This document shows, piece by piece, positions 1 to 64,000 of a DNA stretch of 64,000 nt. The stretch is from Mercurialis annua (lineage: Eukaryota; Streptophyta; Magnoliopsida; Malpighiales; Euphorbiaceae): assembly GCF_937616625.2 (NCBI RefSeq), contig NC_065577.1, positions 40,453,001 through 40,517,000 of the forward strand, given 5' to 3'. A program made the position numbers and the translations under genes. The stretch's first letter is position 1. Each line of letters begins with the position of its first letter. A model generated the notes under the pieces. The model saw only the letters and a program-made list of their open reading frames with translations, was not told the DNA's origin and made no database searches.

Positions 1-771
1 TCAACTTCATTATTTGTCTTCTTCCCTGATGCTATCATATCATTATCTAGTCTCAATTTAATTTAATCTAATTTTTTAGTTTATTTCACAAACAATATTA
101 TCTTATTTGCCAATGTTAAAATAAAAAAAAATCAGTTGATATCAACATAAAATCAACATAAAATCAACAACACTGTGATATTACAATAATTCAGCAATCA
201 ATCATCATCAAGAAATCGTTCTGCAGAATTAAAAAAAACGCAGAAACACAAGAAAAATGCAGAAATAACATAATTTTATTCCATAAAATCACAAAATTAT
301 TCTACATAGCATGAAATGAATATTAGATTCTCTAAAAATACTCTTTATACATGTTTAATGGTGAAAAAAAAGTAAAAATTTAACAAATTACATATCTGAA
401 ATGAAAAAAAAAGAACAAAAAAATTCAGATCTGAAATTAAAACGATAAAAGAAAAATGACGGCGAGACGAAGACAGAATGAGGGAGGCAGAACGGCGGAG
501 GTGGAACGATGGAAGAGAAACGATGGAAATGGAACGGCAGAGGCGGATTGGTGCGAAAAAAAAAAGGTGAGTTGAGAGAAAGAGAAAGGAGAGATCTGAG
601 GAGAGAGAAAATTATTTGGTTTATGAGGGTTTAACTTGGAATAGTATATATATTAGTTCCGTGTAAAAGTAATAATCTCCAGCGTGGATGATAGTTTTCA
701 TATTGAAAACTCTTGCCCGTATAAAAGTAATATTTTTGCCTATATTAGATGTTTATGTAAAAGGCCCTTTG
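1..771. other. Gene-free AT-rich flank
   Basis: No coding region seen. Read on the minus strand, about 640 down to 430 is a CT-rich, ATG-poor stretch resembling a plant 5' leader, ending near a possible donor or acceptor. No reading frame follows it inside the window, so it may be the truncated start of a transposon or gene running off the left edge. Confidence 0.4.
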
Positions 772-1501
772 TTTATATTCTGACCTAAGAAAAAGTTCAT
801 TTGCACCCTAGGTTGAGTTTTCATATTTCACCTCTATCCCTAATTTCAAAAAAAAAAAGATTTATTAAAAACAACTAAGGATTATTTCATATTTTTTTCT
901 ATTAAAAAAATACAAACAAATATTTCAGCTTTAATTTCTTTTTAATTTTAATAAAATAAAACAAATAAAATTTTTCTTGTTAATTCCAACCTACAACCAT
1001 ACTCCGATTTAAGAACCCGCTATTAAATTATTAATTTTTTTTCAATTTTCGAACTCCTCGAGTAGGGAGCTCCTTCCATGGAAGGAAGGAGCAGATGTAC
1101 TTCTTCCTTCCTTGGAAGGAAGAAAGCTCCTTCTCATGGAGAAGGAGCTTGAAAACCGAAATTTTTTTATTAATTTTTTAAATTTTAGTAGCGGGTTATT
1201 AAATCGGAGTACAGTGGTAGGTCGGAACTGAATTATTTTTTTACAGTTTTTGATTTTTAATAAATTTTTAATAATTAATATAAATTAAATAATTATTATT
1301 AGTTGAATTTTTTTAAAGAAGAAGATGTTTTTGTATAATTAATAACATTAACGTGTAATTAGAATATATGCTAAAAATGAAGGACTATTTTACACTTTTT
1401 TCCAAAAGAAAAGAGATCAATTTAATACCTCGAGGATAGAGGTAAAACATTAAAATCTAAATTAGGATGCAAATAAACTTTTTACTAGGTCAGAGTATAA
1501 A
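772..1501. repeat. Foldback MITE-like element, ~730 bp
   Basis: The outer ~75 bases at each end are imperfect inverted repeats: TTTATATTCTGACCTAAG on the left, and the reverse complement of the right end reads TTTATACTCTGACCTAG. A second inverted pair lies inside (about 990-1040 against 1165-1235, around CTCCGATTTAA and ACCCGCT). The centre, about 1055-1150, is a purine/pyrimidine palindrome rich in GGAAGGA. The whole block could fold into one long hairpin. No open frame and no convincing target duplication. Confidence 0.6.
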
Positions 1502-1564
1502 TGAAAAAAAAATTCAAAGTGGGTGATTTTAAGTAATTAAGGCTATTGCCTTTACATATTAAGT

Positions 1565-2186
1565 GGGTGTTTGGTTCAGCTTTTCGGTGGAGCTTTTAGC
1601 TTTTACTTTTCAAAAAGCTCCATAAAAGTGTGTGGTGAGATTTTCTTAAAAGTTTTTTGGAGCTTTTTGAACCTGTAACAGCTGCTGTTTGAAAAGCTCC
1701 ATTTTGGAGCTTTTTGCCAACAGTTGATAGCTATTTCAACATTTTTAATTATTTTGATAAACTTACCCGATTATAATGTACCTTTTTTTAATATATAAAA
1801 TTATTTAAATTATTTTTAAATACTATAATCATTTATAAATTATATAAAATTATTTTATTTATATTAAAAAACTATGATTTAATAACTTTTTTAAATAAAT
1901 CATAAATTTATCAAAAAAAATCTAAATAAATTTAATCTAAATATCGACTTTTTATATAAAAATAATTATTAATATTTTTATTAAATATTATATAAAATAA
2001 TTTATTTATAGTTTAATAAATAAAAACAAAAATTATGCCTTTTACGGTCATTTTACATATAAACAGCAACAACTAATCAAATCTCACCAAACACGTATGG
2101 CCTATCAGCTACCAGCTACCAGCCAACAGCTAACAACTATCAGCAACAGCTACCAGCTATAAGAAACATCTGAACCAAACAGGCTC
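1565..2186. repeat. TIR element with TTTGGTTCAG ends
   Basis: The ends are inverted: GGGTGTTTGGTTCAG on the left against CTGAACCAAAC followed by AGGCTC on the right, flanked on both sides by TAAGT. Subterminal CAGCTACCAGCTACC-type repeats on the right mirror AGCTTTTAGCTTTT-type repeats on the left. The interior is AT-rich and non-coding. It looks like a non-autonomous hAT- or Harbinger-type element; the superfamily is not settled because the flanking duplication is short. Confidence 0.5.
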
Positions 2187-3053
2187 TAAGTAATTAAAAC
2201 TAAAATATAATTTTCCGGGAAATTTTAGTAAACCAAATAAAGAAAATATCAATTTCATCGACACTAGCTTTCCTGAAAATATACTTTCCGGAAGTAATAC
2301 ACTTTTGAACTAAGTTAGATCGAAGTTACAACCCACTTAATTGAAATAGTAGATTTAAAAAAAATCTAGATACCACTGATATAACTGCCAGGAAACTAGA
2401 GCATGTAGCTATTCAAACCAAAAATCTCAGTGAATATAATACTCAAACTTCCAATAAAAAGGTTTGAGCACACAAGCCTTAATAAGGTCCAAAGTAAGCA
2501 TCAAAACATCATTAACAAAGCAAAAGAACAATGAATGAAATGTAAATCATAGTCTAATCAATCAACAAGTTTCAATTAAATACTTAACAAATAAAGATTC
2601 TCTTTCCTTTATCAATTTACATCAAAAAAGGAAGAAAAATAATCATATAAGTGTGTTTTATGAATAATTATACTACGCAACGGTGGCGTCACGTCATTCG
2701 TGCAACAAACCAATGAGGCGTTGGGCATGTGCAAATATTTAATGATAAAAAATTAAGAAATAAATAAAGATTTCCTATCGCAAATGTTTATTGGCTTGTT
2801 ATAAAAATGACGTGGCACATCCGTTGTGTGGGATAAACACTCGTGTTTTATACTCGAGCATAATGAATATTTTGAGATCATTGATGTTGCTGTCATCAAA
2901 TGGGAAATTCTTATATAGACCGGATCCATAAATGATGAATGGACATAACCAATCAAATATTAAAAACAATTTCATACATTTTTTTCTATCTTTTGATTGG
3001 TTGGGTCCATGCATGATTCATAAATCCGGTTTAAGAAATTCCTGTCATCAGAC
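2187..3053. other. Intergenic; degenerate MITE at ~2665-2860
   Basis: No gene. An imperfect inverted pair (CAACGG..G.CACGTCATT..., about 2677-2715 and 2800-2830) marks a MITE, and a diverged relative occurs near 10850-11035. From about 2985 the sequence is 3' flank of the PP1-like gene; the same flank (TTTGATTGG.TGGGTCCAT) recurs before the PP1 fragment at 10.23 kb. Short open frames here overlap on both strands and look random. Confidence 0.4.
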
Positions 3054-5270
3054 TTATTTGGTACCGAATGAAGTTTTTCTCTCCACTGGCTTCAATATCC
3101 GAAAGGAACACATCAGGCTCTCATCTATGCTCATCATAGCTCCAGCATTATCATATTCACCACCGTAGTTTGGTGCTGAAAATATAGTAACAAGTTGCCT
3201 GTCTGCAAAGAATTCATATCCATCCTCCACCACCTATTATTATACCCAAAAAAACAAATAAAAATTACTTCAGCATAGAGGAAAAAGAAAATCAATTAAA
3301 TCTGTTTAACAGCATACGAACCTGATGAGCGCGACAAATAAGATCTAAGTCATGCTTTATCATGAATTCTGACACTTTATCGGGGCCAAAGGTGTATGAA
3401 GCTCCTCTATCATTCATACCCCATCCTTGTACATCTCTAGCAGGATCCGACCATAGCAAATCACAAAGTAAACCACTGTCTGGAACATCAGTTGGACGAA
3501 GTATATTTCTAATTTGATCCAGACTTGTCAAGTCGGGGGAAAGACCTCCATGCATACACAAGATCTTATCATCTACAAGAGCCGCAGCAGGAAGGCAGTT
3601 GAAACAGTCGATGAATATCTTCCACATCCTCACATTATACCTCCGCTTACATTCATCATAAAATCCATTTATCCGATTAATAGAAGCACATTCATGACAT
3701 CCTCTCAGAAGAAAGAAGTTGTCTGGATATTTAATCTTGTAGGCAAGTAAAAGACAAATAGTTTCAATACTCTGCTTGCCATAATCAACATAGTCTCCCA
3801 AAAACAAATAATTGGTTGCAGGAGGAAAACCTCCATATTCGAAAAGCCTTAACAGATCAGAGTATTGCCCGTGAATGTCACCTGAAATGTAGTTCAAGAC
3901 AATATATGACTATCAACATCAGCCTCTCAGGGATACAAGTCTAATATAAATGACTAAATGAGAATTATAGATAAGCTTGATAGCACAATTTTCTGAACAA
4001 TATGACATATTTGTTTAGTTCAAATTAATATCACAACAATTTGTAGAATTCATTTGGTAACTCTATTTCTTACATTGTGCTGAATCTGTCATGTTTATAT
4101 CAAATGAAGTCATTTGCAAATGAAATGAATTGTAGGATAGAATTCAACCAAACAAATGTGCCAAAGAAAATGCATAACAATTTTGCAATATTTAGTAAAA
4201 ACTAGTCTAGGTTGAGCAGTTCAAACTAATAATATATATACTCTGTACAGAAGTGGGAGTGATACCGCAGATGGTGATGGGCGCTTCAAGCTCAAGCAAA
4301 TTAGGCTGTCGAAGAAATATCTCTCGACCAGCGATACATAGCTGCCTGATCTCAGCTTCCGAGAGATGTACCAGCTTGCCAGGCCTATTTTCTAACAGGC
4401 GTGAAATAACATCATCCAATACCGCAGGATCCATAACTGTTATATCAACTGTAGCTTTCAGATGTAGTCCATTGCTCTTGATTTCCTCTATACAACAAAC
4501 TCGCAGAATTAGTGAAAATGTAAGAAATTAACAGTTGAGCACTGTCTACAGATTACTTTACATGTAAGAAACACCTCCATTGCACAATTTATCGAAATAA
4601 ATTTACATTTAAAAGATTAATTAAGCCTAAAACTAGTTAAAACATCAAATCAAAAAATGAAAAATAATCAATCTTGAGATTAAGAACCAAACCTTGAGGG
4701 AGTACTGATGAAGAAGGTGTAGACTTAGTTTTGCTTGCTGTTGTTGGCGTTGAACGGCGTCGTAGTGGCGTAGGCGTTGACTTGTTCTTCTTGTCTTGAG
4801 AGTTAGATGAAGATGAAGGAGCAGAAGCGGACGGAGCCGGCGGAGGATTTCTTCCGGTATCTGGCGGTGGTTTACTAGCCGTTGACTCTGTGACAGAGGA
4901 TTCAAATTTCTTGAATTAAATTAAACACCATTTAAATATCAAATCAGCAACGGAAACAAAATCAGAAAAACTCTGATGAATTAAGAACCAAACCTCGAGG
5001 GAGTACTGATGAAGAAGGTGTAGACTTAGTTTGACTTGCTGCCGTTGGTGTTGAACGGCGTCGTAGTGGCGTAAGCGTTGACTTCTTCTTCTTGTCTTGA
5101 GAATTAGAAGAAGATGAAGGAGCAGAAGCGGACGGAACCGGCGGAGAATTTGTTAGAGTCTCTGGCGGTGCAGTAGAGGTTCTAATTTCTTGATCGGAAT
5201 AATGATAGCGGCGGATAAGAGCAGGAGAAACCGCCCTTGATGTTTCCCGGTAGTTGAGTATTGGCGCCAT
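3054..5270 (-). CDS. PP1-like phosphatase, altered catalytic residues
   Basis: Five exons join in frame to a 477-aa protein: 4994-5270, 4693-4887, 4266-4487, 3322-3881 and 3054-3233. Residues from ~215 on are a complete type-1 protein phosphatase fold, and the last two introns sit where those of the normal copy at 20-22 kb do. Three signature positions are changed. GDYVDRG reads GDYVDYG (PP1 position 96). GNHE reads GCHE (position 124, a metal-ligand Asn in PP1). SAPNYCGEF reads SAPNYGGEY (positions 273 and 276). GDIHG, CMHGG, NDRG and RAHQ are kept. Exons 1 and 2 encode a Pro/Ser-rich, Lys/Arg-rich N-terminal extension that PP1 normally lacks, and they are copies of each other. Expected role by family is Ser/Thr dephosphorylation; with the metal-site Asn lost it is probably weak or inactive, a pseudophosphatase or an early pseudogene. 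The frame is fully open. Confidence 0.75.
4693..5270 (-). repeat. Tandemly duplicated N-terminal exon
   Basis: Exons 4994-5270 and 4693-4887 share almost the same coding sequence over ~150 bases (…[16 protein letters not shown]… through …STPSSSVLP) and both are followed by the same donor context (GTTTGGTTCTTAA). The second has its own acceptor at 4888-4890 and is exactly 195 nt, so including it keeps frame. This looks like an exon duplication inside the gene. Confidence 0.75.
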
Positions 5271-5365
5271 TGCTGATTACCTTTTGTTGCAGCTTTTCAT
5301 CTCTGACTTTATTATGCCTCCATTGTCAACGTTTTCTTTCGCCTTCTTCTCTTTTTTTGCTAGTG

Positions 5366-5635
5366 GGTAATTAGCCAAAATGGTACCACATTTTTGTATC
5401 TTGTATTAAAATGATTTTTTTTTATAATTTGTCACTTTTTGATACCATCATTTTTGTTATTTATTTCAGATCAGTTTGTTCTTAAATAAATTCAGTCTAT
5501 TTTTGTATGATGTAAAAACAGGGGTAAGGTACAAAACGGCCTGAATATACCAAAAAAATTTTGATATGAAATAAATAATAAAAATTATGATACCAAAAAA
5601 GATACAAAGATTTGATACCGTTTTGGCTAATAACC
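5366..5635. repeat. MITE with GGxTAATTAGCC ends
   Basis: The left end GGGTAATTAGCCAAAATGGT and the reverse-complemented right end GGTTATTAGCCAAAACGGTA form an inverted pair, extended by TTTGTATCTT on both sides. Non-coding, AT-rich. The outer bases resemble those of MULE-B (GGCTAATAATCACC), suggesting a Mutator-type MITE. Target duplication unclear. Confidence 0.55.
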
Positions 5636-5659
5636 TCATTTTAGCAAATAAATTAAGAC

Positions 5660-5939
5660 TTTAAGTAACAATTTGCTTCCTTAATTTACGAGCGAAAGTC
5701 AAGTAGTACATATTTTAGTTTTATAATTAATTTAATTATAAACTTAATTTTTTTTTGTCAATTTGCCTCATTTTAGCATAGATATTATCATTGGATGTGA
5801 GTTACACGAATCAAATTAGGTATAAAAATGGAATAAATTGATAAAAAAAAAATCAAGTTTAGAATTAAATGACTATAAAATTCAAAACTATACTAATTGA
5901 CCATCATTTACTAATTAAAGGATCAAATTGTTACTTAAA
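5660..5939. repeat. Foldback MITE with TTTAAGTAACAATTTG ends
   Basis: TTTAAGTAACAATTTG (5660-5675) is exactly inverted at 5924-5939, and similarity continues inward for about 100 bases (TTAAT/CTAAACTTGATTTTTTTT). It sits about 25 bp from the previous MITE, so two small elements lie side by side between the PP1-like gene and ARO copy 1. Confidence 0.6.
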
Positions 5940-6544
5940 TCAGGAAACAATGTGGGAGGTTTATTGTTCATGGTAAGAAGAATCTCGGAAGGTACATTTA
6001 TTATTTTCTAATCAAAATTGATAGTTTATTTAGTATATTTGTTCTTTTAAGGTAAAGTTTGTGGATGAAACTGAATCTACAACATTAACAGAATAAAATT
6101 TGAGGTATAGCTTAGACCTCATTAGAAATGTTTTACCACATTTCTGACCTACACCAAATTCTATAAATACCACACCAGGGATCGCATTAAAACACATTAT
6201 TATATAATTATAAATTTTACATGTTTTGAATAAGTTGATCGTACTAAATTTAATTAATTTTAAATTTATATATTTATGAAATAATACATTTTTTAAAAAA
6301 TCATTATCTTTTAGTAATATTTAACTTAATTTAAGAAAAAATATGGTTGAACCGAACCAAACTTTCCTTTCGGGTTGATGTAAACCAAATTTAGTTAGTC
6401 AATTTTGGCGGCTTTTAAACCGAACCAAAGGAACCAACCGATGCCCAGCAGCCATATCCACATCTCTCAATTATCCAAGTCAACGCTTCTTGCTCTGCTA
6501 CTTCATCAGATTTCTAGTCAAAACTTCATAAATTAGTAGCATCC
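5940..6544 (+). promoter_or_regulatory. Upstream region of ARO copy 1
   Basis: No gene. The last ~200 bases (6395-6544) are nearly identical to those before ARO copy 3 (15180-15332), including the CCAAGTCAA, CTACTTCATCAGATTTCTAGTC and TTAGTAGCATCCATGG segments around the start. The duplicated unit therefore carried promoter-proximal and leader DNA. Confidence 0.45.
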
Positions 6545-8830
6545 ATGGCGGATTTCATGAATCAAATCTTGTCAAAACCACTCCAGTTAGCAAATCAAGC
6601 AATAAATCTAGCGAAGGGAGTCGATTTCTTCAAACAAGAGTGCGACCAGATCAAGCACCAGATCGAAAACCTTGTAGCAATCTTGAATCTTATGGTAGCT
6701 CAAGGAAGCTCCGTCTCCTATCAACGGCCGCTACAGCGAACCGTCGCGGAGACCGAGCAAGTCCTCGACGGAGTCATCGCTCTCCTCCTCAAATGCGGCG
6801 GCGATGGAATCAGGAAGCTACGCGTGTTCGTGATAATTCCTACAGCCGTATTTCAGAAAACGTTATCTCAACTAGAAAGTTCCGTTGACGACTTCACCCA
6901 AATCCTACGGCTGTTAGAGTACTTAGAAAGTCATTCCTATGAACATCTTGATCATCCAAGAGATTCATTAGATGTGCATCATGATGATCGTCAGTATCAA
7001 GAATCAGTATCTGATGTAAAGTATAATTATCTAAGGGATTCCTTAGAATTATATGATGATATATTATGGAGTGATTTGAGCGATGAAGATCTTGGTGTAC
7101 ACTATTGTTCCCACCACTCCATAGAAAAGTACATCCCTCCTATAGTCTACAATGATCCTGATATTTTTGCATTTTGGAAACTTATTGAAACTGGAGATTA
7201 TCATTTGCATCAGGATTCGATTGACGGTTATCTGAATGTGGTTTCTGATAGTCTAAAAGCAACATCAACTAATCTTCAGTTTCATAACATCCTTTGGGCA
7301 GTATGGCCGCTTATTGGCAACCTATATCATACTTCGCAAGATCGTCGATCATTCGGGGTAAAATTGCTTTTGTTGGTTTCGCAACTCAGTGACAACCATA
7401 AGAAAGTGATTATCGAGGAAGGAGCGGTCTCACCGTTGCTGAAATTGATGGAAGAAGGTGGTATTGAAGATCAAGAAACGGCTGCTAAGGTAATCGGAAC
7501 ATTAGGGTATGACTCGGAAAGTGTGATTCGGATGATTGATGCCGGTGTTTGTTTGAAATTTGGTGAAGTACTTAAAGAAGGTCCTATGAAGGTTCAAGCT
7601 GAGGTAGCTTGGGCAATATCTGAATTTACAGCAAATTGTCCCAACTCTCAAGATGTGTTTTTGCAGCTTAATATAGTTTACTTACTCATTAAGCATCACC
7701 TTTCGTTTGAGACAGTTCGACTTGATCAGAATGCTTTTGTTATCAACAAAGCCACATCTGTTCTTTCGATGGTAACGGCAAGAAGTCGACTCGATAGACA
7801 AAAGGCAATGGATGAAAGCGATGACAACAAAAACTACAAAAGCCAGAATCCTTCGCTTCGGAGCACTAGTTTAAAGGATCGGGAACTGGAAGAGCCTAAG
7901 ACAAAGCACCAAATGCAGGCGATGACCGCTAGAGCGTTGTGCAGCCTTGTCAAGGGAAACCTCCCTATTTGTTGTTGCATTGCAGAGTCGAGAGCTTTGA
8001 TGTGGTTTGTGGTTCTCTTGGATATCGGAACAGAGGATCTTCAATATCATTCAGCTATGGCATTGATGGAGATCGCAGCAGTAGCAGAGGAAGATACGGA
8101 ATTGAGAAGATCCACGTTTAAGCGTGGTTCACCTGTTTTTAAAACTTTCGTAGACCAACTCATGAAAATCATTGAAAACCCGAAATCCAACCTTCTCATC
8201 CCATCCGTCAAAACTATTGGTTATTTGGCAAAGACATTTAGAATGACGGAGGCAAGAGCAATCGATTCGTTGGTTCGACTTCTTAACGCAACATAATCTA
8301 AAGAAGTTCACAAAGAGGCAGTAAATTCTCTCGAGAAGTTCGCTTGCCCAGAAAACTTTCTTCACATTGATTACTCCAAGGAAATCATCAGGGCCGGAGG
8401 AGTAAAGCTATTGCTTGAACTTGTACGTCTTGGTGATATGAAACTCTCGGCTTATAGTCTCCTATTTCATCTTGCGTCTTATGTACCGGAAGATAATGCG
8501 GTAGCAGAGGCTAAGGCTTTGTTTGAGTGGAAGTAGACTAAAGTAAAGGAAGGGGCGATACGGGTTATGTTTAACCCTTTCACGTTTGGAAAAATAATAA
8601 AATGAAGTACAGATTTCTAAAAAAATTCAGTTGAAAATAATCCAACACTCCAATTTAGTGGATTGGCATATGAGGATTGAGGAGGATTGTAACTTGTAAG
8701 TGCTTACTGTTCTAAGGCAAGCTTCCATTAGTCTTACTGTTACTCAAGATAAATCATTCGACTCTCTACTAACAAAGGCTAAAAGTAAATTAGCACTTTT
8801 CTATATGACTTCTTATCAGGTGTAATTGTA
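6545..8830 (+). pseudogene. ARO-like armadillo gene, copy 1, broken
   Basis: An intronless armadillo-repeat protein of the ARMADILLO REPEAT ONLY type. The N-terminus MADFMNQILSKPLQLANQ, the TEQVLDGVI motif and the central PMKVQAEVAWAISEF segment match that family. Reading stops at TAA 8294-8296 (583 codons), where copy 3 has GAA (Glu) in NATEPEEVRN. In-frame homology then continues for ~79 codons (…LEKFACPENFLHIDYSK…) to TAG 8533-8535. A stretch of ~180 bases absent from the other copies follows, and the remaining C-terminal codons (KASI/SLLTKAKSKL) reappear at ~8720-8815. The earlier frame is intact, so a truncated 583-aa protein could still be made. The family acts in polarised growth (root hairs, pollen); that role is not shown here. 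Confidence 0.8.
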
Positions 8831-10290
8831 TGAGTGTCCGAAAATAGAACGGGACCGTATAGTTGTGAAATTATGTAAAAGAAAATCCATCTTTCAGTCC
8901 CGTTCAATTTTACTACAAACTAAACTAAAAAACTGTGCAGACCAATTGATTTGGCTTGATTCGATTTAAAAGATTTTAAATCTTTGTAAATTCAGTTTCA
9001 AGTTAATTTAAAAAAAAGAATTATTTCAGCTCAATTTAATTTGAACTTGAATGGTCACCCTACCTGTTAGGGTCATTTGTTACAGAATCACATGAACAAG
9101 CTGCATTTGTTTTTTAAACTATTCTGAATTCCTTAAATATGTACTCGTTTCAGATTTATGTTAATAATACCCAATTTTGCGAAGAAGCTGCACAAAGCAA
9201 TGTCACAACAGCACTCTAACTGCAACTTGTAAGTAGTTGTGAGCAAACCGTCGGTTTTATTGTTATCTCTTTAACAAAACTGACTGAATTAATCACTTTA
9301 ATCAAAACTGCATGACATAAAATTTTATAAATACACTCTGAACGGACCGAATTAGTTGGTTAAATTGATAAAACCGATAGACTTGTATTAGATATTCAGT
9401 CAACCAAAATTCAAAGCACTTAACTGTAATCAAACCGCAATATTTTATTAACTGAATCGACTAAACTAACTGATATGACCAAAAAAATTAACCAAAATTA
9501 ACCAAAACAGATCCAGTTAAAGTAGTAAATTCACCCCTATATGTAAGTTATTGCTTATCACATTGAAGAAAGGCTCTAAATGCAACAAAGGAAACTAATG
9601 ACTGGTTGATCAAACCCAAAAAACAAAAAGCAGATGGAAATGAAATTGAACATGTTTTAGCATGAGAAAATGCCTACAATCAGTCTGCAATCTGTCATAA
9701 GGAACATAAGAAGCTATCTTGGGTTGTAAATGCAACCATCTTTGTGGTGCTCAAACTCAAAAGCACAATAAGATTACCTTCTTAAAACTATATACACAAG
9801 GACAAATCATCAGAACTATGGAGGCAAACAAAACTGTAACTGAGACTAAAATGAGAAAAAAAAAAATCTGAATGCAGTACATTACACAGCATCAGCCTCC
9901 AGACAGGATTTCTGAAGACATCACTCAACAACTAGAAATTAAGCATAAAGCACAGTCACAAATCACATCTTCTAGTTAGAAGATTCCTAGCTGGAAATCT
10001 TCAGGTTCATCCAGTTTCCCTGTGAAATTTGGAAAATACCGGAATGAGGAGAAACAGAAAAGGGAAAATGAAACCATGTGCTCCGGAACCTTTTATAACT
10101 CCTGTTTTTCTGCGTATAACAGCAATACCATTTGCAATCATATAGATACTCTACTAAAACTGCTAGACTGGACTAATTGTCTTCAAGTGGAAGGCCGAAG
10201 GGTATGGAAAAGCTAATATGTCTATCTTTTGATTGGTCGGGTCCATACATGATTCATATATCCAGTTTAAGAAATTCCCGTTCATCAGAT
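8831..10290. other. Intergenic, tandem-unit DNA
   Basis: No gene. Several blocks recur downstream of ARO copies 2 and 3: CCTGTTAGG.TCATTTGTTACAG (9060 and 17875), GAAGAAAGGCTCTAAATGCAAC (9565, 13645, 18090), and the CTACTAAAAC.GCTAGACTGGA block (10150 and 19995), which lies 3' of PP1. These show that the duplicated unit covers ARO, the spacer and the convergent PP1 tail. Confidence 0.6.
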
Positions 10291-10590
10291 TTATTTGGTA
10301 CCAAATAAAGTTTTTCTCTCCGCAGGCTTCAGTATCTGAAAGGAACACATCAGGTTCTCATCTACACTCATCATAGCTCCAGCATTTTCATATTCACCAC
10401 CAATGTTTGGTGCTGAGAATATAGTAACAAGTTTCCCGTCTGCAAAGAATTCATATCCATCCTCCACGACCTATTATAGCGGTTGTAGAGGATCTATTTT
10501 CTTGATTGGAATAATAGAAAACGCTGAGTAGGAGAAACCGCCCTTGAGGTTTTCCGGTAGTTGAGTATTGGTGCCATTGCTGTTACCTTT
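10291..10590 (-). pseudogene. PP1-like remnant: last exon fused to first exon
   Basis: 10291-10470 is the last PP1 exon, still open for its full 180 nt ([20 protein letters not shown]… to a TAA) with [11 protein letters not shown] in place of [11 protein letters not shown]. At about 10477, after the remnant acceptor TATAATAG (read on the minus strand), the sequence jumps to the 5' part of exon 1 (AGAAACCGCCCTTGA, GTAGTTGAGTATTGG, matching 5175-5270). About 1.9 kb corresponding to 3237-5165 of the full copy is missing. A single internal deletion explains it. Confidence 0.8.
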
Positions 10591-11392
10591 TGCTGCAGCT
10601 ATTCATCAATTGTTTGATTGATCTGATTACGTAATGTCGCAATTAAATTATCATTCCATTGTCATATGACTTTAATTATTTTTTTTCCATTCTGTTATGT
10701 TGAGGACAAATGATTGTTCCCGAAAAATCTCAGAAGGTACATTTATTGTTTCTAATCAAAGTTGATTGGAATTTGAGCACATTTTTCACCTACACCAAAC
10801 TATATAAATTCACAACAATAAACTATAGCTCAAATGGTATACGCATTGGGCAGCAAAATCATGGTTTCAATTTATCCCACAAGCGCTTCCCTAAAACAAA
10901 CAATGATGCTTTAGGCATGTAGAAAAGAAAATTTAACAATAAAAAAAATAATTAAAAGATTTTCTATCACAGATACGCATTAACTTGTTATAAATATGAC
11001 ATAGCACAACCATTTTATGGATAAACGCTCTTTTAGAACAGTTAATGACTATGTGGGTTTTAGGCAGACTTGTTCATAGATCAGGTTTGAGCAGGTTTGC
11101 ACCAGCCAGGATTTGACTATTTCAAATGTAAGTTCAAATCCGGCTCGGATATCATTGGGACTTCATATCTACTACCAAATACGGTTCTCATGTTATTAGT
11201 TCTACAAATTCAGATCGGGTTTTTTTAAGCCTATATTAAAATTTATATATTCACGAAAGTCCAAGTCAATGCCTTCTGCCCTGTTACTTCATTAGATTTC
11301 TCATCAATTATCCAAGTCAATGCTTTTTGGTCTGCTACTTCATCAGAATTCTAATCAGAACTTCCTAAAATAGCAGGACTCTAGTAGCATCC
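10591..11392. other. Intergenic; degenerate MITE and ARO copy 2 upstream DNA
   Basis: No gene. About 10850-11035 resembles the MITE at 2665-2860 (CAAACAATGA.GCTTTAGGCATGT against CAAACCAATGAGGCGTTGGGCATGT). Just before ARO copy 2, the segment CCAAGTCAATGC…CTACTTCAT(C/T)AGA…TCT occurs twice in a row (about 11268-11310 and 11318-11360), whereas copies 1 and 3 have it once: a local duplication in the leader. Confidence 0.45.
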
Positions 11393-13468
11393 ATGGCGGA
11401 CTTCATGAAGCAAATCTTGTCAAAACCAATCCAATTAGCAGATCAGGTAATTGAGCTTGCGAAGGAAGTTAATTCATTCAAAGAAGAGTGCAGTAAGATC
11501 ACGTACCACACCAAAAAGCTTAAAACAATCATCAATGGCATGGTAGCCCAAGGAAGATCCATCTCCTATCAACGACCGCTACAACGAACCGTCGCCGAGA
11601 CTGAGCAAGTCCTCGACGGAGTCATTTCCCTTCTTCTCAAGTGCCGCGGCGACGGAATTATGAAACTTCTCTTCACGGTAATTCCTACTGCTACTTTTCC
11701 AAAAATTTTATCTCAATTAAAAGGTTCAGTTGAAGATTTTACCCAAATCCTACAGTTGCTAGAGTTCGTAGAGAATCATTCTTATTCTTATAATTATCAA
11801 GATCATCCGGGGATTTCATTAAAATTAGCAATTCAGTCATCAAAGCCAAGAAGGGCTCATTTTCCAAAGGATTCCTTAGAATTATATTATAAATTCGTAT
11901 CAGAGGATGATTTTGGTTTGAGCGATGAATTTCTTGATGTAATTTATAATCCGTCCTCTATGAAAAAGTACATTCGTTATGAAGCCTATCAGGATCGTAA
12001 TTTTTCAGAACTATGGGAATTTGCTAAAACTGGAGATCATCATTTGCATCCGAATTTGATCGCCGGTTATCTGATTGTGGTCGCTGATAGTCTACAAGCA
12101 ACTTCAACTAATCTTCAATTTCATAACATCCTTTGGACAGTATGGCCGCTGATCGGCAACCTAAATCATACTTCGCAAGATCGTCGATGGTTCGGTCTAA
12201 AATTGATGTTGTTGGTTTCTCAACTCAGTGATAATCACAAGAAAGTGATTATCGAAGAAGGGGCAATCTCACCGTTGCTGAAATGGATGGAAAAGGGCAG
12301 AATTGGAGATCAACAAATGGTTGCCAAGATAATCGGAACATTAGGGTACGACTCGGAAAGTGTGAATCGCATGATTGATGCCGGTGTTTTCTTGAAATTT
12401 GCTGAAGTTCTCAAAGAAAGTCCTATGAAGGTTCAAGCTGAGGTAGCTTGGGCAATTTCTGAATTTGCAGCAAATTGCCCTGAATCTCAAGATGTGTTTT
12501 TGCAGCGTAATATAGTTTACTTGCTCATTAAACATCACCTTTCATTTGAGACAGTTCGACTCGATCACAATGCTTTTGTTATCAACAAAGCCACATCCGT
12601 GCTTTCTATAGTAATGGCAAGAAGTCGACTCGATAGACGAAAGGCGATGGATGAAAGTGACGACAACAAAAACAACACTCGACTTCCGAATCGACAACAT
12701 CCTTCACTTAGGAGCACGAGTTTAAAGGGCAGGGAACTCGAAGAGCCTAACACGAAGCACCAAATGCAAGTGATGACTGCTAGAGCATTGTGCAACCTTG
12801 TCAAAGGAAACCTCTCTATTTGTTGTTGCGTTACAGAGTCGAGAGCTTTAATGTGGTTCGTGGTGCTCTTGGATATCGGAACAGAGGAACTTCAGTATCA
12901 TTCAGCTATGGCATTGATGGAGATCACAGCAGTAGCAGAGGAAGATACAGAATTGAGAAGATCTTCATTCAAGCGCGGTTCACCTGTTTTTAAAGCTTTT
13001 GTGGACCGACTTGCAAAAATTATAGAAAACCCGAAATCCAACCTTCTCATCCCATCCATCAAAGCTATTGGAAATTTGGCAAAGACATTTAGAATGACAG
13101 AGGCAAGACTAATCAGTCCGTTGGTCCTACTTCTGAATGCAGGTGAACCCAATGTTTGGAACGAGGTTGTAAATTCTCTCACGAAGTTCGCTTCCCCAGA
13201 AAACTTTCTTCATGTCGATTACTCCAAGGAAATCATTAATGCCGGAGGAGTAAAGCTATTGGTTGAGCTTGTATGTCGGGATATACAATGCTCGGGTTTA
13301 CTTCTCCTATGCTATCTTGCCTTAGATGTACCGGAAGATAATGCGCTAGTGGAGGCTAATGTGCATGCTGTTCTAGAATGGGCAGCGAAGCAAGCTTCCA
13401 TTAGTCAAGATAGATCATTAGACTCTCTACTGACAAAAGCTAAAAGTAAATTAGAGCTTTTGAGGTGA
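11393..13468 (+). CDS. ARO-like armadillo-repeat protein, copy 2
   Basis: A single open frame of 691 aa, close to the usual ~650-670 aa of ARO proteins. Residues 1-125 hold the conserved N-terminal helical region (MADFMKQILSKPIQLADQ, YQRPLQRTVAETEQVLDG, FTVIPTATFPKILSQLKGS). The middle and C-terminal parts are armadillo repeats (VIIEEGAISPLLKWM, MIDAGVFLKFAEVLKESP, CSGLLLLCYLALD). A basic, polar linker near residues 410-450 (SRLDRRKAMDESDDNKN) splits them. No signal peptide or membrane segment. The start is shared exactly with copies 1 and 3 (GCATCCATGGCGGA). By family it would be a cytosolic scaffold in tip growth; that is inference. Confidence 0.85.
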   Translation: MADFMKQILSKPIQLADQVIELAKEVNSFKEECSKITYHTKKLKTIINGMVAQGRSISYQRPLQRTVAETEQVLDGVISLLLKCRGDGIMKLLFTVIPTATFPKILSQLKGSVEDFTQILQLLEFVENHSYSYNYQDHPGISLKLAIQSSKPRRAHFPKDSLELYYKFVSEDDFGLSDEFLDVIYNPSSMKKYIRYEAYQDRNFSELWEFAKTGDHHLHPNLIAGYLIVVADSLQATSTNLQFHNILWTVWPLIGNLNHTSQDRRWFGLKLMLLVSQLSDNHKKVIIEEGAISPLLKWMEKGRIGDQQMVAKIIGTLGYDSESVNRMIDAGVFLKFAEVLKESPMKVQAEVAWAISEFAANCPESQDVFLQRNIVYLLIKHHLSFETVRLDHNAFVINKATSVLSIVMARSRLDRRKAMDESDDNKNNTRLPNRQHPSLRSTSLKGRELEEPNTKHQMQVMTARALCNLVKGNLSICCCVTESRALMWFVVLLDIGTEELQYHSAMALMEITAVAEEDTELRRSSFKRGSPVFKAFVDRLAKIIENPKSNLLIPSIKAIGNLAKTFRMTEARLISPLVLLLNAGEPNVWNEVVNSLTKFASPENFLHVDYSKEIINAGGVKLLVELVCRDIQCSGLLLLCYLALDVPEDNALVEANVHAVLEWAAKQASISQDRSLDSLLTKAKSKLELLR

Positions 13469-13911
13469 TCTGATGGATACAGCCATTAGTCAATTGGTAT
13501 ATGTAACTTCTTATCGTGTGTAATTGTATGAGTGCAAAAGTAGAACCAAACTTAATCCATAAATTTGGTTTGTTTTGAAAAAACATAAAAAAAAATCAAT
13601 TTTTCCATTACGTTTAATATGTAAGCTGTTGCTTGTCATGTTGAAGAAAGGCTCTAAATGCAACAAAGGAAACCAATGACTGATGGTAAACCAATTCGTG
13701 TGTCAATCCGAACACGACATGTATTAAACCGTGTCATAAACGGATTGATTCGTTTATGACATGGACGCATTTAACTTCAAATCTAATCCGTTATATTCTC
13801 ATGTTAGGCAGATCGAATTTGTGTGTCATAACTCATAACCCATTCTTGTATTCTTTTACTCTTGAATAAATGAAAAACAACATAAGATAGCAACTTAAGT
13901 ATAGATCGAAC
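13469..13911. other. Spacer between convergent ARO copy 2 and PP1 remnant
   Basis: No gene. It carries the tandem-unit block GAAGAAAGGCTCTAAATGCAAC near 13642 and is much shorter than the equivalent spacers after copies 1 and 3, so material has been lost. Confidence 0.4.
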
Positions 13912-14880
13912 CTGATGAGCGCGACAAATAAGATCTAAGTCATGCTTTGTCAAGAATTCCGACACTTTATCGAGGCCAAAGGTGTATGAAACTCCTCTAT
14001 TATTCATTTCCCATCCTCGGACATCGCTATCAGGATCCGACTTAGCAAATCGCAAACTAAACTGCTGTTTGGAACATCAGTTGGTCAAGGTAAATTTCTA
14101 ATTTGATCCAGACTTATCAAGACAGTCTATGAACCTCAGCCTCTTAGTGAGAATACGACTCAATCAAAATTCTAGACAAGCCCGATAGCACGAATTTCTG
14201 AAAACTATGGCGTAAAGTAATTGTAGCCATGGAAAAAGCACAGCAGTTTGGCCAAATTTGATCTGAAGAATTCTGTTTCAATTATAGTCTAGTTATAAAA
14301 CTCGCAAAAATTTAGATTTTTTTGGATCATTGAACCTAAGGGTTGTGCAATATATAGTAAAAGCTAGTCAGGTTGAGCAATTCAAACTACACATAACTAT
14401 AGTGTGCAAAGAAGTAGGAGTGATACCAGAGATAGTGATGGGCGCTTCGAGCTCAAGCAAATTAGGCTGTCGAAAGAATATCTCTCCACCAGAGCAACAT
14501 AGCTGCCTGATCTCAACTTCCCTGAGAGAGAGACCATCTTGACCGGCCTCTCTAGCCGGCTTAAAATAATGTCCTCCAATACGGCAGGATACAAAACTAT
14601 TTTATCTACTGTAGCTTTCTGATCTTCTAGTCCGCTGGTTTTGATCATGGTAAGCACTGTCTACAGAATTTTCATGAACAAGTAACGAACAGTTAAACAT
14701 CAAACCAGCGAATTAAAAATATCAGAAAAACGCTCAATCTTAAGATTTAAGAATCAAACCTTGAGAGAGTTCTGAATGAGATGGTGTTCAAGAAGGTGGA
14801 GACTTAGTTTGACTTGCTGTTGTTCGTGTTGAACGGCGCGGTGGTGTAGTCATTGACTTCTTCTCGTCGTCATAAGAATT
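13912..14880 (-). pseudogene. PP1-like pseudogene, internally deleted
   Basis: Three blocks of the N-terminally extended PP1-like gene remain in order. 13912-14125 is the 3' part of the large catalytic exon ([17 protein letters not shown], then broken after WSD). 14413-14635 is the [12 protein letters not shown] exon with small indels that break frame. 14755-14880 is part of the Pro/Ser-rich N-terminal exon. The GDIHG, GDYVD and GNHE parts and the last exon are absent. No continuous frame exists. Confidence 0.8.
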
Positions 14881-15332
14881 ATATGTGCTCACATATACAA
14901 GCCTTTTGATCCCAAAATCCACGCAGGGTTCCAAAATGTGGCAAGTTCCGTTGATATTGACCCATCAACACGACCAAAAAAATTCAAATGCTAAATTTAA
15001 CAATCATCACACAAATGAATTTCATTGAGGAATTTTATCAAACACTAAGTGTGCATAATTGAAACAAAGATCAACGCAGAGAATAACAATTGATATAAAT
15101 AAAACAGAATTGTTTTTTAACGGAACCTTGTAATCCAAAATTAAAGTTCGATCCGGTTCAATTTAAAAAAATTATATAAATCATAGTCGGTTATGGCGGA
15201 CTTCAAACCGAACCGAACGAACCAACCGATACTCAGCAGCCCTATCCACATCTCTCAATTATCCAAGTCAATGCTTCTTGCTCTGCTACTTCATCAGATT
15301 TCTAGTCAAAACTTCATAAATTAGTAGCATCC
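14881..15332 (+). promoter_or_regulatory. Upstream region of ARO copy 3
   Basis: No gene. A TATA-like ATTATATAAA lies near 15171-15180, about 150 bp before the start codon. The 15180-15332 segment is shared with ARO copy 1. Confidence 0.35.
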
Positions 15333-17702
15333 ATGGCGGATTTCATGAATCAAATCTTTTCAAAACCATTTAAATTAGCAAATCAGGTAATATATCTTGC
15401 TACTGAAGTCAAATTTTTCAAAGAAGAGTTCGATCAGATCACTAACCAGACCAAAGAGCTTGAAGCAATCTTCAATCTTATGGTAGCTCAAGGAACCTCC
15501 GTCTCCTATCAACGGCCGCTACAACGAACCGTCGCCGAGACCGAGCAAGTCCTCGACGGAGTCATCTCTCTCCTCCTCAAATGCAGCGGCGATGGAATCA
15601 TGAAATACTTCACCAATATTCCCACAGCTGTCTTTCAGAACACGTTTTCTCAGCTAGAAAGTTCCGTTGACGACTTTACTCAGATCCTACGGCTGTTAGA
15701 GTTCTTGGAAAATCATGCTTATGATCATATTCTTGATCATCCAAGGTATTCGTTAGATGTGCATCGTGATTATGATCGGTGGTCGTTAGATACGCATGAT
15801 TATGATTTTTGTGATATGAGTTTACCGTGTTATGTCGAATTAATGTCGAATATGCGTCAAGGAATTGGATCGGATTCATTTAATTTACATGATGATGATG
15901 ATGATGATGATGATGAAGTAGTTTCGACTGAGTTTGATTTAAGTGATGAACATCTGGATATTCGAACGGATTCAATTGATTTACATCATGATGATGAATT
16001 AGTATCGAATGAGTTTGATTCAAGTGATGAACATCTGGATATTCGAACGGATTCATTTGATTTACATCATAATGATGATGAATTAGTATCGAATGATCTT
16101 GATTATAATCGAACGGATTCATTTGATGATGATGAGTATCAGGAATTAGTAGCGAGCAATGAACATCTTGGTGTAGTGTATTATTCTTCTTTTACAGGGA
16201 AGTACATTCCTGCTGCCTATCAGGATCCTAACTTTTTAGCATTATGGAGACTTATTGATGCTGGAGATGATCATTTGCATCCGGATGTGATCGACGGTTA
16301 TCTGAATGAGGTTACGGATAGTCTAAAAGCAACTTCAACTGATCTTCTATTTCATAACATTGTTTGGGCTGTATGGCCGCTAATCGGCAACCTATATCAT
16401 ACATCGCAAAATCGTAGATGGTTCGGTCTGAAGTTGCTTTTGTTGGTTTCTCAACTCAGTGATAAACACAAGAAGGTGATTGTAGAAGAAGGAGCGATCT
16501 CACCGTTGCTGAAATTGATGGAAGAAGGTGGAGTTGAAGATCAAGAAATGGTTGTCAAGGTAATTGGAACACTAGGGTACGACTCCGAAAGTGTGATACG
16601 CATGATTGGTGCTGGAGTTATCTTGAAATTCGCTGAAGTTCTCAAAGAAAGTCCTATGAAGGTTCAAGCTGAGGTAGCTTGGGCAATTTCTGAAATTGCA
16701 GCAAATTGCCCTGAATCTCAAGATGTATTTTTGCAGCGTAATATAGTTTACCTGCTCATTAAGCATCATCTTTCGTTTGAAACAGTTCGACTTGATCAGA
16801 ATGCTTTTGTTATCAACAAAGGCACATCAGTTCTTTCAATAGTAATGGCAAGAAGTCGACTCGATAGACGAAAGGTGATGGATGAAAGTGATGACAACAA
16901 GAACCACAAACAACTTCCGAATCAACAAAATCCTTCACTTCGGAGCACAAGTACAAAGAGTAGGGAACTCGAAGAGCCCAAGACAAAGCATCAAATGCAG
17001 GTGATGACAGCTAAAGCATTGTGCAGCCTTGTCAAGGGCAACCTCTCTATTTGTCGTGGTGTTACAGAGTCGAGAGCTTTGATGTGGTTCGTGGTGCTCT
17101 TGGATATTGGAACAGAGGATCTTCAATATCATTCAGCTATGGCACTGATGGAGATCACAGCTGTAGCAGAGGAAGATACGGAATTGAGAAGATCCACATT
17201 CAAGCGTAGTTCTCCTGTTTTTAAGGCTTTCATAGACCGACTTATGAAGATTATTGAAAACCCAAAATCCAACATTCTCATCCCATCCATCAAAGCTATT
17301 GGAAATTTGGCAAAGACATTAAGAATGACGGAGGCTAGAGTACTCGGTTTGTTGGTTCGACTTCTAAACGCAACAGAACCCGAAGAAGTTCGAAACGCGA
17401 CGATAAGTTCTCTCACAAAGCTAACTTGCCCGGAAAACTTTCTTCACGTTGACTACTCCAAGGAAATCATTAGGGCCGGTGGAGTTAAGCTATTGGTTGA
17501 GCTTGTGCGTCATGATATGCAACTCTCAGCTTTACATCTCCTATGCTATCTTGCGTTAGATGTACCGAAAGATAATGCATTACGGGTGGCTAATGTGCTT
17601 GCAGTTCTAGAATGGGCTGCGAAGCAAGCTTCCATGAGTCAAGATAGATCATCAGACTCTCTATTGAAAAAGGCTAAAAATAGATTAGAGCTTTTGAGGT
17701 GA
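15333..17702 (+). CDS. ARO-like armadillo-repeat protein, copy 3, with acidic insert
   Basis: A single open frame of 789 aa, about 100 aa longer than copy 2. The N-terminal ARO region (MADFMNQIFSKPFKLANQ, AETEQVLDGVISLLLKC) and the C-terminal armadillo repeats (VIVEEGAISPLLKLM, PMKVQAEVAWAISEIAANCP, LHLLCYLALDVPKDN) are intact and end in RLELLR as in copy 2. The extra length is an Asp/His/Ser-rich insert at residues ~150-280: a run of eight Asp encoded by pure GAT, then imperfect 27-28-residue repeats (SDEHLDIRTDS.DLHH). Such an insert is not part of the ARO family as I know it. It ends convergently with the intact PP1 gene, separated by ~2.6 kb. Probably a functional scaffold protein; effect of the acidic insert unknown. 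Confidence 0.85.
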   Translation: MADFMNQIFSKPFKLANQVIYLATEVKFFKEEFDQITNQTKELEAIFNLMVAQGTSVSYQRPLQRTVAETEQVLDGVISLLLKCSGDGIMKYFTNIPTAVFQNTFSQLESSVDDFTQILRLLEFLENHAYDHILDHPRYSLDVHRDYDRWSLDTHDYDFCDMSLPCYVELMSNMRQGIGSDSFNLHDDDDDDDDEVVSTEFDLSDEHLDIRTDSIDLHHDDELVSNEFDSSDEHLDIRTDSFDLHHNDDELVSNDLDYNRTDSFDDDEYQELVASNEHLGVVYYSSFTGKYIPAAYQDPNFLALWRLIDAGDDHLHPDVIDGYLNEVTDSLKATSTDLLFHNIVWAVWPLIGNLYHTSQNRRWFGLKLLLLVSQLSDKHKKVIVEEGAISPLLKLMEEGGVEDQEMVVKVIGTLGYDSESVIRMIGAGVILKFAEVLKESPMKVQAEVAWAISEIAANCPESQDVFLQRNIVYLLIKHHLSFETVRLDQNAFVINKGTSVLSIVMARSRLDRRKVMDESDDNKNHKQLPNQQNPSLRSTSTKSRELEEPKTKHQMQVMTAKALCSLVKGNLSICRGVTESRALMWFVVLLDIGTEDLQYHSAMALMEITAVAEEDTELRRSTFKRSSPVFKAFIDRLMKIIENPKSNILIPSIKAIGNLAKTLRMTEARVLGLLVRLLNATEPEEVRNATISSLTKLTCPENFLHVDYSKEIIRAGGVKLLVELVRHDMQLSALHLLCYLALDVPKDNALRVANVLAVLEWAAKQASMSQDRSSDSLLKKAKNRLELLR
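15891..16130 (+). repeat. (GAT)8 run and 81/84-bp coding tandem repeat
   Basis: 15891-15914 is eight consecutive GAT codons. From 15936 an 81-bp unit (GAT.TAAGTGATGAACATCTGG…) is followed at 16017 by an 84-bp copy differing by few bases and one added codon, then a partial third unit from ~16101 (GAATGATCTTGATTATAATCG…). All indels are multiples of three, so frame is kept. Confidence 0.85.
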
Positions 17703-20344
17703 TCTGATGGATGCAACCATTAATCAATCGGTATATGCAACTTCTTTGCAATTGATTTAACTGGCTTTGGTTTCATTGGATTTAAAACATGTCAAATCTT
17801 ATTAAATTCAGTTCCAAGTTCATCGAAGAAAAAAAGTCAGTTCAATTTGATTTGTGCTGAATGCAAACCCAACCTGTTAGGTCCATTTGTTACAGAATTG
17901 CATGAACAAGCTGCATTCTATATCAATTATAAAAGCACAAAGCAATGCCACAACAGCACTCCAGCTGCAACTTGTAAGTAGGGGTAAGCAGACCGTCTGT
18001 TTAATTAAGAACCAACTAATTTAACCAAAACAAAATAGATTTGTTAAATTAGTATCGCCCCTATTCATAAGCTATTGATTCTTACATTGAAGAAAGGCTC
18101 TAAATGCAACTAAGGAAACTAACGACTGGCGGTAAAGCAGAATACAGCATCTTAAGCATTAAAAAACAGAGAGAAACAAAAATGAACATCTTTTACCATG
18201 AGAATCTGCACATATGACAATACACCCACCAGTCAGTGCTGAAATCTGATTTTGGAAGGTAAATGCAACTACCTTTGAGTTGCTCAAACCCAAATTCACA
18301 TTTAGATTACCATCTTAAAACTATGTACACAGGGACAAATCATAAGAACTAAGGGGAAAAAACGGTAACTCAGACTAAAATGAGAAAAAATTATGAATTC
18401 GGGCCTTTCGTACACCACACAGTATCAGCCTCCATGCAGGACTTCTGAAGACATCACGCAACCAACCAGTGATTAAGCATAAAGCACACTCACAAGTCAT
18501 ATCTCCAAGTTAAAAGATTCCTAGCTGGAAATCTTCAGGTTCAACTAGTTTCCCTGTGAAATTTGGAAAATACCAGAATAAGCAAACAGAAAACATAAAT
18601 CGACACAAGAGCCAAGAAGTTTGAAGTGCTTAGCAGCAATTGCTTACTACTGATTTGCAGTGGCGGAGCCAAGGGGCGAATTTGTTTTTTCAGTTTTTTT
18701 AAAACAAACAACAATATTCTTTGCCCAAAAGAATTGAAAAGAATAGTCAAACGACATGTTTAAAAAAAAATAACAGATGCAGGGGGCAGCATGCAATTGA
18801 GCTACCCGTAGACCTCTGGCCGCCGTAGGTGGGAAGGCTGCCCACCCCAGCACCCCATCCCTCAGCTTCTGCTGCTGTGGTGAGTGATTTCAACTGATAT
18901 TCAGAGCCAATGTATGTTTGCTCAATAAATCAGATAATCAGGACATATATCAGAAATTTAAAACAATGAAACATTTCTTCATTGAATGTGCATTAAAGAA
19001 CTATTTCTAGCTAAAAATATGAAACTACAATGCATTCGCTTTTGCTCTCAATATAATAATCTTTTTCTTTAAATTTGTCAATAATGCCCATGAAAAATAA
19101 CACTAATAGAAATTGTAGCCAGACTTTCTTTTAGATCCATATGAGATGTCATGTATAACAAATTAACAATTGTTACTAGGCACAATCACTTTTAAAATTC
19201 AAACCATTGCATCTTTCATCAATTACGACCAAACCTTTAAATTTTTACAATTATGTCCAATTTGAAAGATTATTTTTGCAATAGTGTTCAAAGTTTTGAA
19301 AATTTACCTTTTAAATCAAAACCTTTGTATCTTTTATCAATTACGACCAAATTTTAAAAATGTTGTCTAACTTCTAAAAGATATATGCATTAGTCGAAGT
19401 TCAAATTATCTTTCAGTTAGATTTTAGAAGCTCGCATCATGACATGCAATGCAAACACACAGTAGAAAGAATCATCAACCTGGCTATGATGATGATTCTA
19501 ACAAACAGTGGAGAGTCTATGATAACTGTTCAATCTTTTTATCATTATCACTGAACAAAAAATAATCAGTGACATGTTTGAAAGCACATAATGATGTGGG
19601 TTAACACACACAAAGACACCAAAAAAAAACTATTTTCGAAACTTTATTAAAACAAACAGGAAATGAGGATTGCCAGCATATGGGTTCATGAACTTGAAAT
19701 GAAGGAAGAAATATCAAATAGCTGGTGAACGAATGAATCCAAATTGAGAAACAAAGGGTGTCCAAACACCAAGTGAAGATATCAAAAGTAATACAATAAT
19801 CATTGCACGTGACACAACACATTACTGAATCCGAGCATACTAGTCGCAAACTCTTTGCCCCACAGCAAAATTAAGTAAGCTGTTAAGATTAGATGAGATA
19901 AATACTTCCAAGCGAACAGCCTAAAACTAAGTGCCTCGAACTTAAAACTTCCATTTTTCTACCTCTAAAGGCATACCGTTTTCAATCAAATAGATACTCT
20001 ACTAAAACCGCTAGACTGGATTAATTGTCTTCAAGTGGAAAGGTATTAGAAAGCTAAATGTTTCTCATGATAATTAAAGGATCGGAAATGTTACTGTCTC
20101 AACGCAAACCCATAAAGCATTTACAGGCATGTGTATACATATTTTTTCATTAAGATGGTAACTGTGATACTTTGAACTGAATACTTTTAGAAAAACATGG
20201 AAGTTAACAATAATTTATTAGAAGCATCAACAAGCCTTAAAAAGAATAACAGAGCTTTAGAGGCACATAAGCATCGTCATATTTATTAAAGGAAAATTAT
20301 TTGCTGACCTGGTTAAAGACTAGGAATCATTCACGCTGCAGCCA
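17703..20344. other. Spacer between convergent ARO copy 3 and PP1
   Basis: No gene. About 17750-18560 matches blocks downstream of ARO copy 1 (8940-10020), in the same order. A GC-richer stretch, ~18655-18860, begins CAGTGGCGGAGCCA, a sequence often seen at the edge of dispersed plant repeats, so it may be a small TE insertion. 19190-19390 holds a diverged direct repeat (ATCAATTACGACCAAA twice). The rest shows nothing recognisable. Confidence 0.45.
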
Positions 20345-22226
<1,882 letters not shown>

Positions 22227-25200
22227 ATGATGAAAAAATTCGACAAACCCTATGGTGTGGGGGTTGAGGAATTTGTTTAATGTGGGGATTTTCTCGGGAA
22301 AATTATGGGAAATGAGAAGGAAAATTTGTGTCTAATAATAATAAATATTTTATATAAATATATAAACAGTAGTAATGAAGTGTTATTCCGAATTTGGAAA
22401 GGAGATAGGCTGCAATATCTATGCGGCGGAGGTGTCTATAATCATGTAAAATTTTGGTTTTTGTTGAAAACGGTGTCGTATTTCCTAATTACTTAATTTT
22501 TTATTTTATTTTTATTTTTTGGATTTGGGACTTTTGGGTAAATTTTACATGTATAGTCCTTCATATTTTATCTATTTTTTTTATTAAAGTCATCTAATTT
22601 ATTTTGTATTGAAAAAGACTTTGACATTCAAATATGTCAATTTAACGTATTTTCCGTCGAAAAATATTAATTCGTACGCTATGAATACAGAAAAGGACAT
22701 ATCTTGATGCTGGTTCAATATGACAACATCGAGCTATTATTTGATATCTTCTCATAACATTGTATATAGTAGGGCGAGACTTTTTTGTAATTTTTTTGTT
22801 TTATTTCTTTATAAACTGTTCGCAATATGACAAGATTTTTTATAAATTTTGTTTCAGTATTTATAGATACATAATATGTTACAGTAGTTTATATATATGT
22901 CGCATATTACACTCATTTTAATATCAAGAGTTTTGAGTTACAAAATAAAATAAACGCATTTTAGTGGGAAATCGATAAAATGGCAGAAAATGTGTGTAAA
23001 AATTACTCATCTTTTGAGTCGAAATATTAAAAAAGAATAATATATTTCTAATATATTTTACTTTGGGGAATATATAGGTCTCTTGTCATTTTTTTATATT
23101 GAAAACGCACCTAATATTTTAAAAATAATTCAATAACACCCTTAAAGAAAACCTTGTTAACATTTAATTTTGTCAATTAAAACATATTTATTTGCTTTTG
23201 TGAGATGGAATACTTTTTGCTTACATAGATTAATGGGTGACTCATCACATGCTAGGGTGGGACTCTAAACATTACCTTGTAAACCATGCATCTATTGTAA
23301 AAAAAATGTTCTACTTAAAAAATGGACAAATTAAAATGATATAAAAATAAAATAATTTACAAAGTCATCCCTGATTTTAGTCAAGGGGATTAGTTTAGTC
23401 CGATTTGGAAGTATTTGAAACTTCAGCGAAATAGCTAGGAAATTTCATTTGGACCAAAAGATTGTTGGCGTTTCTATTTTAATTTTAGTGTGTGTTTTGT
23501 CTATGATTTAATTGTAAATTAATGATAAATTATAAATTATTTTGTAATTTTAAAATAAAATTTTTTACGTTGATAATTTAAAGTACAAATATAAACTTTC
23601 TATAATTCATAATACAAAACAACTTTTTTGATAAAAAATACTGATGTAAGCGTTGAAATATATAATACCATGCCACAACAACAACAATTTATATTAAAAA
23701 ATAATGAACAGTATTCTAAATCATTGAAAATTTATAGTTCATATTTAAATTGCAAAACCGGATTTTTTGTTAAAATTATCAAATACGCTAATGTTTATAT
23801 TATATGTTGCAATAACGATTAATTTGACAATTTTGCACAAAAGGTCAATTAAGATTGTGACTCTAATTGTTTTAGAGATCCAAATCGCTTGCATCGCCAA
23901 AAACAATTTTATCTCCAACGATGAAAAAAACTATTCTTAATTTCGATTAGAATAGATCTAATAAAATTAAGATAGTAAGGTAGAAAATAACTTATAAATC
24001 TAGACTAAAATTGGCCAAGAAAAAAAATTTATTCAAAATTAAAGACAAAAACTATGGAAAAAGGCTAAAAAAAATGAATTTGAGAGATTGGGGAGGTAAT
24101 TTTTGGCCAAAAATGGCCAAAAACCACCTCCCAAATGAACAAAAAGGTAAAACTTATTAGAGTTTGAGAGGTTTCTCAAAAGAGAGTGACGGCTAGGGTT
24201 ACTTGTTTTACCCTTTTAGCATTCAGAAAAAAGCTTGACGTTCTCATAATTGAAATCAAGATTACGAAGCAGCTTATATAGTAGATCAACATAACTAACT
24301 CAAGGTAATAACAGAACAGATGCAGCTTGATTGAATTAGTTACCAGAATTAGTCACAAAATTAGTTTCATCATTTTCAGATGGAGCAACGGAGCGATCTT
24401 GTGCAACAAATTGAATTAGTTGAGCAACCGATTGAGCTCGATTAGTAGATTGACTCGCAGTCGAGGCGCAACTTGTTATTTTATTCGGCTTTAAATTGTC
24501 TAATAATTCGTTAGTTGCATTAGCTTCAATTTGTATATAATGCTTCAATTATTTTATGTCATTTCATTTGAAGGGATAAAAGAAGCCAAACTGTCTAAGT
24601 TTAAAGTGTTCATTTTAAAGCTATAAATTTAGATTTAATTGAACTTTTTTGTTAAGTTTATAGGGCAAAATTGTTGAATAATTTTGCTATTACAATATTT
24701 TGTTTAACTAGTCAATTAAGTTAAACGCTGGATAATAACTTGTCAAGCGTGAGTTCAATTACTCACACAAATACTCTCCCTCTTTAATTATATATATAAA
24801 AAAAAGTAGAAAAGTTATTAATGATTTTTTTAGGCTAGTTTTGCATTACGTACTATGCACGTGACTCGACAATTTATATATAACTATATCAATTTACTTT
24901 ATTTATAATAAATATTAAATTAATTAGAGTTTTAGTTAGGAATAAATATAATATCTTAATTTATTAATAATTAATAATTAGTAATTTATTATAATAATTA
25001 AATTTATTATAATTATACAAATATATTTTATGTATAATTAATGTTATATCAGTTAGAATTTTTGTTGAATTAGAAAATATTATTATGAGTTGAATTAAGA
25101 CTATTAATTATGCTATTAATTATAACAATGTGTTTTATACTATATAATTAATGTTAAAAAATAAAGAACAGTTCTTCATTCCTTATAATACTACTCCGTT

Positions 25201-25271
25201 AAAGAGTTGCGTCCGACTGTCTCAGAACTCAACAATCATCAAAGCTCACTGAGAAACCAATGTGTTTTATA
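22227..25271. other. Gene-poor AT-rich stretch
   Basis: I see no supported gene, RNA or clear repeat. 22227-22440 is the PP1 5' flank. The 70-codon open frame on the minus strand at 24336-24548 shows no recognisable motif, and I do not call it. Confidence 0.4.
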
Positions 25272-25497
25272 TGAGAAATTCTTAGGTAGACTCAGTTCAC
25301 CACGTCATCCGTGGACTAAGCCAATCATATCATAACACTTCATCAAAATGAGGGTATTCTTGTAATATCATTATTTAAAAGTGTATGCAAATAACAAACG
25401 AAATTATAAGAATGCCCTCATTTTAATGAGGTGTTATGATATAATTAGTTTGGTCCACGAATGACGTGGTAGACTGAGTCTACATAAGAATTTCTCA
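25272..25497. repeat. MITE, 226 bp, with 7-bp target duplication
   Basis: Both flanks are TTTTATA (25265-25271 and 25498-25504). The ends TGAGAAATTCTTA and TAAGAATTTCTCA are inverted, and pairing continues for ~95 bases per arm (GTAGACTCAG, CCACGTCAT.CGTGGAC, ATGAGGG.ATTCTT), leaving only a short loop. Very little divergence between arms suggests recent insertion or gene-conversion-like replication of the arms. Confidence 0.85.
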
Positions 25498-27083
25498 TTT
25501 TATATATGAGACTAATTAATTAATTATACCAATGTGTTTTATATATAATTAATGTTAAAAAAATACTATGAATTAGTGTTATCCAATTCATATTTGGAAG
25601 TGTTATTACAATCTCGTTAGTTTTATTGTTGCTTTCTTTAATACTATCTTTTTTTTTTCGGGAAATAGTAGATAGATTGATGAGTAAAGTTATACAAGAA
25701 GGCTTACAAAGTATTCAAAGTCTTATACAAACCGCCATTTAACTTTCAAAACTCTAAGCAACAAACAAGTAAGAAAAAGAAACAATAAGAATTCAAGCAA
25801 CAAATAATCGAAAATGAAAGGAAAAACTAGTATTTGATCCGCTAAAACGTTGCCTCTATTTCTTGATTTGAGGCCCTCACTAGGGAGGAGCGGGACTTGA
25901 TTTTTCTTCTTTCCGATTGAACCATGAAACCGCTCGATTCTTTATGTTCCTAGTTTACAAGCTTGCACTTCAACAAGAATCAACAAGATAGATCTAATAT
26001 TTTCTTCTTTATCCACATCAAAACTTTTTGGATCATAAAAAGTTTGAATATAAGCACCAATAAACACCATAGATCTTTAAGATGACTCAAAAAATCCGAC
26101 ATGCAACAAGAAACATCATCCTAAAAATATTATTCAATCCTAAAAAACTCCAAAAAGAAAGATTTATGAACAAAATAGGTAGATAAGTAAGAAAATAAAG
26201 AAAAAAGAAATGGAGGAAGAAAGGCCGGAAAACCACCTCCTCAAATTTTATTTTATTCATCCAATAGTTGTCCATACACCAATTTTTTTCAACTAAACGA
26301 TCTTTGTTCAAACTAGTTCTCCAACATCTATCATGCTTAAATATGGAATTTGATAAACAAAGCACATTTTTCAGTTATATGTAAAACCTGTCAACAAAAC
26401 GAAACAAGTTAAAAGAATTAACTATAGCCTTTTGGGCTAGGTGGTCGGGTTCCGCCGGAAATTCTCTCGTCACCAAAAATAATAAAAAACTAGCAACATA
26501 TATAGTGACAATTTTTTTGTCACTAAATTTAATCAATTAAGAACATATTTTGTTCGTAAATGTTTTTATTAACAACAAATTTAGAAACAAATAATACTAT
26601 GTCACTACATCAAATAAACTAAGGAACCTGTATTCTTGTTGCTAAATATATTCTTTATTGGTAATAAATTCAGAGATGGAACATATATGTATGTTTTAAT
26701 TCTTTATCCTTGTTGGTAGACGAATTAATTGTGACAGGCAACTCCGTCGCTAAGATAATCAAACCCGTCCTCCATTTTATAATATTAGCGCGCGACATAC
26801 TAAATATTTTTAGACATGGAAAATGTTCGTCTCTAACAATTTAAACAATCCGTCCTTATAATAATCAGTGATAAACATCTTAGGGACAATATGATATCCG
26901 TCACTAAAACGACGTTTTCTAGTAATGAAATCATGTAAATTCTATTAAGTTCCTTTTACATGAATGTTGACACTGTTGTGTAAATGTGGCATCTCAATTA
27001 GGTCATAGAAGTTTGGCATCAATATTATGAGTGCCTTTTCCAAATTCTTGGTGAGAAAGGGACATGGCAATACCAATATTACA
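25498..27083. other. Gene-poor; CACTA-like terminal remnant ~26430-26927
   Basis: No gene. From about 26430 the sequence carries repeated TCGTCACCAAAA, TTGTCACTAAAT, CCGTCGCTAAGA and CCGTCACTAAAAC motifs. At 26915-26927 it ends in TTTTCTAGTAATG, the reverse complement of a CACTA-type end (CATTACTAGAAAA; plant CACTA elements usually start CACTACTAGAAAA or similar). The other end and any transposase are missing. Confidence 0.4.
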
Positions 27084-27671
27084 ATAAATTAAGGATAAAA
27101 TTACAAATTTGGTGTCTCAACTTTTTGAAAATATGTCTTTCAGTGTTTATTAAATTTTTTTTATCAATTAAGTGTCTTAATTACTAAATCCGGTATCGTT
27201 TAAGTTGTTTGCTCCGATTTACTGTGTCTAAAATCTGACGTGGACATTTTTAATGATGTCATCCTTCCACTTAATGTCCATGTAGGTTCCATGTAGGAAC
27301 GACTTGAAATAAAAAACTCTAGGTTAAAAGAAACTAAATTGGGAAAAGAAACAAAACCTAATGTAAGAAAGATTACCGATTAAAGCTTTGTCACTTTGAA
27401 AGTGTTTTTCAAATCTTAATACTGAAATTGGTTTACTGCTATTGAAGGTATGCTTTTTATTTTTCTTACTCTTTCTCTCTCTCTTTTTATATTCTTTTAT
27501 TTATATTGATGGACATGTGCTTGAATGTGTTGGATAAGTAAAAATATTTTATACAGTTTTGTCTTTGTTCTTCTTTTTTCTGAAAAATTCACACTTTAAT
27601 GTAATATGTTAGGTATTTTAATCAATATTATGCATTATATATAAAGTGTTGACTGTTTTTTTTTTACCAGC

Positions 27672-30600
27672 ATGAATGACCACATGGTTTATGTTTTTTA
27701 TGGTGGATTTTTTGTGAAAGAGACGGGATTGGAAGCAAGACAGCTATATGTTGGTGGGGAAATACTAGATATAAAGGTAACAGATGTGGGCAAAATTACC
27801 TTAAATTACATAGAGGCAACTGCCAAAAAGCTTTTGTTACATAGAGAATTAGTAAAAATACACTATAAGTTACCTGAATCGAGTCTATCACATGGCTTAA
27901 GATTTTTATATGAGGGTTCATTTGGTGATTTTATTCATTCATTAAAGAGCAACAAGAGAATGGAAATTTTTATTGAGCATAAGATACCTACGGCTATGAA
28001 TGATGATTCAACAAAAAGTGGAGCAACGAAAAGTCAAAGAAAAGATGATAATGATATATTTGATATTACATTAGATGATTGTGGTCCTATACTGACATGT
28101 CTAGTAAATGCAAACACAGAGAAAGAAATAAAGGATAGTGATAAGAATGAGAAAGAAAATGTTGGATTGGTGTTTGGGGTAACAAACACTCAGTCCTCTT
28201 TAATTGAAGAAATAAATGCCATTCTCGGTAGTTTGGGTAAGGGCAACTGTGAGGAAATTGAAGATGAGGTATTAGGAACAATTCCTGAAGAACTTCTTAG
28301 TGGAAAAAATATTTTTATTGAACAAGAGGAAGGAGAAAGAGTACCATATCATGTAGAAAATAATTGGGATGGTCAAAAAGCAACAGATCATGAAGTTGGC
28401 CAAGAAGAAGATGCAGAAAATATTGAAAACATTATGCTACAACATGTTGAAGATTTAAACGTGGGAAGTGAAGATGTAAATCTGGAAAATGGCGAAGATC
28501 CATATTTAATTGATTGTGAATGGCTATCCGATGATGATGAGGAGTTACAGGAAGCGAGGAATGCTGTAAAAGAATCAAATAGAAGAAAGATAAGAATTGG
28601 GGATGTTATGGTCAATGAACCTCCGAGACAAGCAAGTGCACTACCACCATTTCAGAGAGACGAAGAAGATGACACTAATGAAAATGAGTTAGATTCTGAT
28701 GATGAATGGAGTGCAATGAGCACAGATGGTAGCGATTGTGACCATGCAGTAAGGAGAAAAAGTAGATTCCCCGTGTTTGACTCAAAAGCTGAAAAGATAA
28801 ACATATGTTTAGGCATGATATTTAAAGGACCAGGAGAATTTAAAGAAGTTGTAACAAGATTTTCAATTCAAGAAAAAAGAGATTTGAAGTTAGTTAGGAA
28901 CACATCTGATCAGGTTAGATTTAAATGTAAGGAAAAATTTTGCCCTTTTGTGTTGTATGCATCTAAAGAGAAGGCTAATAGTGCTTTTATGGTGAAGACA
29001 TTTATGGAAGGACACACTTGTGGTATTACCTCAACCAATAGAAGAGTAACAGGTACATGGCTTGCTCACAATTATTTGAATAAGTATCATTGTATAGCTG
29101 CCATGAAAGTCACCGATCTTATTAAATTAGTGAAGACAGACCTAAAAGTGGATATCTCATTCACACAGATGAGAAGAGCAAAAGTGAAAACAATAAAGAT
29201 AGTCGAGGGTGATGTGTTTGAAGAATTTGGTTTATTGTGGGATTATTTGGGTGAAATAGGGAGATCAAATTCAGAAAACACTGTAGCAATGGAAGTACAT
29301 AGACCTATTCCAACCCAACTTCCAATTTTTGAAAGATTATACATATCTTTTGATTGTTTAAAGAAAGGTTTTCTAGGTGGATGTCGAAAAATATTTGGCT
29401 TAGATGGATGCTATTTAAGAGGACTTGTAAAGGGAGAAATTTTAGCTGCTGTTGGTAGAGACGGGAACAATCAAATGTTTCCTATCGCCTGGTCTGTTGT
29501 CACTAAAGAGAATTATGCTAATTGGGAGTGGTTCATCAAAATGCTGATAAAAGATTTAGATTTGAAAGATGGAGATGGCTGGACACTGGTAACTGATCAA
29601 CAAAAGGTAATCTTGAGTAATTTTTAAAGTTAACTATATTTACCTCTATATAATGTTATTTATTGAATATTTTTCTCTTGATTTGGCAGGGTTTATTGGA
29701 TGCAGTAGGCACTTTATTGCCAAAAGCAGAACACAGATGTTGTGCAAGGCATTTACATGCGAATTGGCGAAAGGAACATAAAGGAAAGCCACTACAAAAG
29801 CAATTTTGGATTTGTGCAAAGTCCAACAACATGCCTGATTTTGAACAAAACATGAAAGAGCTGAAAAAGTTAACTCCAAAAGGGTTCGAAGCCATTCTAC
29901 GTACCCATCCAAGGCACTGGTGTAGAGCCTACTTTAACACTGAGGTAAAGTGTGATATTGTAGACAACAACTTGATTGAGAGCTTTAATGGCCAAATTGT
30001 AGATGCTAGGTCAAAAAATGTGTTGTCTATGTTAGAGGACATTAGAAAATTGGTGATGAATAGACTTCGAAAGAACCGAGATACTTGTGATAAATGGATA
30101 TGTGATTTTGGACCTAGAATTAGAAAGAAACTTTATGAAAGTTGTTTGGGTAGCACTTCATGTCATTTGCTAGATAGTGGTAATAATGCATTTGAGATTG
30201 AGTACAAAGGTGATACATATGCTGTGGACCTTAGAAAACGTACATGTCCATGTAGAGGTTGGGATTTAACTGGTATTCCTTGTGTTCATGCTGTTTGTGC
30301 AATACAACACCAAGGTAAAAATCCTGAGGATTTTGTTCATAGCTACTTTGGGAAAGAAAGATACATGCAAGCATACTCATCCATGATGAGTCCCATGAAT
30401 AGTAAGAAATTTTGGAAGAAAACAGGTAATGATCCTCCACAGCCACCGCCTGATCGGAGGATGCCAGGTAGACCAGCAAAGAAGAGGAGAATGGAAGAGC
30501 ATGAACTAAGAAATGGACATAAGTTGTCAAGAAATGGGAGAATAATGACTTGCCAGCGATGCTATCAGGTTGGACACAATAGGACAACATGTAAGTATGT

Positions 30601-31470
30601 GAAAGAAAATAATTCATACCAAGCAAATCATCCTAACCTTCCTGAAAAAGTTGTGAATGAGTCACAACCAATTGAGTCTCAACAAGATCATTCACTTGAA
30701 AATTCTGTAAGTATTTTACATCTTTATTATAACATTGCATGTTTTGTTATTTCAGTTAATGTAACTGTACAATTGAATGCTTTCCATTTACTCATAACCT
30801 TAAGTGAATCTATGCTTGTTTAACTTTCAGGTAAGAAGTCATTCAACAACATTTGTAAATAATTTTGTTGCCTCACCACTTAGTAAGCATTCATATTCAA
30901 AAGCTTCGGAATCAGTTATGCAACCGAAGTTGATTCCGTATAGTAAAAAAAGGAAAGTGTGTTATGATGTTGCTGTTAAGGGCCAAAAACCCATATCTAA
31001 TCTTCAGGTTAGGCATCCATGTGGATATGGTGTGCAAACAGATGAATACAATGTTATAACTGTAAATGTAAGTGGTTTAATTTTCCAATATGTGTAGTTA
31101 ATTGTATTTGTATTCTTAAGGCTTGACTCAATATTTTTAAATAAATTTCAGCCAAGAACAACAGCAGAAAATGTGATAATTACAGGAAAAAGAAGGTCTG
31201 GAAAGGAGCCGGAACCAAGCTTCATGACAAGTAAGACAGGTGGATTTAAGAAATGGGGAAAGAAGTTTATAACTTCCAATCAGTTACAGGTATAATTAGA
31301 TCTTTATTTTTTTTGCTTTATAGTGCTATTGCAAAGGGCTTATTCATACTGTTTACGTCTTATAGGGTGCGAAGGAAAGAGCAATAGGAAAGAAAAAAGA
31401 TAAAGGTAAAGATAAATACATTTCAGAGGAGAGTACGGCACAACAAAAACAATCAAAAGAGAAGAATTGA
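27672..31470 (+). CDS. MULE transposase (MULE-A), intact
   Basis: Exons 27672-29606, 29690-30706, 30831-31067, 31152-31289 and 31366-31470 join in frame to 1143 aa; every exon is a multiple of three and every border is GT/AG. In order: an N-terminal PB1-like domain (~1-110); a long acidic linker (~115-360); a MuDR-type DNA-binding domain (~375-460, with CKEKFCPFVLYA and HTCG); the MULE DDE core (Asp in LDGCYLRG, Asp in VTDQQKG, Glu in NNLIESFNG, with CCARHLHANW between); a SWIM zinc finger (CPCRGWDLTGIPCVHAVC); and a CCHC knuckle (CQRCYQVGHNRTTC). A basic tail follows. It cuts and reinserts elements with matching ends. No stop or frameshift seen. Confidence 0.9.
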
Positions 31471-32604
31471 GTCATCACAACCAGAAATGAATTGAAGATG
31501 CTATTTATCTCATATATTATTTTGAATTTGATGTAATTTTGATTTTATTAGCAATTAAGGTTAATGAACCTGGTTTTTCTATATTATGACAAAAGTGACA
31601 ATATGTATTTGGATGCTTTGTTTCAATATCAGGTGACTATTGCTCCAATTTCAAGTTGCCATCTAAAAATTTGATTCAATCATACTATGTCCATATTTTG
31701 TTTCTTATGTTTATTACGAGTTAATGGCTAAAAATGGATCAACATGTAAAAAAACGTTCTCTCTTAGTTTGACATTTTTTTTTATGATTTTGCTTGGACA
31801 TTTTATCATACAGTTCTTTATTTGTCTTTCATCCTCTCATTTTGGCATTTCAACGAACAGATAAACTGCAAGATTCATATCATTGATAATAAAAACAGAA
31901 TACAACTTCAAAGTAACTCTCTGATTTCATACAAACTCCGTAATTCAATACGAATTTGGCAAAAACGAAATGATATTTTTAGATCACCATAACACTACAA
32001 CCTCTAATCTTAATTTTTCATTTGAAGTACAACATCAAGATTAACACTCCAACAATTGTTCAAAAGAATTTCTTCTTTCTGCTGCACGTCCGACCGTAAT
32101 TGTTCGCCTTCCTCACCCTTCACAACAACCCACATATAAGTTGTCTTGCTCTTGCACATATTGAAGAATCAACCCATGGAAAACCGTATATCCTCTCTGT
32201 AATCAATTGATAACCAAGGCAAATCTCACTTTTTCTCAGTTCACAAAGCAACAACATAATTTATTGTTTAGTTTTAATCTCTTAACTATTGTTTTGCACA
32301 TATAAGGAATCATCTCCCTGAATTTGCAGATGTCCATGACGTTAATGATCACAATTTTGCTCTTCCATTACTCTTTTAATTTACTTCTTTTTCTCTACTT
32401 CTTTGGTTAACAATTCTACATGTTTCTTTTTGCTTTCTAATTTCTGTCCCTTGCAATCCCTAATTTGTTTTATTTAATAACAATATATAATCATTGCAAT
32501 AAAGATGAGATTTTCACTTTAAGTTTAATGTTATTCCAACGTGGCGTCAACGTGTACAATATTAAAGGTGATGATGTCATTGAATTTGTCCAAATCAGCT
32601 TCAT
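31471..32604. other. MULE-A 3' interior, non-coding
   Basis: Between the transposase stop and the right inverted repeat I see no gene. There is no GRF zinc-finger gene here, unlike MULE-B and MULE-C. Confidence 0.5.
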
Positions 32605-32738
32605 ATCGGAGCAAAACACTCAAATGATAACGGACTTAGTGTTAAGACACTTAATTGATAAAAAAAATTGAATAAACACTGAACGACTTATTTTCAAATA
32701 GTTGAGACACCAAATTTGTAATTTTGTCATAAATTAAG

Positions 32739-34871
32739 TGTATTTGAGAATGTTTCATATTGCTGAAAGTGACGATTCATAATGGCTGCTGCAAAATTAT
32801 AAGAATATAGGAGTGTGCATTCTGTTCAGACTCAATCAAACTATAGCTTTTACGGGTCAATCCGTTTATGACTCAGTAAAATAACATATTAAACACGTTA
32901 CATCTGTCTAGACTTACTTATTGTATTAATTATTTAACTTATTACACGTGATTCATATATTTATAATTTAGCATTTTTGTTCTTAACCTTTAATTTTATT
33001 TGTTGTTAATTTGTTGTATGAAAATCTATGTATGTCTATGAGGTTTGTTGTTTATTTATATTTATTTTGTTTAAAAATGTGTTAAACATGTTATTAATAA
33101 GCGTCCTAAATAAAATTTTGTGTATATTTATCAGTAAGAGCGTTAAATAATTTTGTTATGTATATATAGCGGTTTATTGGTCCTTTTTCTTTTGATGAGT
33201 TATAAAAAAAAGCCAGAAAAAATGACAAACTCAATTATTCAGTAATTTATGCACACTTAATACTACGACTATGAGAAATGTGATACAAACAAATCACGGA
33301 AACAAAACACAACCCGGGCTTTTTAGAAAATCAAAACTAAAATGCGGAGAAATGCATTAAACAGTTCGATACGTTAGATAAACATGTCATGATTTGACAT
33401 TTTTATACAACTAATTAAACATATCGGGTCGAGTTGGAAAATACGTCTAAATTCTATTTTTTTTGAGAAGAATATGTCTAAATCTAAAAGAGTATACGTT
33501 TATAACACAATGAGAAGAATTGACAGCCATAGTGTTGACCTTGTTGTTGAAGCTTATATATGCTGTTTTATTTAGATGCCCTATTTTTTTATATTGCTGC
33601 AGCCGAAATTCTCTGTTTTTCTTTCTCTCTTAGGAATAAGGTTAATGATCATTGTCTGCTAAGTATATATCTAAATCTTGCTTTGAAGATTTTATACCTT
33701 CTGACTCAAAAATTCAAAAATTGCAAATTAAGGCATCAGAATTACTTAATTGTAAAGAATTTTGACATTAATATATATTTGGTTATTTAATTCCACAGAA
33801 AGGAAAAGATTGAGCTTTGTTTATTGTGATATATCTAGCCACAATATAAGGAGTACATAATACTATTTTTGAAGTCTCATCTAATGATTTAAATTTTTAT
33901 CGAAAATTGATCATTTGACATGATATTCGCATGAATAATAGAATTTCCATGATCAAAAGGTCTAAAGTTCAATCTTTGATAATTTTTATTTATTTAATTA
34001 AATCTATAAATAATGTACTTTGTTAATGTTTCATGCTCTGTATATATAGACATTTGTGTTTGAGCGTGTTAGAGATAATATTCTGATCAAAAATTCAAGT
34101 AACAATTTGAGTTTTTCGGTTAAATTATTGAAAAAGTACATTGTATATGTTGTTTTTATAAAAAAAAATCTTTATAAAAAAATTAAAAAATTAAAATCTC
34201 AGCAGCTGAACTTGGACTTAGTTATTTTTGAAAGTTGAATGTATAAAAGGTCTTCCACTAGCTCATCATCTTGTCATTTTCATGTTCAACTTACAAAGAG
34301 CAACATTATATATTCCCCATTTTGTTTTGTCAAATTCTTAACTTAATGAAAAGTTTTTTTAAGTTTAAAAGTAACAATTTTGTGCCCAATAATATCATTG
34401 TCAAAGGAAAACTTTTGCTTTAATTTTGGCAAAGTAAATAATATACACATCAATGACATCATCAATATGATTTGGTATGTACAAGTTGATTTTTTTGTCA
34501 TATATTAAACAAAAGGCAAAAAAACATATTTAATATTTAAACTTTTGTATTATAATATACTTTTCAATTGTATAATAAAAAGCGTTGTTAATACGATTAA
34601 AATAATTATTTTATTTTCTTTTAAATTTATTATGTTCGATTTGATTTGATAAAGAAAAACTCAATGTCTTAAAAGTTAAAAATATAAAGAGTCCATGCAT
34701 ACAAGCCATAGTAAAGAGACTCCGATTTTGAAAGATATAATAATACTTAGATCCAAATATGCATTTTACTTTCGAAAAATAAAATTTATTTGAACTAAAC
34801 AAATTGCATATGATATCATCAAAAGACAATTGATACCAATTATCTATTTCAACAATTAATCAATTTTTTTT
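32739..34871. other. Gene-free AT-rich DNA
   Basis: No supported feature. Open frames up to 76 codons are AT-rich, lack motifs and are likely chance. Confidence 0.4.
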
Positions 34872-35188
34872 GGGTTAATTTCATAAAAATCACGATTTTT
34901 GCACGAAGTTTCATTTTAATCACGATTTTTAAATATTATCATATAAAACATGACCTTTTATTTTTTTTCAAATCTATCACTAAATTATTTTTCGGTGTAT
35001 TTTTGTTGACTTGGCAACCGGAATCCGACCAATTTGAAAAAAATAAAAAATAAAAATACACCGGAAAAATATGGACGTGATACATTTGAAAACAAATGAA
35101 ATGTCAGAATTTTATATGGTAACTTTTGAAAGTCGTGATTAAAATAAAACTTCGTGTAAAGATCGTAATTTTTTTTATGGACTTAATC
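34872..35188. repeat. Foldback MITE, ATCACGATTTTT-type ends
   Basis: The left arm GGGTTAATTTCATAAAAATCACGA… is inverted at the right (…AAATCGTGATTAAAATAAAACTTCGTG … TTAATC). Each arm is made of two diverged ~30-base modules (ATCACGATTTTT…CACGAAGTTTCATTTTA, then ATCACGATTTTT…). A close relative lies at 54435-54787. Confidence 0.7.
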
Positions 35189-36780
35189 TTTTTTTTTTTT
35201 TACTTTCGAAGCTTAAGAAACAAATTTGGTTTAAATATTTGAATCAAATTTATGCTCTTTCTCTTTCCTTTATATTGTTTTATCATCTTTCAATTCAGCA
35301 TGGCAAAAAAACATCTTTCTAAGCTTTTTAAGAACATGTATTGTGATATATCAATTGTCATCACTCATTAACTGAAAAAGCTTCTTCATGTTTTTATCCT
35401 AAATAACATCTTTATTTGTTCCATTCTAATTAAATTAAATAAAAAGTTAAAGACTAACTAGACAGAAAAATCTAACTTATTTTATGATTCTTTTTAATAA
35501 ATTTCATTTATCCGACTATCTCTAAATTAAATGAGTCTAATCAGCTTTGATTCATTTATGTAGGGGTGTGAACGAAACAAATCAGACCGATAAGTAAACT
35601 AGACTAATCAATTTGGTTTATTTGTTGTATATATTTTTTAGAAAAATAATCTGGTTTAGTTTTTATTTTTAGAAATGTTAATACGTATATATAATATGTT
35701 TTAATAGGTTTAAATGGTTAAAATAATATTATTTATTCTAATTTAGTTAGGTTTAATTACTAAATTTAATCTGTCTTATTTTTTTCATATTTGATCAAAT
35801 TTAAAATGAAATCAAACCAAATTAAATTTTTTCTTTTGTTTTAATTTTTTTTATTTTCTTCAAAAATTAATTGATTTTAATATTTTTTTTCCATCAAACT
35901 GAACTGGACCGGTGCATAATGATACATAAATAGCTACGATCTTTGGCTCATACAAATCAAGATCCACCAAAAACACAAAAACAAAAAACTTTTAGAATAG
36001 ATCGATGTGCTATAGCTCAAATAATATAAACACTGAACACCAATCTACTAAATACGTGAGTTCAATTCCTCTAATTAGTGTTCTCCCTCCTCAATTATAT
36101 ATATAAAACCGACTTTTAGAATGACAATGGTTAATAATTAAAAGAAGGGTCTCATGCCTTAAAAATCCCGATCATTTAGCCCATTTTCAATCCTATTCTG
36201 ACGTTAAAATTTGGTCAATTTTACTTTATTTCGCATTTTTTCGTTTCAATTATAACTTAAGTTTTCAATTTTTGACAGTTTCTTTAATCGAAGGATGAAA
36301 TCATTCAATTAACCAAGTCTAAAGATAAAATTTTATTTTTTCTATTCAAAAAAATACAAATAGATCCTTCATCTCTAAAAACTAATAAAAACCAATAATC
36401 TAATTAAAACTAACTTAAATTTTTAATTAATTTAATTAAATCTAAATTAATTTAATACATATATAATTTATTTTTTAAATAAAAAAAGTCAAATCACCCG
36501 ATCACCCCGAAACCGTCCAACTTTGATCCTAAACTCAAAACGAAACCCAATCCGTCTTCTCCATGGAATACAAATCAGTGGGTTCGAGGAAGACGAACTA
36601 TGGAAGACGAACCTCTTCCTCAGGGAAGATGAACATGGTTCGTCTTTTTTTTGGAAGACGAACCCAGATCTGAGTTCGTCTTCTGTGGAGAAGGTGGGTC
36701 AGTTTTGAGTCGGATTTGGGGTCGGTTAGAAGCGTTTAAATGTCGAGAGAGTTTGATGTTATTTTTATTTAAAAAATTAA

Positions 36781-37088
36781 GGGTTAATGTCAAAAAAAAT
36801 CATGAACTTTATATGTTTTTTCATTTTAACCACGCAGTTTAAATTTTCTCATTTTCATGCACGAACTACCACTTTTTCTCAAATCATACACGGTGCTGAG
36901 GTGGCACTCATTCATTGGTGTAAAATGACCTCCACCTCAGCGAATTACAATAATGGAGCCGTGACATCTCAGCACCGTGCATGAATTTGAGAAAAAGTGA
37001 TAGTTCGTGCATGAAAATGAGAAAATTTAAACTACGTGATTAAAATGAGAAAACGTGTAAAGTTCGTGAATTTTTATGACATTAACCC
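36781..37088. repeat. Mutator-type MITE, 308 bp, 9-bp target duplication
   Basis: It is flanked by AAAAATTAA (36772-36780 and 37089-37097). The ends GGGTTAATGTCAAAAA and the inverted TTTTTATGACATTAACCC match. Each arm of ~120 bases is built from three diverged modules (ATGAACTTT…TTTTCATTTTAA, CACGCAGTTT…TTCTCATTTTCAT, GCACGAACTACCACTTTTTCTCA). The region 35189-36780 to the left holds no gene I can support. Confidence 0.85.
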
Positions 37089-37236
37089 AAAAATTAATTG
37101 TGACCTTACTATATTATATAAAATTAAAAATTTATTATTATTTGAATTTGAATTTGTGGAAAAGAATATTTTTTTGTGTTATTTATAACATTAAATGCTA
37201 TTTTAAATATAAAAAGCTTTTTTAATTTTTTTTCTA

Positions 37237-37958
37237 AGCTTAAATGCACAAAAAATCACCAACTTTCGCATGTTTTTGGTATTTGACACGAACTTTTATT
37301 TTTGGCATATAAATACACGAACTATCAATTTTTTTACATATATGACTAAGTTTCCGTTTTTGGTGAAAAACGGCGCCGTTTTATGTCAAAAATGGTGTCC
37401 GTGTTATATATGCAAAAAATTGATAGTTTGTGCATATATATGTCAAAATTAAAAGTTCGTGTCAAATACCAAAAATACATAAAATTGGTAATTTTTGGAG
37501 CAATTAAGCCTTTTTTTGAAATAAAAAAAATCAATTTAATGTTTAAAGGTTCTATTAAAATGTGTAAATACAAAGTAGAGTAACATTTACCAGTTTTTTT
37601 GAATTTTTTCTAGGCTTAAATGCACAAAAAATCACCAAATTTCACGTGTCTTTGGTATTTGACACAAACTTTTATTTTTGGCATAATAAATACACGAACT
37701 ATCATTTTTTTTCATATATAACCAAGTTTCCGTTTTAGGTGAAAAATGGTGCCGTTTTATGTCAAAAATTGTGTCCGTGTTATATATGTAAAAAATTGAT
37801 AGTTGTGTATATATATGCCAAAATTAAAAGTTCGTGTCAAATACCAAAAGTACGCAAAAGTTGGTGATTTATGAAGCAATTAAACTTTTTTGTCGAAATA
37901 AAAAAAGATCAATTTAATGTTAAGGGTTCCATTAAAACATGAAAATACAAAGTAGAGG
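37237..37958. repeat. Two tandem copies of a ~376-bp foldback repeat, second interrupted by MULE-B
   Basis: Copy 1 starts at 37237 and copy 2 at about 37613 (AGGCTTAAATGCACAAAAAATCACC). Each contains a foldback element (37237-37510 and 37614-37884) with CACCAACTTTCGCATG-type arms and the palindrome-like centre GGTGAAAAACGGCGCCGTTTT. After the element, copy 1 continues GAAATAAAAAAA…TACAAAGTAGAGTAACATTTACCAGTTTT. Copy 2 reaches TACAAAGTAGAG, is cut by MULE-B, and resumes TAACATTTACCAGTTTT at 47208. Confidence 0.85.
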
Positions 37959-38294
37959 GCTAATAATCACCCACGGACCCTGACTTTAGGGGTACCTTAC
38001 GATAAACCCCCTGATAAAAAAAAACGATCAGTAAACCCCCTATTCTTTGTGACGGCTGCACGTAAACCCCCTGAGCCCATTTCTCGCCGATATTTTGGCA
38101 AAATGATGACGTGGCACGATATATTCACTGACGGCTCTGCAAGTCACTCTGCATGCATGTCAGACATGTGTAAGAATGTGTAAGGCTGTGTAAGGTTGTG
38201 TCGGTTGACTTTTTTCAAAAAAAAAAAAAAAAAATCATTTTTACCGCTCGGTTAAAAATCACTTTCTCTCTCTAACATTTTTAACTTTTCCCTC
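37959..38294 (+). repeat. MULE-B left terminal inverted repeat
   Basis: Begins GGCTAATAATCACCCACGG. It contains TAAACCCCCT three times, at 38003-38012, 38032-38041 and 38063-38072, that is at 29- and 31-base spacing, about three helical turns. Such phased subterminal copies are candidates for transposase binding. The inner end is CT-rich and probably serves as the promoter/leader of the gene starting at 38543. Confidence 0.95.
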
Positions 38295-38542
38295 TGTTCC
38301 CCCTCATTCTCTTTAATTGTCATATTTTCAAATATTTCATCCTGTCTTCGTCTTGTTCCTTTTTTTTCGTTCCTTACCCTAGGTCTACTACTCCTGCACT
38401 CTTATCGCCGTCCATCGTCTTCATCTTCTTCTCTTCCATCTTGTGTGTTATTTCGCCCCTATTCAGTTCTTCGTTTTTCTTCGTTTGCTTGTGGCCCTTT
38501 CTTGTCTAAATATTTTTCGAGGTCTCTGTTCTTTAACAGAAA

Positions 38543-39390
38543 ATGGGATCCACAGAAATGAAAAAAATGGGAAAAGAAGACAGAAAAGGGAAGAAACGAA
38601 AAGGTATGTGTGTTTTTTTTCGCCGGAAGAAATTTTTTTTGAGTTGTGTTTGGTTCGTTGGTGATTGTTTTTGAATTTTATTGGTATTTTATTTCTTGTT
38701 CGTCATTGCCTGTTGTTTTGGTTTGGTTTTCACTGGTTCATTAATTAAAAATTGGTCTTTGTTTATTTGTTGGTTTGAGCAGCTTGTACTGAAGATTGTC
38801 TTTTTGAGGTCTTTGAAATTATTCTGAACTACAATGGACAGTTTGAAGACTTTGGTTATTTTAATGAGGATTTGGCTGTTAGAAAATTTCATATTGAGGA
38901 TATAGGATTAAATAGTCTAGATAAGTGGTTACTTGAATTGAAGGTTGAGGGATTGTTAATGTATTATTGGAGGCGGGCTGGCATGTATACTGAAGAATTA
39001 ATTCCCATGGAAAATGATGACCATGTCATGGACATGGCACTGGCTGGGACACAAGATGGTAGTGTTGATGTGTATGTTAGGAAGTTAAGTTGTGTTGACG
39101 TGTGCAACCTAAGGCCTGTATTTGGACACACATTATTTGAGTTGAAAGAACTTGAAGATGGGGATGATGCATTGGAGCAACAGGGTGTTGGTGAGGCTGA
39201 ACCGGTGGGGGTGCTGCAGATTGAAGGTCCTGTGGAAGCAGTGGAGGTGCCGCAGATTGAAGGTCCCGGTGAACCAGTGGAGGTCCTGCATATTGAAGGT
39301 CAAGAAGAAGGTGAACCACTGGATTTGCTGCAAATTGAAGCAGTTGAAGAACCCTCGGAGGAGCAGCAGCAGATTGGTGGGTCAGACTGA
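38543..39390 (+). CDS. PB1-like domain plus acidic repeats, MULE-B second gene
   Basis: Exons 38543-38603 and 38783-39390 join in phase to 222 aa. The layout mirrors the start of the MULE-B transposase: a short Lys-rich first exon, an intron at phase 1, then a PB1-like domain (LFEVFEIILNYNGQFED…, MDMALAGTQDGSVDVYVRKL; the transposase has EMAVTGLKAGSVEVYVREY at the same point). After that come acidic repeats of about 16 residues (VGVLQIEGP, VEVPQIEGP, VEVLHIEGQ, LDLLQIEAV), and it stops. No DNA-binding or DDE domain. It reads from the left inverted repeat. It could be an accessory or inhibitory partner of the transposase, binding through PB1-type contacts; that is inference. Confidence 0.7.
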
Positions 39391-39999
39391 AGGCCGAGAC
39401 ACTAGATTGACCTATTTTTGGGCCATATGAAACAACATTTGTAACCTTTTAGGTTAATATGTATGTTGCATTTTATATTATTAGTGACAATTTGGATTTT
39501 AGATCAAAATGAATGTTGATTACAAACTTGGAATGTATTGTTTGCTTATGTTATTGCTGTTTTGTTTTTAATATTGGTTGTTATTGTTATTGAAATTGAG
39601 TAAAGTTTGTAGTTATCGTCGTTCGGTTCGTTTGAAACGACCTACATGTTCCATGAAACTGATAATTACATATGGACCCTATACTTTTATTTTATAATCC
39701 GCCATGGACCCTCATGTATTCTTACTGATCATCTGTGGACCCTTCAATAAATACGCACTTTTGAAATTTATTAAAACAACATTAACCCCTATCAATAATG
39801 AAAATTAGTCAACCATAAAGATACAACATATATCAATCAACCATTATATAAACAAATTTCCAAAATAAAACAACTACGAATTACAACTATAATATTCATC
39901 AACGATACTACAATATTCATCAAGCAAAAAAATAAAACCTATACTAGAATATTCCAAATTACAACAGAAAACCAGAAAACATGTTGACTAAGGGCAGCG
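39391..39999. repeat. MULE-B intergenic stretch with GGACCCT motif copies
   Basis: No gene. Spaced copies of the terminal motif GGACCCT occur as TATGGACCCTATACTTTTAT (~39674), CATGGACCCTCATG (~39705) and GTGGACCCTTCAATAAA (~39734). The element's own end carries CACGGACCCTGACTTTA. This marks the 3' boundary of the left gene. Confidence 0.6.
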
Positions 40000-40841
40000 T
40001 TAAACATCATCTGCAGAACCAAGCTCCAACGATCGATATACCGAAATTTCCATCTTGATCAACCCGTCAGCAAAAAACTCTTGGTCGCTACTATCAAGAA
40101 GGAATCCTGTCAATGAACGGTAATACTTGTTGGTGTCTTGAAAATTCTTGGTAGAAGAATGAAACCTGTGCACTGACGATTCATCAAACTTCACTTCGAT
40201 GTCATAAGGGCAGCTTCCGTTTGACAATGGGCCGAGACAAAACACTGTTATAATATTCCCATAAGAGCACTTCGTGTTGTTCAGAACAAACACAACGTCT
40301 GATTGTTCTTCTTGGAGAAGCAAACCCCTATCATGCATGTCCACAGAAACTGCAAATTTACGTCCAAAGTTAAATAGTGTGAGAATATCTTTATGCAACT
40401 CTTTGCAGTGAGCATAAATGGTTTCGGACGAGCCCTTCACATTGCACTCTGGAATCGGGCATGAACACTCTATAAAAGAGCAGTATTTCTCGTGATCTGT
40501 CTTCTCGTCGTAATTGAAGCTTTCTTGGCAACCATATACTCTGTTCTGGCAGTAAACCGTTAAAGACTCCACGACTGCTTCCATTATCCGACAGCGCATC
40601 GGTCCGATTGGCAAAGTGCAAGCATGACATTTACCCATCTTTACAGAGCAGGAGTTGCATGTTGCATGTCCATTCTGACACTGAAGAAAAGGAAAAGTTA
40701 GAAAATTAAGAATAACCTAAAGTGAATAAATATATAAATGATGTGGGGTCAAACCTGAATAATGGGAGGGCGTAGAGGTTCACAGCATACGGCACAGTCC
40801 ATGAGTTCAAGATCAAACGAACGGACTCTATTTTCAGGCAT
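40000..40841 (-). CDS. SINA-like RING E3 ubiquitin ligase carried by MULE-B
   Basis: Exons 40755-40841 and 40000-40680 join in frame to 255 aa. Residues ~13-55 are a C3HC4 RING of the SINA/SIAH type (CAVC, then CQNGHATCNSC, then CHAC). Next is the SIAH-type zinc finger region (CQNRVYGCQESFNYDEKTDHEKYC, CPIPECNVKGSSETIYAHCKELH), followed by a C-terminal β-rich TRAF-like domain ending ISVYRSLELGSADDV. The length is at the short end for plant SINA-like proteins. The family transfers ubiquitin from an E2 to bound substrates and works as dimers. All zinc ligands I can see are present and there is no stop, so it may be functional. It lies wholly inside the transposon between two MULE genes, and probably came from a host gene. 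Confidence 0.85.
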
Positions 40842-41260
40842 TGCTGCGTTGTTTTGAAGATGAAGGCGAAAGTGGATCACTTTAAGTATGAATGATAAGT
40901 GTCTTTGTGTGTGTTAGTAAGTAAGCATGATTACATATTTAAAGAAGTTGGATAGATGTCTTTTCATATTCTTCACTTAAGCGGTGTGTTGTTTCCCAAG
41001 TGAGTGGATGTCATTAATGACGATTTTGGTTAATGAAAGGGTATATTGGTTTCTTAAACAACATTAATGCTGATAAGACAAGTCAGTATGTATAATTAGC
41101 GATATTGGGCTGTAAAACATCATTAATAATTACTCTAGCATATTTAATTAATTGCTCTATCATAATTAAAAAAACACTGTCTGAAATTAAAAATTATTTA
41201 ATTAATATATGTAGCATTACAACCCATAATAATAATGAAGCAACATCATTTAATAATTAT

Positions 41261-41893
41261 TCAATTTTTCCTCATGCAATGCAAGCCTACACTGCATCCT
41301 GCAACTGCACAAGCAGCACAAAAACCAAACTTCATGTTCCTGGTTGACCTCTCCAAGTCTGCACACTTGACCTCCATGTCCTTGATCTGGCCCTTCAGTA
41401 TGTCTATCTCCATAAAAAGTAGACCGCTTTCCTCAAACAAGATTCCATTTTCATCGCGATACATCTCAATGGACTCCTTCAATCCCTGATTTTCGTCTAT
41501 GTACATTTCATGGGACTCCTTCAATCCCTGGAACTCGTCCTTTTTAGCAGCAAGCAAACTTTTGGCCTCCTCCAGTTCAACAGTCATGACATGGAGGTCA
41601 AGTTTCAAGTTTCGGACCACCGACATTTGGTAAGTCATGTCATTCTCTAGCCAGGCAAAAAAATTACACTGATTCTGGACAAATTTAGTTCGAAAAAATA
41701 AAAGGCGAAGTAAGGTCAAAAAATTAATGTAAATTACTTACAGTTTGAATTTTTTTTGTAAAGCACATGAATTACTTACAGTTCGCTTTGAACAAGCGTA
41801 AAATCTTCGAGTGGGGTTCCTATCCGTTGAAGAAATCTGTAGGCGACATGGGATTCCGCAATCGCAAACCACTTGTGCAGCTACTCCTTCCAT
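41261..41893 (-). CDS. GRF zinc finger, coiled coil, hydrophobic tail (MULE-B)
   Basis: Exons 41780-41893 and 41261-41674 join in frame to 175 aa. Residues ~10-50 are a GRF-type zinc finger whose ligands span the intron (CDCGIPCRLQ, NPTRRFYACSK, then NQCNFFAWLEN). GRF fingers bind single-stranded or structured nucleic acid. Residues ~60-150 are heptad-like and charged (LKLDLHVMTVELEEAKSLL…, MEVKCADLERS), a likely coiled coil, with a near-perfect internal duplication (GLKESHEMYIDEN, GLKESIEMYRDEN). The last ~20 residues (FGFCAACAVAGCSVGLHC) are hydrophobic, a possible tail anchor. It sits head-to-tail with the SINA gene and downstream of the transposase. Role in transposition unknown. Confidence 0.8.
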
Positions 41894-42394
41894 TTTTGGT
41901 TGTAATTTTTGAGTTGAGTTGCAAGCGTTAAACACTGGATGAGTGGGGCTGGATGAGTTGTAGGCGGATATTTATGGGCCACACTGTGGGCCAAGGATGA
42001 TTGGGTTGTTTTTCATAGGGGCTAGGTCTGTTATAATAATGAAATATTAGGGTCCATGCTTGATCATATAAGAAAACAAAAGGGTCCATGATTGATTATT
42101 TCTAATACATGGAGGGCCGTAGGATATTATACTTTCACTCAAGCGTATGACAATAAAAGACAACCATAATCTGGCACAATTAAAGACAATCATAAACGAA
42201 CTTCATTTACACAAATAAAAACCATTCAGAATAACATTTCCAACCATTTACATTTGCACATACACCACCGTACGCTTCTAAACACAACAAAGTTGGGGCA
42301 TCTAGTAAAATATATCCATGTGTTGCCCAAAACAAAAAACGTTCCTTAACAAAAAGCACATGGTACAAAATATACATCCATCTGTTTTGTTGCA
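41894..42394. other. MULE-B spacer with inverted GGACCCT motifs
   Basis: No gene. AGGGTCCATGCTTGATCAT (~42051) and AGGGTCCATGATTGATTAT (~42091) are reverse-strand copies of the motif also seen at ~39.7 kb and in the transposase intron (ATGATCAACTGTGGACCCT). They lie just 3' of the transposase stop. Confidence 0.55.
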
Positions 42395-45300
42395 CTACTT
42401 GTTCGTTGTTCGTTTCCTCAAACAGTCCCTGTATCGCGAAGGGACTTCTCGACCAGCAGGCCTCTTTCCTTTTCTCTTAGCAGCTCGAGCAGCTTGTGTA
42501 GAAGTGTCATGACTGGGTTCCCCTGCACCTTGCTGTTCAACCGAGGCTTGTTCTGTTGCAGAATAGGCTCCACTTAGGTGTACGCCAGACTCTCCTGTTG
42601 GGGCCTGCTCTCCAGTTCCAAACTCCCCACCTGGAACCTCCCCTGCATCTGGTGCTTCTCCCCCTGTTTCATCCCCTGCAGCTCTTGCTTCTGGCTGAGT
42701 GTCACCCCCACATGCAGCTTGGTCATTGTCCTTTTTGCACGTCCGTTTGTTGTGGCCAAATCGGTTACATTCACTGCATTTAACCTTCTGAAGCCCCTTA
42801 CGTCCTAACTTTGCCCTCTTTGCATGGGCCTCCTGTACAGTCTGTTCATGTTGCTGCTCTAGCTCTTCCGCTTCCTTTCGTCTTACCGTCGATTTTCTAC
42901 CCCGCTTCTTTGTTTGCACAGGCGAGGGAGGAACTATGATATGGAATGGATTTGGATCGGTTTCCCACATATCAGCCCCATTCAAAGGGTTGATAACATA
43001 GCTGTACACTTTTTGGTAGGTGGCTTTTGTGTAGCAGTCGTCCACATAGTTCTCTGGGACCTCATTGTTCTCATAAATACAGGGGCATGCGTGAACGCAT
43101 GGAATCCCAGTGAGGTCCCAACGCCTACATGTGCAAGTCCTTTCATCCAAATTTACCACGAACTGACCTCCGGGACCTATAACTTGCACTTGAGGACTGC
43201 CGGCAGGGTGTGCGGTGTAATTCCAACCCTCTTCAATTATCTTGTCCAGTTTTTTCCTAATTTTAGGGCACAACCGCGAATTAATCTTGCTCCCAAAAAT
43301 CTGTTTGTCATGGATCCGCTTCATCAGCTGAGTCCTAATCATTTCAAACATCGTCAAGATAGGTCTCGTCCTCGAAGTCAGTACATATTTATTGAAGGCC
43401 TCCGCTAAATTGTTCAGCAATATGTCACACTTGACTTGCGGCCTGAAATGTGCCCTGGACCAATGCTCCCTAGATCTCTCCTCAATCCAGTTGTAGCCCG
43501 CCGTATGAGTATTCTCCAAAACTTTCATGGCAGCATTCAATTTGGATGTGTAGGTTGCAATCCCAATGTTCCATATAAGCGGCTTTAAATGTTGCAAGTG
43601 GAAGGTGGTTCTGAAATTTGCCCACAGATGCCTCCAGCAATACCTGTGCTCTGAATGTGGAAAAAGCGCGTCCAGTGCATGTATGAGGCCCTGTAGAAGC
43701 ACAAGTTAAAGACATTAACAAATGATCAACTGTGGACCCTAACGTTTAACAGATGATCAACTGTGGACCCTAACGTTTACTAAATGATCAACTATGGACC
43801 TTACTGATAAAAATGCACAACTATGGAAAGCAATTACCAGCTTATATAATGAATGTTCTGTTATGGAAAGCAATTACCTTCTGTTTGTCTGACATGAAGG
43901 TTGTCCTGTTGCCCAGATGCAAATCAGCCTTCAATAGCTCCAAAAACCACGTCCAGTTTTCAGTATTCTCAACCTTCACCCATGCCATAGCCAGAGGATA
44001 CATGCAATCATTGGGGTCAATCCCAGTTGCAGATAGCAACTGACCCCCATACTTCCCCTTCAACCAGCAACCGTCCAGACAAACGATCTGCCTCAGCCCA
44101 TTCCGGAAGGCATTCTTCATTCCAGCCAAGCACATGTACATACCCGCAAACTTTCCTCGAGGCTCTTTAAAATCCACTGTGCTCCCCGGATTGGTTCGAA
44201 GGACCTCCCTTCGGTAGTCATACAACTTAGCATACTGCCCATCCTCATCCCCCTCCAATTTTCTTACAGCCCTGAGTCGTGCTCTTCGTGCCGTCTGCAC
44301 ACTGATCTTCTGCTTCAGCTCCTGTGCAATCTTAGCAACAAACTGCTCAGGGTTGTAATCTGGATTGGCCCTAAACTCCTCCAAGAAACTCTCAGCCAGA
44401 TAGGCACTGGTCATGTGGAAATTCGATCTTCTCTTCGGGCAAGTGTGTACCAAGTTCAGGGTCTTCACTAGGAATGTTTCATCATCCGGATCTGACATGT
44501 TTTGCTTGGATGCAAATATTTCAAACCGACACTTAGGTACATTGTCACTCTTGTCAAAGCACTTAGCCCTGACACGGGTCTTCTCGTTGACAGGAAAATG
44601 CAGTTGATACCTGTGTTTGATGCCCCACTGCCTACATGTTTTCTTGAATTGCTCTCTGTTCACAAATTGCAATCCATTCTTGAAGGTTGGATTTTCCATC
44701 TCTTTCTCCTCGTTGAACATCCTGAACTTCACCCGACCGTCACCGTCAGACTCGGAAGCCGTGTTGTTATCATCTGAAGCAATGTAGTCCGAGTCTATCT
44801 CCTCCTCCTGCTCGTCAGCTTCTGGATGTATAGTTCTATCAACGCCCCCCGGGCGAAATTCTGCCTGACTCTCTCCCCTTGGTCTCCCACCAGATCTCTG
44901 TGAAGATCCAACATCTACATCATCCTCATGTTGGGCATCTGGTCCCTCTTCAAAATATTGGCCCGTCGATCTAAGCTCCGTTATCAAATCGTCATCGTCG
45001 TCCCATATGTCGTAGTCTGGGTCGACGATGTAATCTTCGACATTTAGCTCGACGTCGTCAAGAGTTGGCTTCTCACCCTCATTCTTCCCCCTTTGACCGG
45101 ATTGTTCCTCTGCTTGAACCTCATTTTGGTCATCGTCATCAAACAGCCCCTCCATGCCCTCTAGCTCCTCAGCCATATGATCAAATAGACCCTGTGCCAT
45201 CCTCTCTAGAGTTGAAGGGGGACAATCTGGCCCCCCTTCTGGCACCTCCCCCTCTTCAGTAACCTCTGCCAATCTGGCCTCAGACTCTTTCTCTGTCCCA

Positions 45301-46545
45301 ACCACTTCTTCATGTTCATTTAAATTTAAACCCTCTGCCAGCCCCTCCTGCGCCTCATCCAGCCCCTCCTGAACCTCATCCAGCCCCTCCTGAACCTCAT
45401 CCAGCCCCTCTTGCACCACATCAACAAACGGGTCAGGCTCCCAAGCATCTACAACTGCAGCCTGCACACCCTCTTCCAGCCCCGCTACTGCATCCTCCGG
45501 CTCCAATGCATCTATAACTGGTGCCTGCACATTGTTGTCGTGCCACTCAATCAACAAAACCCCCTCAATTTCTGGTAAAATCACAGGTGGCCCCTGATCT
45601 TGAACTGGTATATTCACCTCTACCCCTGGCCCAGCCTCCGGGTCCACAAGCTCCTCAATAACAACAGTACTAGGGGGAAGAGGAGGAGGCTCCAAGTCAA
45701 GCTTAATCTTTTCATGTAACTCTTTAATGTCCTTGACAGAATACTCCCTTACGTATACCTCAACAGACCCTGCCTTTAATCCTGTCACAGCCATTTCCCT
45801 GAAATCTTGTTCATGGTTTATCGCCTTTATCCCATCCCGGTATTCGATTCCCTTCGGACACCAATGGTAATCAACAATGGCTTTTCCGCCGTATAGCCTC
45901 CTACACCATGTGTCAAGGTTGGACATTTCAATCTCACCAATATGGTATATCCTACTTTGAACTTCCCCACCATAATAGGCCAAGTCACCAAGATCCCCAT
46001 GGTGATGTAAATTAATCTGGAATAATTTGCCCCCTCCTGGTGAAACTGCAAAAAGAGAAAATAACCAATGCATTCATTTCTAAAGCAAACCAACAAACCG
46101 CACAATTGGATACACCCACCAACATAACAACGACAATAAATTCTCTATATCCTAAACAACCAACACAGCAACAATATTTAATTTTAAACAGGAACAGACC
46201 AACAATAAACTATTCATAAAACCAACACACCACAATAAAGTATTCACAAAGCCAACACAAAATCCAAATTTTCACCAAAAGCAAGCATATAAAGAAATAT
46301 TATCACAAATGGACCCACAAAAATCATACTTCATTTTCAGCACACCAGTTCAACATAAGTGGTCCTAGAGGTTATGAGGTCAACATTTACACAAGTTTCG
46401 TACCTTCGACTACTTCTTGACTGCTTTCACTATCAGTATCATGGAGTTGTAAAGGGTTATCTCGACTATTTGACCCTTTTTCCCATCTCTTGTCTCTTTC
46501 ACTTTGCCTTTCCCGCTCCCTTCGCTCTCGTTTTCTTTTCCCCAT
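42395..46545 (-). CDS. MULE transposase (MULE-B), intact
   Basis: Exons 46404-46545, 43878-46045 and 42395-43690 join in frame to 1201 aa. In order: a Lys/Arg-rich start; a PB1-like domain (~50-165); a long acidic linker with tandem repeats (EVQEGLDEVQEGLDEAQEGL); a MuDR-type DNA-binding domain (~500-590, CFDKSDNVPKCRFEIFA, HTCP); the DDE core (Asp in CLDGCWLKG, Asp in MSDKQKG, Glu in NNLAEAFNKY, with RYCWRHLWANF); SWIM finger CTCRRWDLTGIPCVHACPC; knuckle CSECNRFGHNKRTC; and a Gly/Glu-rich tail. The split in SDKQK|G matches MULE-A and MULE-C. No stop or frameshift, so it is probably active. It reads from the right inverted repeat. Confidence 0.92.
43718..43812 (-). repeat. Terminal-motif tandem repeats in transposase intron
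   Basis: About 27-base units ATGATCAACTGTGGACCCTA ACGTTTA occur twice in full, followed by diverged units (AACTATGGACCTTACTGATA, then CACAACTATGG). They are in the intron between 43690 and 43878 and share GGACCCT with the element ends. Confidence 0.75.
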
Positions 46546-46860
46546 TTTTTCCCTTTACACCTGCCAACCACAAGCCTGTTAAAGTTATACATTACACGAA
46601 CCAAATAACATAAACACAAACCCATTTTCAAAAATTCAAAAAAATTTCCATTTTCAAGAAATTATAAAATGTTACATACCCAGTTGCTAAGAAACGAAGA
46701 AAACCCAAGAAGACGATCAAGAAACCAAACCCTAACAGGAAACTAAGAAGGCGACGAAGAAACGATCAAGGCGAAGAAGAAACGAAGTAGGTACACGAAA
46801 AGAACAGAAAGGACGTTTTTTTGGGACAGAAATAAAATCAAATAAACTAAGGGAGAAGAA

Positions 46861-47198
46861 GAGGGAAAAGTTAAAAATGTTAGAGAGAGAAAGTGATTTT
46901 TAACCGAGCGGTAAAAATGATTTTTTTTTTTTTTTTTTTGAAAAAAGTCAACCGACACAACCTTACACAGCCTTACACATTCTTACACATGTCTGACATG
47001 CATGCAGAGTGACTTGCAGAGCCGTCAGTGAATATATCGTGCCACGTCATCATTTTGCCAAAATATCGGCGAGAAATGGGCTCAGGGGGTTTACGTGCAG
47101 CCGTCACAAAGAATAGGGGGTTTACTGATCGTTTTTTTTTATCAGGGGGTTTATCGTAAGGTATCCCTAAAGTCAGGGTCCGTGGGTGATTATTAGCC
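46861..47198 (-). repeat. MULE-B right terminal inverted repeat
   Basis: Inverted copy of 37959-38294, including the three phased AGGGGGTTTA motifs (~47092, 47121 and 47152). It ends GGTGATTATTAGCC followed by the target duplication. It probably drives the transposase, whose start codon lies ~315 bp inside it. Confidence 0.95.
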
Positions 47199-47765
47199 AA
47201 AGTAGAGTAACATTTACCAGTTTTCAACGTTAAAATTGAAAAGAGGCTAGAAGGGGGGTATTTTTTAAGATATTGGCCTTAAAAAAGAAGTATCATGTGC
47301 ATTTCAAACACCCAATCAATTTACCCGGCAAAAGTTCTCATTCAAAAAACAGATGGTTAAAGAAAATTGTTCTCCAGCTCCGATCCAACACATAACTACT
47401 CAAAAGAAACCCGAAAATCGCTTTCTCTTTCGGTTCTACTAATAAATTTTGATTGATTCCGTTCTGCAACATCCCCACCGTCACTTCAAATATTCTCCGC
47501 CTCACCAAAAAAAGATTCCCCACATTTTCTCATATCTTAAAGCTTTCTTTTTTTCGTGCTTTTCTCAAGCCAAGAATCTCTCTTTTCTTCCTTTACTTTC
47601 AGATTCCTTCGTTCATTAATTAATGAACTCTCCCCTTTTTAATCACACAATGTTCCTCTTACGTTCCTCCCTTCTCTCCACATTTTCTCTCCTCGTCTCT
47701 CGCTGTTATTTTCGATTTCTTGAGCTCGTTTCGCTTGCGTTTTTACGTAAAAGATTCGTGTTTTC
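47199..47765 (+). promoter_or_regulatory. Upstream region of the DAR2-like gene
   Basis: After the target duplication the host repeat resumes for ~30 bases. From ~47330 the DNA is CT-rich with a long pyrimidine leader (TCTCTTTTCTTCCTTTAC, CTCCCTTCTCTCC) typical of a plant 5' UTR. The MULE-B insertion ends 567 bp before the start codon, so it sits in or next to the promoter. Confidence 0.5.
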
Positions 47766-50700
47766 ATGGCGCCTCCCGCTTCTTTTTCGCCGTCTTCAGG
47801 TGTCAGTTATATTTCTAATCCTTGTATTTATGGTAATCATCTTCCGGGTTTGGTTTTTTTTTAAAAGTTTAAAGGATGGGTTCTTGAATTTTTCAGTTTT
47901 TTTTTTTCTGTATGGGCAATGTTTTGATGTTAAGCAGGGGATTTTGTTTCTTCATACGCAGAGAGGAAATCTCGGCTTATGAAATGGCTTAGTAAGTTTT
48001 TTAAAAGTGGGCCGAGTGGCGGCGGCCGCGGTGGCGGGAGTAGCCGGCATCCACAGCTTCTTGGAGAGGAAAATATGGTTAGCTTGCGTGCTCCGGCGAG
48101 ATCTTTGGTAAGCTGTGTCATTTCATATTAGTTTATGAAATTGTCAATAGTTGATAATTAATAGGATTATGATGTTTCTGTTCATAATCAAGCAGAGATA
48201 CTTCATTCAATCAACCGTTTACCGTTTTAAAAACGTGTCGAAAACTTAGCGTTTCAACATAAAACTTCATTTTTAAATAAAACAAAACCTTAAAATTCAA
48301 CCATTTCGTTGTGTCTGTGTTCAAGTGTTTTATTTTTTAGTGTCCGTGCAACTTATAGCAATCAATAGTGGTCATTTTAGTTAGAATTGATGTCTATTAA
48401 TAGGTGATTTTTGTCCAATTATGCCACTGCATGGTGAAATAAGTTTGTTCACTTAGAATTTCTATTACTTGTATAAACATGATAAAAAAATTATTCCTTC
48501 TGATAATTATGATGAGCTAATTTGGTGGTAAATTTTGTTAATTAGCATTTAAATAGTTAAAAGAATTTCAAAAGCTAAATTTCAGATTCTTCTGCAACTT
48601 GTATAATTGAACGGCTAATCTGTGTCCAAACATTTGCTTTTGTAAGTACTTTTTTCAGCAATTTTTATTTTAAATTGTCAATTTTACCCTCTCTTTTGAA
48701 AGGGCGTGTTACTGTTGCATTATCAGGATAAAGCTTTTGCATATTAATTTAGTATATTTAGTGATTCTTTGCCAATAGTGATGCCTATTTACTCATGCCA
48801 TACCTTAACTTTAATTCATGTGCAAGCCACTTGGCTTAATTTAGTCCCTCCTTTTTTTTCAGAATTTATGCACTTTAGATCAACCATTTATAAAGTTAGA
48901 TCATGGTTGTCATCTCCACATGTTTTGAGGCTAAAATATTTGGTTTATAGCATCTTTTGATTGATTAGTGAAAGATTATTCCCTTTTTGTTTAAAAACTT
49001 GAAATTTAATTGGATTTTTGTATTAAATTTATGATATGCTTTGGATGAATGGATACTATTACTTATATGACAAGCAAACTCTTTTATGGCCATGTTATCA
49101 ACTATTATCAGCTTTTGGATGTTTCATTGATATAGTACATGTTATTGGTATCTGCAGTAGCTGTTAAGTCAGTTCATTGTGCTTAAACAGTAAAAATTTA
49201 ATTTACAGTACAAAATTGGATTATTAATGTTCCATAAATTAATTTAATCTTGTTTTAGTACATCGTTTTGTGGGTAATTTGGAATATTGGACACGGATAC
49301 GGCGAAACAGTGTTGTGTTTTAAGGTTTTCTATATTAAAAATGAAATTTTGTGTCCCACACGCCAAGTTTTCTACACGTTTTTGAAAAAGAAACGTCGAT
49401 TGAATGAAGTGTCTGTATGCAAATAAAGAGGAACAATCCTAGAAAGGATGAAGTCTAATTCATACAATTTCGTTATGTAACTTGTACAAATTGGTGATCT
49501 AGAGATGAAAAAAAAGAAAAAAAAAACATTAATTAGCTGAATTGTTTTTGTCAGGATGAGCATTCTAGACATGGTAAGGAGAAAGATGAATCTGATCATG
49601 CCATGGCACTTTCTCTGTCTGAAGATTGGAAAAGACCAGGTATTTCATCCTTGTCAAATTATTTATTTCTCATTGGATTTTGTAATTTTGTATTAAAACA
49701 TTGATTCTTTTTCAGGATATAGATGGAGAACAAATCACGACGAAGAACTCGCTAAGGCGCTTCAGGATAACCTCAATTCATCAGGATATCCTCCTTATGC
49801 CCCTAATCAATCTACATATCCTCCTTATGCCCCTTCACAATATCACCACAGAGGTTACAGGTTAGATCTTGAATCGAAATCTTCGCCTTGTGGCGGATTT
49901 TAAATCTCATATGTTAAATTTGGCTTAAGTAAGTATTATGTTCATGAAAATTACTGTCTGCAATTCTAGAATTTGTGGTGGCTGCCATAGTGACATTGGT
50001 TATGGCAATTATTTGGGATGCATGGGACAGTTTTTTCATCCAGATTGCTTTCGTTGTTCGTCTTGTCGCTATCCGATTACTGAGAATGAGGTAGTTTTAT
50101 ATAAAAGTAAGCAAATGCAATTGATGATTCTGAAATTTTGGTTTGATTCTTAACAGGATGTTCTTGTTTCTGTTGATCTAAGTTTTCTTTGTCAGGTAAA
50201 GATCCATATCATAAGTCATGTTTCAAAGAGTTGACTCATCCCAAATGTGAAGTCTGCCATCAATATGTAAGAAAAAGAGAACCCGTTACATCATTTTGTT
50301 GCGTTTTCTAGTTTACACGCTTTCTGTTGTCAATTACGAAAAATGTTAGTTTCCAATTTGTATTGACAATTAAGTCATGTTGCATAAGAACTTCTCGAGT
50401 CAAAATTGTATTTTCATTTCCGGGAAAACTTTGAAACTCGAAAACTCTATAGTTAGACATTTCCTGTTTCAGCATTTCTGTTTTCGTGCTACATACTACA
50501 AGCAATCAGAAAAAGGATATTGGTTCATATCAGGATTCTGACATCTTCATTTCAGATCCCAACAAATGATGCCGGTTTGATAGAGTATAGATGCCATCCA
50601 TTCTGGTCTCAGAAATACTGTCCATCACACGAACATGATCATACAGCTCGATGCTGCAGTTGTGAACGCTTGGAGGTACATATATTTACCTTAATTTTAG

Positions 50701-52162
50701 CACAATGGAATATCTAATTTTCTTTGGTACTGGTCATATTTACATTTTCTTCTTCTTTATTACCTTCCTGAAGTCCCGGAATACGAGATACTATTGTTTG
50801 GAAGACGGACGGAGCTTATGCTTAGAATGCATGGAATCTGCTATTACAGACACCGGTGACTGCCAACCACTTTACCATTCCATCAGAGATTATTATGAAG
50901 GGATGAATATGAAGCTGGATCAGCAAATTCCTATGCTTCTTGTCGAAAGACAAGCGCTTAACGAAGCTATTGTTGGGGAGAAAAATGTATTACATTCTCT
51001 CTTGCTAGATTTTTCCTTTTAGGCATTTGTGTGCTAAAACTGCTCTTATTGAGTTATGGTTCTTGTTCAGGGGTATCATCACATGCCTGAGACGCGGGGT
51101 TTATGCCTATCGGAAGAACAAACTGTTACTAGTGTATGATATCGGACAATTATACGAACTTAATAGTATTTCAAGTGAAGAACCAAATGATAACATACTC
51201 TGTGTTCTCTGTTTGATTATATGCAGATACAAAGGAGACCAAGGATTGGTGGAAATAGACTAGTTGGAATTAGAACCCAACCGCAAAAGCTGACTCGAAA
51301 AAGCTGTGAGGTTACTGCTATTCTCGTACTTTACGGTCTTCCAAGGTAACTACATTTACTCACAAATGTAACTTGTAAGTTAAAGATTCTGAAATATCAT
51401 TTACTAATGAAATTAAGTAGTAATCATAATTTCATAAAGACAACAGGAAAAGGAAACAATCTTTAACAGTCTCAAAATATGTGTCTTAATTATGAAATTT
51501 AGGATCGAAAACTGGCTGGTTATGAGTAAACACAGTAGCTCATGTAGATATCTGAATCAGTTTCCAGTTGATATTCTATGGATTCCGTAATTTTAATTCA
51601 GTCAAACGCCATGGTACACTATTACTGAGGCCGAAAATTTATGTGCCTATAGCAACTTGTTGAACTTACGCCCCGTTTATGCAGACTACTAACCGGTGCT
51701 ATTCTTGCTCATGAGTTGATGCACGGTTGGTTGCGTCTAAAAGGTAAAACATAAAAACATATACTCATTTGAGTGTTTCTCTGCAATGATATTCGATCAA
51801 ACTACATTATCTTTGTCGTAAATTCAGGTTACCGAAATCTGAGTCCTGAAGTAGAAGAAGGTATATGCCAAGTACTCTCGTACATGTGGCTCGAATCAGA
51901 AGTAGTATTGCCATCGAAAAGCATGCCATCTACATCCGCAGCAGCAGCAGCATCCTCTTCCTCCTCTTCTTCATTGTCTTCAAAGAAAGGCGGAAAATCC
52001 AACGTGGAAAATAAATTGGGAGAGTTTTTCATGCATCAAATAGCCAATGATGCATCCCCTGCTTATGGAGGAGGCTTCAGGTCTGCAAATGCTGCTGTCA
52101 ATAAGTACGGTTTACGTCGAACTTTGGATCATATCCGGCTTACAGGACACTTCCCTTTGTAA
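47766..52162 (+). CDS. DAR2: LIM and DA1-domain peptidase, DAR2 type
   Basis: Twelve exons join in frame to 527 aa: 47766-47832, 47938-48107, 49555-49639, 49716-49860, 49970-50106, 50196-50266, 50556-50675, 50774-50986, 51071-51133, 51227-51345, 51685-51743 and 51828-52162. In order: [12 protein letters not shown] near residue 36, ubiquitin-interacting motifs ([22 protein letters not shown]), a LIM domain ([22 protein letters not shown]…HPFW…CCSC), and a C-terminal peptidase with HELMH (Ala-His-Glu-Leu-Met-His zinc site) ending [10 protein letters not shown]. The extra N-terminal [10 protein letters not shown] segment and MKWLSK start match Arabidopsis DAR2 rather than DA1 or DAR1. The family are ubiquitin-activated peptidases limiting cell proliferation and meristem growth. 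Intact. Confidence 0.9.
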
Positions 52163-52607
52163 TACTAACAAAGACTATTATTATTCGGATTTAAGTATCA
52201 ATTTGCTCTTTGAACACTTATACGCAATGAGCAATTAATACAAATTTTAATTTTTTTTCATTACTTAGTTCTTTGGACTTGCTAATTTTTAAAAATTAGA
52301 CAAAATGTATCAATTATGAGAGTAACTATCAGACTCTAAATGATTTTAGAGAAAATCACTCTAACACTCTAACACTCTTGACATTTACTATAGTTTATAG
52401 TTTTGTTCTTCAGTTTTTAGTTTTCGTTTATATTTTTGTCCTTTATCTTAGTATAAAAATAGCTTTGCATAAATAAAAACAAAAATACATCTTAAAATCT
52501 TAATATTTAAATATCAAATAAGAACAAAACAAACAAAAATTAAACTACAATCTTAACCTCCAATTCTAATAAAAAAAACAAAACAAAAAAACTCAACCAA
52601 AAAAAAT

Positions 52608-54104
52608 CTAAACTCTTCCAAGTTTTTTCAATTTCTTCAAAACATATTTTAAAGCTTTTCTTTTATTTCCCTCAGCTTCTTCCTCAGCTTTCTTCTGCTT
52701 GGCAACTTCATCTCCCTTCTTCTCCACAGCTTCTACCAAACTCTTCAGAATACAATCCACGTCACTTCCCGGTACAATAACCGGCATCAAAAGCTCCGCC
52801 ACCTCCGCCGGAGTTACATCAACTCGGTCAAGCAACTCACCAATCTTTCCAAACAACACATGCGAATCAATATTCAAATACTTCTGCGCCAGAATCTTGA
52901 AACCCTCGAGTTTACAATACGACATCTCTATATGATAATCCATTCTCCCCTGTCGGATCAGCGCCGGATCAAGTTTCTCTTTATGATTCGTCGTAAATAT
53001 CACAATCCTTTCGCTTCCACTCGCCGACCAAAGTCCGTCAATGAAATTTAATAAACCTGACAGAGTCACCTTACTACCTTTCTTCTTCTCGTCAGAGTCA
53101 GACTCATCACCGCCGCCGCCTCCGCCGCTACTGCCAATCAAATCCTTCAACGGATCATTATTATTCTTATCTTTTACTCCGCTACTTCTTTGTCCCGTCA
53201 GATTAAGCGAACAGTCAATATCTTCAATAACAATGACAGACTTACTATTAATATCAATCAAAAGCTTCCTTAACTCAGTGTTATCTTTAACCGCCGTCAA
53301 CTCAATATCATAAATATTATAATCCAAGTAATTAGCAATGGCAGCGATCAAACTCGATTTGCCGGTTCCCGGCGGTCCATACAGAAGATAACCACGCTTC
53401 CACGGCCGGCCAACTTTCGAAAAAAAATCTTTTTCTTTCGAAAAGGCTACGAGATCGTTCATGATCGTCGTCTTCTTTGTCGGATCCATCGCGATCGTCT
53501 CAAACGTCGCCGGATGTTCAAAAATCACGTGACTCCATAGATTATGCCTATAACCCCACCAATTATCACTCGGATTATTAGTGTAGAGCTTACGTTTCCG
53601 ATTCTTGACCGTCGCCGCCTTTCCAACGGCGACCACATGGTTTAAGTACTGATCAAGAACTTGAACTCTATGCTTCGGGTGAAATTTGAGAAGATATTGC
53701 CGTTTAGAAGTAACGGAATTGTATAAAGATATGGATTTAGGGTTGGGTTTTATAGTAACGGACTTCCATTTAAGTTTAACGCCGTTAAAATAATCAAGAA
53801 CAACTTCGTCATCATCCATGGAAAATAAAAAGGATTTACTCTTTTTAGTTAATTCACCTTTGAGTTGCTGAACTTGGTCGGTGGATCTCGAGCCTAGATA
53901 CGATTGAATTGCGGCGAACGCATCGTTACGCATGAATCGAGCTTCATCGGGATACTCCTCGAATTTTACGCACATTGTCGGATTGAAGTAATTCTTCAAT
54001 TTGTACCATATTGAATCAATGTAGTACTGAAAAATCGATGGAAATAATTGTTGGTACGTAGACCATAAACACATGAATAAAACACTTGATTTTAAATTCT
54101 CCAT
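52608..54104 (-). CDS. AAA-ATPase, HSR4/ASD/BCS1-like
   Basis: An intronless 498-aa protein. Residues ~20-110 are the plant AAA-ATPase N-terminal domain (hydrophobic start, KFEEYPDEARFMRNDAFAAIQSYL), giving a possible membrane-anchoring segment at the N-terminus. The ATPase core follows: Walker A GPPGTGKSS, Walker B SVIVIEDIDCS, sensor IFTTNHKEKLDPALIRQGRMDYHI. A Gly/Asp/Lys-rich loop (SSGGGGGGDESDSDEKKKG) lies within it, and a Lys/Glu-rich tail ends it. This group (HYPER-SENSITIVITY-RELATED 4, AATP1, ASD) remodels proteins at ER or mitochondrial membranes; the exact substrate is unknown. I prefer the ATG at 54102-54104 (MENLKSS); the open frame upstream has no ATG. Confidence 0.9.
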   Translation of the reverse strand: MENLKSSVLFMCLWSTYQQLFPSIFQYYIDSIWYKLKNYFNPTMCVKFEEYPDEARFMRNDAFAAIQSYLGSRSTDQVQQLKGELTKKSKSFLFSMDDDEVVLDYFNGVKLKWKSVTIKPNPKSISLYNSVTSKRQYLLKFHPKHRVQVLDQYLNHVVAVGKAATVKNRKRKLYTNNPSDNWWGYRHNLWSHVIFEHPATFETIAMDPTKKTTIMNDLVAFSKEKDFFSKVGRPWKRGYLLYGPPGTGKSSLIAAIANYLDYNIYDIELTAVKDNTELRKLLIDINSKSVIVIEDIDCSLNLTGQRSSGVKDKNNNDPLKDLIGSSGGGGGGDESDSDEKKKGSKVTLSGLLNFIDGLWSASGSERIVIFTTNHKEKLDPALIRQGRMDYHIEMSYCKLEGFKILAQKYLNIDSHVLFGKIGELLDRVDVTPAEVAELLMPVIVPGSDVDCILKSLVEAVEKKGDEVAKQKKAEEEAEGNKRKALKYVLKKLKKLGRV

Positions 54105-54168
54105 CGTCACTTTTGTGTGAAGAGTAGACAACTTTTGTTAATGAGACATAAGACTTTGCCCGTAGCTC

Positions 54169-54179
54169 TATATATATAG
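54169..54179 (-). promoter_or_regulatory. TATA box of the AAA-ATPase gene
   Basis: On the minus strand this reads CTATATATATAG, about 65-75 bp before the start codon, leaving room for a ~35-base leader. No other TATA candidate is closer. Confidence 0.55.
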
Positions 54180-54434
54180 GAATTTGACGACCAAAACTGT
54201 TCAAGTAAAACATTAGGATTGTCCTAAAACTCATAGGATTAGGCTATAACTACTTGTTTTCTGTAGTTCTGATTTAATTTCTAAATCTTAATTGGAAATT
54301 GAATCCCTTCAAAATTTGGATTAGGCGGATTTTTTCCATACATAATATAGTATCGTGACTGTGGAATGAATTCATGTGAGTATGGGTTCATTAAGATCCG
54401 ATCTAAGCAAGGAATTCTCAAATATATAAAAAAT

Positions 54435-54787
54435 GGTTAATTTCATAAAAATCACGATTTTTACACGAAATTTTATTTTAATCACGACCTTTAAAAGTTG
54501 CCATATAAAATCACAATTTTTATTTTTTTAAAATCTATCATTTCAATACTAAATTCTTTACTAAATCATTAATAAAAGACCCAAATTATAAATTGACACC
54601 AAATATTATTATCTTTCAGTTAGAGTATGTAAAATTAGTAATTTTTAATTAGAAAAAATACACCAAATTTTACTTAAGTGATAGATTTGAAATAAAATGA
54701 AAGATCGTGCCTTTAAATGCTATCTTCTAAAGATCGTGATTAAAATAAAATTTCGTGTAAAATTTATGATTTTTACGGGATTAATCC
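54435..54787. repeat. Foldback MITE, relative of 34872-35188
   Basis: The left arm GGTTAATTTCATAAAAATCACG…ACACGAAATTTTATTTTAATCACGACC is inverted at the right (GATCGTGATTAAAATAAAA…TTACGGGATTAATCC). Same family and module structure as the element at 34.9 kb; more diverged interior. The flanks are both A-rich, without a clean duplication. Confidence 0.7.
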
Positions 54788-55344
54788 TAAAAACACATTC
54801 TATCAAGATTTAGTATGTTGATTATTATCTATGGACTCGATTAGATATGCTTATTTGCTCGGGTTTAAGCAGGATGGGATCGGATCTAGCCGGATTTGAT
54901 TCTTTTTAATTCAAGTTTAAGATGTCCGAGCTCGGTTCGAATCTCTTGTAAATTAATTATTCAAATCGATCAAGTCCGTGTATTATAATTAAACGGATTC
55001 AGACTGCACATTTTTAGACTGAAATATGAAAAATCAAACAATTATGAAAGTATATAACCGTTCATAAAATCAAATTTATGAGCTCGCTTTCTCAGCGGAT
55101 CGTGAGATAAAATTAAAAGTTTGAATCTGACTCAAGTCGGACGAGCCTGGCTTGAAGGATGCTCAGTCCCATGATCAGGCTTAGACTCGAGATATAATGT
55201 TATTTTTACTGGATTACTAAACACCGTTCCTTTTTACTATGCACTGCCCCCACACATTATTTTTTTGCCCTTTTCTTTATAAAAAAATAAATCCTCTGAA
55301 TTCATTCAAACCTATCAAACGAAAACCATATTATACAGTGTAAA
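54788..55344. other. Gene-free intergenic
   Basis: No supported feature. About 54830-55190 has the moderately GC-rich, non-repetitive look of decayed transposon DNA, but I cannot assign it. Confidence 0.35.
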
Positions 55345-55914
55345 TGTTGGGTTCCGAGCGAGATAGATGTCGGGAACCGTCGGTAAGCATTCGATTTAAA
55401 GTTTTTTTATCGTATAAATTTTTTTTATTTTTTTAAAAAAAAAAAATCTGGGCTGACGTCCCCGGATCCCATCAGCCTGGAGGACGTCGACCTGGGACAT
55501 CAGCCCGAAAATGGGACGTCAAAATGGGAAGACGTCCTTCTGGGACGTCTCTCTTCGGGGGAGACGTCCCATAAGGACGTCTCTCCATCTGGGCCAACGC
55601 CACCTGGGGGCGTCGGCCCAGATGATAGATGTCTTCACAGGGCATCTGTCATCTGGGCCGATGGCACCTGGGGGCGTAGGGCCCACTGGGAGAGTTTAAT
55701 ATCCCGTAAAATTTTAAAAATTTAAATTGCGAATTCCGATAACATTTTAGTAGTTTACGTAATTTAAAGTCGTTTTGTGATTATATTCGAAAACGTGTTA
55801 ATTAAAGTCCGGATTTCGAAAAGGGTTAATTAAAGTCCGGTTTTCGAAAATATATATAAAAAGAAAAGAAAAAAAGAAAAACACATATTCATTGTCATAC
55901 ATGAAAAGAGAAAT
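55345..55914 (+). other. GC-rich GACGTC-repeat island in a possible LTR
   Basis: The stretch starts TGTTGGGTTCCGAGC. At 55450-55590 it has seven GACGTC palindromes, then paired blocks CACCTGGGGGCGT with inverted TCTGGGCC/GGCCCAGA (55590-55690). The rest is AT-rich with a repeated GGTTAATTAAAGTCCGG and a TATATATAAAAAG box near 55850. This layout suggests the start of an LTR or other retroelement, interrupted by MULE-C at 55914 and resuming at 61969. No coding domain was seen to confirm it. A 62-codon frame inside is repeat-derived. Confidence 0.35.
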
Positions 55915-56241
55915 GAACGAAGGATCATTTTGCCCCCTGAAGTTGGAACAAAGTATCAAAAACGTCCAAATTAGCGAAACAGGATCACTTTTACCCTGAA
56001 CTTGTCAATTTTGGTACAAAACCCCCCCTCCCCAATCTCAGTTTTGCGCGTGTAACTCAAACAATGGTTTTGACAAAACCACCAATCAAAAAGCTGATTT
56101 TTCCTAATTAATTGAGGGGGTAATCTGATCCATGTTTCCTAATTAAAATTCTCAAATTAAAAGAAAACCTAATTTCCCTAATTTCTCCAATCTTCAAATT
56201 GAATTCGTCAAACTCAGGAACCCTAATTTCCCTTCTTCTTC

Positions 56242-56739
56242 ATGATGTCGAGTGGATCGAATTCCCAGGGTTCTTCAGCTAGATCTAGGAGACAATATCG
56301 CCCTCGACAGAGGCGTGCTAGCAGACCTGATTACAACTATCAGGGAAGAGCTCGTTACTGTAGATGTGGGTTTTCTGTTAAAGCTCCGGTTTGGGTTTCA
56401 TGGACAAGAGAAAATCCTGGAAGAAGATTTTATGGCTGTAAAAAGGGTGCGTTTGGATGTGGTTTATTTGAGTGGTTTGATGAAGAACCGTTTACCAGTC
56501 GATCCAAGGATGTAATTAACGAATTGTTAGATGAGCTTGATGAAATGGGGATGGGTGAAGGGAATTTCAGCTACATTGAAGATCGGGAAGGTCAGAGGTA
56601 TGCTGCTGAATTGGTTAAATTGGTTAGAGAAGAAGGGATGAAATACAAGAAAAGATTCTGGTGTGTTGCTGCCGGATTTGGTTTAGTGATCTGTGTGTTG
56701 ATGCTTGTAATTTTTTTTGTTATTGCAGCTGTTATATGA
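56242..56739 (+). CDS. GRF zinc finger with C-terminal membrane anchor (MULE-C)
   Basis: Single exon, 165 aa. The Arg/Ser-rich start (residues 1-35) is followed by a GRF zinc finger at ~38-80 (YCRCGFSVKAPVW, NPGRRFYGCKKGAFGCGLFEWFDEE) with all expected Cys residues. A charged helical stretch at ~90-138 follows (DVINELLDELDEMG, AAELVKLVREEGMKYKKR). The last ~27 residues form a clear single membrane span (CVAAGFGLVICVLMLVIFFVIAAVI), so it looks tail-anchored. GRF fingers bind nucleic acid; a membrane anchor on such a protein suggests a nuclear-envelope or ER site, which is inference. It reads inward from the left inverted repeat, in the place mudrB holds in maize MuDR, but I see no similarity to that gene. 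The frame is intact although the partner transposase is broken. Confidence 0.8.
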   Translation: MMSSGSNSQGSSARSRRQYRPRQRRASRPDYNYQGRARYCRCGFSVKAPVWVSWTRENPGRRFYGCKKGAFGCGLFEWFDEEPFTSRSKDVINELLDELDEMGMGEGNFSYIEDREGQRYAAELVKLVREEGMKYKKRFWCVAAGFGLVICVLMLVIFFVIAAVI

Positions 56740-57225
56740 ATATGATGAAAATTGGCTTGTAACTTGTATCGATCTGAATGAAATTTCTTTTGCTTCTGGT
56801 CTGAATTTTTCTTTGTTCTGAAAATATGAGAGTCTGTGTGTATATGAACTTGAACATGAACATGAACATGAATTTGGAAGGATCAAAAACCCCCCCTGAA
56901 CTTTGTTAATTAGGATCAAATACACCCTTCATAAAATTTTGTGATTTTGAACCATAAAAACAGAAGATAATAACTTAAAATAACCTATTTGTAATGGATC
57001 TAAACACCACATTGTCACAAACACTTGATTTTAACAAACAGTTGAATTTGACAAAATGGCACAAAACACTTGTATTTAACAAAATAACCAACTGAGGTTA
57101 CAAAATATGTCCTTCATTCACACCACATTGTCATATAATGGCAGAATCTGCATACAAACTTTACAAAAAACACATAAAAACAGTTCTGAGACACTAAATT
57201 ATAATATAAAATAAAGAATAATAGT
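56740..57225. repeat. MULE-C spacer with terminal-motif copies
   Basis: No gene. Two tandem units, AGGATCAAAAACCCCCC…TGAACTTTG (~56879) and AGGATCAAATACACCC (~56911), repeat the pattern of the element ends (AGGATCATTTTGCCCCCTGA, AGGATCACTTTTACCCTGAA). They mark the junction between the two convergent genes. Confidence 0.65.
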
Positions 57226-58074
57226 TCATGGCTTCCAATTTGGTTTAGGAGCTGGCTGCTTGAAAGGGGTATTCACTCTCTTCTTTGGTTTTTGCTTCTG
57301 TGCTTGTTGTTGAGGTCCCATGTTGGGCATCCTTTGCATTGGAGGCACTTGTGAGCTACTTTGTACCCCTGAGTGGCCATCCTGTGACAGTTGAGATCCC
57401 ATGAAAGTAGACTGCTGCAAATTGGAGAAAGGATTTGGTGCATTGACTGAGTTTGAATCAGTTTGGGAAAGTGACTGGCCAGATACTGTCCTTGAAAAAG
57501 CCTGGGGACCCACACTGCAAAATGTAGGAGGAGTAGGCCTTGAGAAGGCTGGGGTAGGGGCTGACTCAGCAGCTTGCCTTTTCTGCTGCATCTGTCCAAT
57601 CCTCTTTTGAACCTCAGCTTCCAACTGGTTAGTTGAGACACTTTCATTTCCATTCCACTGAGGTCCAGTTGCTCTAAATCTCCCATAGAATGGTCTCCCC
57701 TCATTCTGGATTGTGGTTGGTTTATGGTGTATTTTCCTTTGTGCCTCACTTGGTACTGGATTCTGTGAGTTTGCCATCCTCTTCCCAAGCTCACCAGGCT
57801 GCATGCAAAGAACACCATATTTTTAAAAATGGAGCAACATAATGAAATACAACAACTATTTGCAGTTTTTAAAAACCTTACATTAAATGAGACTTGTCCA
57901 GTACTTGTATCGCGACATAGTCCTGCTCCGACAGAATTAGTCGGGTGTTTTTTTGCTTTTCCTTTCTTATTTGCCACAGGTGGTGCTTGCTGCTCAGGGT
58001 TTGGTGTAGGAGTTCCAATCTTAATGCCAGCAGCAGACTGCACTTGTTCCTGATAAAAAACATATTTGGATCAA

Positions 58075-58160
58075 AAACACCTCTGAACTTACTTAATTAG
58101 GATCAAACCCCCCCCTGAAGTAGTCATTTAAGTATCAAAAAACCCCTTGAACTTAGTTTT
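58075..58160 (-). repeat. Terminal-motif repeats in MULE-C intron (58050-58202)
   Basis: Three units in a row: GGATCAAAAACACCTCTGAAC, AGGATCAAACCCCCCCCTGAA and AGTATCAAAAAACCCCTTGAA. They match the motif of the inverted ends. Confidence 0.7.
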
Positions 58161-59237
58161 ATAAGAAAAACAATTAGCAATAACATAAGAAGTAGAACTA
58201 ACCATGTTAACTGAATCTTGTTCATCTTCATCCTCATCTTCAACAGGGACTTTACCCTTTCCCTTATCCATTGCAGGAACTGGAATGCCATTTTTCTTCT
58301 TACTACACCCTCTAGCATTGTGCCCTTTGCTATGGAAGTAGCTGCAAGACATAGCATACCCTGCCTTTGACATTTTGCCTGAGGGTTTGGGTTCCTCTCT
58401 GTCCTTTCTTCTAGCTCTTTTGGGTCTGCCAGCTGACTTGTATGCCACAGGTGGAATGAGAGGCTCTTTTCCAGTTCTGGGCCACATTGCCTTACCTTTC
58501 ACTGGCTGCATCACATATGCATAACTAGCCAAGTATTTTTCCTTAGAGTACCAGGGGTCTATCCCAACCAACAAATCACCATATGGATCACTATGGTATA
58601 AGGCACATATGGCATGTGGACATGGGATTCCAGTCAAATCCCATGCCCTACAAGTACAACTCCTAGTTCTCATGTGGACAGTATGCCTATTCTCATTTTC
58701 TGACACTTCATAAGCATCATCCCCATTAAACTCTACATGACAGCCACATGCCCTATTCATGTTCTTTTCTAGCAACATCACACTACTAGGACTGACTCCA
58801 GTGAACCATTTCACACACTCCATTCTTTTCCTGTGAATCCTACTCATTGCATCTTTTTTAATCCACTCCAAAAGAGACAATACATGCATTTTCCTAGCAT
58901 CTAACAAATCCCCATTGAATGACTCACACATATTGTTATCCACAGCATCACACTTAGAATGGAATGCAAAATATGCTTTGCACCATGTGTGTGGTGGATA
59001 TATAAGGAGGTGTTCTACAGAGCCATTACCTAAAGCATCCATTTTCTCTAGCTGGTCATGGAAGTATTCTTCAAAGCTGCTCCTGGCACACATCCAAAAC
59101 TGTTTTCTGAAGTCACCTCCTCTCCATCTTTTCTGCCACCTCATGAATATGTGTTGTGCACACCATCTGTGTTATGCCTCAGGTAAAGTATCCTTGATAG
59201 CTGGAAGCAGACCCTGAAACAAAGGAAAATAAAATGC

Positions 59238-59360
59238 AAATAAGGATCAAAAGCCCCCTCAAACTTTGCAAATAAGGATCAAAAGCCCCCTCAAACTTTG
59301 CAAAAAAGGATCAAAAGCCCCCCTAAACTTTACCAATACTTATAAAAAGACCCCTTAAGT
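59238..59360 (-). repeat. Terminal-motif repeats in MULE-C intron (59214-59399)
   Basis: Three nearly identical ~34-base units, AGGATCAAAAGCCCCCTCAA followed by ACTTTGCAAA, then a diverged fourth (TATAAAAAGACCCCTTAAGT). They lie between the exons at 59213 and 59400. Confidence 0.75.
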
Positions 59361-61978
59361 ACAAGACAGTAATAAAAAGCATAACAACAGGACACTAACC
59401 TTTTGCATATCAGTTATCAGTGTTAGATTGCTTCCATCTCCAAGATCAAGATCACTAACCAGGTGTTTCAAAAACCACACCCAAGTAGCTTTGCTTTCTG
59501 ATTTCACCACTGCCCAAGCAATAGGGAATCTTTGATTGTTGCCATCCCTTCCAACTGCAGTAAGCAACTCCCCTTTGCAAACTGTCTTCAAAAAACAGCC
59601 ATCAAGTCCAATCACAGGCCTGCATCCAGCCTTCCACCCTTTCTTCAAAGCATCAAAGCAAATATAGATAGCTCCAAACTGGTTTGTGTTACCATCAGTC
59701 AAGAGGTCAACTGTTGTTCCAGGGTTGGTTGCCAGTAGTTCTTCTCTGTAATCCCACAGCAAACCATACTCCTCCAGATAATCACCTTCTAACTCTTCTA
59801 GCAGAATTCTCTTCACCCTCTTGCATTTGATGTCAGTCACATCAATCTTCAACTCCCTCATTGCCCTTGCTTTTAACTCCTTGGACTTCAAGTGGCTGAA
59901 ACTTGGCTTTGTAGTTTTCCCTAAGCTTGTTTCTTGCTTGGATCAGTTCTTCATCCCCCACATCTGAGAAATAATCCATCTCATTTGTATAGTCAAAATC
60001 CTCCTCACCACTGCTCAGCTGTTCCTCATCATCCACATTATGAGTGATTTCTCTTCTTTCACATAGATGTGCCCACTTTGAAACCTTCCTCTTCCCCTTG
60101 TCAGTAATTGCAGTCTTGCTCCTAGCTGCAGTCTTCTGCTTTTTCTTCCTCTTATTATTTTTTGGGGCTTCTGCAGGTTTCTGCATACCCTCATTTGGTG
60201 CTCCACTGCCTGTTGCAGCTCTCTGCAATCCTTCTTCACTCACCACCTCATTTGTAAAGTTCTCAAGCCACTCCATATCAAACATGTGGGCAGCTTCCCC
60301 AGCCATGTTATCTTCCCAAGTAGCCCAATCTTCTACTAAACCTTCAACTTGCTCCTCAGGTACTGGATCATTTAACCCTTCCTCAGCTACTGGGTCATTT
60401 AACACCCCCTCATCTACTAGATCATCTAACCCCCCCTCAGCTGCAGGTTCATTTAACCCCTCCTCCTCAAATTGATCATCTACTGGATCATTTAACCCCC
60501 CCTCAGCTGCAGGTTCATTTAACCCCTCCTCAAATTGATCATTTAACCCCTCATTTTCCCCCTCTACAATAGGATCATTTAACCCCTCCTTAACTGGATC
60601 ATTTCCCCCCTCCTTAACTGGATCATTTCCCCCCTCCAAAACAGGATCAGTTCCACCCTCCAAAACAGGATCAGTTGCCCCCTCTATATCCAATCCCTCA
60701 TCCCCTCTATCTGAACTGCCCTCATCCTTTCTCCATTCTAACAGCAACACCTTAGATTTAGTCTCACATAGAAACTTTGGTTGATCTATACTATGATCTA
60801 AAAACACAGCCAATGTTGCAGACCCCATCTCCTCACCCTGTCCTATCAAAGTCTTCACACATCTATCAAAATTTTCATCCAAAAGTGCTTTAACATCCTC
60901 ATGCATTACACCTCCAGTTGGTAGCCAAAACATTTTAGGGATATGCCCATACCCTAAACTCCTAACTATGCCACACAACACACCATAAGTTATATCTTGA
61001 GCATCTTTAAAAGTCTGCCTATAATACTTTCCCCCACTATATCTTAATTCAGGATCACATATAAATATCCCTCCATGCTTAATTTTCAGACAAACCTCTA
61101 TTTTGCAATCAAACATTTCCATCATTCTGCCATCAAAGAAATCATACCAAAACATTAAACCAAACAAAACTAACATACACACAGACAGCAACAACCCAAC
61201 ATTCAACCTTTTCTTAAAGTGGAAAACACACAGCATTTCAAAACCAGACAGAAAATCAAAAAAAAATTAACCTAAACATACAACAACATAGAAACAGCAA
61301 ACATGCCAAAATCCAATAATCACATATCAGATAACATATTAAACACCAAAAACAGACAACTGATGAAACAACCCCATTACAACAAAAAATCATGGAAAAA
61401 AAAACCACCCATTAATAACAATGCAAGAGGGTATTCAAGTTCAGAAACTACATACCTACGAAATTCATCCGACACCATTTTTGCCGGTTCCACCAGAATG
61501 ACGTGTGCTCAAAAAAATCCAATGCCTCCATGCTACTGACGATATCAAGACAGGATCAAGCAAATTACACTTCAAAATGGTCGAAGTCAGAAGAGTAAGG
61601 CTTTAATTTGAAGGAATTGAAAACCCTAAATTTTTCTCACAACAGTTGAACGTTGGAGAAGACGAAGACGAAGGAAAATCAGAAGAAAAGAAAGAAAAGA
61701 AAATAACGGGAAAATAATTAATTGTGTCTTAATTTTGGCGGTTGGAAGATTAATTAGATTTAATCTTGCATGTTTTCAGCCACGTGGCATCACCAGGGGC
61801 CCCAGAAATAATTCACTCTCTTTTATCAGCGAGTGAATCACAAACGAGCGAGGAGGGGGTGTTTTGAACCGGTTTGGACAAGTTCAGGGTAAAAGTGATC
61901 CTGTTTCGCTAATTTGGACGTTTTGGATACTTTATGCCAACTTCAGGGGGCAAAATGATCCTTCGTTCAAAGAGAAAT

Positions 61979-64000
61979 CCATGCATTCTTTCATCATTTT
62001 TTTTTCCACGTACTGTTGCCCATCCTTTATGGTTTTATTAATTGGGCTATTCATTAATTGGGCTAATTCTTATTTAGTCTTGGCCATAATTGTGCGTGAT
62101 TCAATATTAGAAAATTTATCAACATCTGCTCTTTCATTCAATTTTTCAGCAGCACGCAACTTAGTTATTTCCATATTTTTAGGTCTTTTTAATACCGATT
62201 TAAACCCTAATTCATACAACATATTCTTTAAACCCTAGCCGTCATTATACCCTGGAATCTCCTGAAGAAAACGTAGTAAATCCTCTTCAAAAATCTGCCG
62301 TTCAGTAAGTTTCCTTAGGCTTGAATATTTCAGTTTTGCTTAATATCGACACCTTAGTTCGTAAGTGATAACTCTCTCGTTTTAGCTCCAAATTTCGTTC
62401 CGTTTGATTCCTGAGATTGTAGACTCAGCCATCTACAAGTCCGAGCTTAGTTTTCACACAACGGTACGTTATCTTTCTCGTAATTGCTGTAACCGTTGCC
62501 GCGTTTATGAAATTCTGTTTTTGAGTTTTAAATCGACCTCTTGGGATTTCAATTCGTTTGGCAGCCGTTCGGAGGTCGAAATCAATTCCGTTCATTCCCC
62601 GTGAAAGTAGACTCACGCCTCTACGTTTCAACAATTTCCTCTTGTCAAACGGTACGTAAACGAACCCGTATCAATCGTCGCCGTTTTACCGCTTTTAATA
62701 GTTCTTAACTGTGAGTGTTAATTGGTTGTTGCCGATGGGTTTTTACTCTTTGATCTTGATAATTTGGATACTCTATTGACTATAATTCCTTGGTTACGGG
62801 TTGTTAATCATTAAGCCTTAACTTGTGATTGTCGTCGTCGTCTCTTAGTGTTTATGTGTTATTGATTTTCGATGGTTTTAAAGTTATTATCAATCGTTTC
62901 TTTTAGTTCGGCTCCTATCTTTTTTGCGATGGCATGATTGAGGTGATGTTCTTCATTGCTTGATTTTGTATTCTTGGTGGTTATTTGTTAACTGGGTTGA
63001 TTTTGGAAGCTTTGAATTCATGATTGTTTGATATTGAAGTTTCTGGGTTGTGTGTTGAAAATGGCGGGATAGTGTTTGAATTAAAGAAGAAGGAGAAAGT
63101 GATAAGTTAGTTCCAGTGGCTTTCTTAGCATTCATAATCATATTTTGTTGGGTTATTAATATTAGAAGATATGATTAAATTTTGAATTGTTGGTTATGAG
63201 AGGTTGGTGGGTTTCGTATCTGCTACAATGAAATTGTTTTGTTTCAAATGATTGCAAATGGTGGCTAAAAGGCAAGAATGATCCTTAAGTGATTTTGTTT
63301 TAAACCTATTGATTCTTTAAGTTAAATATTATCTATGGGTTATTTGATTTTGATTTTGATTTTAACTTGGGGATTTCATTTTAAATAGAAAGTTTTGATA
63401 ATATTTTTAAAATCTAAAAATAATATCTGGTTCATTTATAATTAAATTAATAATAATTATTATTAATATAAATGACAAAATGGATATTATTATTTCGAGA
63501 TTTTGGCTTAGAGTTCCAATTTGATTAAATTTTTAATTTTGCTTTTAATTGTTTATTAAATTATTTTAGTAAAGTAAATTGCCGGTAATATTTAATTACT
63601 TGAGTTTCAAGCTATTGAGTTCTATTTTGATATTAATTAATATTTTATTTAATATTAATTATAAACTGTGGTTTATAAACTCTGGAATATTAGTTGGGTC
63701 GGTTTGGATTTGGGTCACCGACATGTGGGTTTAGCTTGGTAGTTTTGAAAAACTCGGCTAACCCACTATTTGAGGAATTGATTTTATTTATCAATTAAGT
63801 ATTATTTTAATAATATTTTCGGATTGGATTTAAGTGCGAACTCAATAGTCTTGAATTAATTTACGGCATTACAATTTATTTGAGAATTGTGTTTCTCTGT
63901 GATTTATCTGGTTATTAATTGTGCTAGTCCTATGTGGTGTCTAGTGATCTTAGAGTTAGGGGTCGTACGGATTTTAACCTATTTATTATTTTAGACCCGT
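61979..64000. other. Unassigned, possible retroelement leader or 5' UTR
   Basis: After the MULE-C target duplication the sequence has a pyrimidine-rich leader with AAACCCTAGCCGTC (~62230), then paired GGTACGT(T/A)A and CGTT(C/T)..AGGTCGAAATC segments with possible GT donors. From ~62660 to the end it is AT-rich and non-coding. No open frame longer than ~125 codons and no recognisable domain. It may be the interior of the element that starts near 55345 or a long 5' UTR/intron of a gene beyond the right edge. Confidence 0.3.

Follow-up and report, generated by a model that had tools for sequence, protein, structure and literature searches.

A Mutator-like element of Mercurialis annua with a recurrent four-gene set that includes a SINA-type ubiquitin ligase gene

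In the present study, a Mutator-like element (MULE) of 9,241 bp with four spliced genes was delimited at positions 37958-47198 of the window, the 64,000-nucleotide stretch of M. annua DNA that was analysed. This element, herein called A, is very probably a young copy of an old MULE lineage of the terminal inverted repeat (TIR) type with a conserved standard set of four genes. In this lineage, a transposase gene and a PB1 partner gene read inward from opposite ends, and the genes for a SINA-type RING E3 ligase and a GRF zinc-finger protein lie between them. Because the same set recurs in other, older families, the companion genes seem to belong to the machinery of the element and not to be accidental cargo. 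Moreover, the SINA gene and, at the deepest comparison, the GRF gene are under protein-level selection between families. All genome counts reported here refer to one genome, that of M. annua.

Boundaries, genes and predicted proteins

Element A (Table 1) has the hallmarks of a MULE, namely long TIRs, a 9-bp target duplication, within the 8-11 bp range of such elements, and a MULE-type transposase with DNA-binding and zinc-finger parts. The original prediction from this DNA had claimed a 9-bp target duplication, and perfect copies of AAAGTAGAG (9/9 bp) indeed flank the element. The same prediction gave ends of 336 and 338 bp beginning at 37959; the two TIRs do differ only by a single substitution and by the length, one A more or less, of a homopolymer run, but the repeats measure 337 and 338 bp and the element starts at 37958. 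The terminal 22-mer, with up to three mismatches allowed, was found within the window at the two element ends only, and in none of 100 shuffles. Element A falls outside the definition of a Pack-MULE, which lacks a transposase gene and contains fragments of host genes, as the transposase and companion genes are all complete.

Table 1. Features of element A and its flanks, in positions of the window
Feature	Positions	Strand
Target-site duplication, left copy AAAGTAGAG	37949..37957	.
Left terminal inverted repeat, 337 bp	37958..38294	+
PB1 partner exon 1 (reads inward from left end)	38543..38603	+
PB1 partner exon 2; the whole protein of 222 aa has a predicted PB1-fold domain and an acidic repeat tail	38783..39390	+
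Three TGGACCCT units, 31-32-bp spacing, PB1-SINA gap	39673..39743	+
SINA-type RING E3 ligase exon 2; 255-aa protein in all	40000..40680	-
SINA exon 1	40755..40841	-
GRF exon 2; 175-aa protein in all	41261..41674	-
GRF exon 1	41780..41893	-
Two TGGACCCT units, 32-bp spacing, GRF-transposase gap	42049..42088	-
Transposase exon 3: end of catalytic region, SWIM zinc finger, CCHC-like knuckle (by eye)	42395..43690	-
Tandem array of 31-bp unit, two copies with exact TGGACCCT, in transposase intron	43715..43807	+
Transposase exon 2: PB1-like N-terminal domain, acidic region, MuDR DNA-binding domain, MULE catalytic domain	43878..46045	-
Transposase exon 1 (inward from the right end); whole protein 1,201 aa	46404..46545	-
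Right terminal inverted repeat, 338 bp	46861..47198	-
Target-site duplication, right copy AAAGTAGAG	47199..47207	.

Open frames for four genes had been predicted, and all four proved to be complete spliced frames with GT-AG introns. In the transposase, Pfam identified MULE, SWIM, Transposase_mut and DBD_Tnp_Mut domains (PF10551, 8.8e-19; PF04434, 5.6e-8; PF03108, 1.4e-5). The GRF protein, in which Pfam identified Zn_ribbon_GRF, consists of the GRF ribbon, a central region for which the only matches were weak ones to coiled coils, and a moderately hydrophobic C-terminus. An NCBIfam search with four query pieces returned nothing for three of them, and the matches to the GRF piece all stayed below threshold. 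Ulp1 is an enzyme of the SUMO-protease type, and no ULP1 protease domain was among the Pfam matches of the four element proteins.

The partner had been described as a truncated PB1-like protein. The likeness to PB1 is upheld by the predicted fold; the gene is not broken, however, but short and complete with 222 residues, and its stop codon and length are identical in 10 of the 10 copies checked for frames. In Pfam, the partner had no PB1 match, a sub-threshold match to GYF (E 0.057) being the only one, and a DNA-binding or catalytic domain was not found. The partner's domain shares 30% identity with the N-terminus of the transposase itself. The best of five AF2 models of this domain (pLDDT 85.4, pTM 0.79) matched the PB1 domain of NBR1 best (E 9.2e-4, the sole match at or below 0.001), and 8 of the top 10 structural matches had PB1 in their titles. 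These models suggest that the partner's domain adopts the PB1 beta-grasp fold.

In the SINA protein, Pfam identified Sina_RING and Sina_ZnF (PF21362, 3.7e-10; PF21361, 4e-15), and the closest solved structures are SIAH1 and SIAH2. SINA/SIAH ligases have a TRAF-like substrate domain at the C-terminus; a TRAF-type Pfam match was absent at E<=0.1, though this end of the protein can be aligned with further SINA-like genes from M. annua. All 16 zinc ligands, with positions assigned by eye, are present in A and in three loci of other families described below (L037, L038 and L039); one ligand each is lost in L033, L035 and L046, and several are lost in L049 and L050. When the SINA protein was compared with viral contigs, five pattern matches were obtained and none was confirmed. 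We consider it rather likely that the element SINA is an active ubiquitin ligase.

Copies and related families in the genome

Ten colinear copies, including A, cover the whole element with the same gene order. The other full-length copies with the same four genes in order, which the original prediction had proposed to look for, therefore exist: five are uninterrupted at 98-99% identity (L009-L013), three contain later inserts (L014, L025 and L029-31) and one, L035, is old (87-90% identity). Target duplications were looked for in 18 of 22 copies; in one set of 16, the match was 9/9 in 14 copies and 8/9 in two, whereas L029-31 gave 9/9 and L035 no match. The copies L010 and L011 differ by one substitution and two gap runs over 9,206 aligned positions and are flanked by different 9-bp duplications, which mark separate sites. 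Therefore, the cargo travels with the element, and the predicted recent movement is confirmed. Ten copies were checked for frames (A, L009-L014, L016, L018 and L025, with L028 left out), and the partner gene was open in 10, GRF in 10, SINA in 9 and transposase in 5. All four genes were open in 4 of the 10, so the inner genes are not confined to A and frame-broken in its relatives, the result that had been named as counter-evidence. The intact frames in several copies and the very recent movement are compatible with an autonomous element.

The gene set of A, with its order and strands unchanged, was also observed at three loci of two other families, L037, L038 and L039. The SINA proteins of A and these two diverged families are 63-71% identical. 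Among the matches listed, at least one correctly placed companion was present at 82 of 85 element-type SINA places, with a same-strand GRF gene upstream at 71 and an opposite-strand partner gene downstream at 74, whereas the 16 SINA places of the more distant type had no companion at all. All four genes occurred at 36 of the 85 places among these matches, every one outside the A family. This count required the N-terminal PB1 domain of the transposase within 12 kb, and the A family scored 0/20 because the PB1 domain of its transposase was not among the matches listed. Random placement would give a mean of 0.04 in 101 places for GRF and 0.015 in 85 for the partner. The median spacing between SINA and GRF is 541-701 bp. 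These figures use, among the matches listed, 101 of 152 rows for SINA, 84 of 164 for GRF (second-exon rows) and 150 of 151 for PB1; the rows dropped were first-exon rows, second pieces of the same gene and 13 short SINA pieces at places of their own. Counted apart, these 13 pieces had a companion at 6 of 6 element-type and 0 of 7 distant places. The more distant SINA-like genes of the genome show 33-43% identity among the longer matches listed.

Selection and alternative explanations

Between families, the dN/dS of SINA is 0.25, 0.24 and 0.21 (bootstrap upper limits 0.37, 0.35 and 0.32); the first two values are not independent, since L037 and L038, 95-97% alike over their main stretches, are one family. 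SINA has therefore been kept as a protein. In the comparison of A with L039, dN/dS is 0.23 (0.12-0.39) for GRF and 0.49 (0.29-0.76) for PB1; the L039 transposase ratio was not used, because the N-terminus of the transposase is missing from this locus, so that the match fell on the partner gene, and synonymous change is saturated. Against L037 and L038, the intervals reach or pass 1 both for PB1 (0.68 and 0.65) and for GRF (0.57 with L038; 2.0, on 60 codons, with L037), and the SINA ratio against the old copy L035 is 0.60 (0.34-1.33). Among the young copies of the A family, neither SINA (omega about 0.79, p 0.76) nor GRF (0.75, p 0.58) is distinguishable from neutral, which would be expected if most inserted copies drift, yet lends no support to selection.

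Herein, we propose an old four-gene MULE lineage with a role for each protein, and as a whole this explanation appears probable to us. The transposase would cut and insert the element. PB1 domains pair with one another, and the partner, a relative of the transposase, may pair with the PB1 domain of the transposase itself and tune the latter. The GRF protein would bind nucleic acid, and SINA would ubiquitinate a target that the element benefits from losing; a restraint factor of the host is the likeliest candidate. That this target is a host defence factor is suggested tentatively, at somewhat below an even chance. It is doubtful whether, more broadly, at least three diverged families, that of A included, kept the RING ligase as a counter-defence against a host silencing or repair factor while swapping modules between co-resident families. 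The logic of such a counter-defence would be comparable to that of viruses whose proteins commandeer the ubiquitin ligases of the host.

The companions could instead be host cargo, taken up by this family in a single or recent capture and carried passively as in Pack-MULEs; host genes are often taken up by MULEs, according to passages of two reports (PMC6446971, PMC13317346), and the near-neutrality of SINA and GRF within the A family would fit. However, gene content and gene order are shared with the two other families, and the synonymous distance in the transposase is near-saturated between A and L037/L038; both the 36 four-gene places outside the A family, among the matches listed, and the low SINA ratios between families speak against capture. 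A one-off chimera or passive cargo was rejected on the basis of the colinear copies, the other families with the same set and the between-family dN/dS, and we consider it very improbable. It is scarcely conceivable that SINA, GRF and the partner belong to separate host gene families that are merely frequent near MULEs. More distant SINA-like genes are present in the genome, but the fixed order, strand and spacing at 71 of 85 places (among the matches listed) lie far above random placement, and the A-family genes are enclosed by the TIRs in copies flanked by target duplications. An accidental link to some separate gene family was therefore rejected as well.

Two further readings concern what the companions do, and both are compatible with the four-gene lineage. 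SINA might turn over the transposase and the partner act as a dominant-negative PB1 mate, keeping copy number tolerable to the host. The relation of the partner to the transposase N-terminus, with neither a catalytic nor a DNA-binding Pfam domain, is in line with such restraint, as are the deletion copies L016 and L018, in which the transposase is largely or nearly all lost, yet partner, SINA and GRF are open; a self-limiting gene would be hard to maintain by element-level selection alone, and we regard this reading as unlikely. By analogy with VANC of the Arabidopsis VANDALs, a companion might also bind family-specific arrays of TGGACCCT and lift silencing, with SINA as the effector, which we hold to be rather unlikely. 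The internal non-coding DNA, 2,985 bp in total, contains seven exact sites, spread over the transposase intron and two of the gaps between genes, against 0 in coding DNA; 1,000 first-order simulations gave a mean of 0.04 and a maximum of 1, and these overstate the rarity of the motif because it was chosen as the commonest 8-mer. Arrays of 32 bp also occur in the corresponding transposase intron of another element, C, and in the SINA-GRF gap of L039, and VANC targets are likewise tandem short motifs in non-coding regions, as part of one report describes (PMC5735166). However, with one mismatch allowed, 8 of the 19 element sites are coding, the array binder, if any, could be the transposase, the count is 1-3 in the older copies L019, L020, L021, L023 and L035 (most of them truncated), and no internal motif of comparable enrichment was found in L037 or L038.

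Comparison with known systems

Few transposon-encoded counter-defences are known, VANC of Arabidopsis being one in the account cited (PMC5735166). The present lineage, in which selection on the protein has preserved a complete ubiquitin-ligase gene and some near-identical copies are still intact, is a directly testable candidate for an attack by an element on host protein stability. To judge from this one genome, transposon genes may also account for many of the SINA-like, GRF and PB1-like models annotated in plants.

The element SINA resembles plant SINA and animal SIAH ligases in its RING and SIAH-type double zinc finger. It differs in having CHxC in the RING (A, L033, L035, L037-L039 and L046-L049) where SIAH1 has CPxC, a replacement that might weaken E2 binding; the RING proline is likewise missing in the non-element SINAs L044 and L045. 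The element SINAs also split from eight other sampled SINA genes (support 0.914) in a tree that, like the other tree of this analysis, is small, unrooted and built on a short alignment.

Element A is similar to MuDR and the MUDR-group MULEs of flowering plants in its long TIRs, 9-bp target duplication, SWIM-bearing MULE transposase and second gene. The mudrA and mudrB genes read inward from both ends, a layout that A resembles. Table 1 of a MULE survey gives group 50 with TIRs of 30-320 bp, target duplications of 9-10 bp where stated and 1 or 2 ORFs (PMC6446971); A has four genes, and that table names neither a SINA nor a GRF gene. With the VANDALs (vanA, vanB and vanC; Hiun, VANDAL21), A shares the multi-gene MULE structure and family-specific short-motif arrays in non-coding DNA, the VANC targets being described, in the part of the report cited, as short motifs in tandem repeats of introns, intergenic and terminal regions (PMC5735166). 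The same survey describes VANDALs without TIRs or with short degenerate ones (PMC6446971), whereas A has near-perfect TIRs of 337/338 bp and another gene set.

Among the papers listed in literature searches for SINA, GRF or RING ligases in MULEs, no title dealt with the subject. A RING-type zinc finger is associated with a MULE in the survey's entries for Ghost of the black cherry aphid and 37_Pi of oomycetes; Ghost has a 420-bp RING ORF, not described there as SINA, a truncated transposase and no TIRs found (PMC6446971). In KIU/Kaonashi, a three-gene MULE group, a captured Ulp1-type enzyme domain has been retained over long times, as stated in the passages cited (PMC13317346). The KIU/Kaonashi group has its Ulp1 domain in non-TIR elements, whereas A carries a gene of the ubiquitin-ligase type in a TIR element.

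Element A and its copies in the genome

Element A, the focal Mutator-like element (MULE), agrees with that class in all features examined. Between its terminal inverted repeats (TIRs), of 337 and 338 bp, the only differences are a single substitution and one extra A in a run, and the terminal 22-mer has no further occurrence in the window beyond both ends. In gene models derived from the sequence, all four genes run uninterrupted from ATG to stop with GT-AG introns. Pfam domains were observed in the transposase (MULE 8.8e-19, SWIM 5.6e-8, Transposase_mut 8.8e-6, DBD_Tnp_Mut 1.4e-5), the SINA-type RING ubiquitin ligase (Sina_ZnF 4e-15, Sina_RING 3.7e-10) and the GRF protein (7.7e-13); the PB1 partner, a short gene akin to the transposase N-terminus, had nothing above the Pfam threshold, the sole match being a sub-threshold GYF (E 0.057).

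Features of the window (nucleotide positions)
Feature	Position	Strand	Remarks
Element A	37958-47198		target duplication AAAGTAGAG at either flank
PB1 partner	38543-38603, 38783-39390	plus	222 aa; leftmost gene of A
SINA	40841-40755, 40680-40000	minus	255 aa; second from left
GRF	41893-41780, 41674-41261	minus	175 aa; third from left
Transposase	46545-46404, 46045-43878, 43690-42395	minus	1,201 aa; rightmost
Array of A	43715-43807		31-32-bp tandem repeats
Gene adjoining A insertion	47766-52000		LIM-like cysteines, HELMH motif
Element B (third MULE)	27080-32742	plus (transposase)	inverted ends 91% over 101 bp
Element C (second MULE)	55905-61978	minus (transposase, decayed)	inverted ends near 55915 and 61968, 92% over 118 bp; 10-bp duplication AAAGAGAAAT
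GRF of element C	end at 56739	plus	open, 165 aa; C-terminus strongly hydrophobic
Array of C	59235-59338		31-32-bp tandem repeats (unit 32 bp)
DUF7792/Armadillo cluster	6518-17702		tandem of three similar long frames; two scanned, with DUF7792 and Armadillo repeats
Calcineurin-like phosphatase gene parts	3292-3909, 20623-21219	minus	flank the cluster; resemble each other by eye

Copies were sought in the genome assembly (451.4 Mb, 55 contigs), where the left TIR matched at least 41 places; 21 fetched candidates and A itself made up a set of 22. The search for other full-length four-gene copies proposed with the original prediction was successful: L009-L013 are uninterrupted matches to the whole of A at 98-99%. 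The full span is also covered in L014, L025 and L029-31 (one copy), which are interrupted by insertions measuring 1.5, 12.7 and about 17 kb, respectively, and in the old copy L035 at 87-90% identity; the remaining candidates have internal deletions, one end missing or a TIR alone (L034). Target duplications, examined in 18 of the 22 copies, agreed at nine of nine positions in 14 of 16 and at eight of nine in 2 of 16, and also matched in L029-31; the flanks compared in L035 gave no matching duplication. Among ten copies whose spliced frames were examined, all have open PB1 and GRF genes, nine an open SINA (the exception, L014, carries an insert there) and five an open transposase (A, L010, L011, L013 and L014), with all four open in four copies. 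Internal stops in A's frame affect at least one gene of L009, L012, L021, L022, L023, L028, L029-31, L033 and L035. L010 and L011 lie at separate sites with distinct target duplications, yet a single substitution and two gap runs are all that separates them over 9,206 aligned positions; thus, the whole four-gene unit has moved recently. The four-gene MULE with a 9-bp duplication, near-identical ends and cargo carried along in recent movement was therefore correctly predicted.

Several side observations were made. In the deletion copies L016 and L018, a large part or almost the whole of the transposase is lost, and the partner, SINA and GRF frames are open. A likely downstream gene has its ATG 559 bp past the end of A's right target duplication; by its cysteines and HELMH motif, we take the gene adjoining the insertion to resemble a DA1-type LIM-peptidase gene.

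Gene order and probable module exchange in older relatives

The SINA query had at least 152 matches in the whole genome, and those listed fall into identity classes of about 90-98% (the A family), about 65-72%, about 60-64% and a distant class, mostly 33-46%. Three loci were read from both middle groups: L037 and L038, one family 95-97% alike along the main stretches, and L039, another family. In all three, the partner, SINA, GRF and transposase are present in the order and orientation of A, with identities to A of 40-91%, 63-71%, 50-88% and, in the main transposase stretches, 57-69%, respectively. L037 has TIRs at 1007-8178, its GRF and transposase being partly lost; the L038 GRF contains one stop and its transposase alignment two; in L039, partner exon 2 is open, as are the two exons each of SINA and GRF. 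No TIR pair was found in 10 kb of either L038 or L039. However, an end of L038 does match the end of A, and the ends of L037 and L038 start with GGCTAATAATCACCCA, or with this sequence less one base, as A does. Separately, the GRF-transposase gap of L039 holds, on the plus strand at 5409-6234, a second GRF-type frame (Pfam 23.6 bits, just below the cut-off) followed by a coiled-coil-looking frame, which would represent either an additional, fifth gene or an insertion nested in the element.

Gene order was also counted genome-wide among the matches listed, scoring the presence and position of matches and not gene intactness, at 85 SINA places of at least 54% identity and 16 below. Among these listed matches, a same-strand GRF exon lies within 3 kb 5' of SINA at 71 of 85 places (18/20, 23/29 and 30/36 by identity class), and 3' of SINA the partner lies on the opposite strand at 74 of 85 (17/20, 26/29, 31/36). 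At least one companion occurs at 82/85 and all four genes at 36/85, and companions were found at 0/16 of the listed places below 54%. Under random placement, the mean was 0.04 of 101 places for GRF near SINA and 0.015 of 85 for the partner, with a maximum of 1 in either case. Thirteen short SINA pieces outside the main count had a companion at 6/6 element-type and 0/7 distant places. The gene set, with its matching order in L037-L039, thus extends beyond one chimera.

A and L037/L038 are separated by synonymous distances of 0.14 in the partner, 0.03-0.10 in GRF (60 codons in L037), 0.66-0.71 in SINA and 2.0-2.5 in the transposase. Such unequal distances are hard to fit to a single element history, suggesting that co-resident families have likely swapped modules; the GC-rich transposase may also saturate faster at synonymous sites.

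Selection and the origin of the PB1 partner

The dN/dS tests used simple site shares without transition bias. For SINA, A gave 0.25 (0.17-0.37) against L037, 0.24 (0.15-0.35) against L038, these two not being independent, and 0.21 (0.13-0.32) against L039, where the two stops scored are an intron edge and the gene's own end codon. The comparison with L039 gave 0.23 (0.12-0.39) for GRF and 0.49 (0.29-0.76) for the partner. The transposase gave 0.11 against L037 and 0.15 against L038, with synonymous sites near saturation, the L039 value being discarded as unusable. Intervals reach or pass 1 for the partner (0.68 and 0.65) and GRF (2.02 over 60 codons, and 0.57) against L037 and L038, respectively. 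Against L035, the values are 0.53 (transposase), 0.70 (partner), 0.60 (SINA) and 0.49 (GRF), the partner and SINA intervals passing 1. In 12 copies of the young family, the ratios are 0.44 (p 5e-4) for the transposase and 0.23 (p 0.005) for the partner, and SINA (0.79, p 0.76) and GRF (0.75, p 0.58) show no departure from neutral; over 17 mapped copies, the values are 0.52 (p 7e-7), 0.63 (p 0.17), 0.75 (p 0.48) and 0.55 (p 0.047) in the same order. We read these results as suggesting that inserted copies drift and the lineage still moving retains its proteins. A recapture of the element SINA from host genes is a less probable reading, which keeps some weight because the SINA tree took in just eight non-element SINA genes.

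Over 104 residues, the N-terminal domain of the partner shares 30% identity with the N-terminus of the transposase (E 4e-13). Exon 1 is short in each gene (61 bp in the partner, 142 bp in the transposase), and the intron after it has the same phase in both. In a small, unrooted tree, the partners of A, L037, L038 and L039 stand apart from the transposase domains (support 0.837), so that the partner is an old paralogue, not a transposase shortened by a fresh deletion. The two best AlphaFold2 models, built from nine aligned domains, reached pLDDT 85.4 and 85.0, the rest being 66-72. Foldseek against the PDB placed the NBR1 PB1 domain first for the partner domain (E 9.2e-4, the sole match with E <= 0.001); PB1 is in the title of 8 of the top 10, and the list holds further ubiquitin-like folds. 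PB1 domains pair. Taken together, the N-terminal identity, tree and predicted fold make the partner a transposase-like protein cut down to a probable pairing domain with a tail of acidic repeats. Of the "truncated PB1-like partner" foreseen originally, the PB1-like character holds, and the gene is short and complete, not a broken one. In element B, the transposase N-terminus aligns weakly with PB1 domains, and the ORF list shows no companion genes.

Proposed function and comparison with known MULEs

Element A is a mobile four-gene unit with an old gene order and conserved proteins. Herein, we propose that the transposase would act on the TIRs, that the partner would pair with it via PB1, that GRF would add nucleic-acid binding, and that SINA, a putative active RING ligase, would favour the element through destruction of its target. 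As the target we favour a factor by which the host restrains the element, tentatively and at somewhat less than an even chance; the transposase itself ranks next and is rather unlikely.

Internal motifs were also compared. TGGACCCT, the commonest internal 8-mer of A, occurs 7 times in internal non-coding DNA and 0 times in coding DNA, against a simulation mean of 0.04 that exaggerates its rarity because the motif was selected after counting; with one mismatch allowed, 8 of 19 sites are coding. Exact sites at 31-32-bp spacing lie in two intergenic gaps, between partner and SINA and between GRF and transposase, and in the intron of the transposase gene. The arrays of A and C occupy the corresponding transposase intron with differing motifs, and their GRF proteins are 30% identical. 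L039 has a 32-bp array in its SINA-GRF gap; comparable internal motif enrichment was sought in L037 and L038 and none was seen.

Extra open reading frames in MULEs are already known: PMC6446971 describes mudrB, vanB, vanC and plant mobile domains, as well as RING fingers in one aphid and one oomycete MULE, and PMC13317346 describes ULP1 in Kaonashi elements. SINA and GRF do not appear among those found: neither is named in the MULE table of PMC6446971, and listings of the open-licence literature gave no title on MULEs with a SINA or GRF gene. Family-specific motif arrays are shared by A and the VANC-bearing elements of Arabidopsis, where, according to PMC5735166, VANC binds such arrays and removes methylation; by this analogy, which is a lead only, the arrays of A might be targets of a VANC-like protein.
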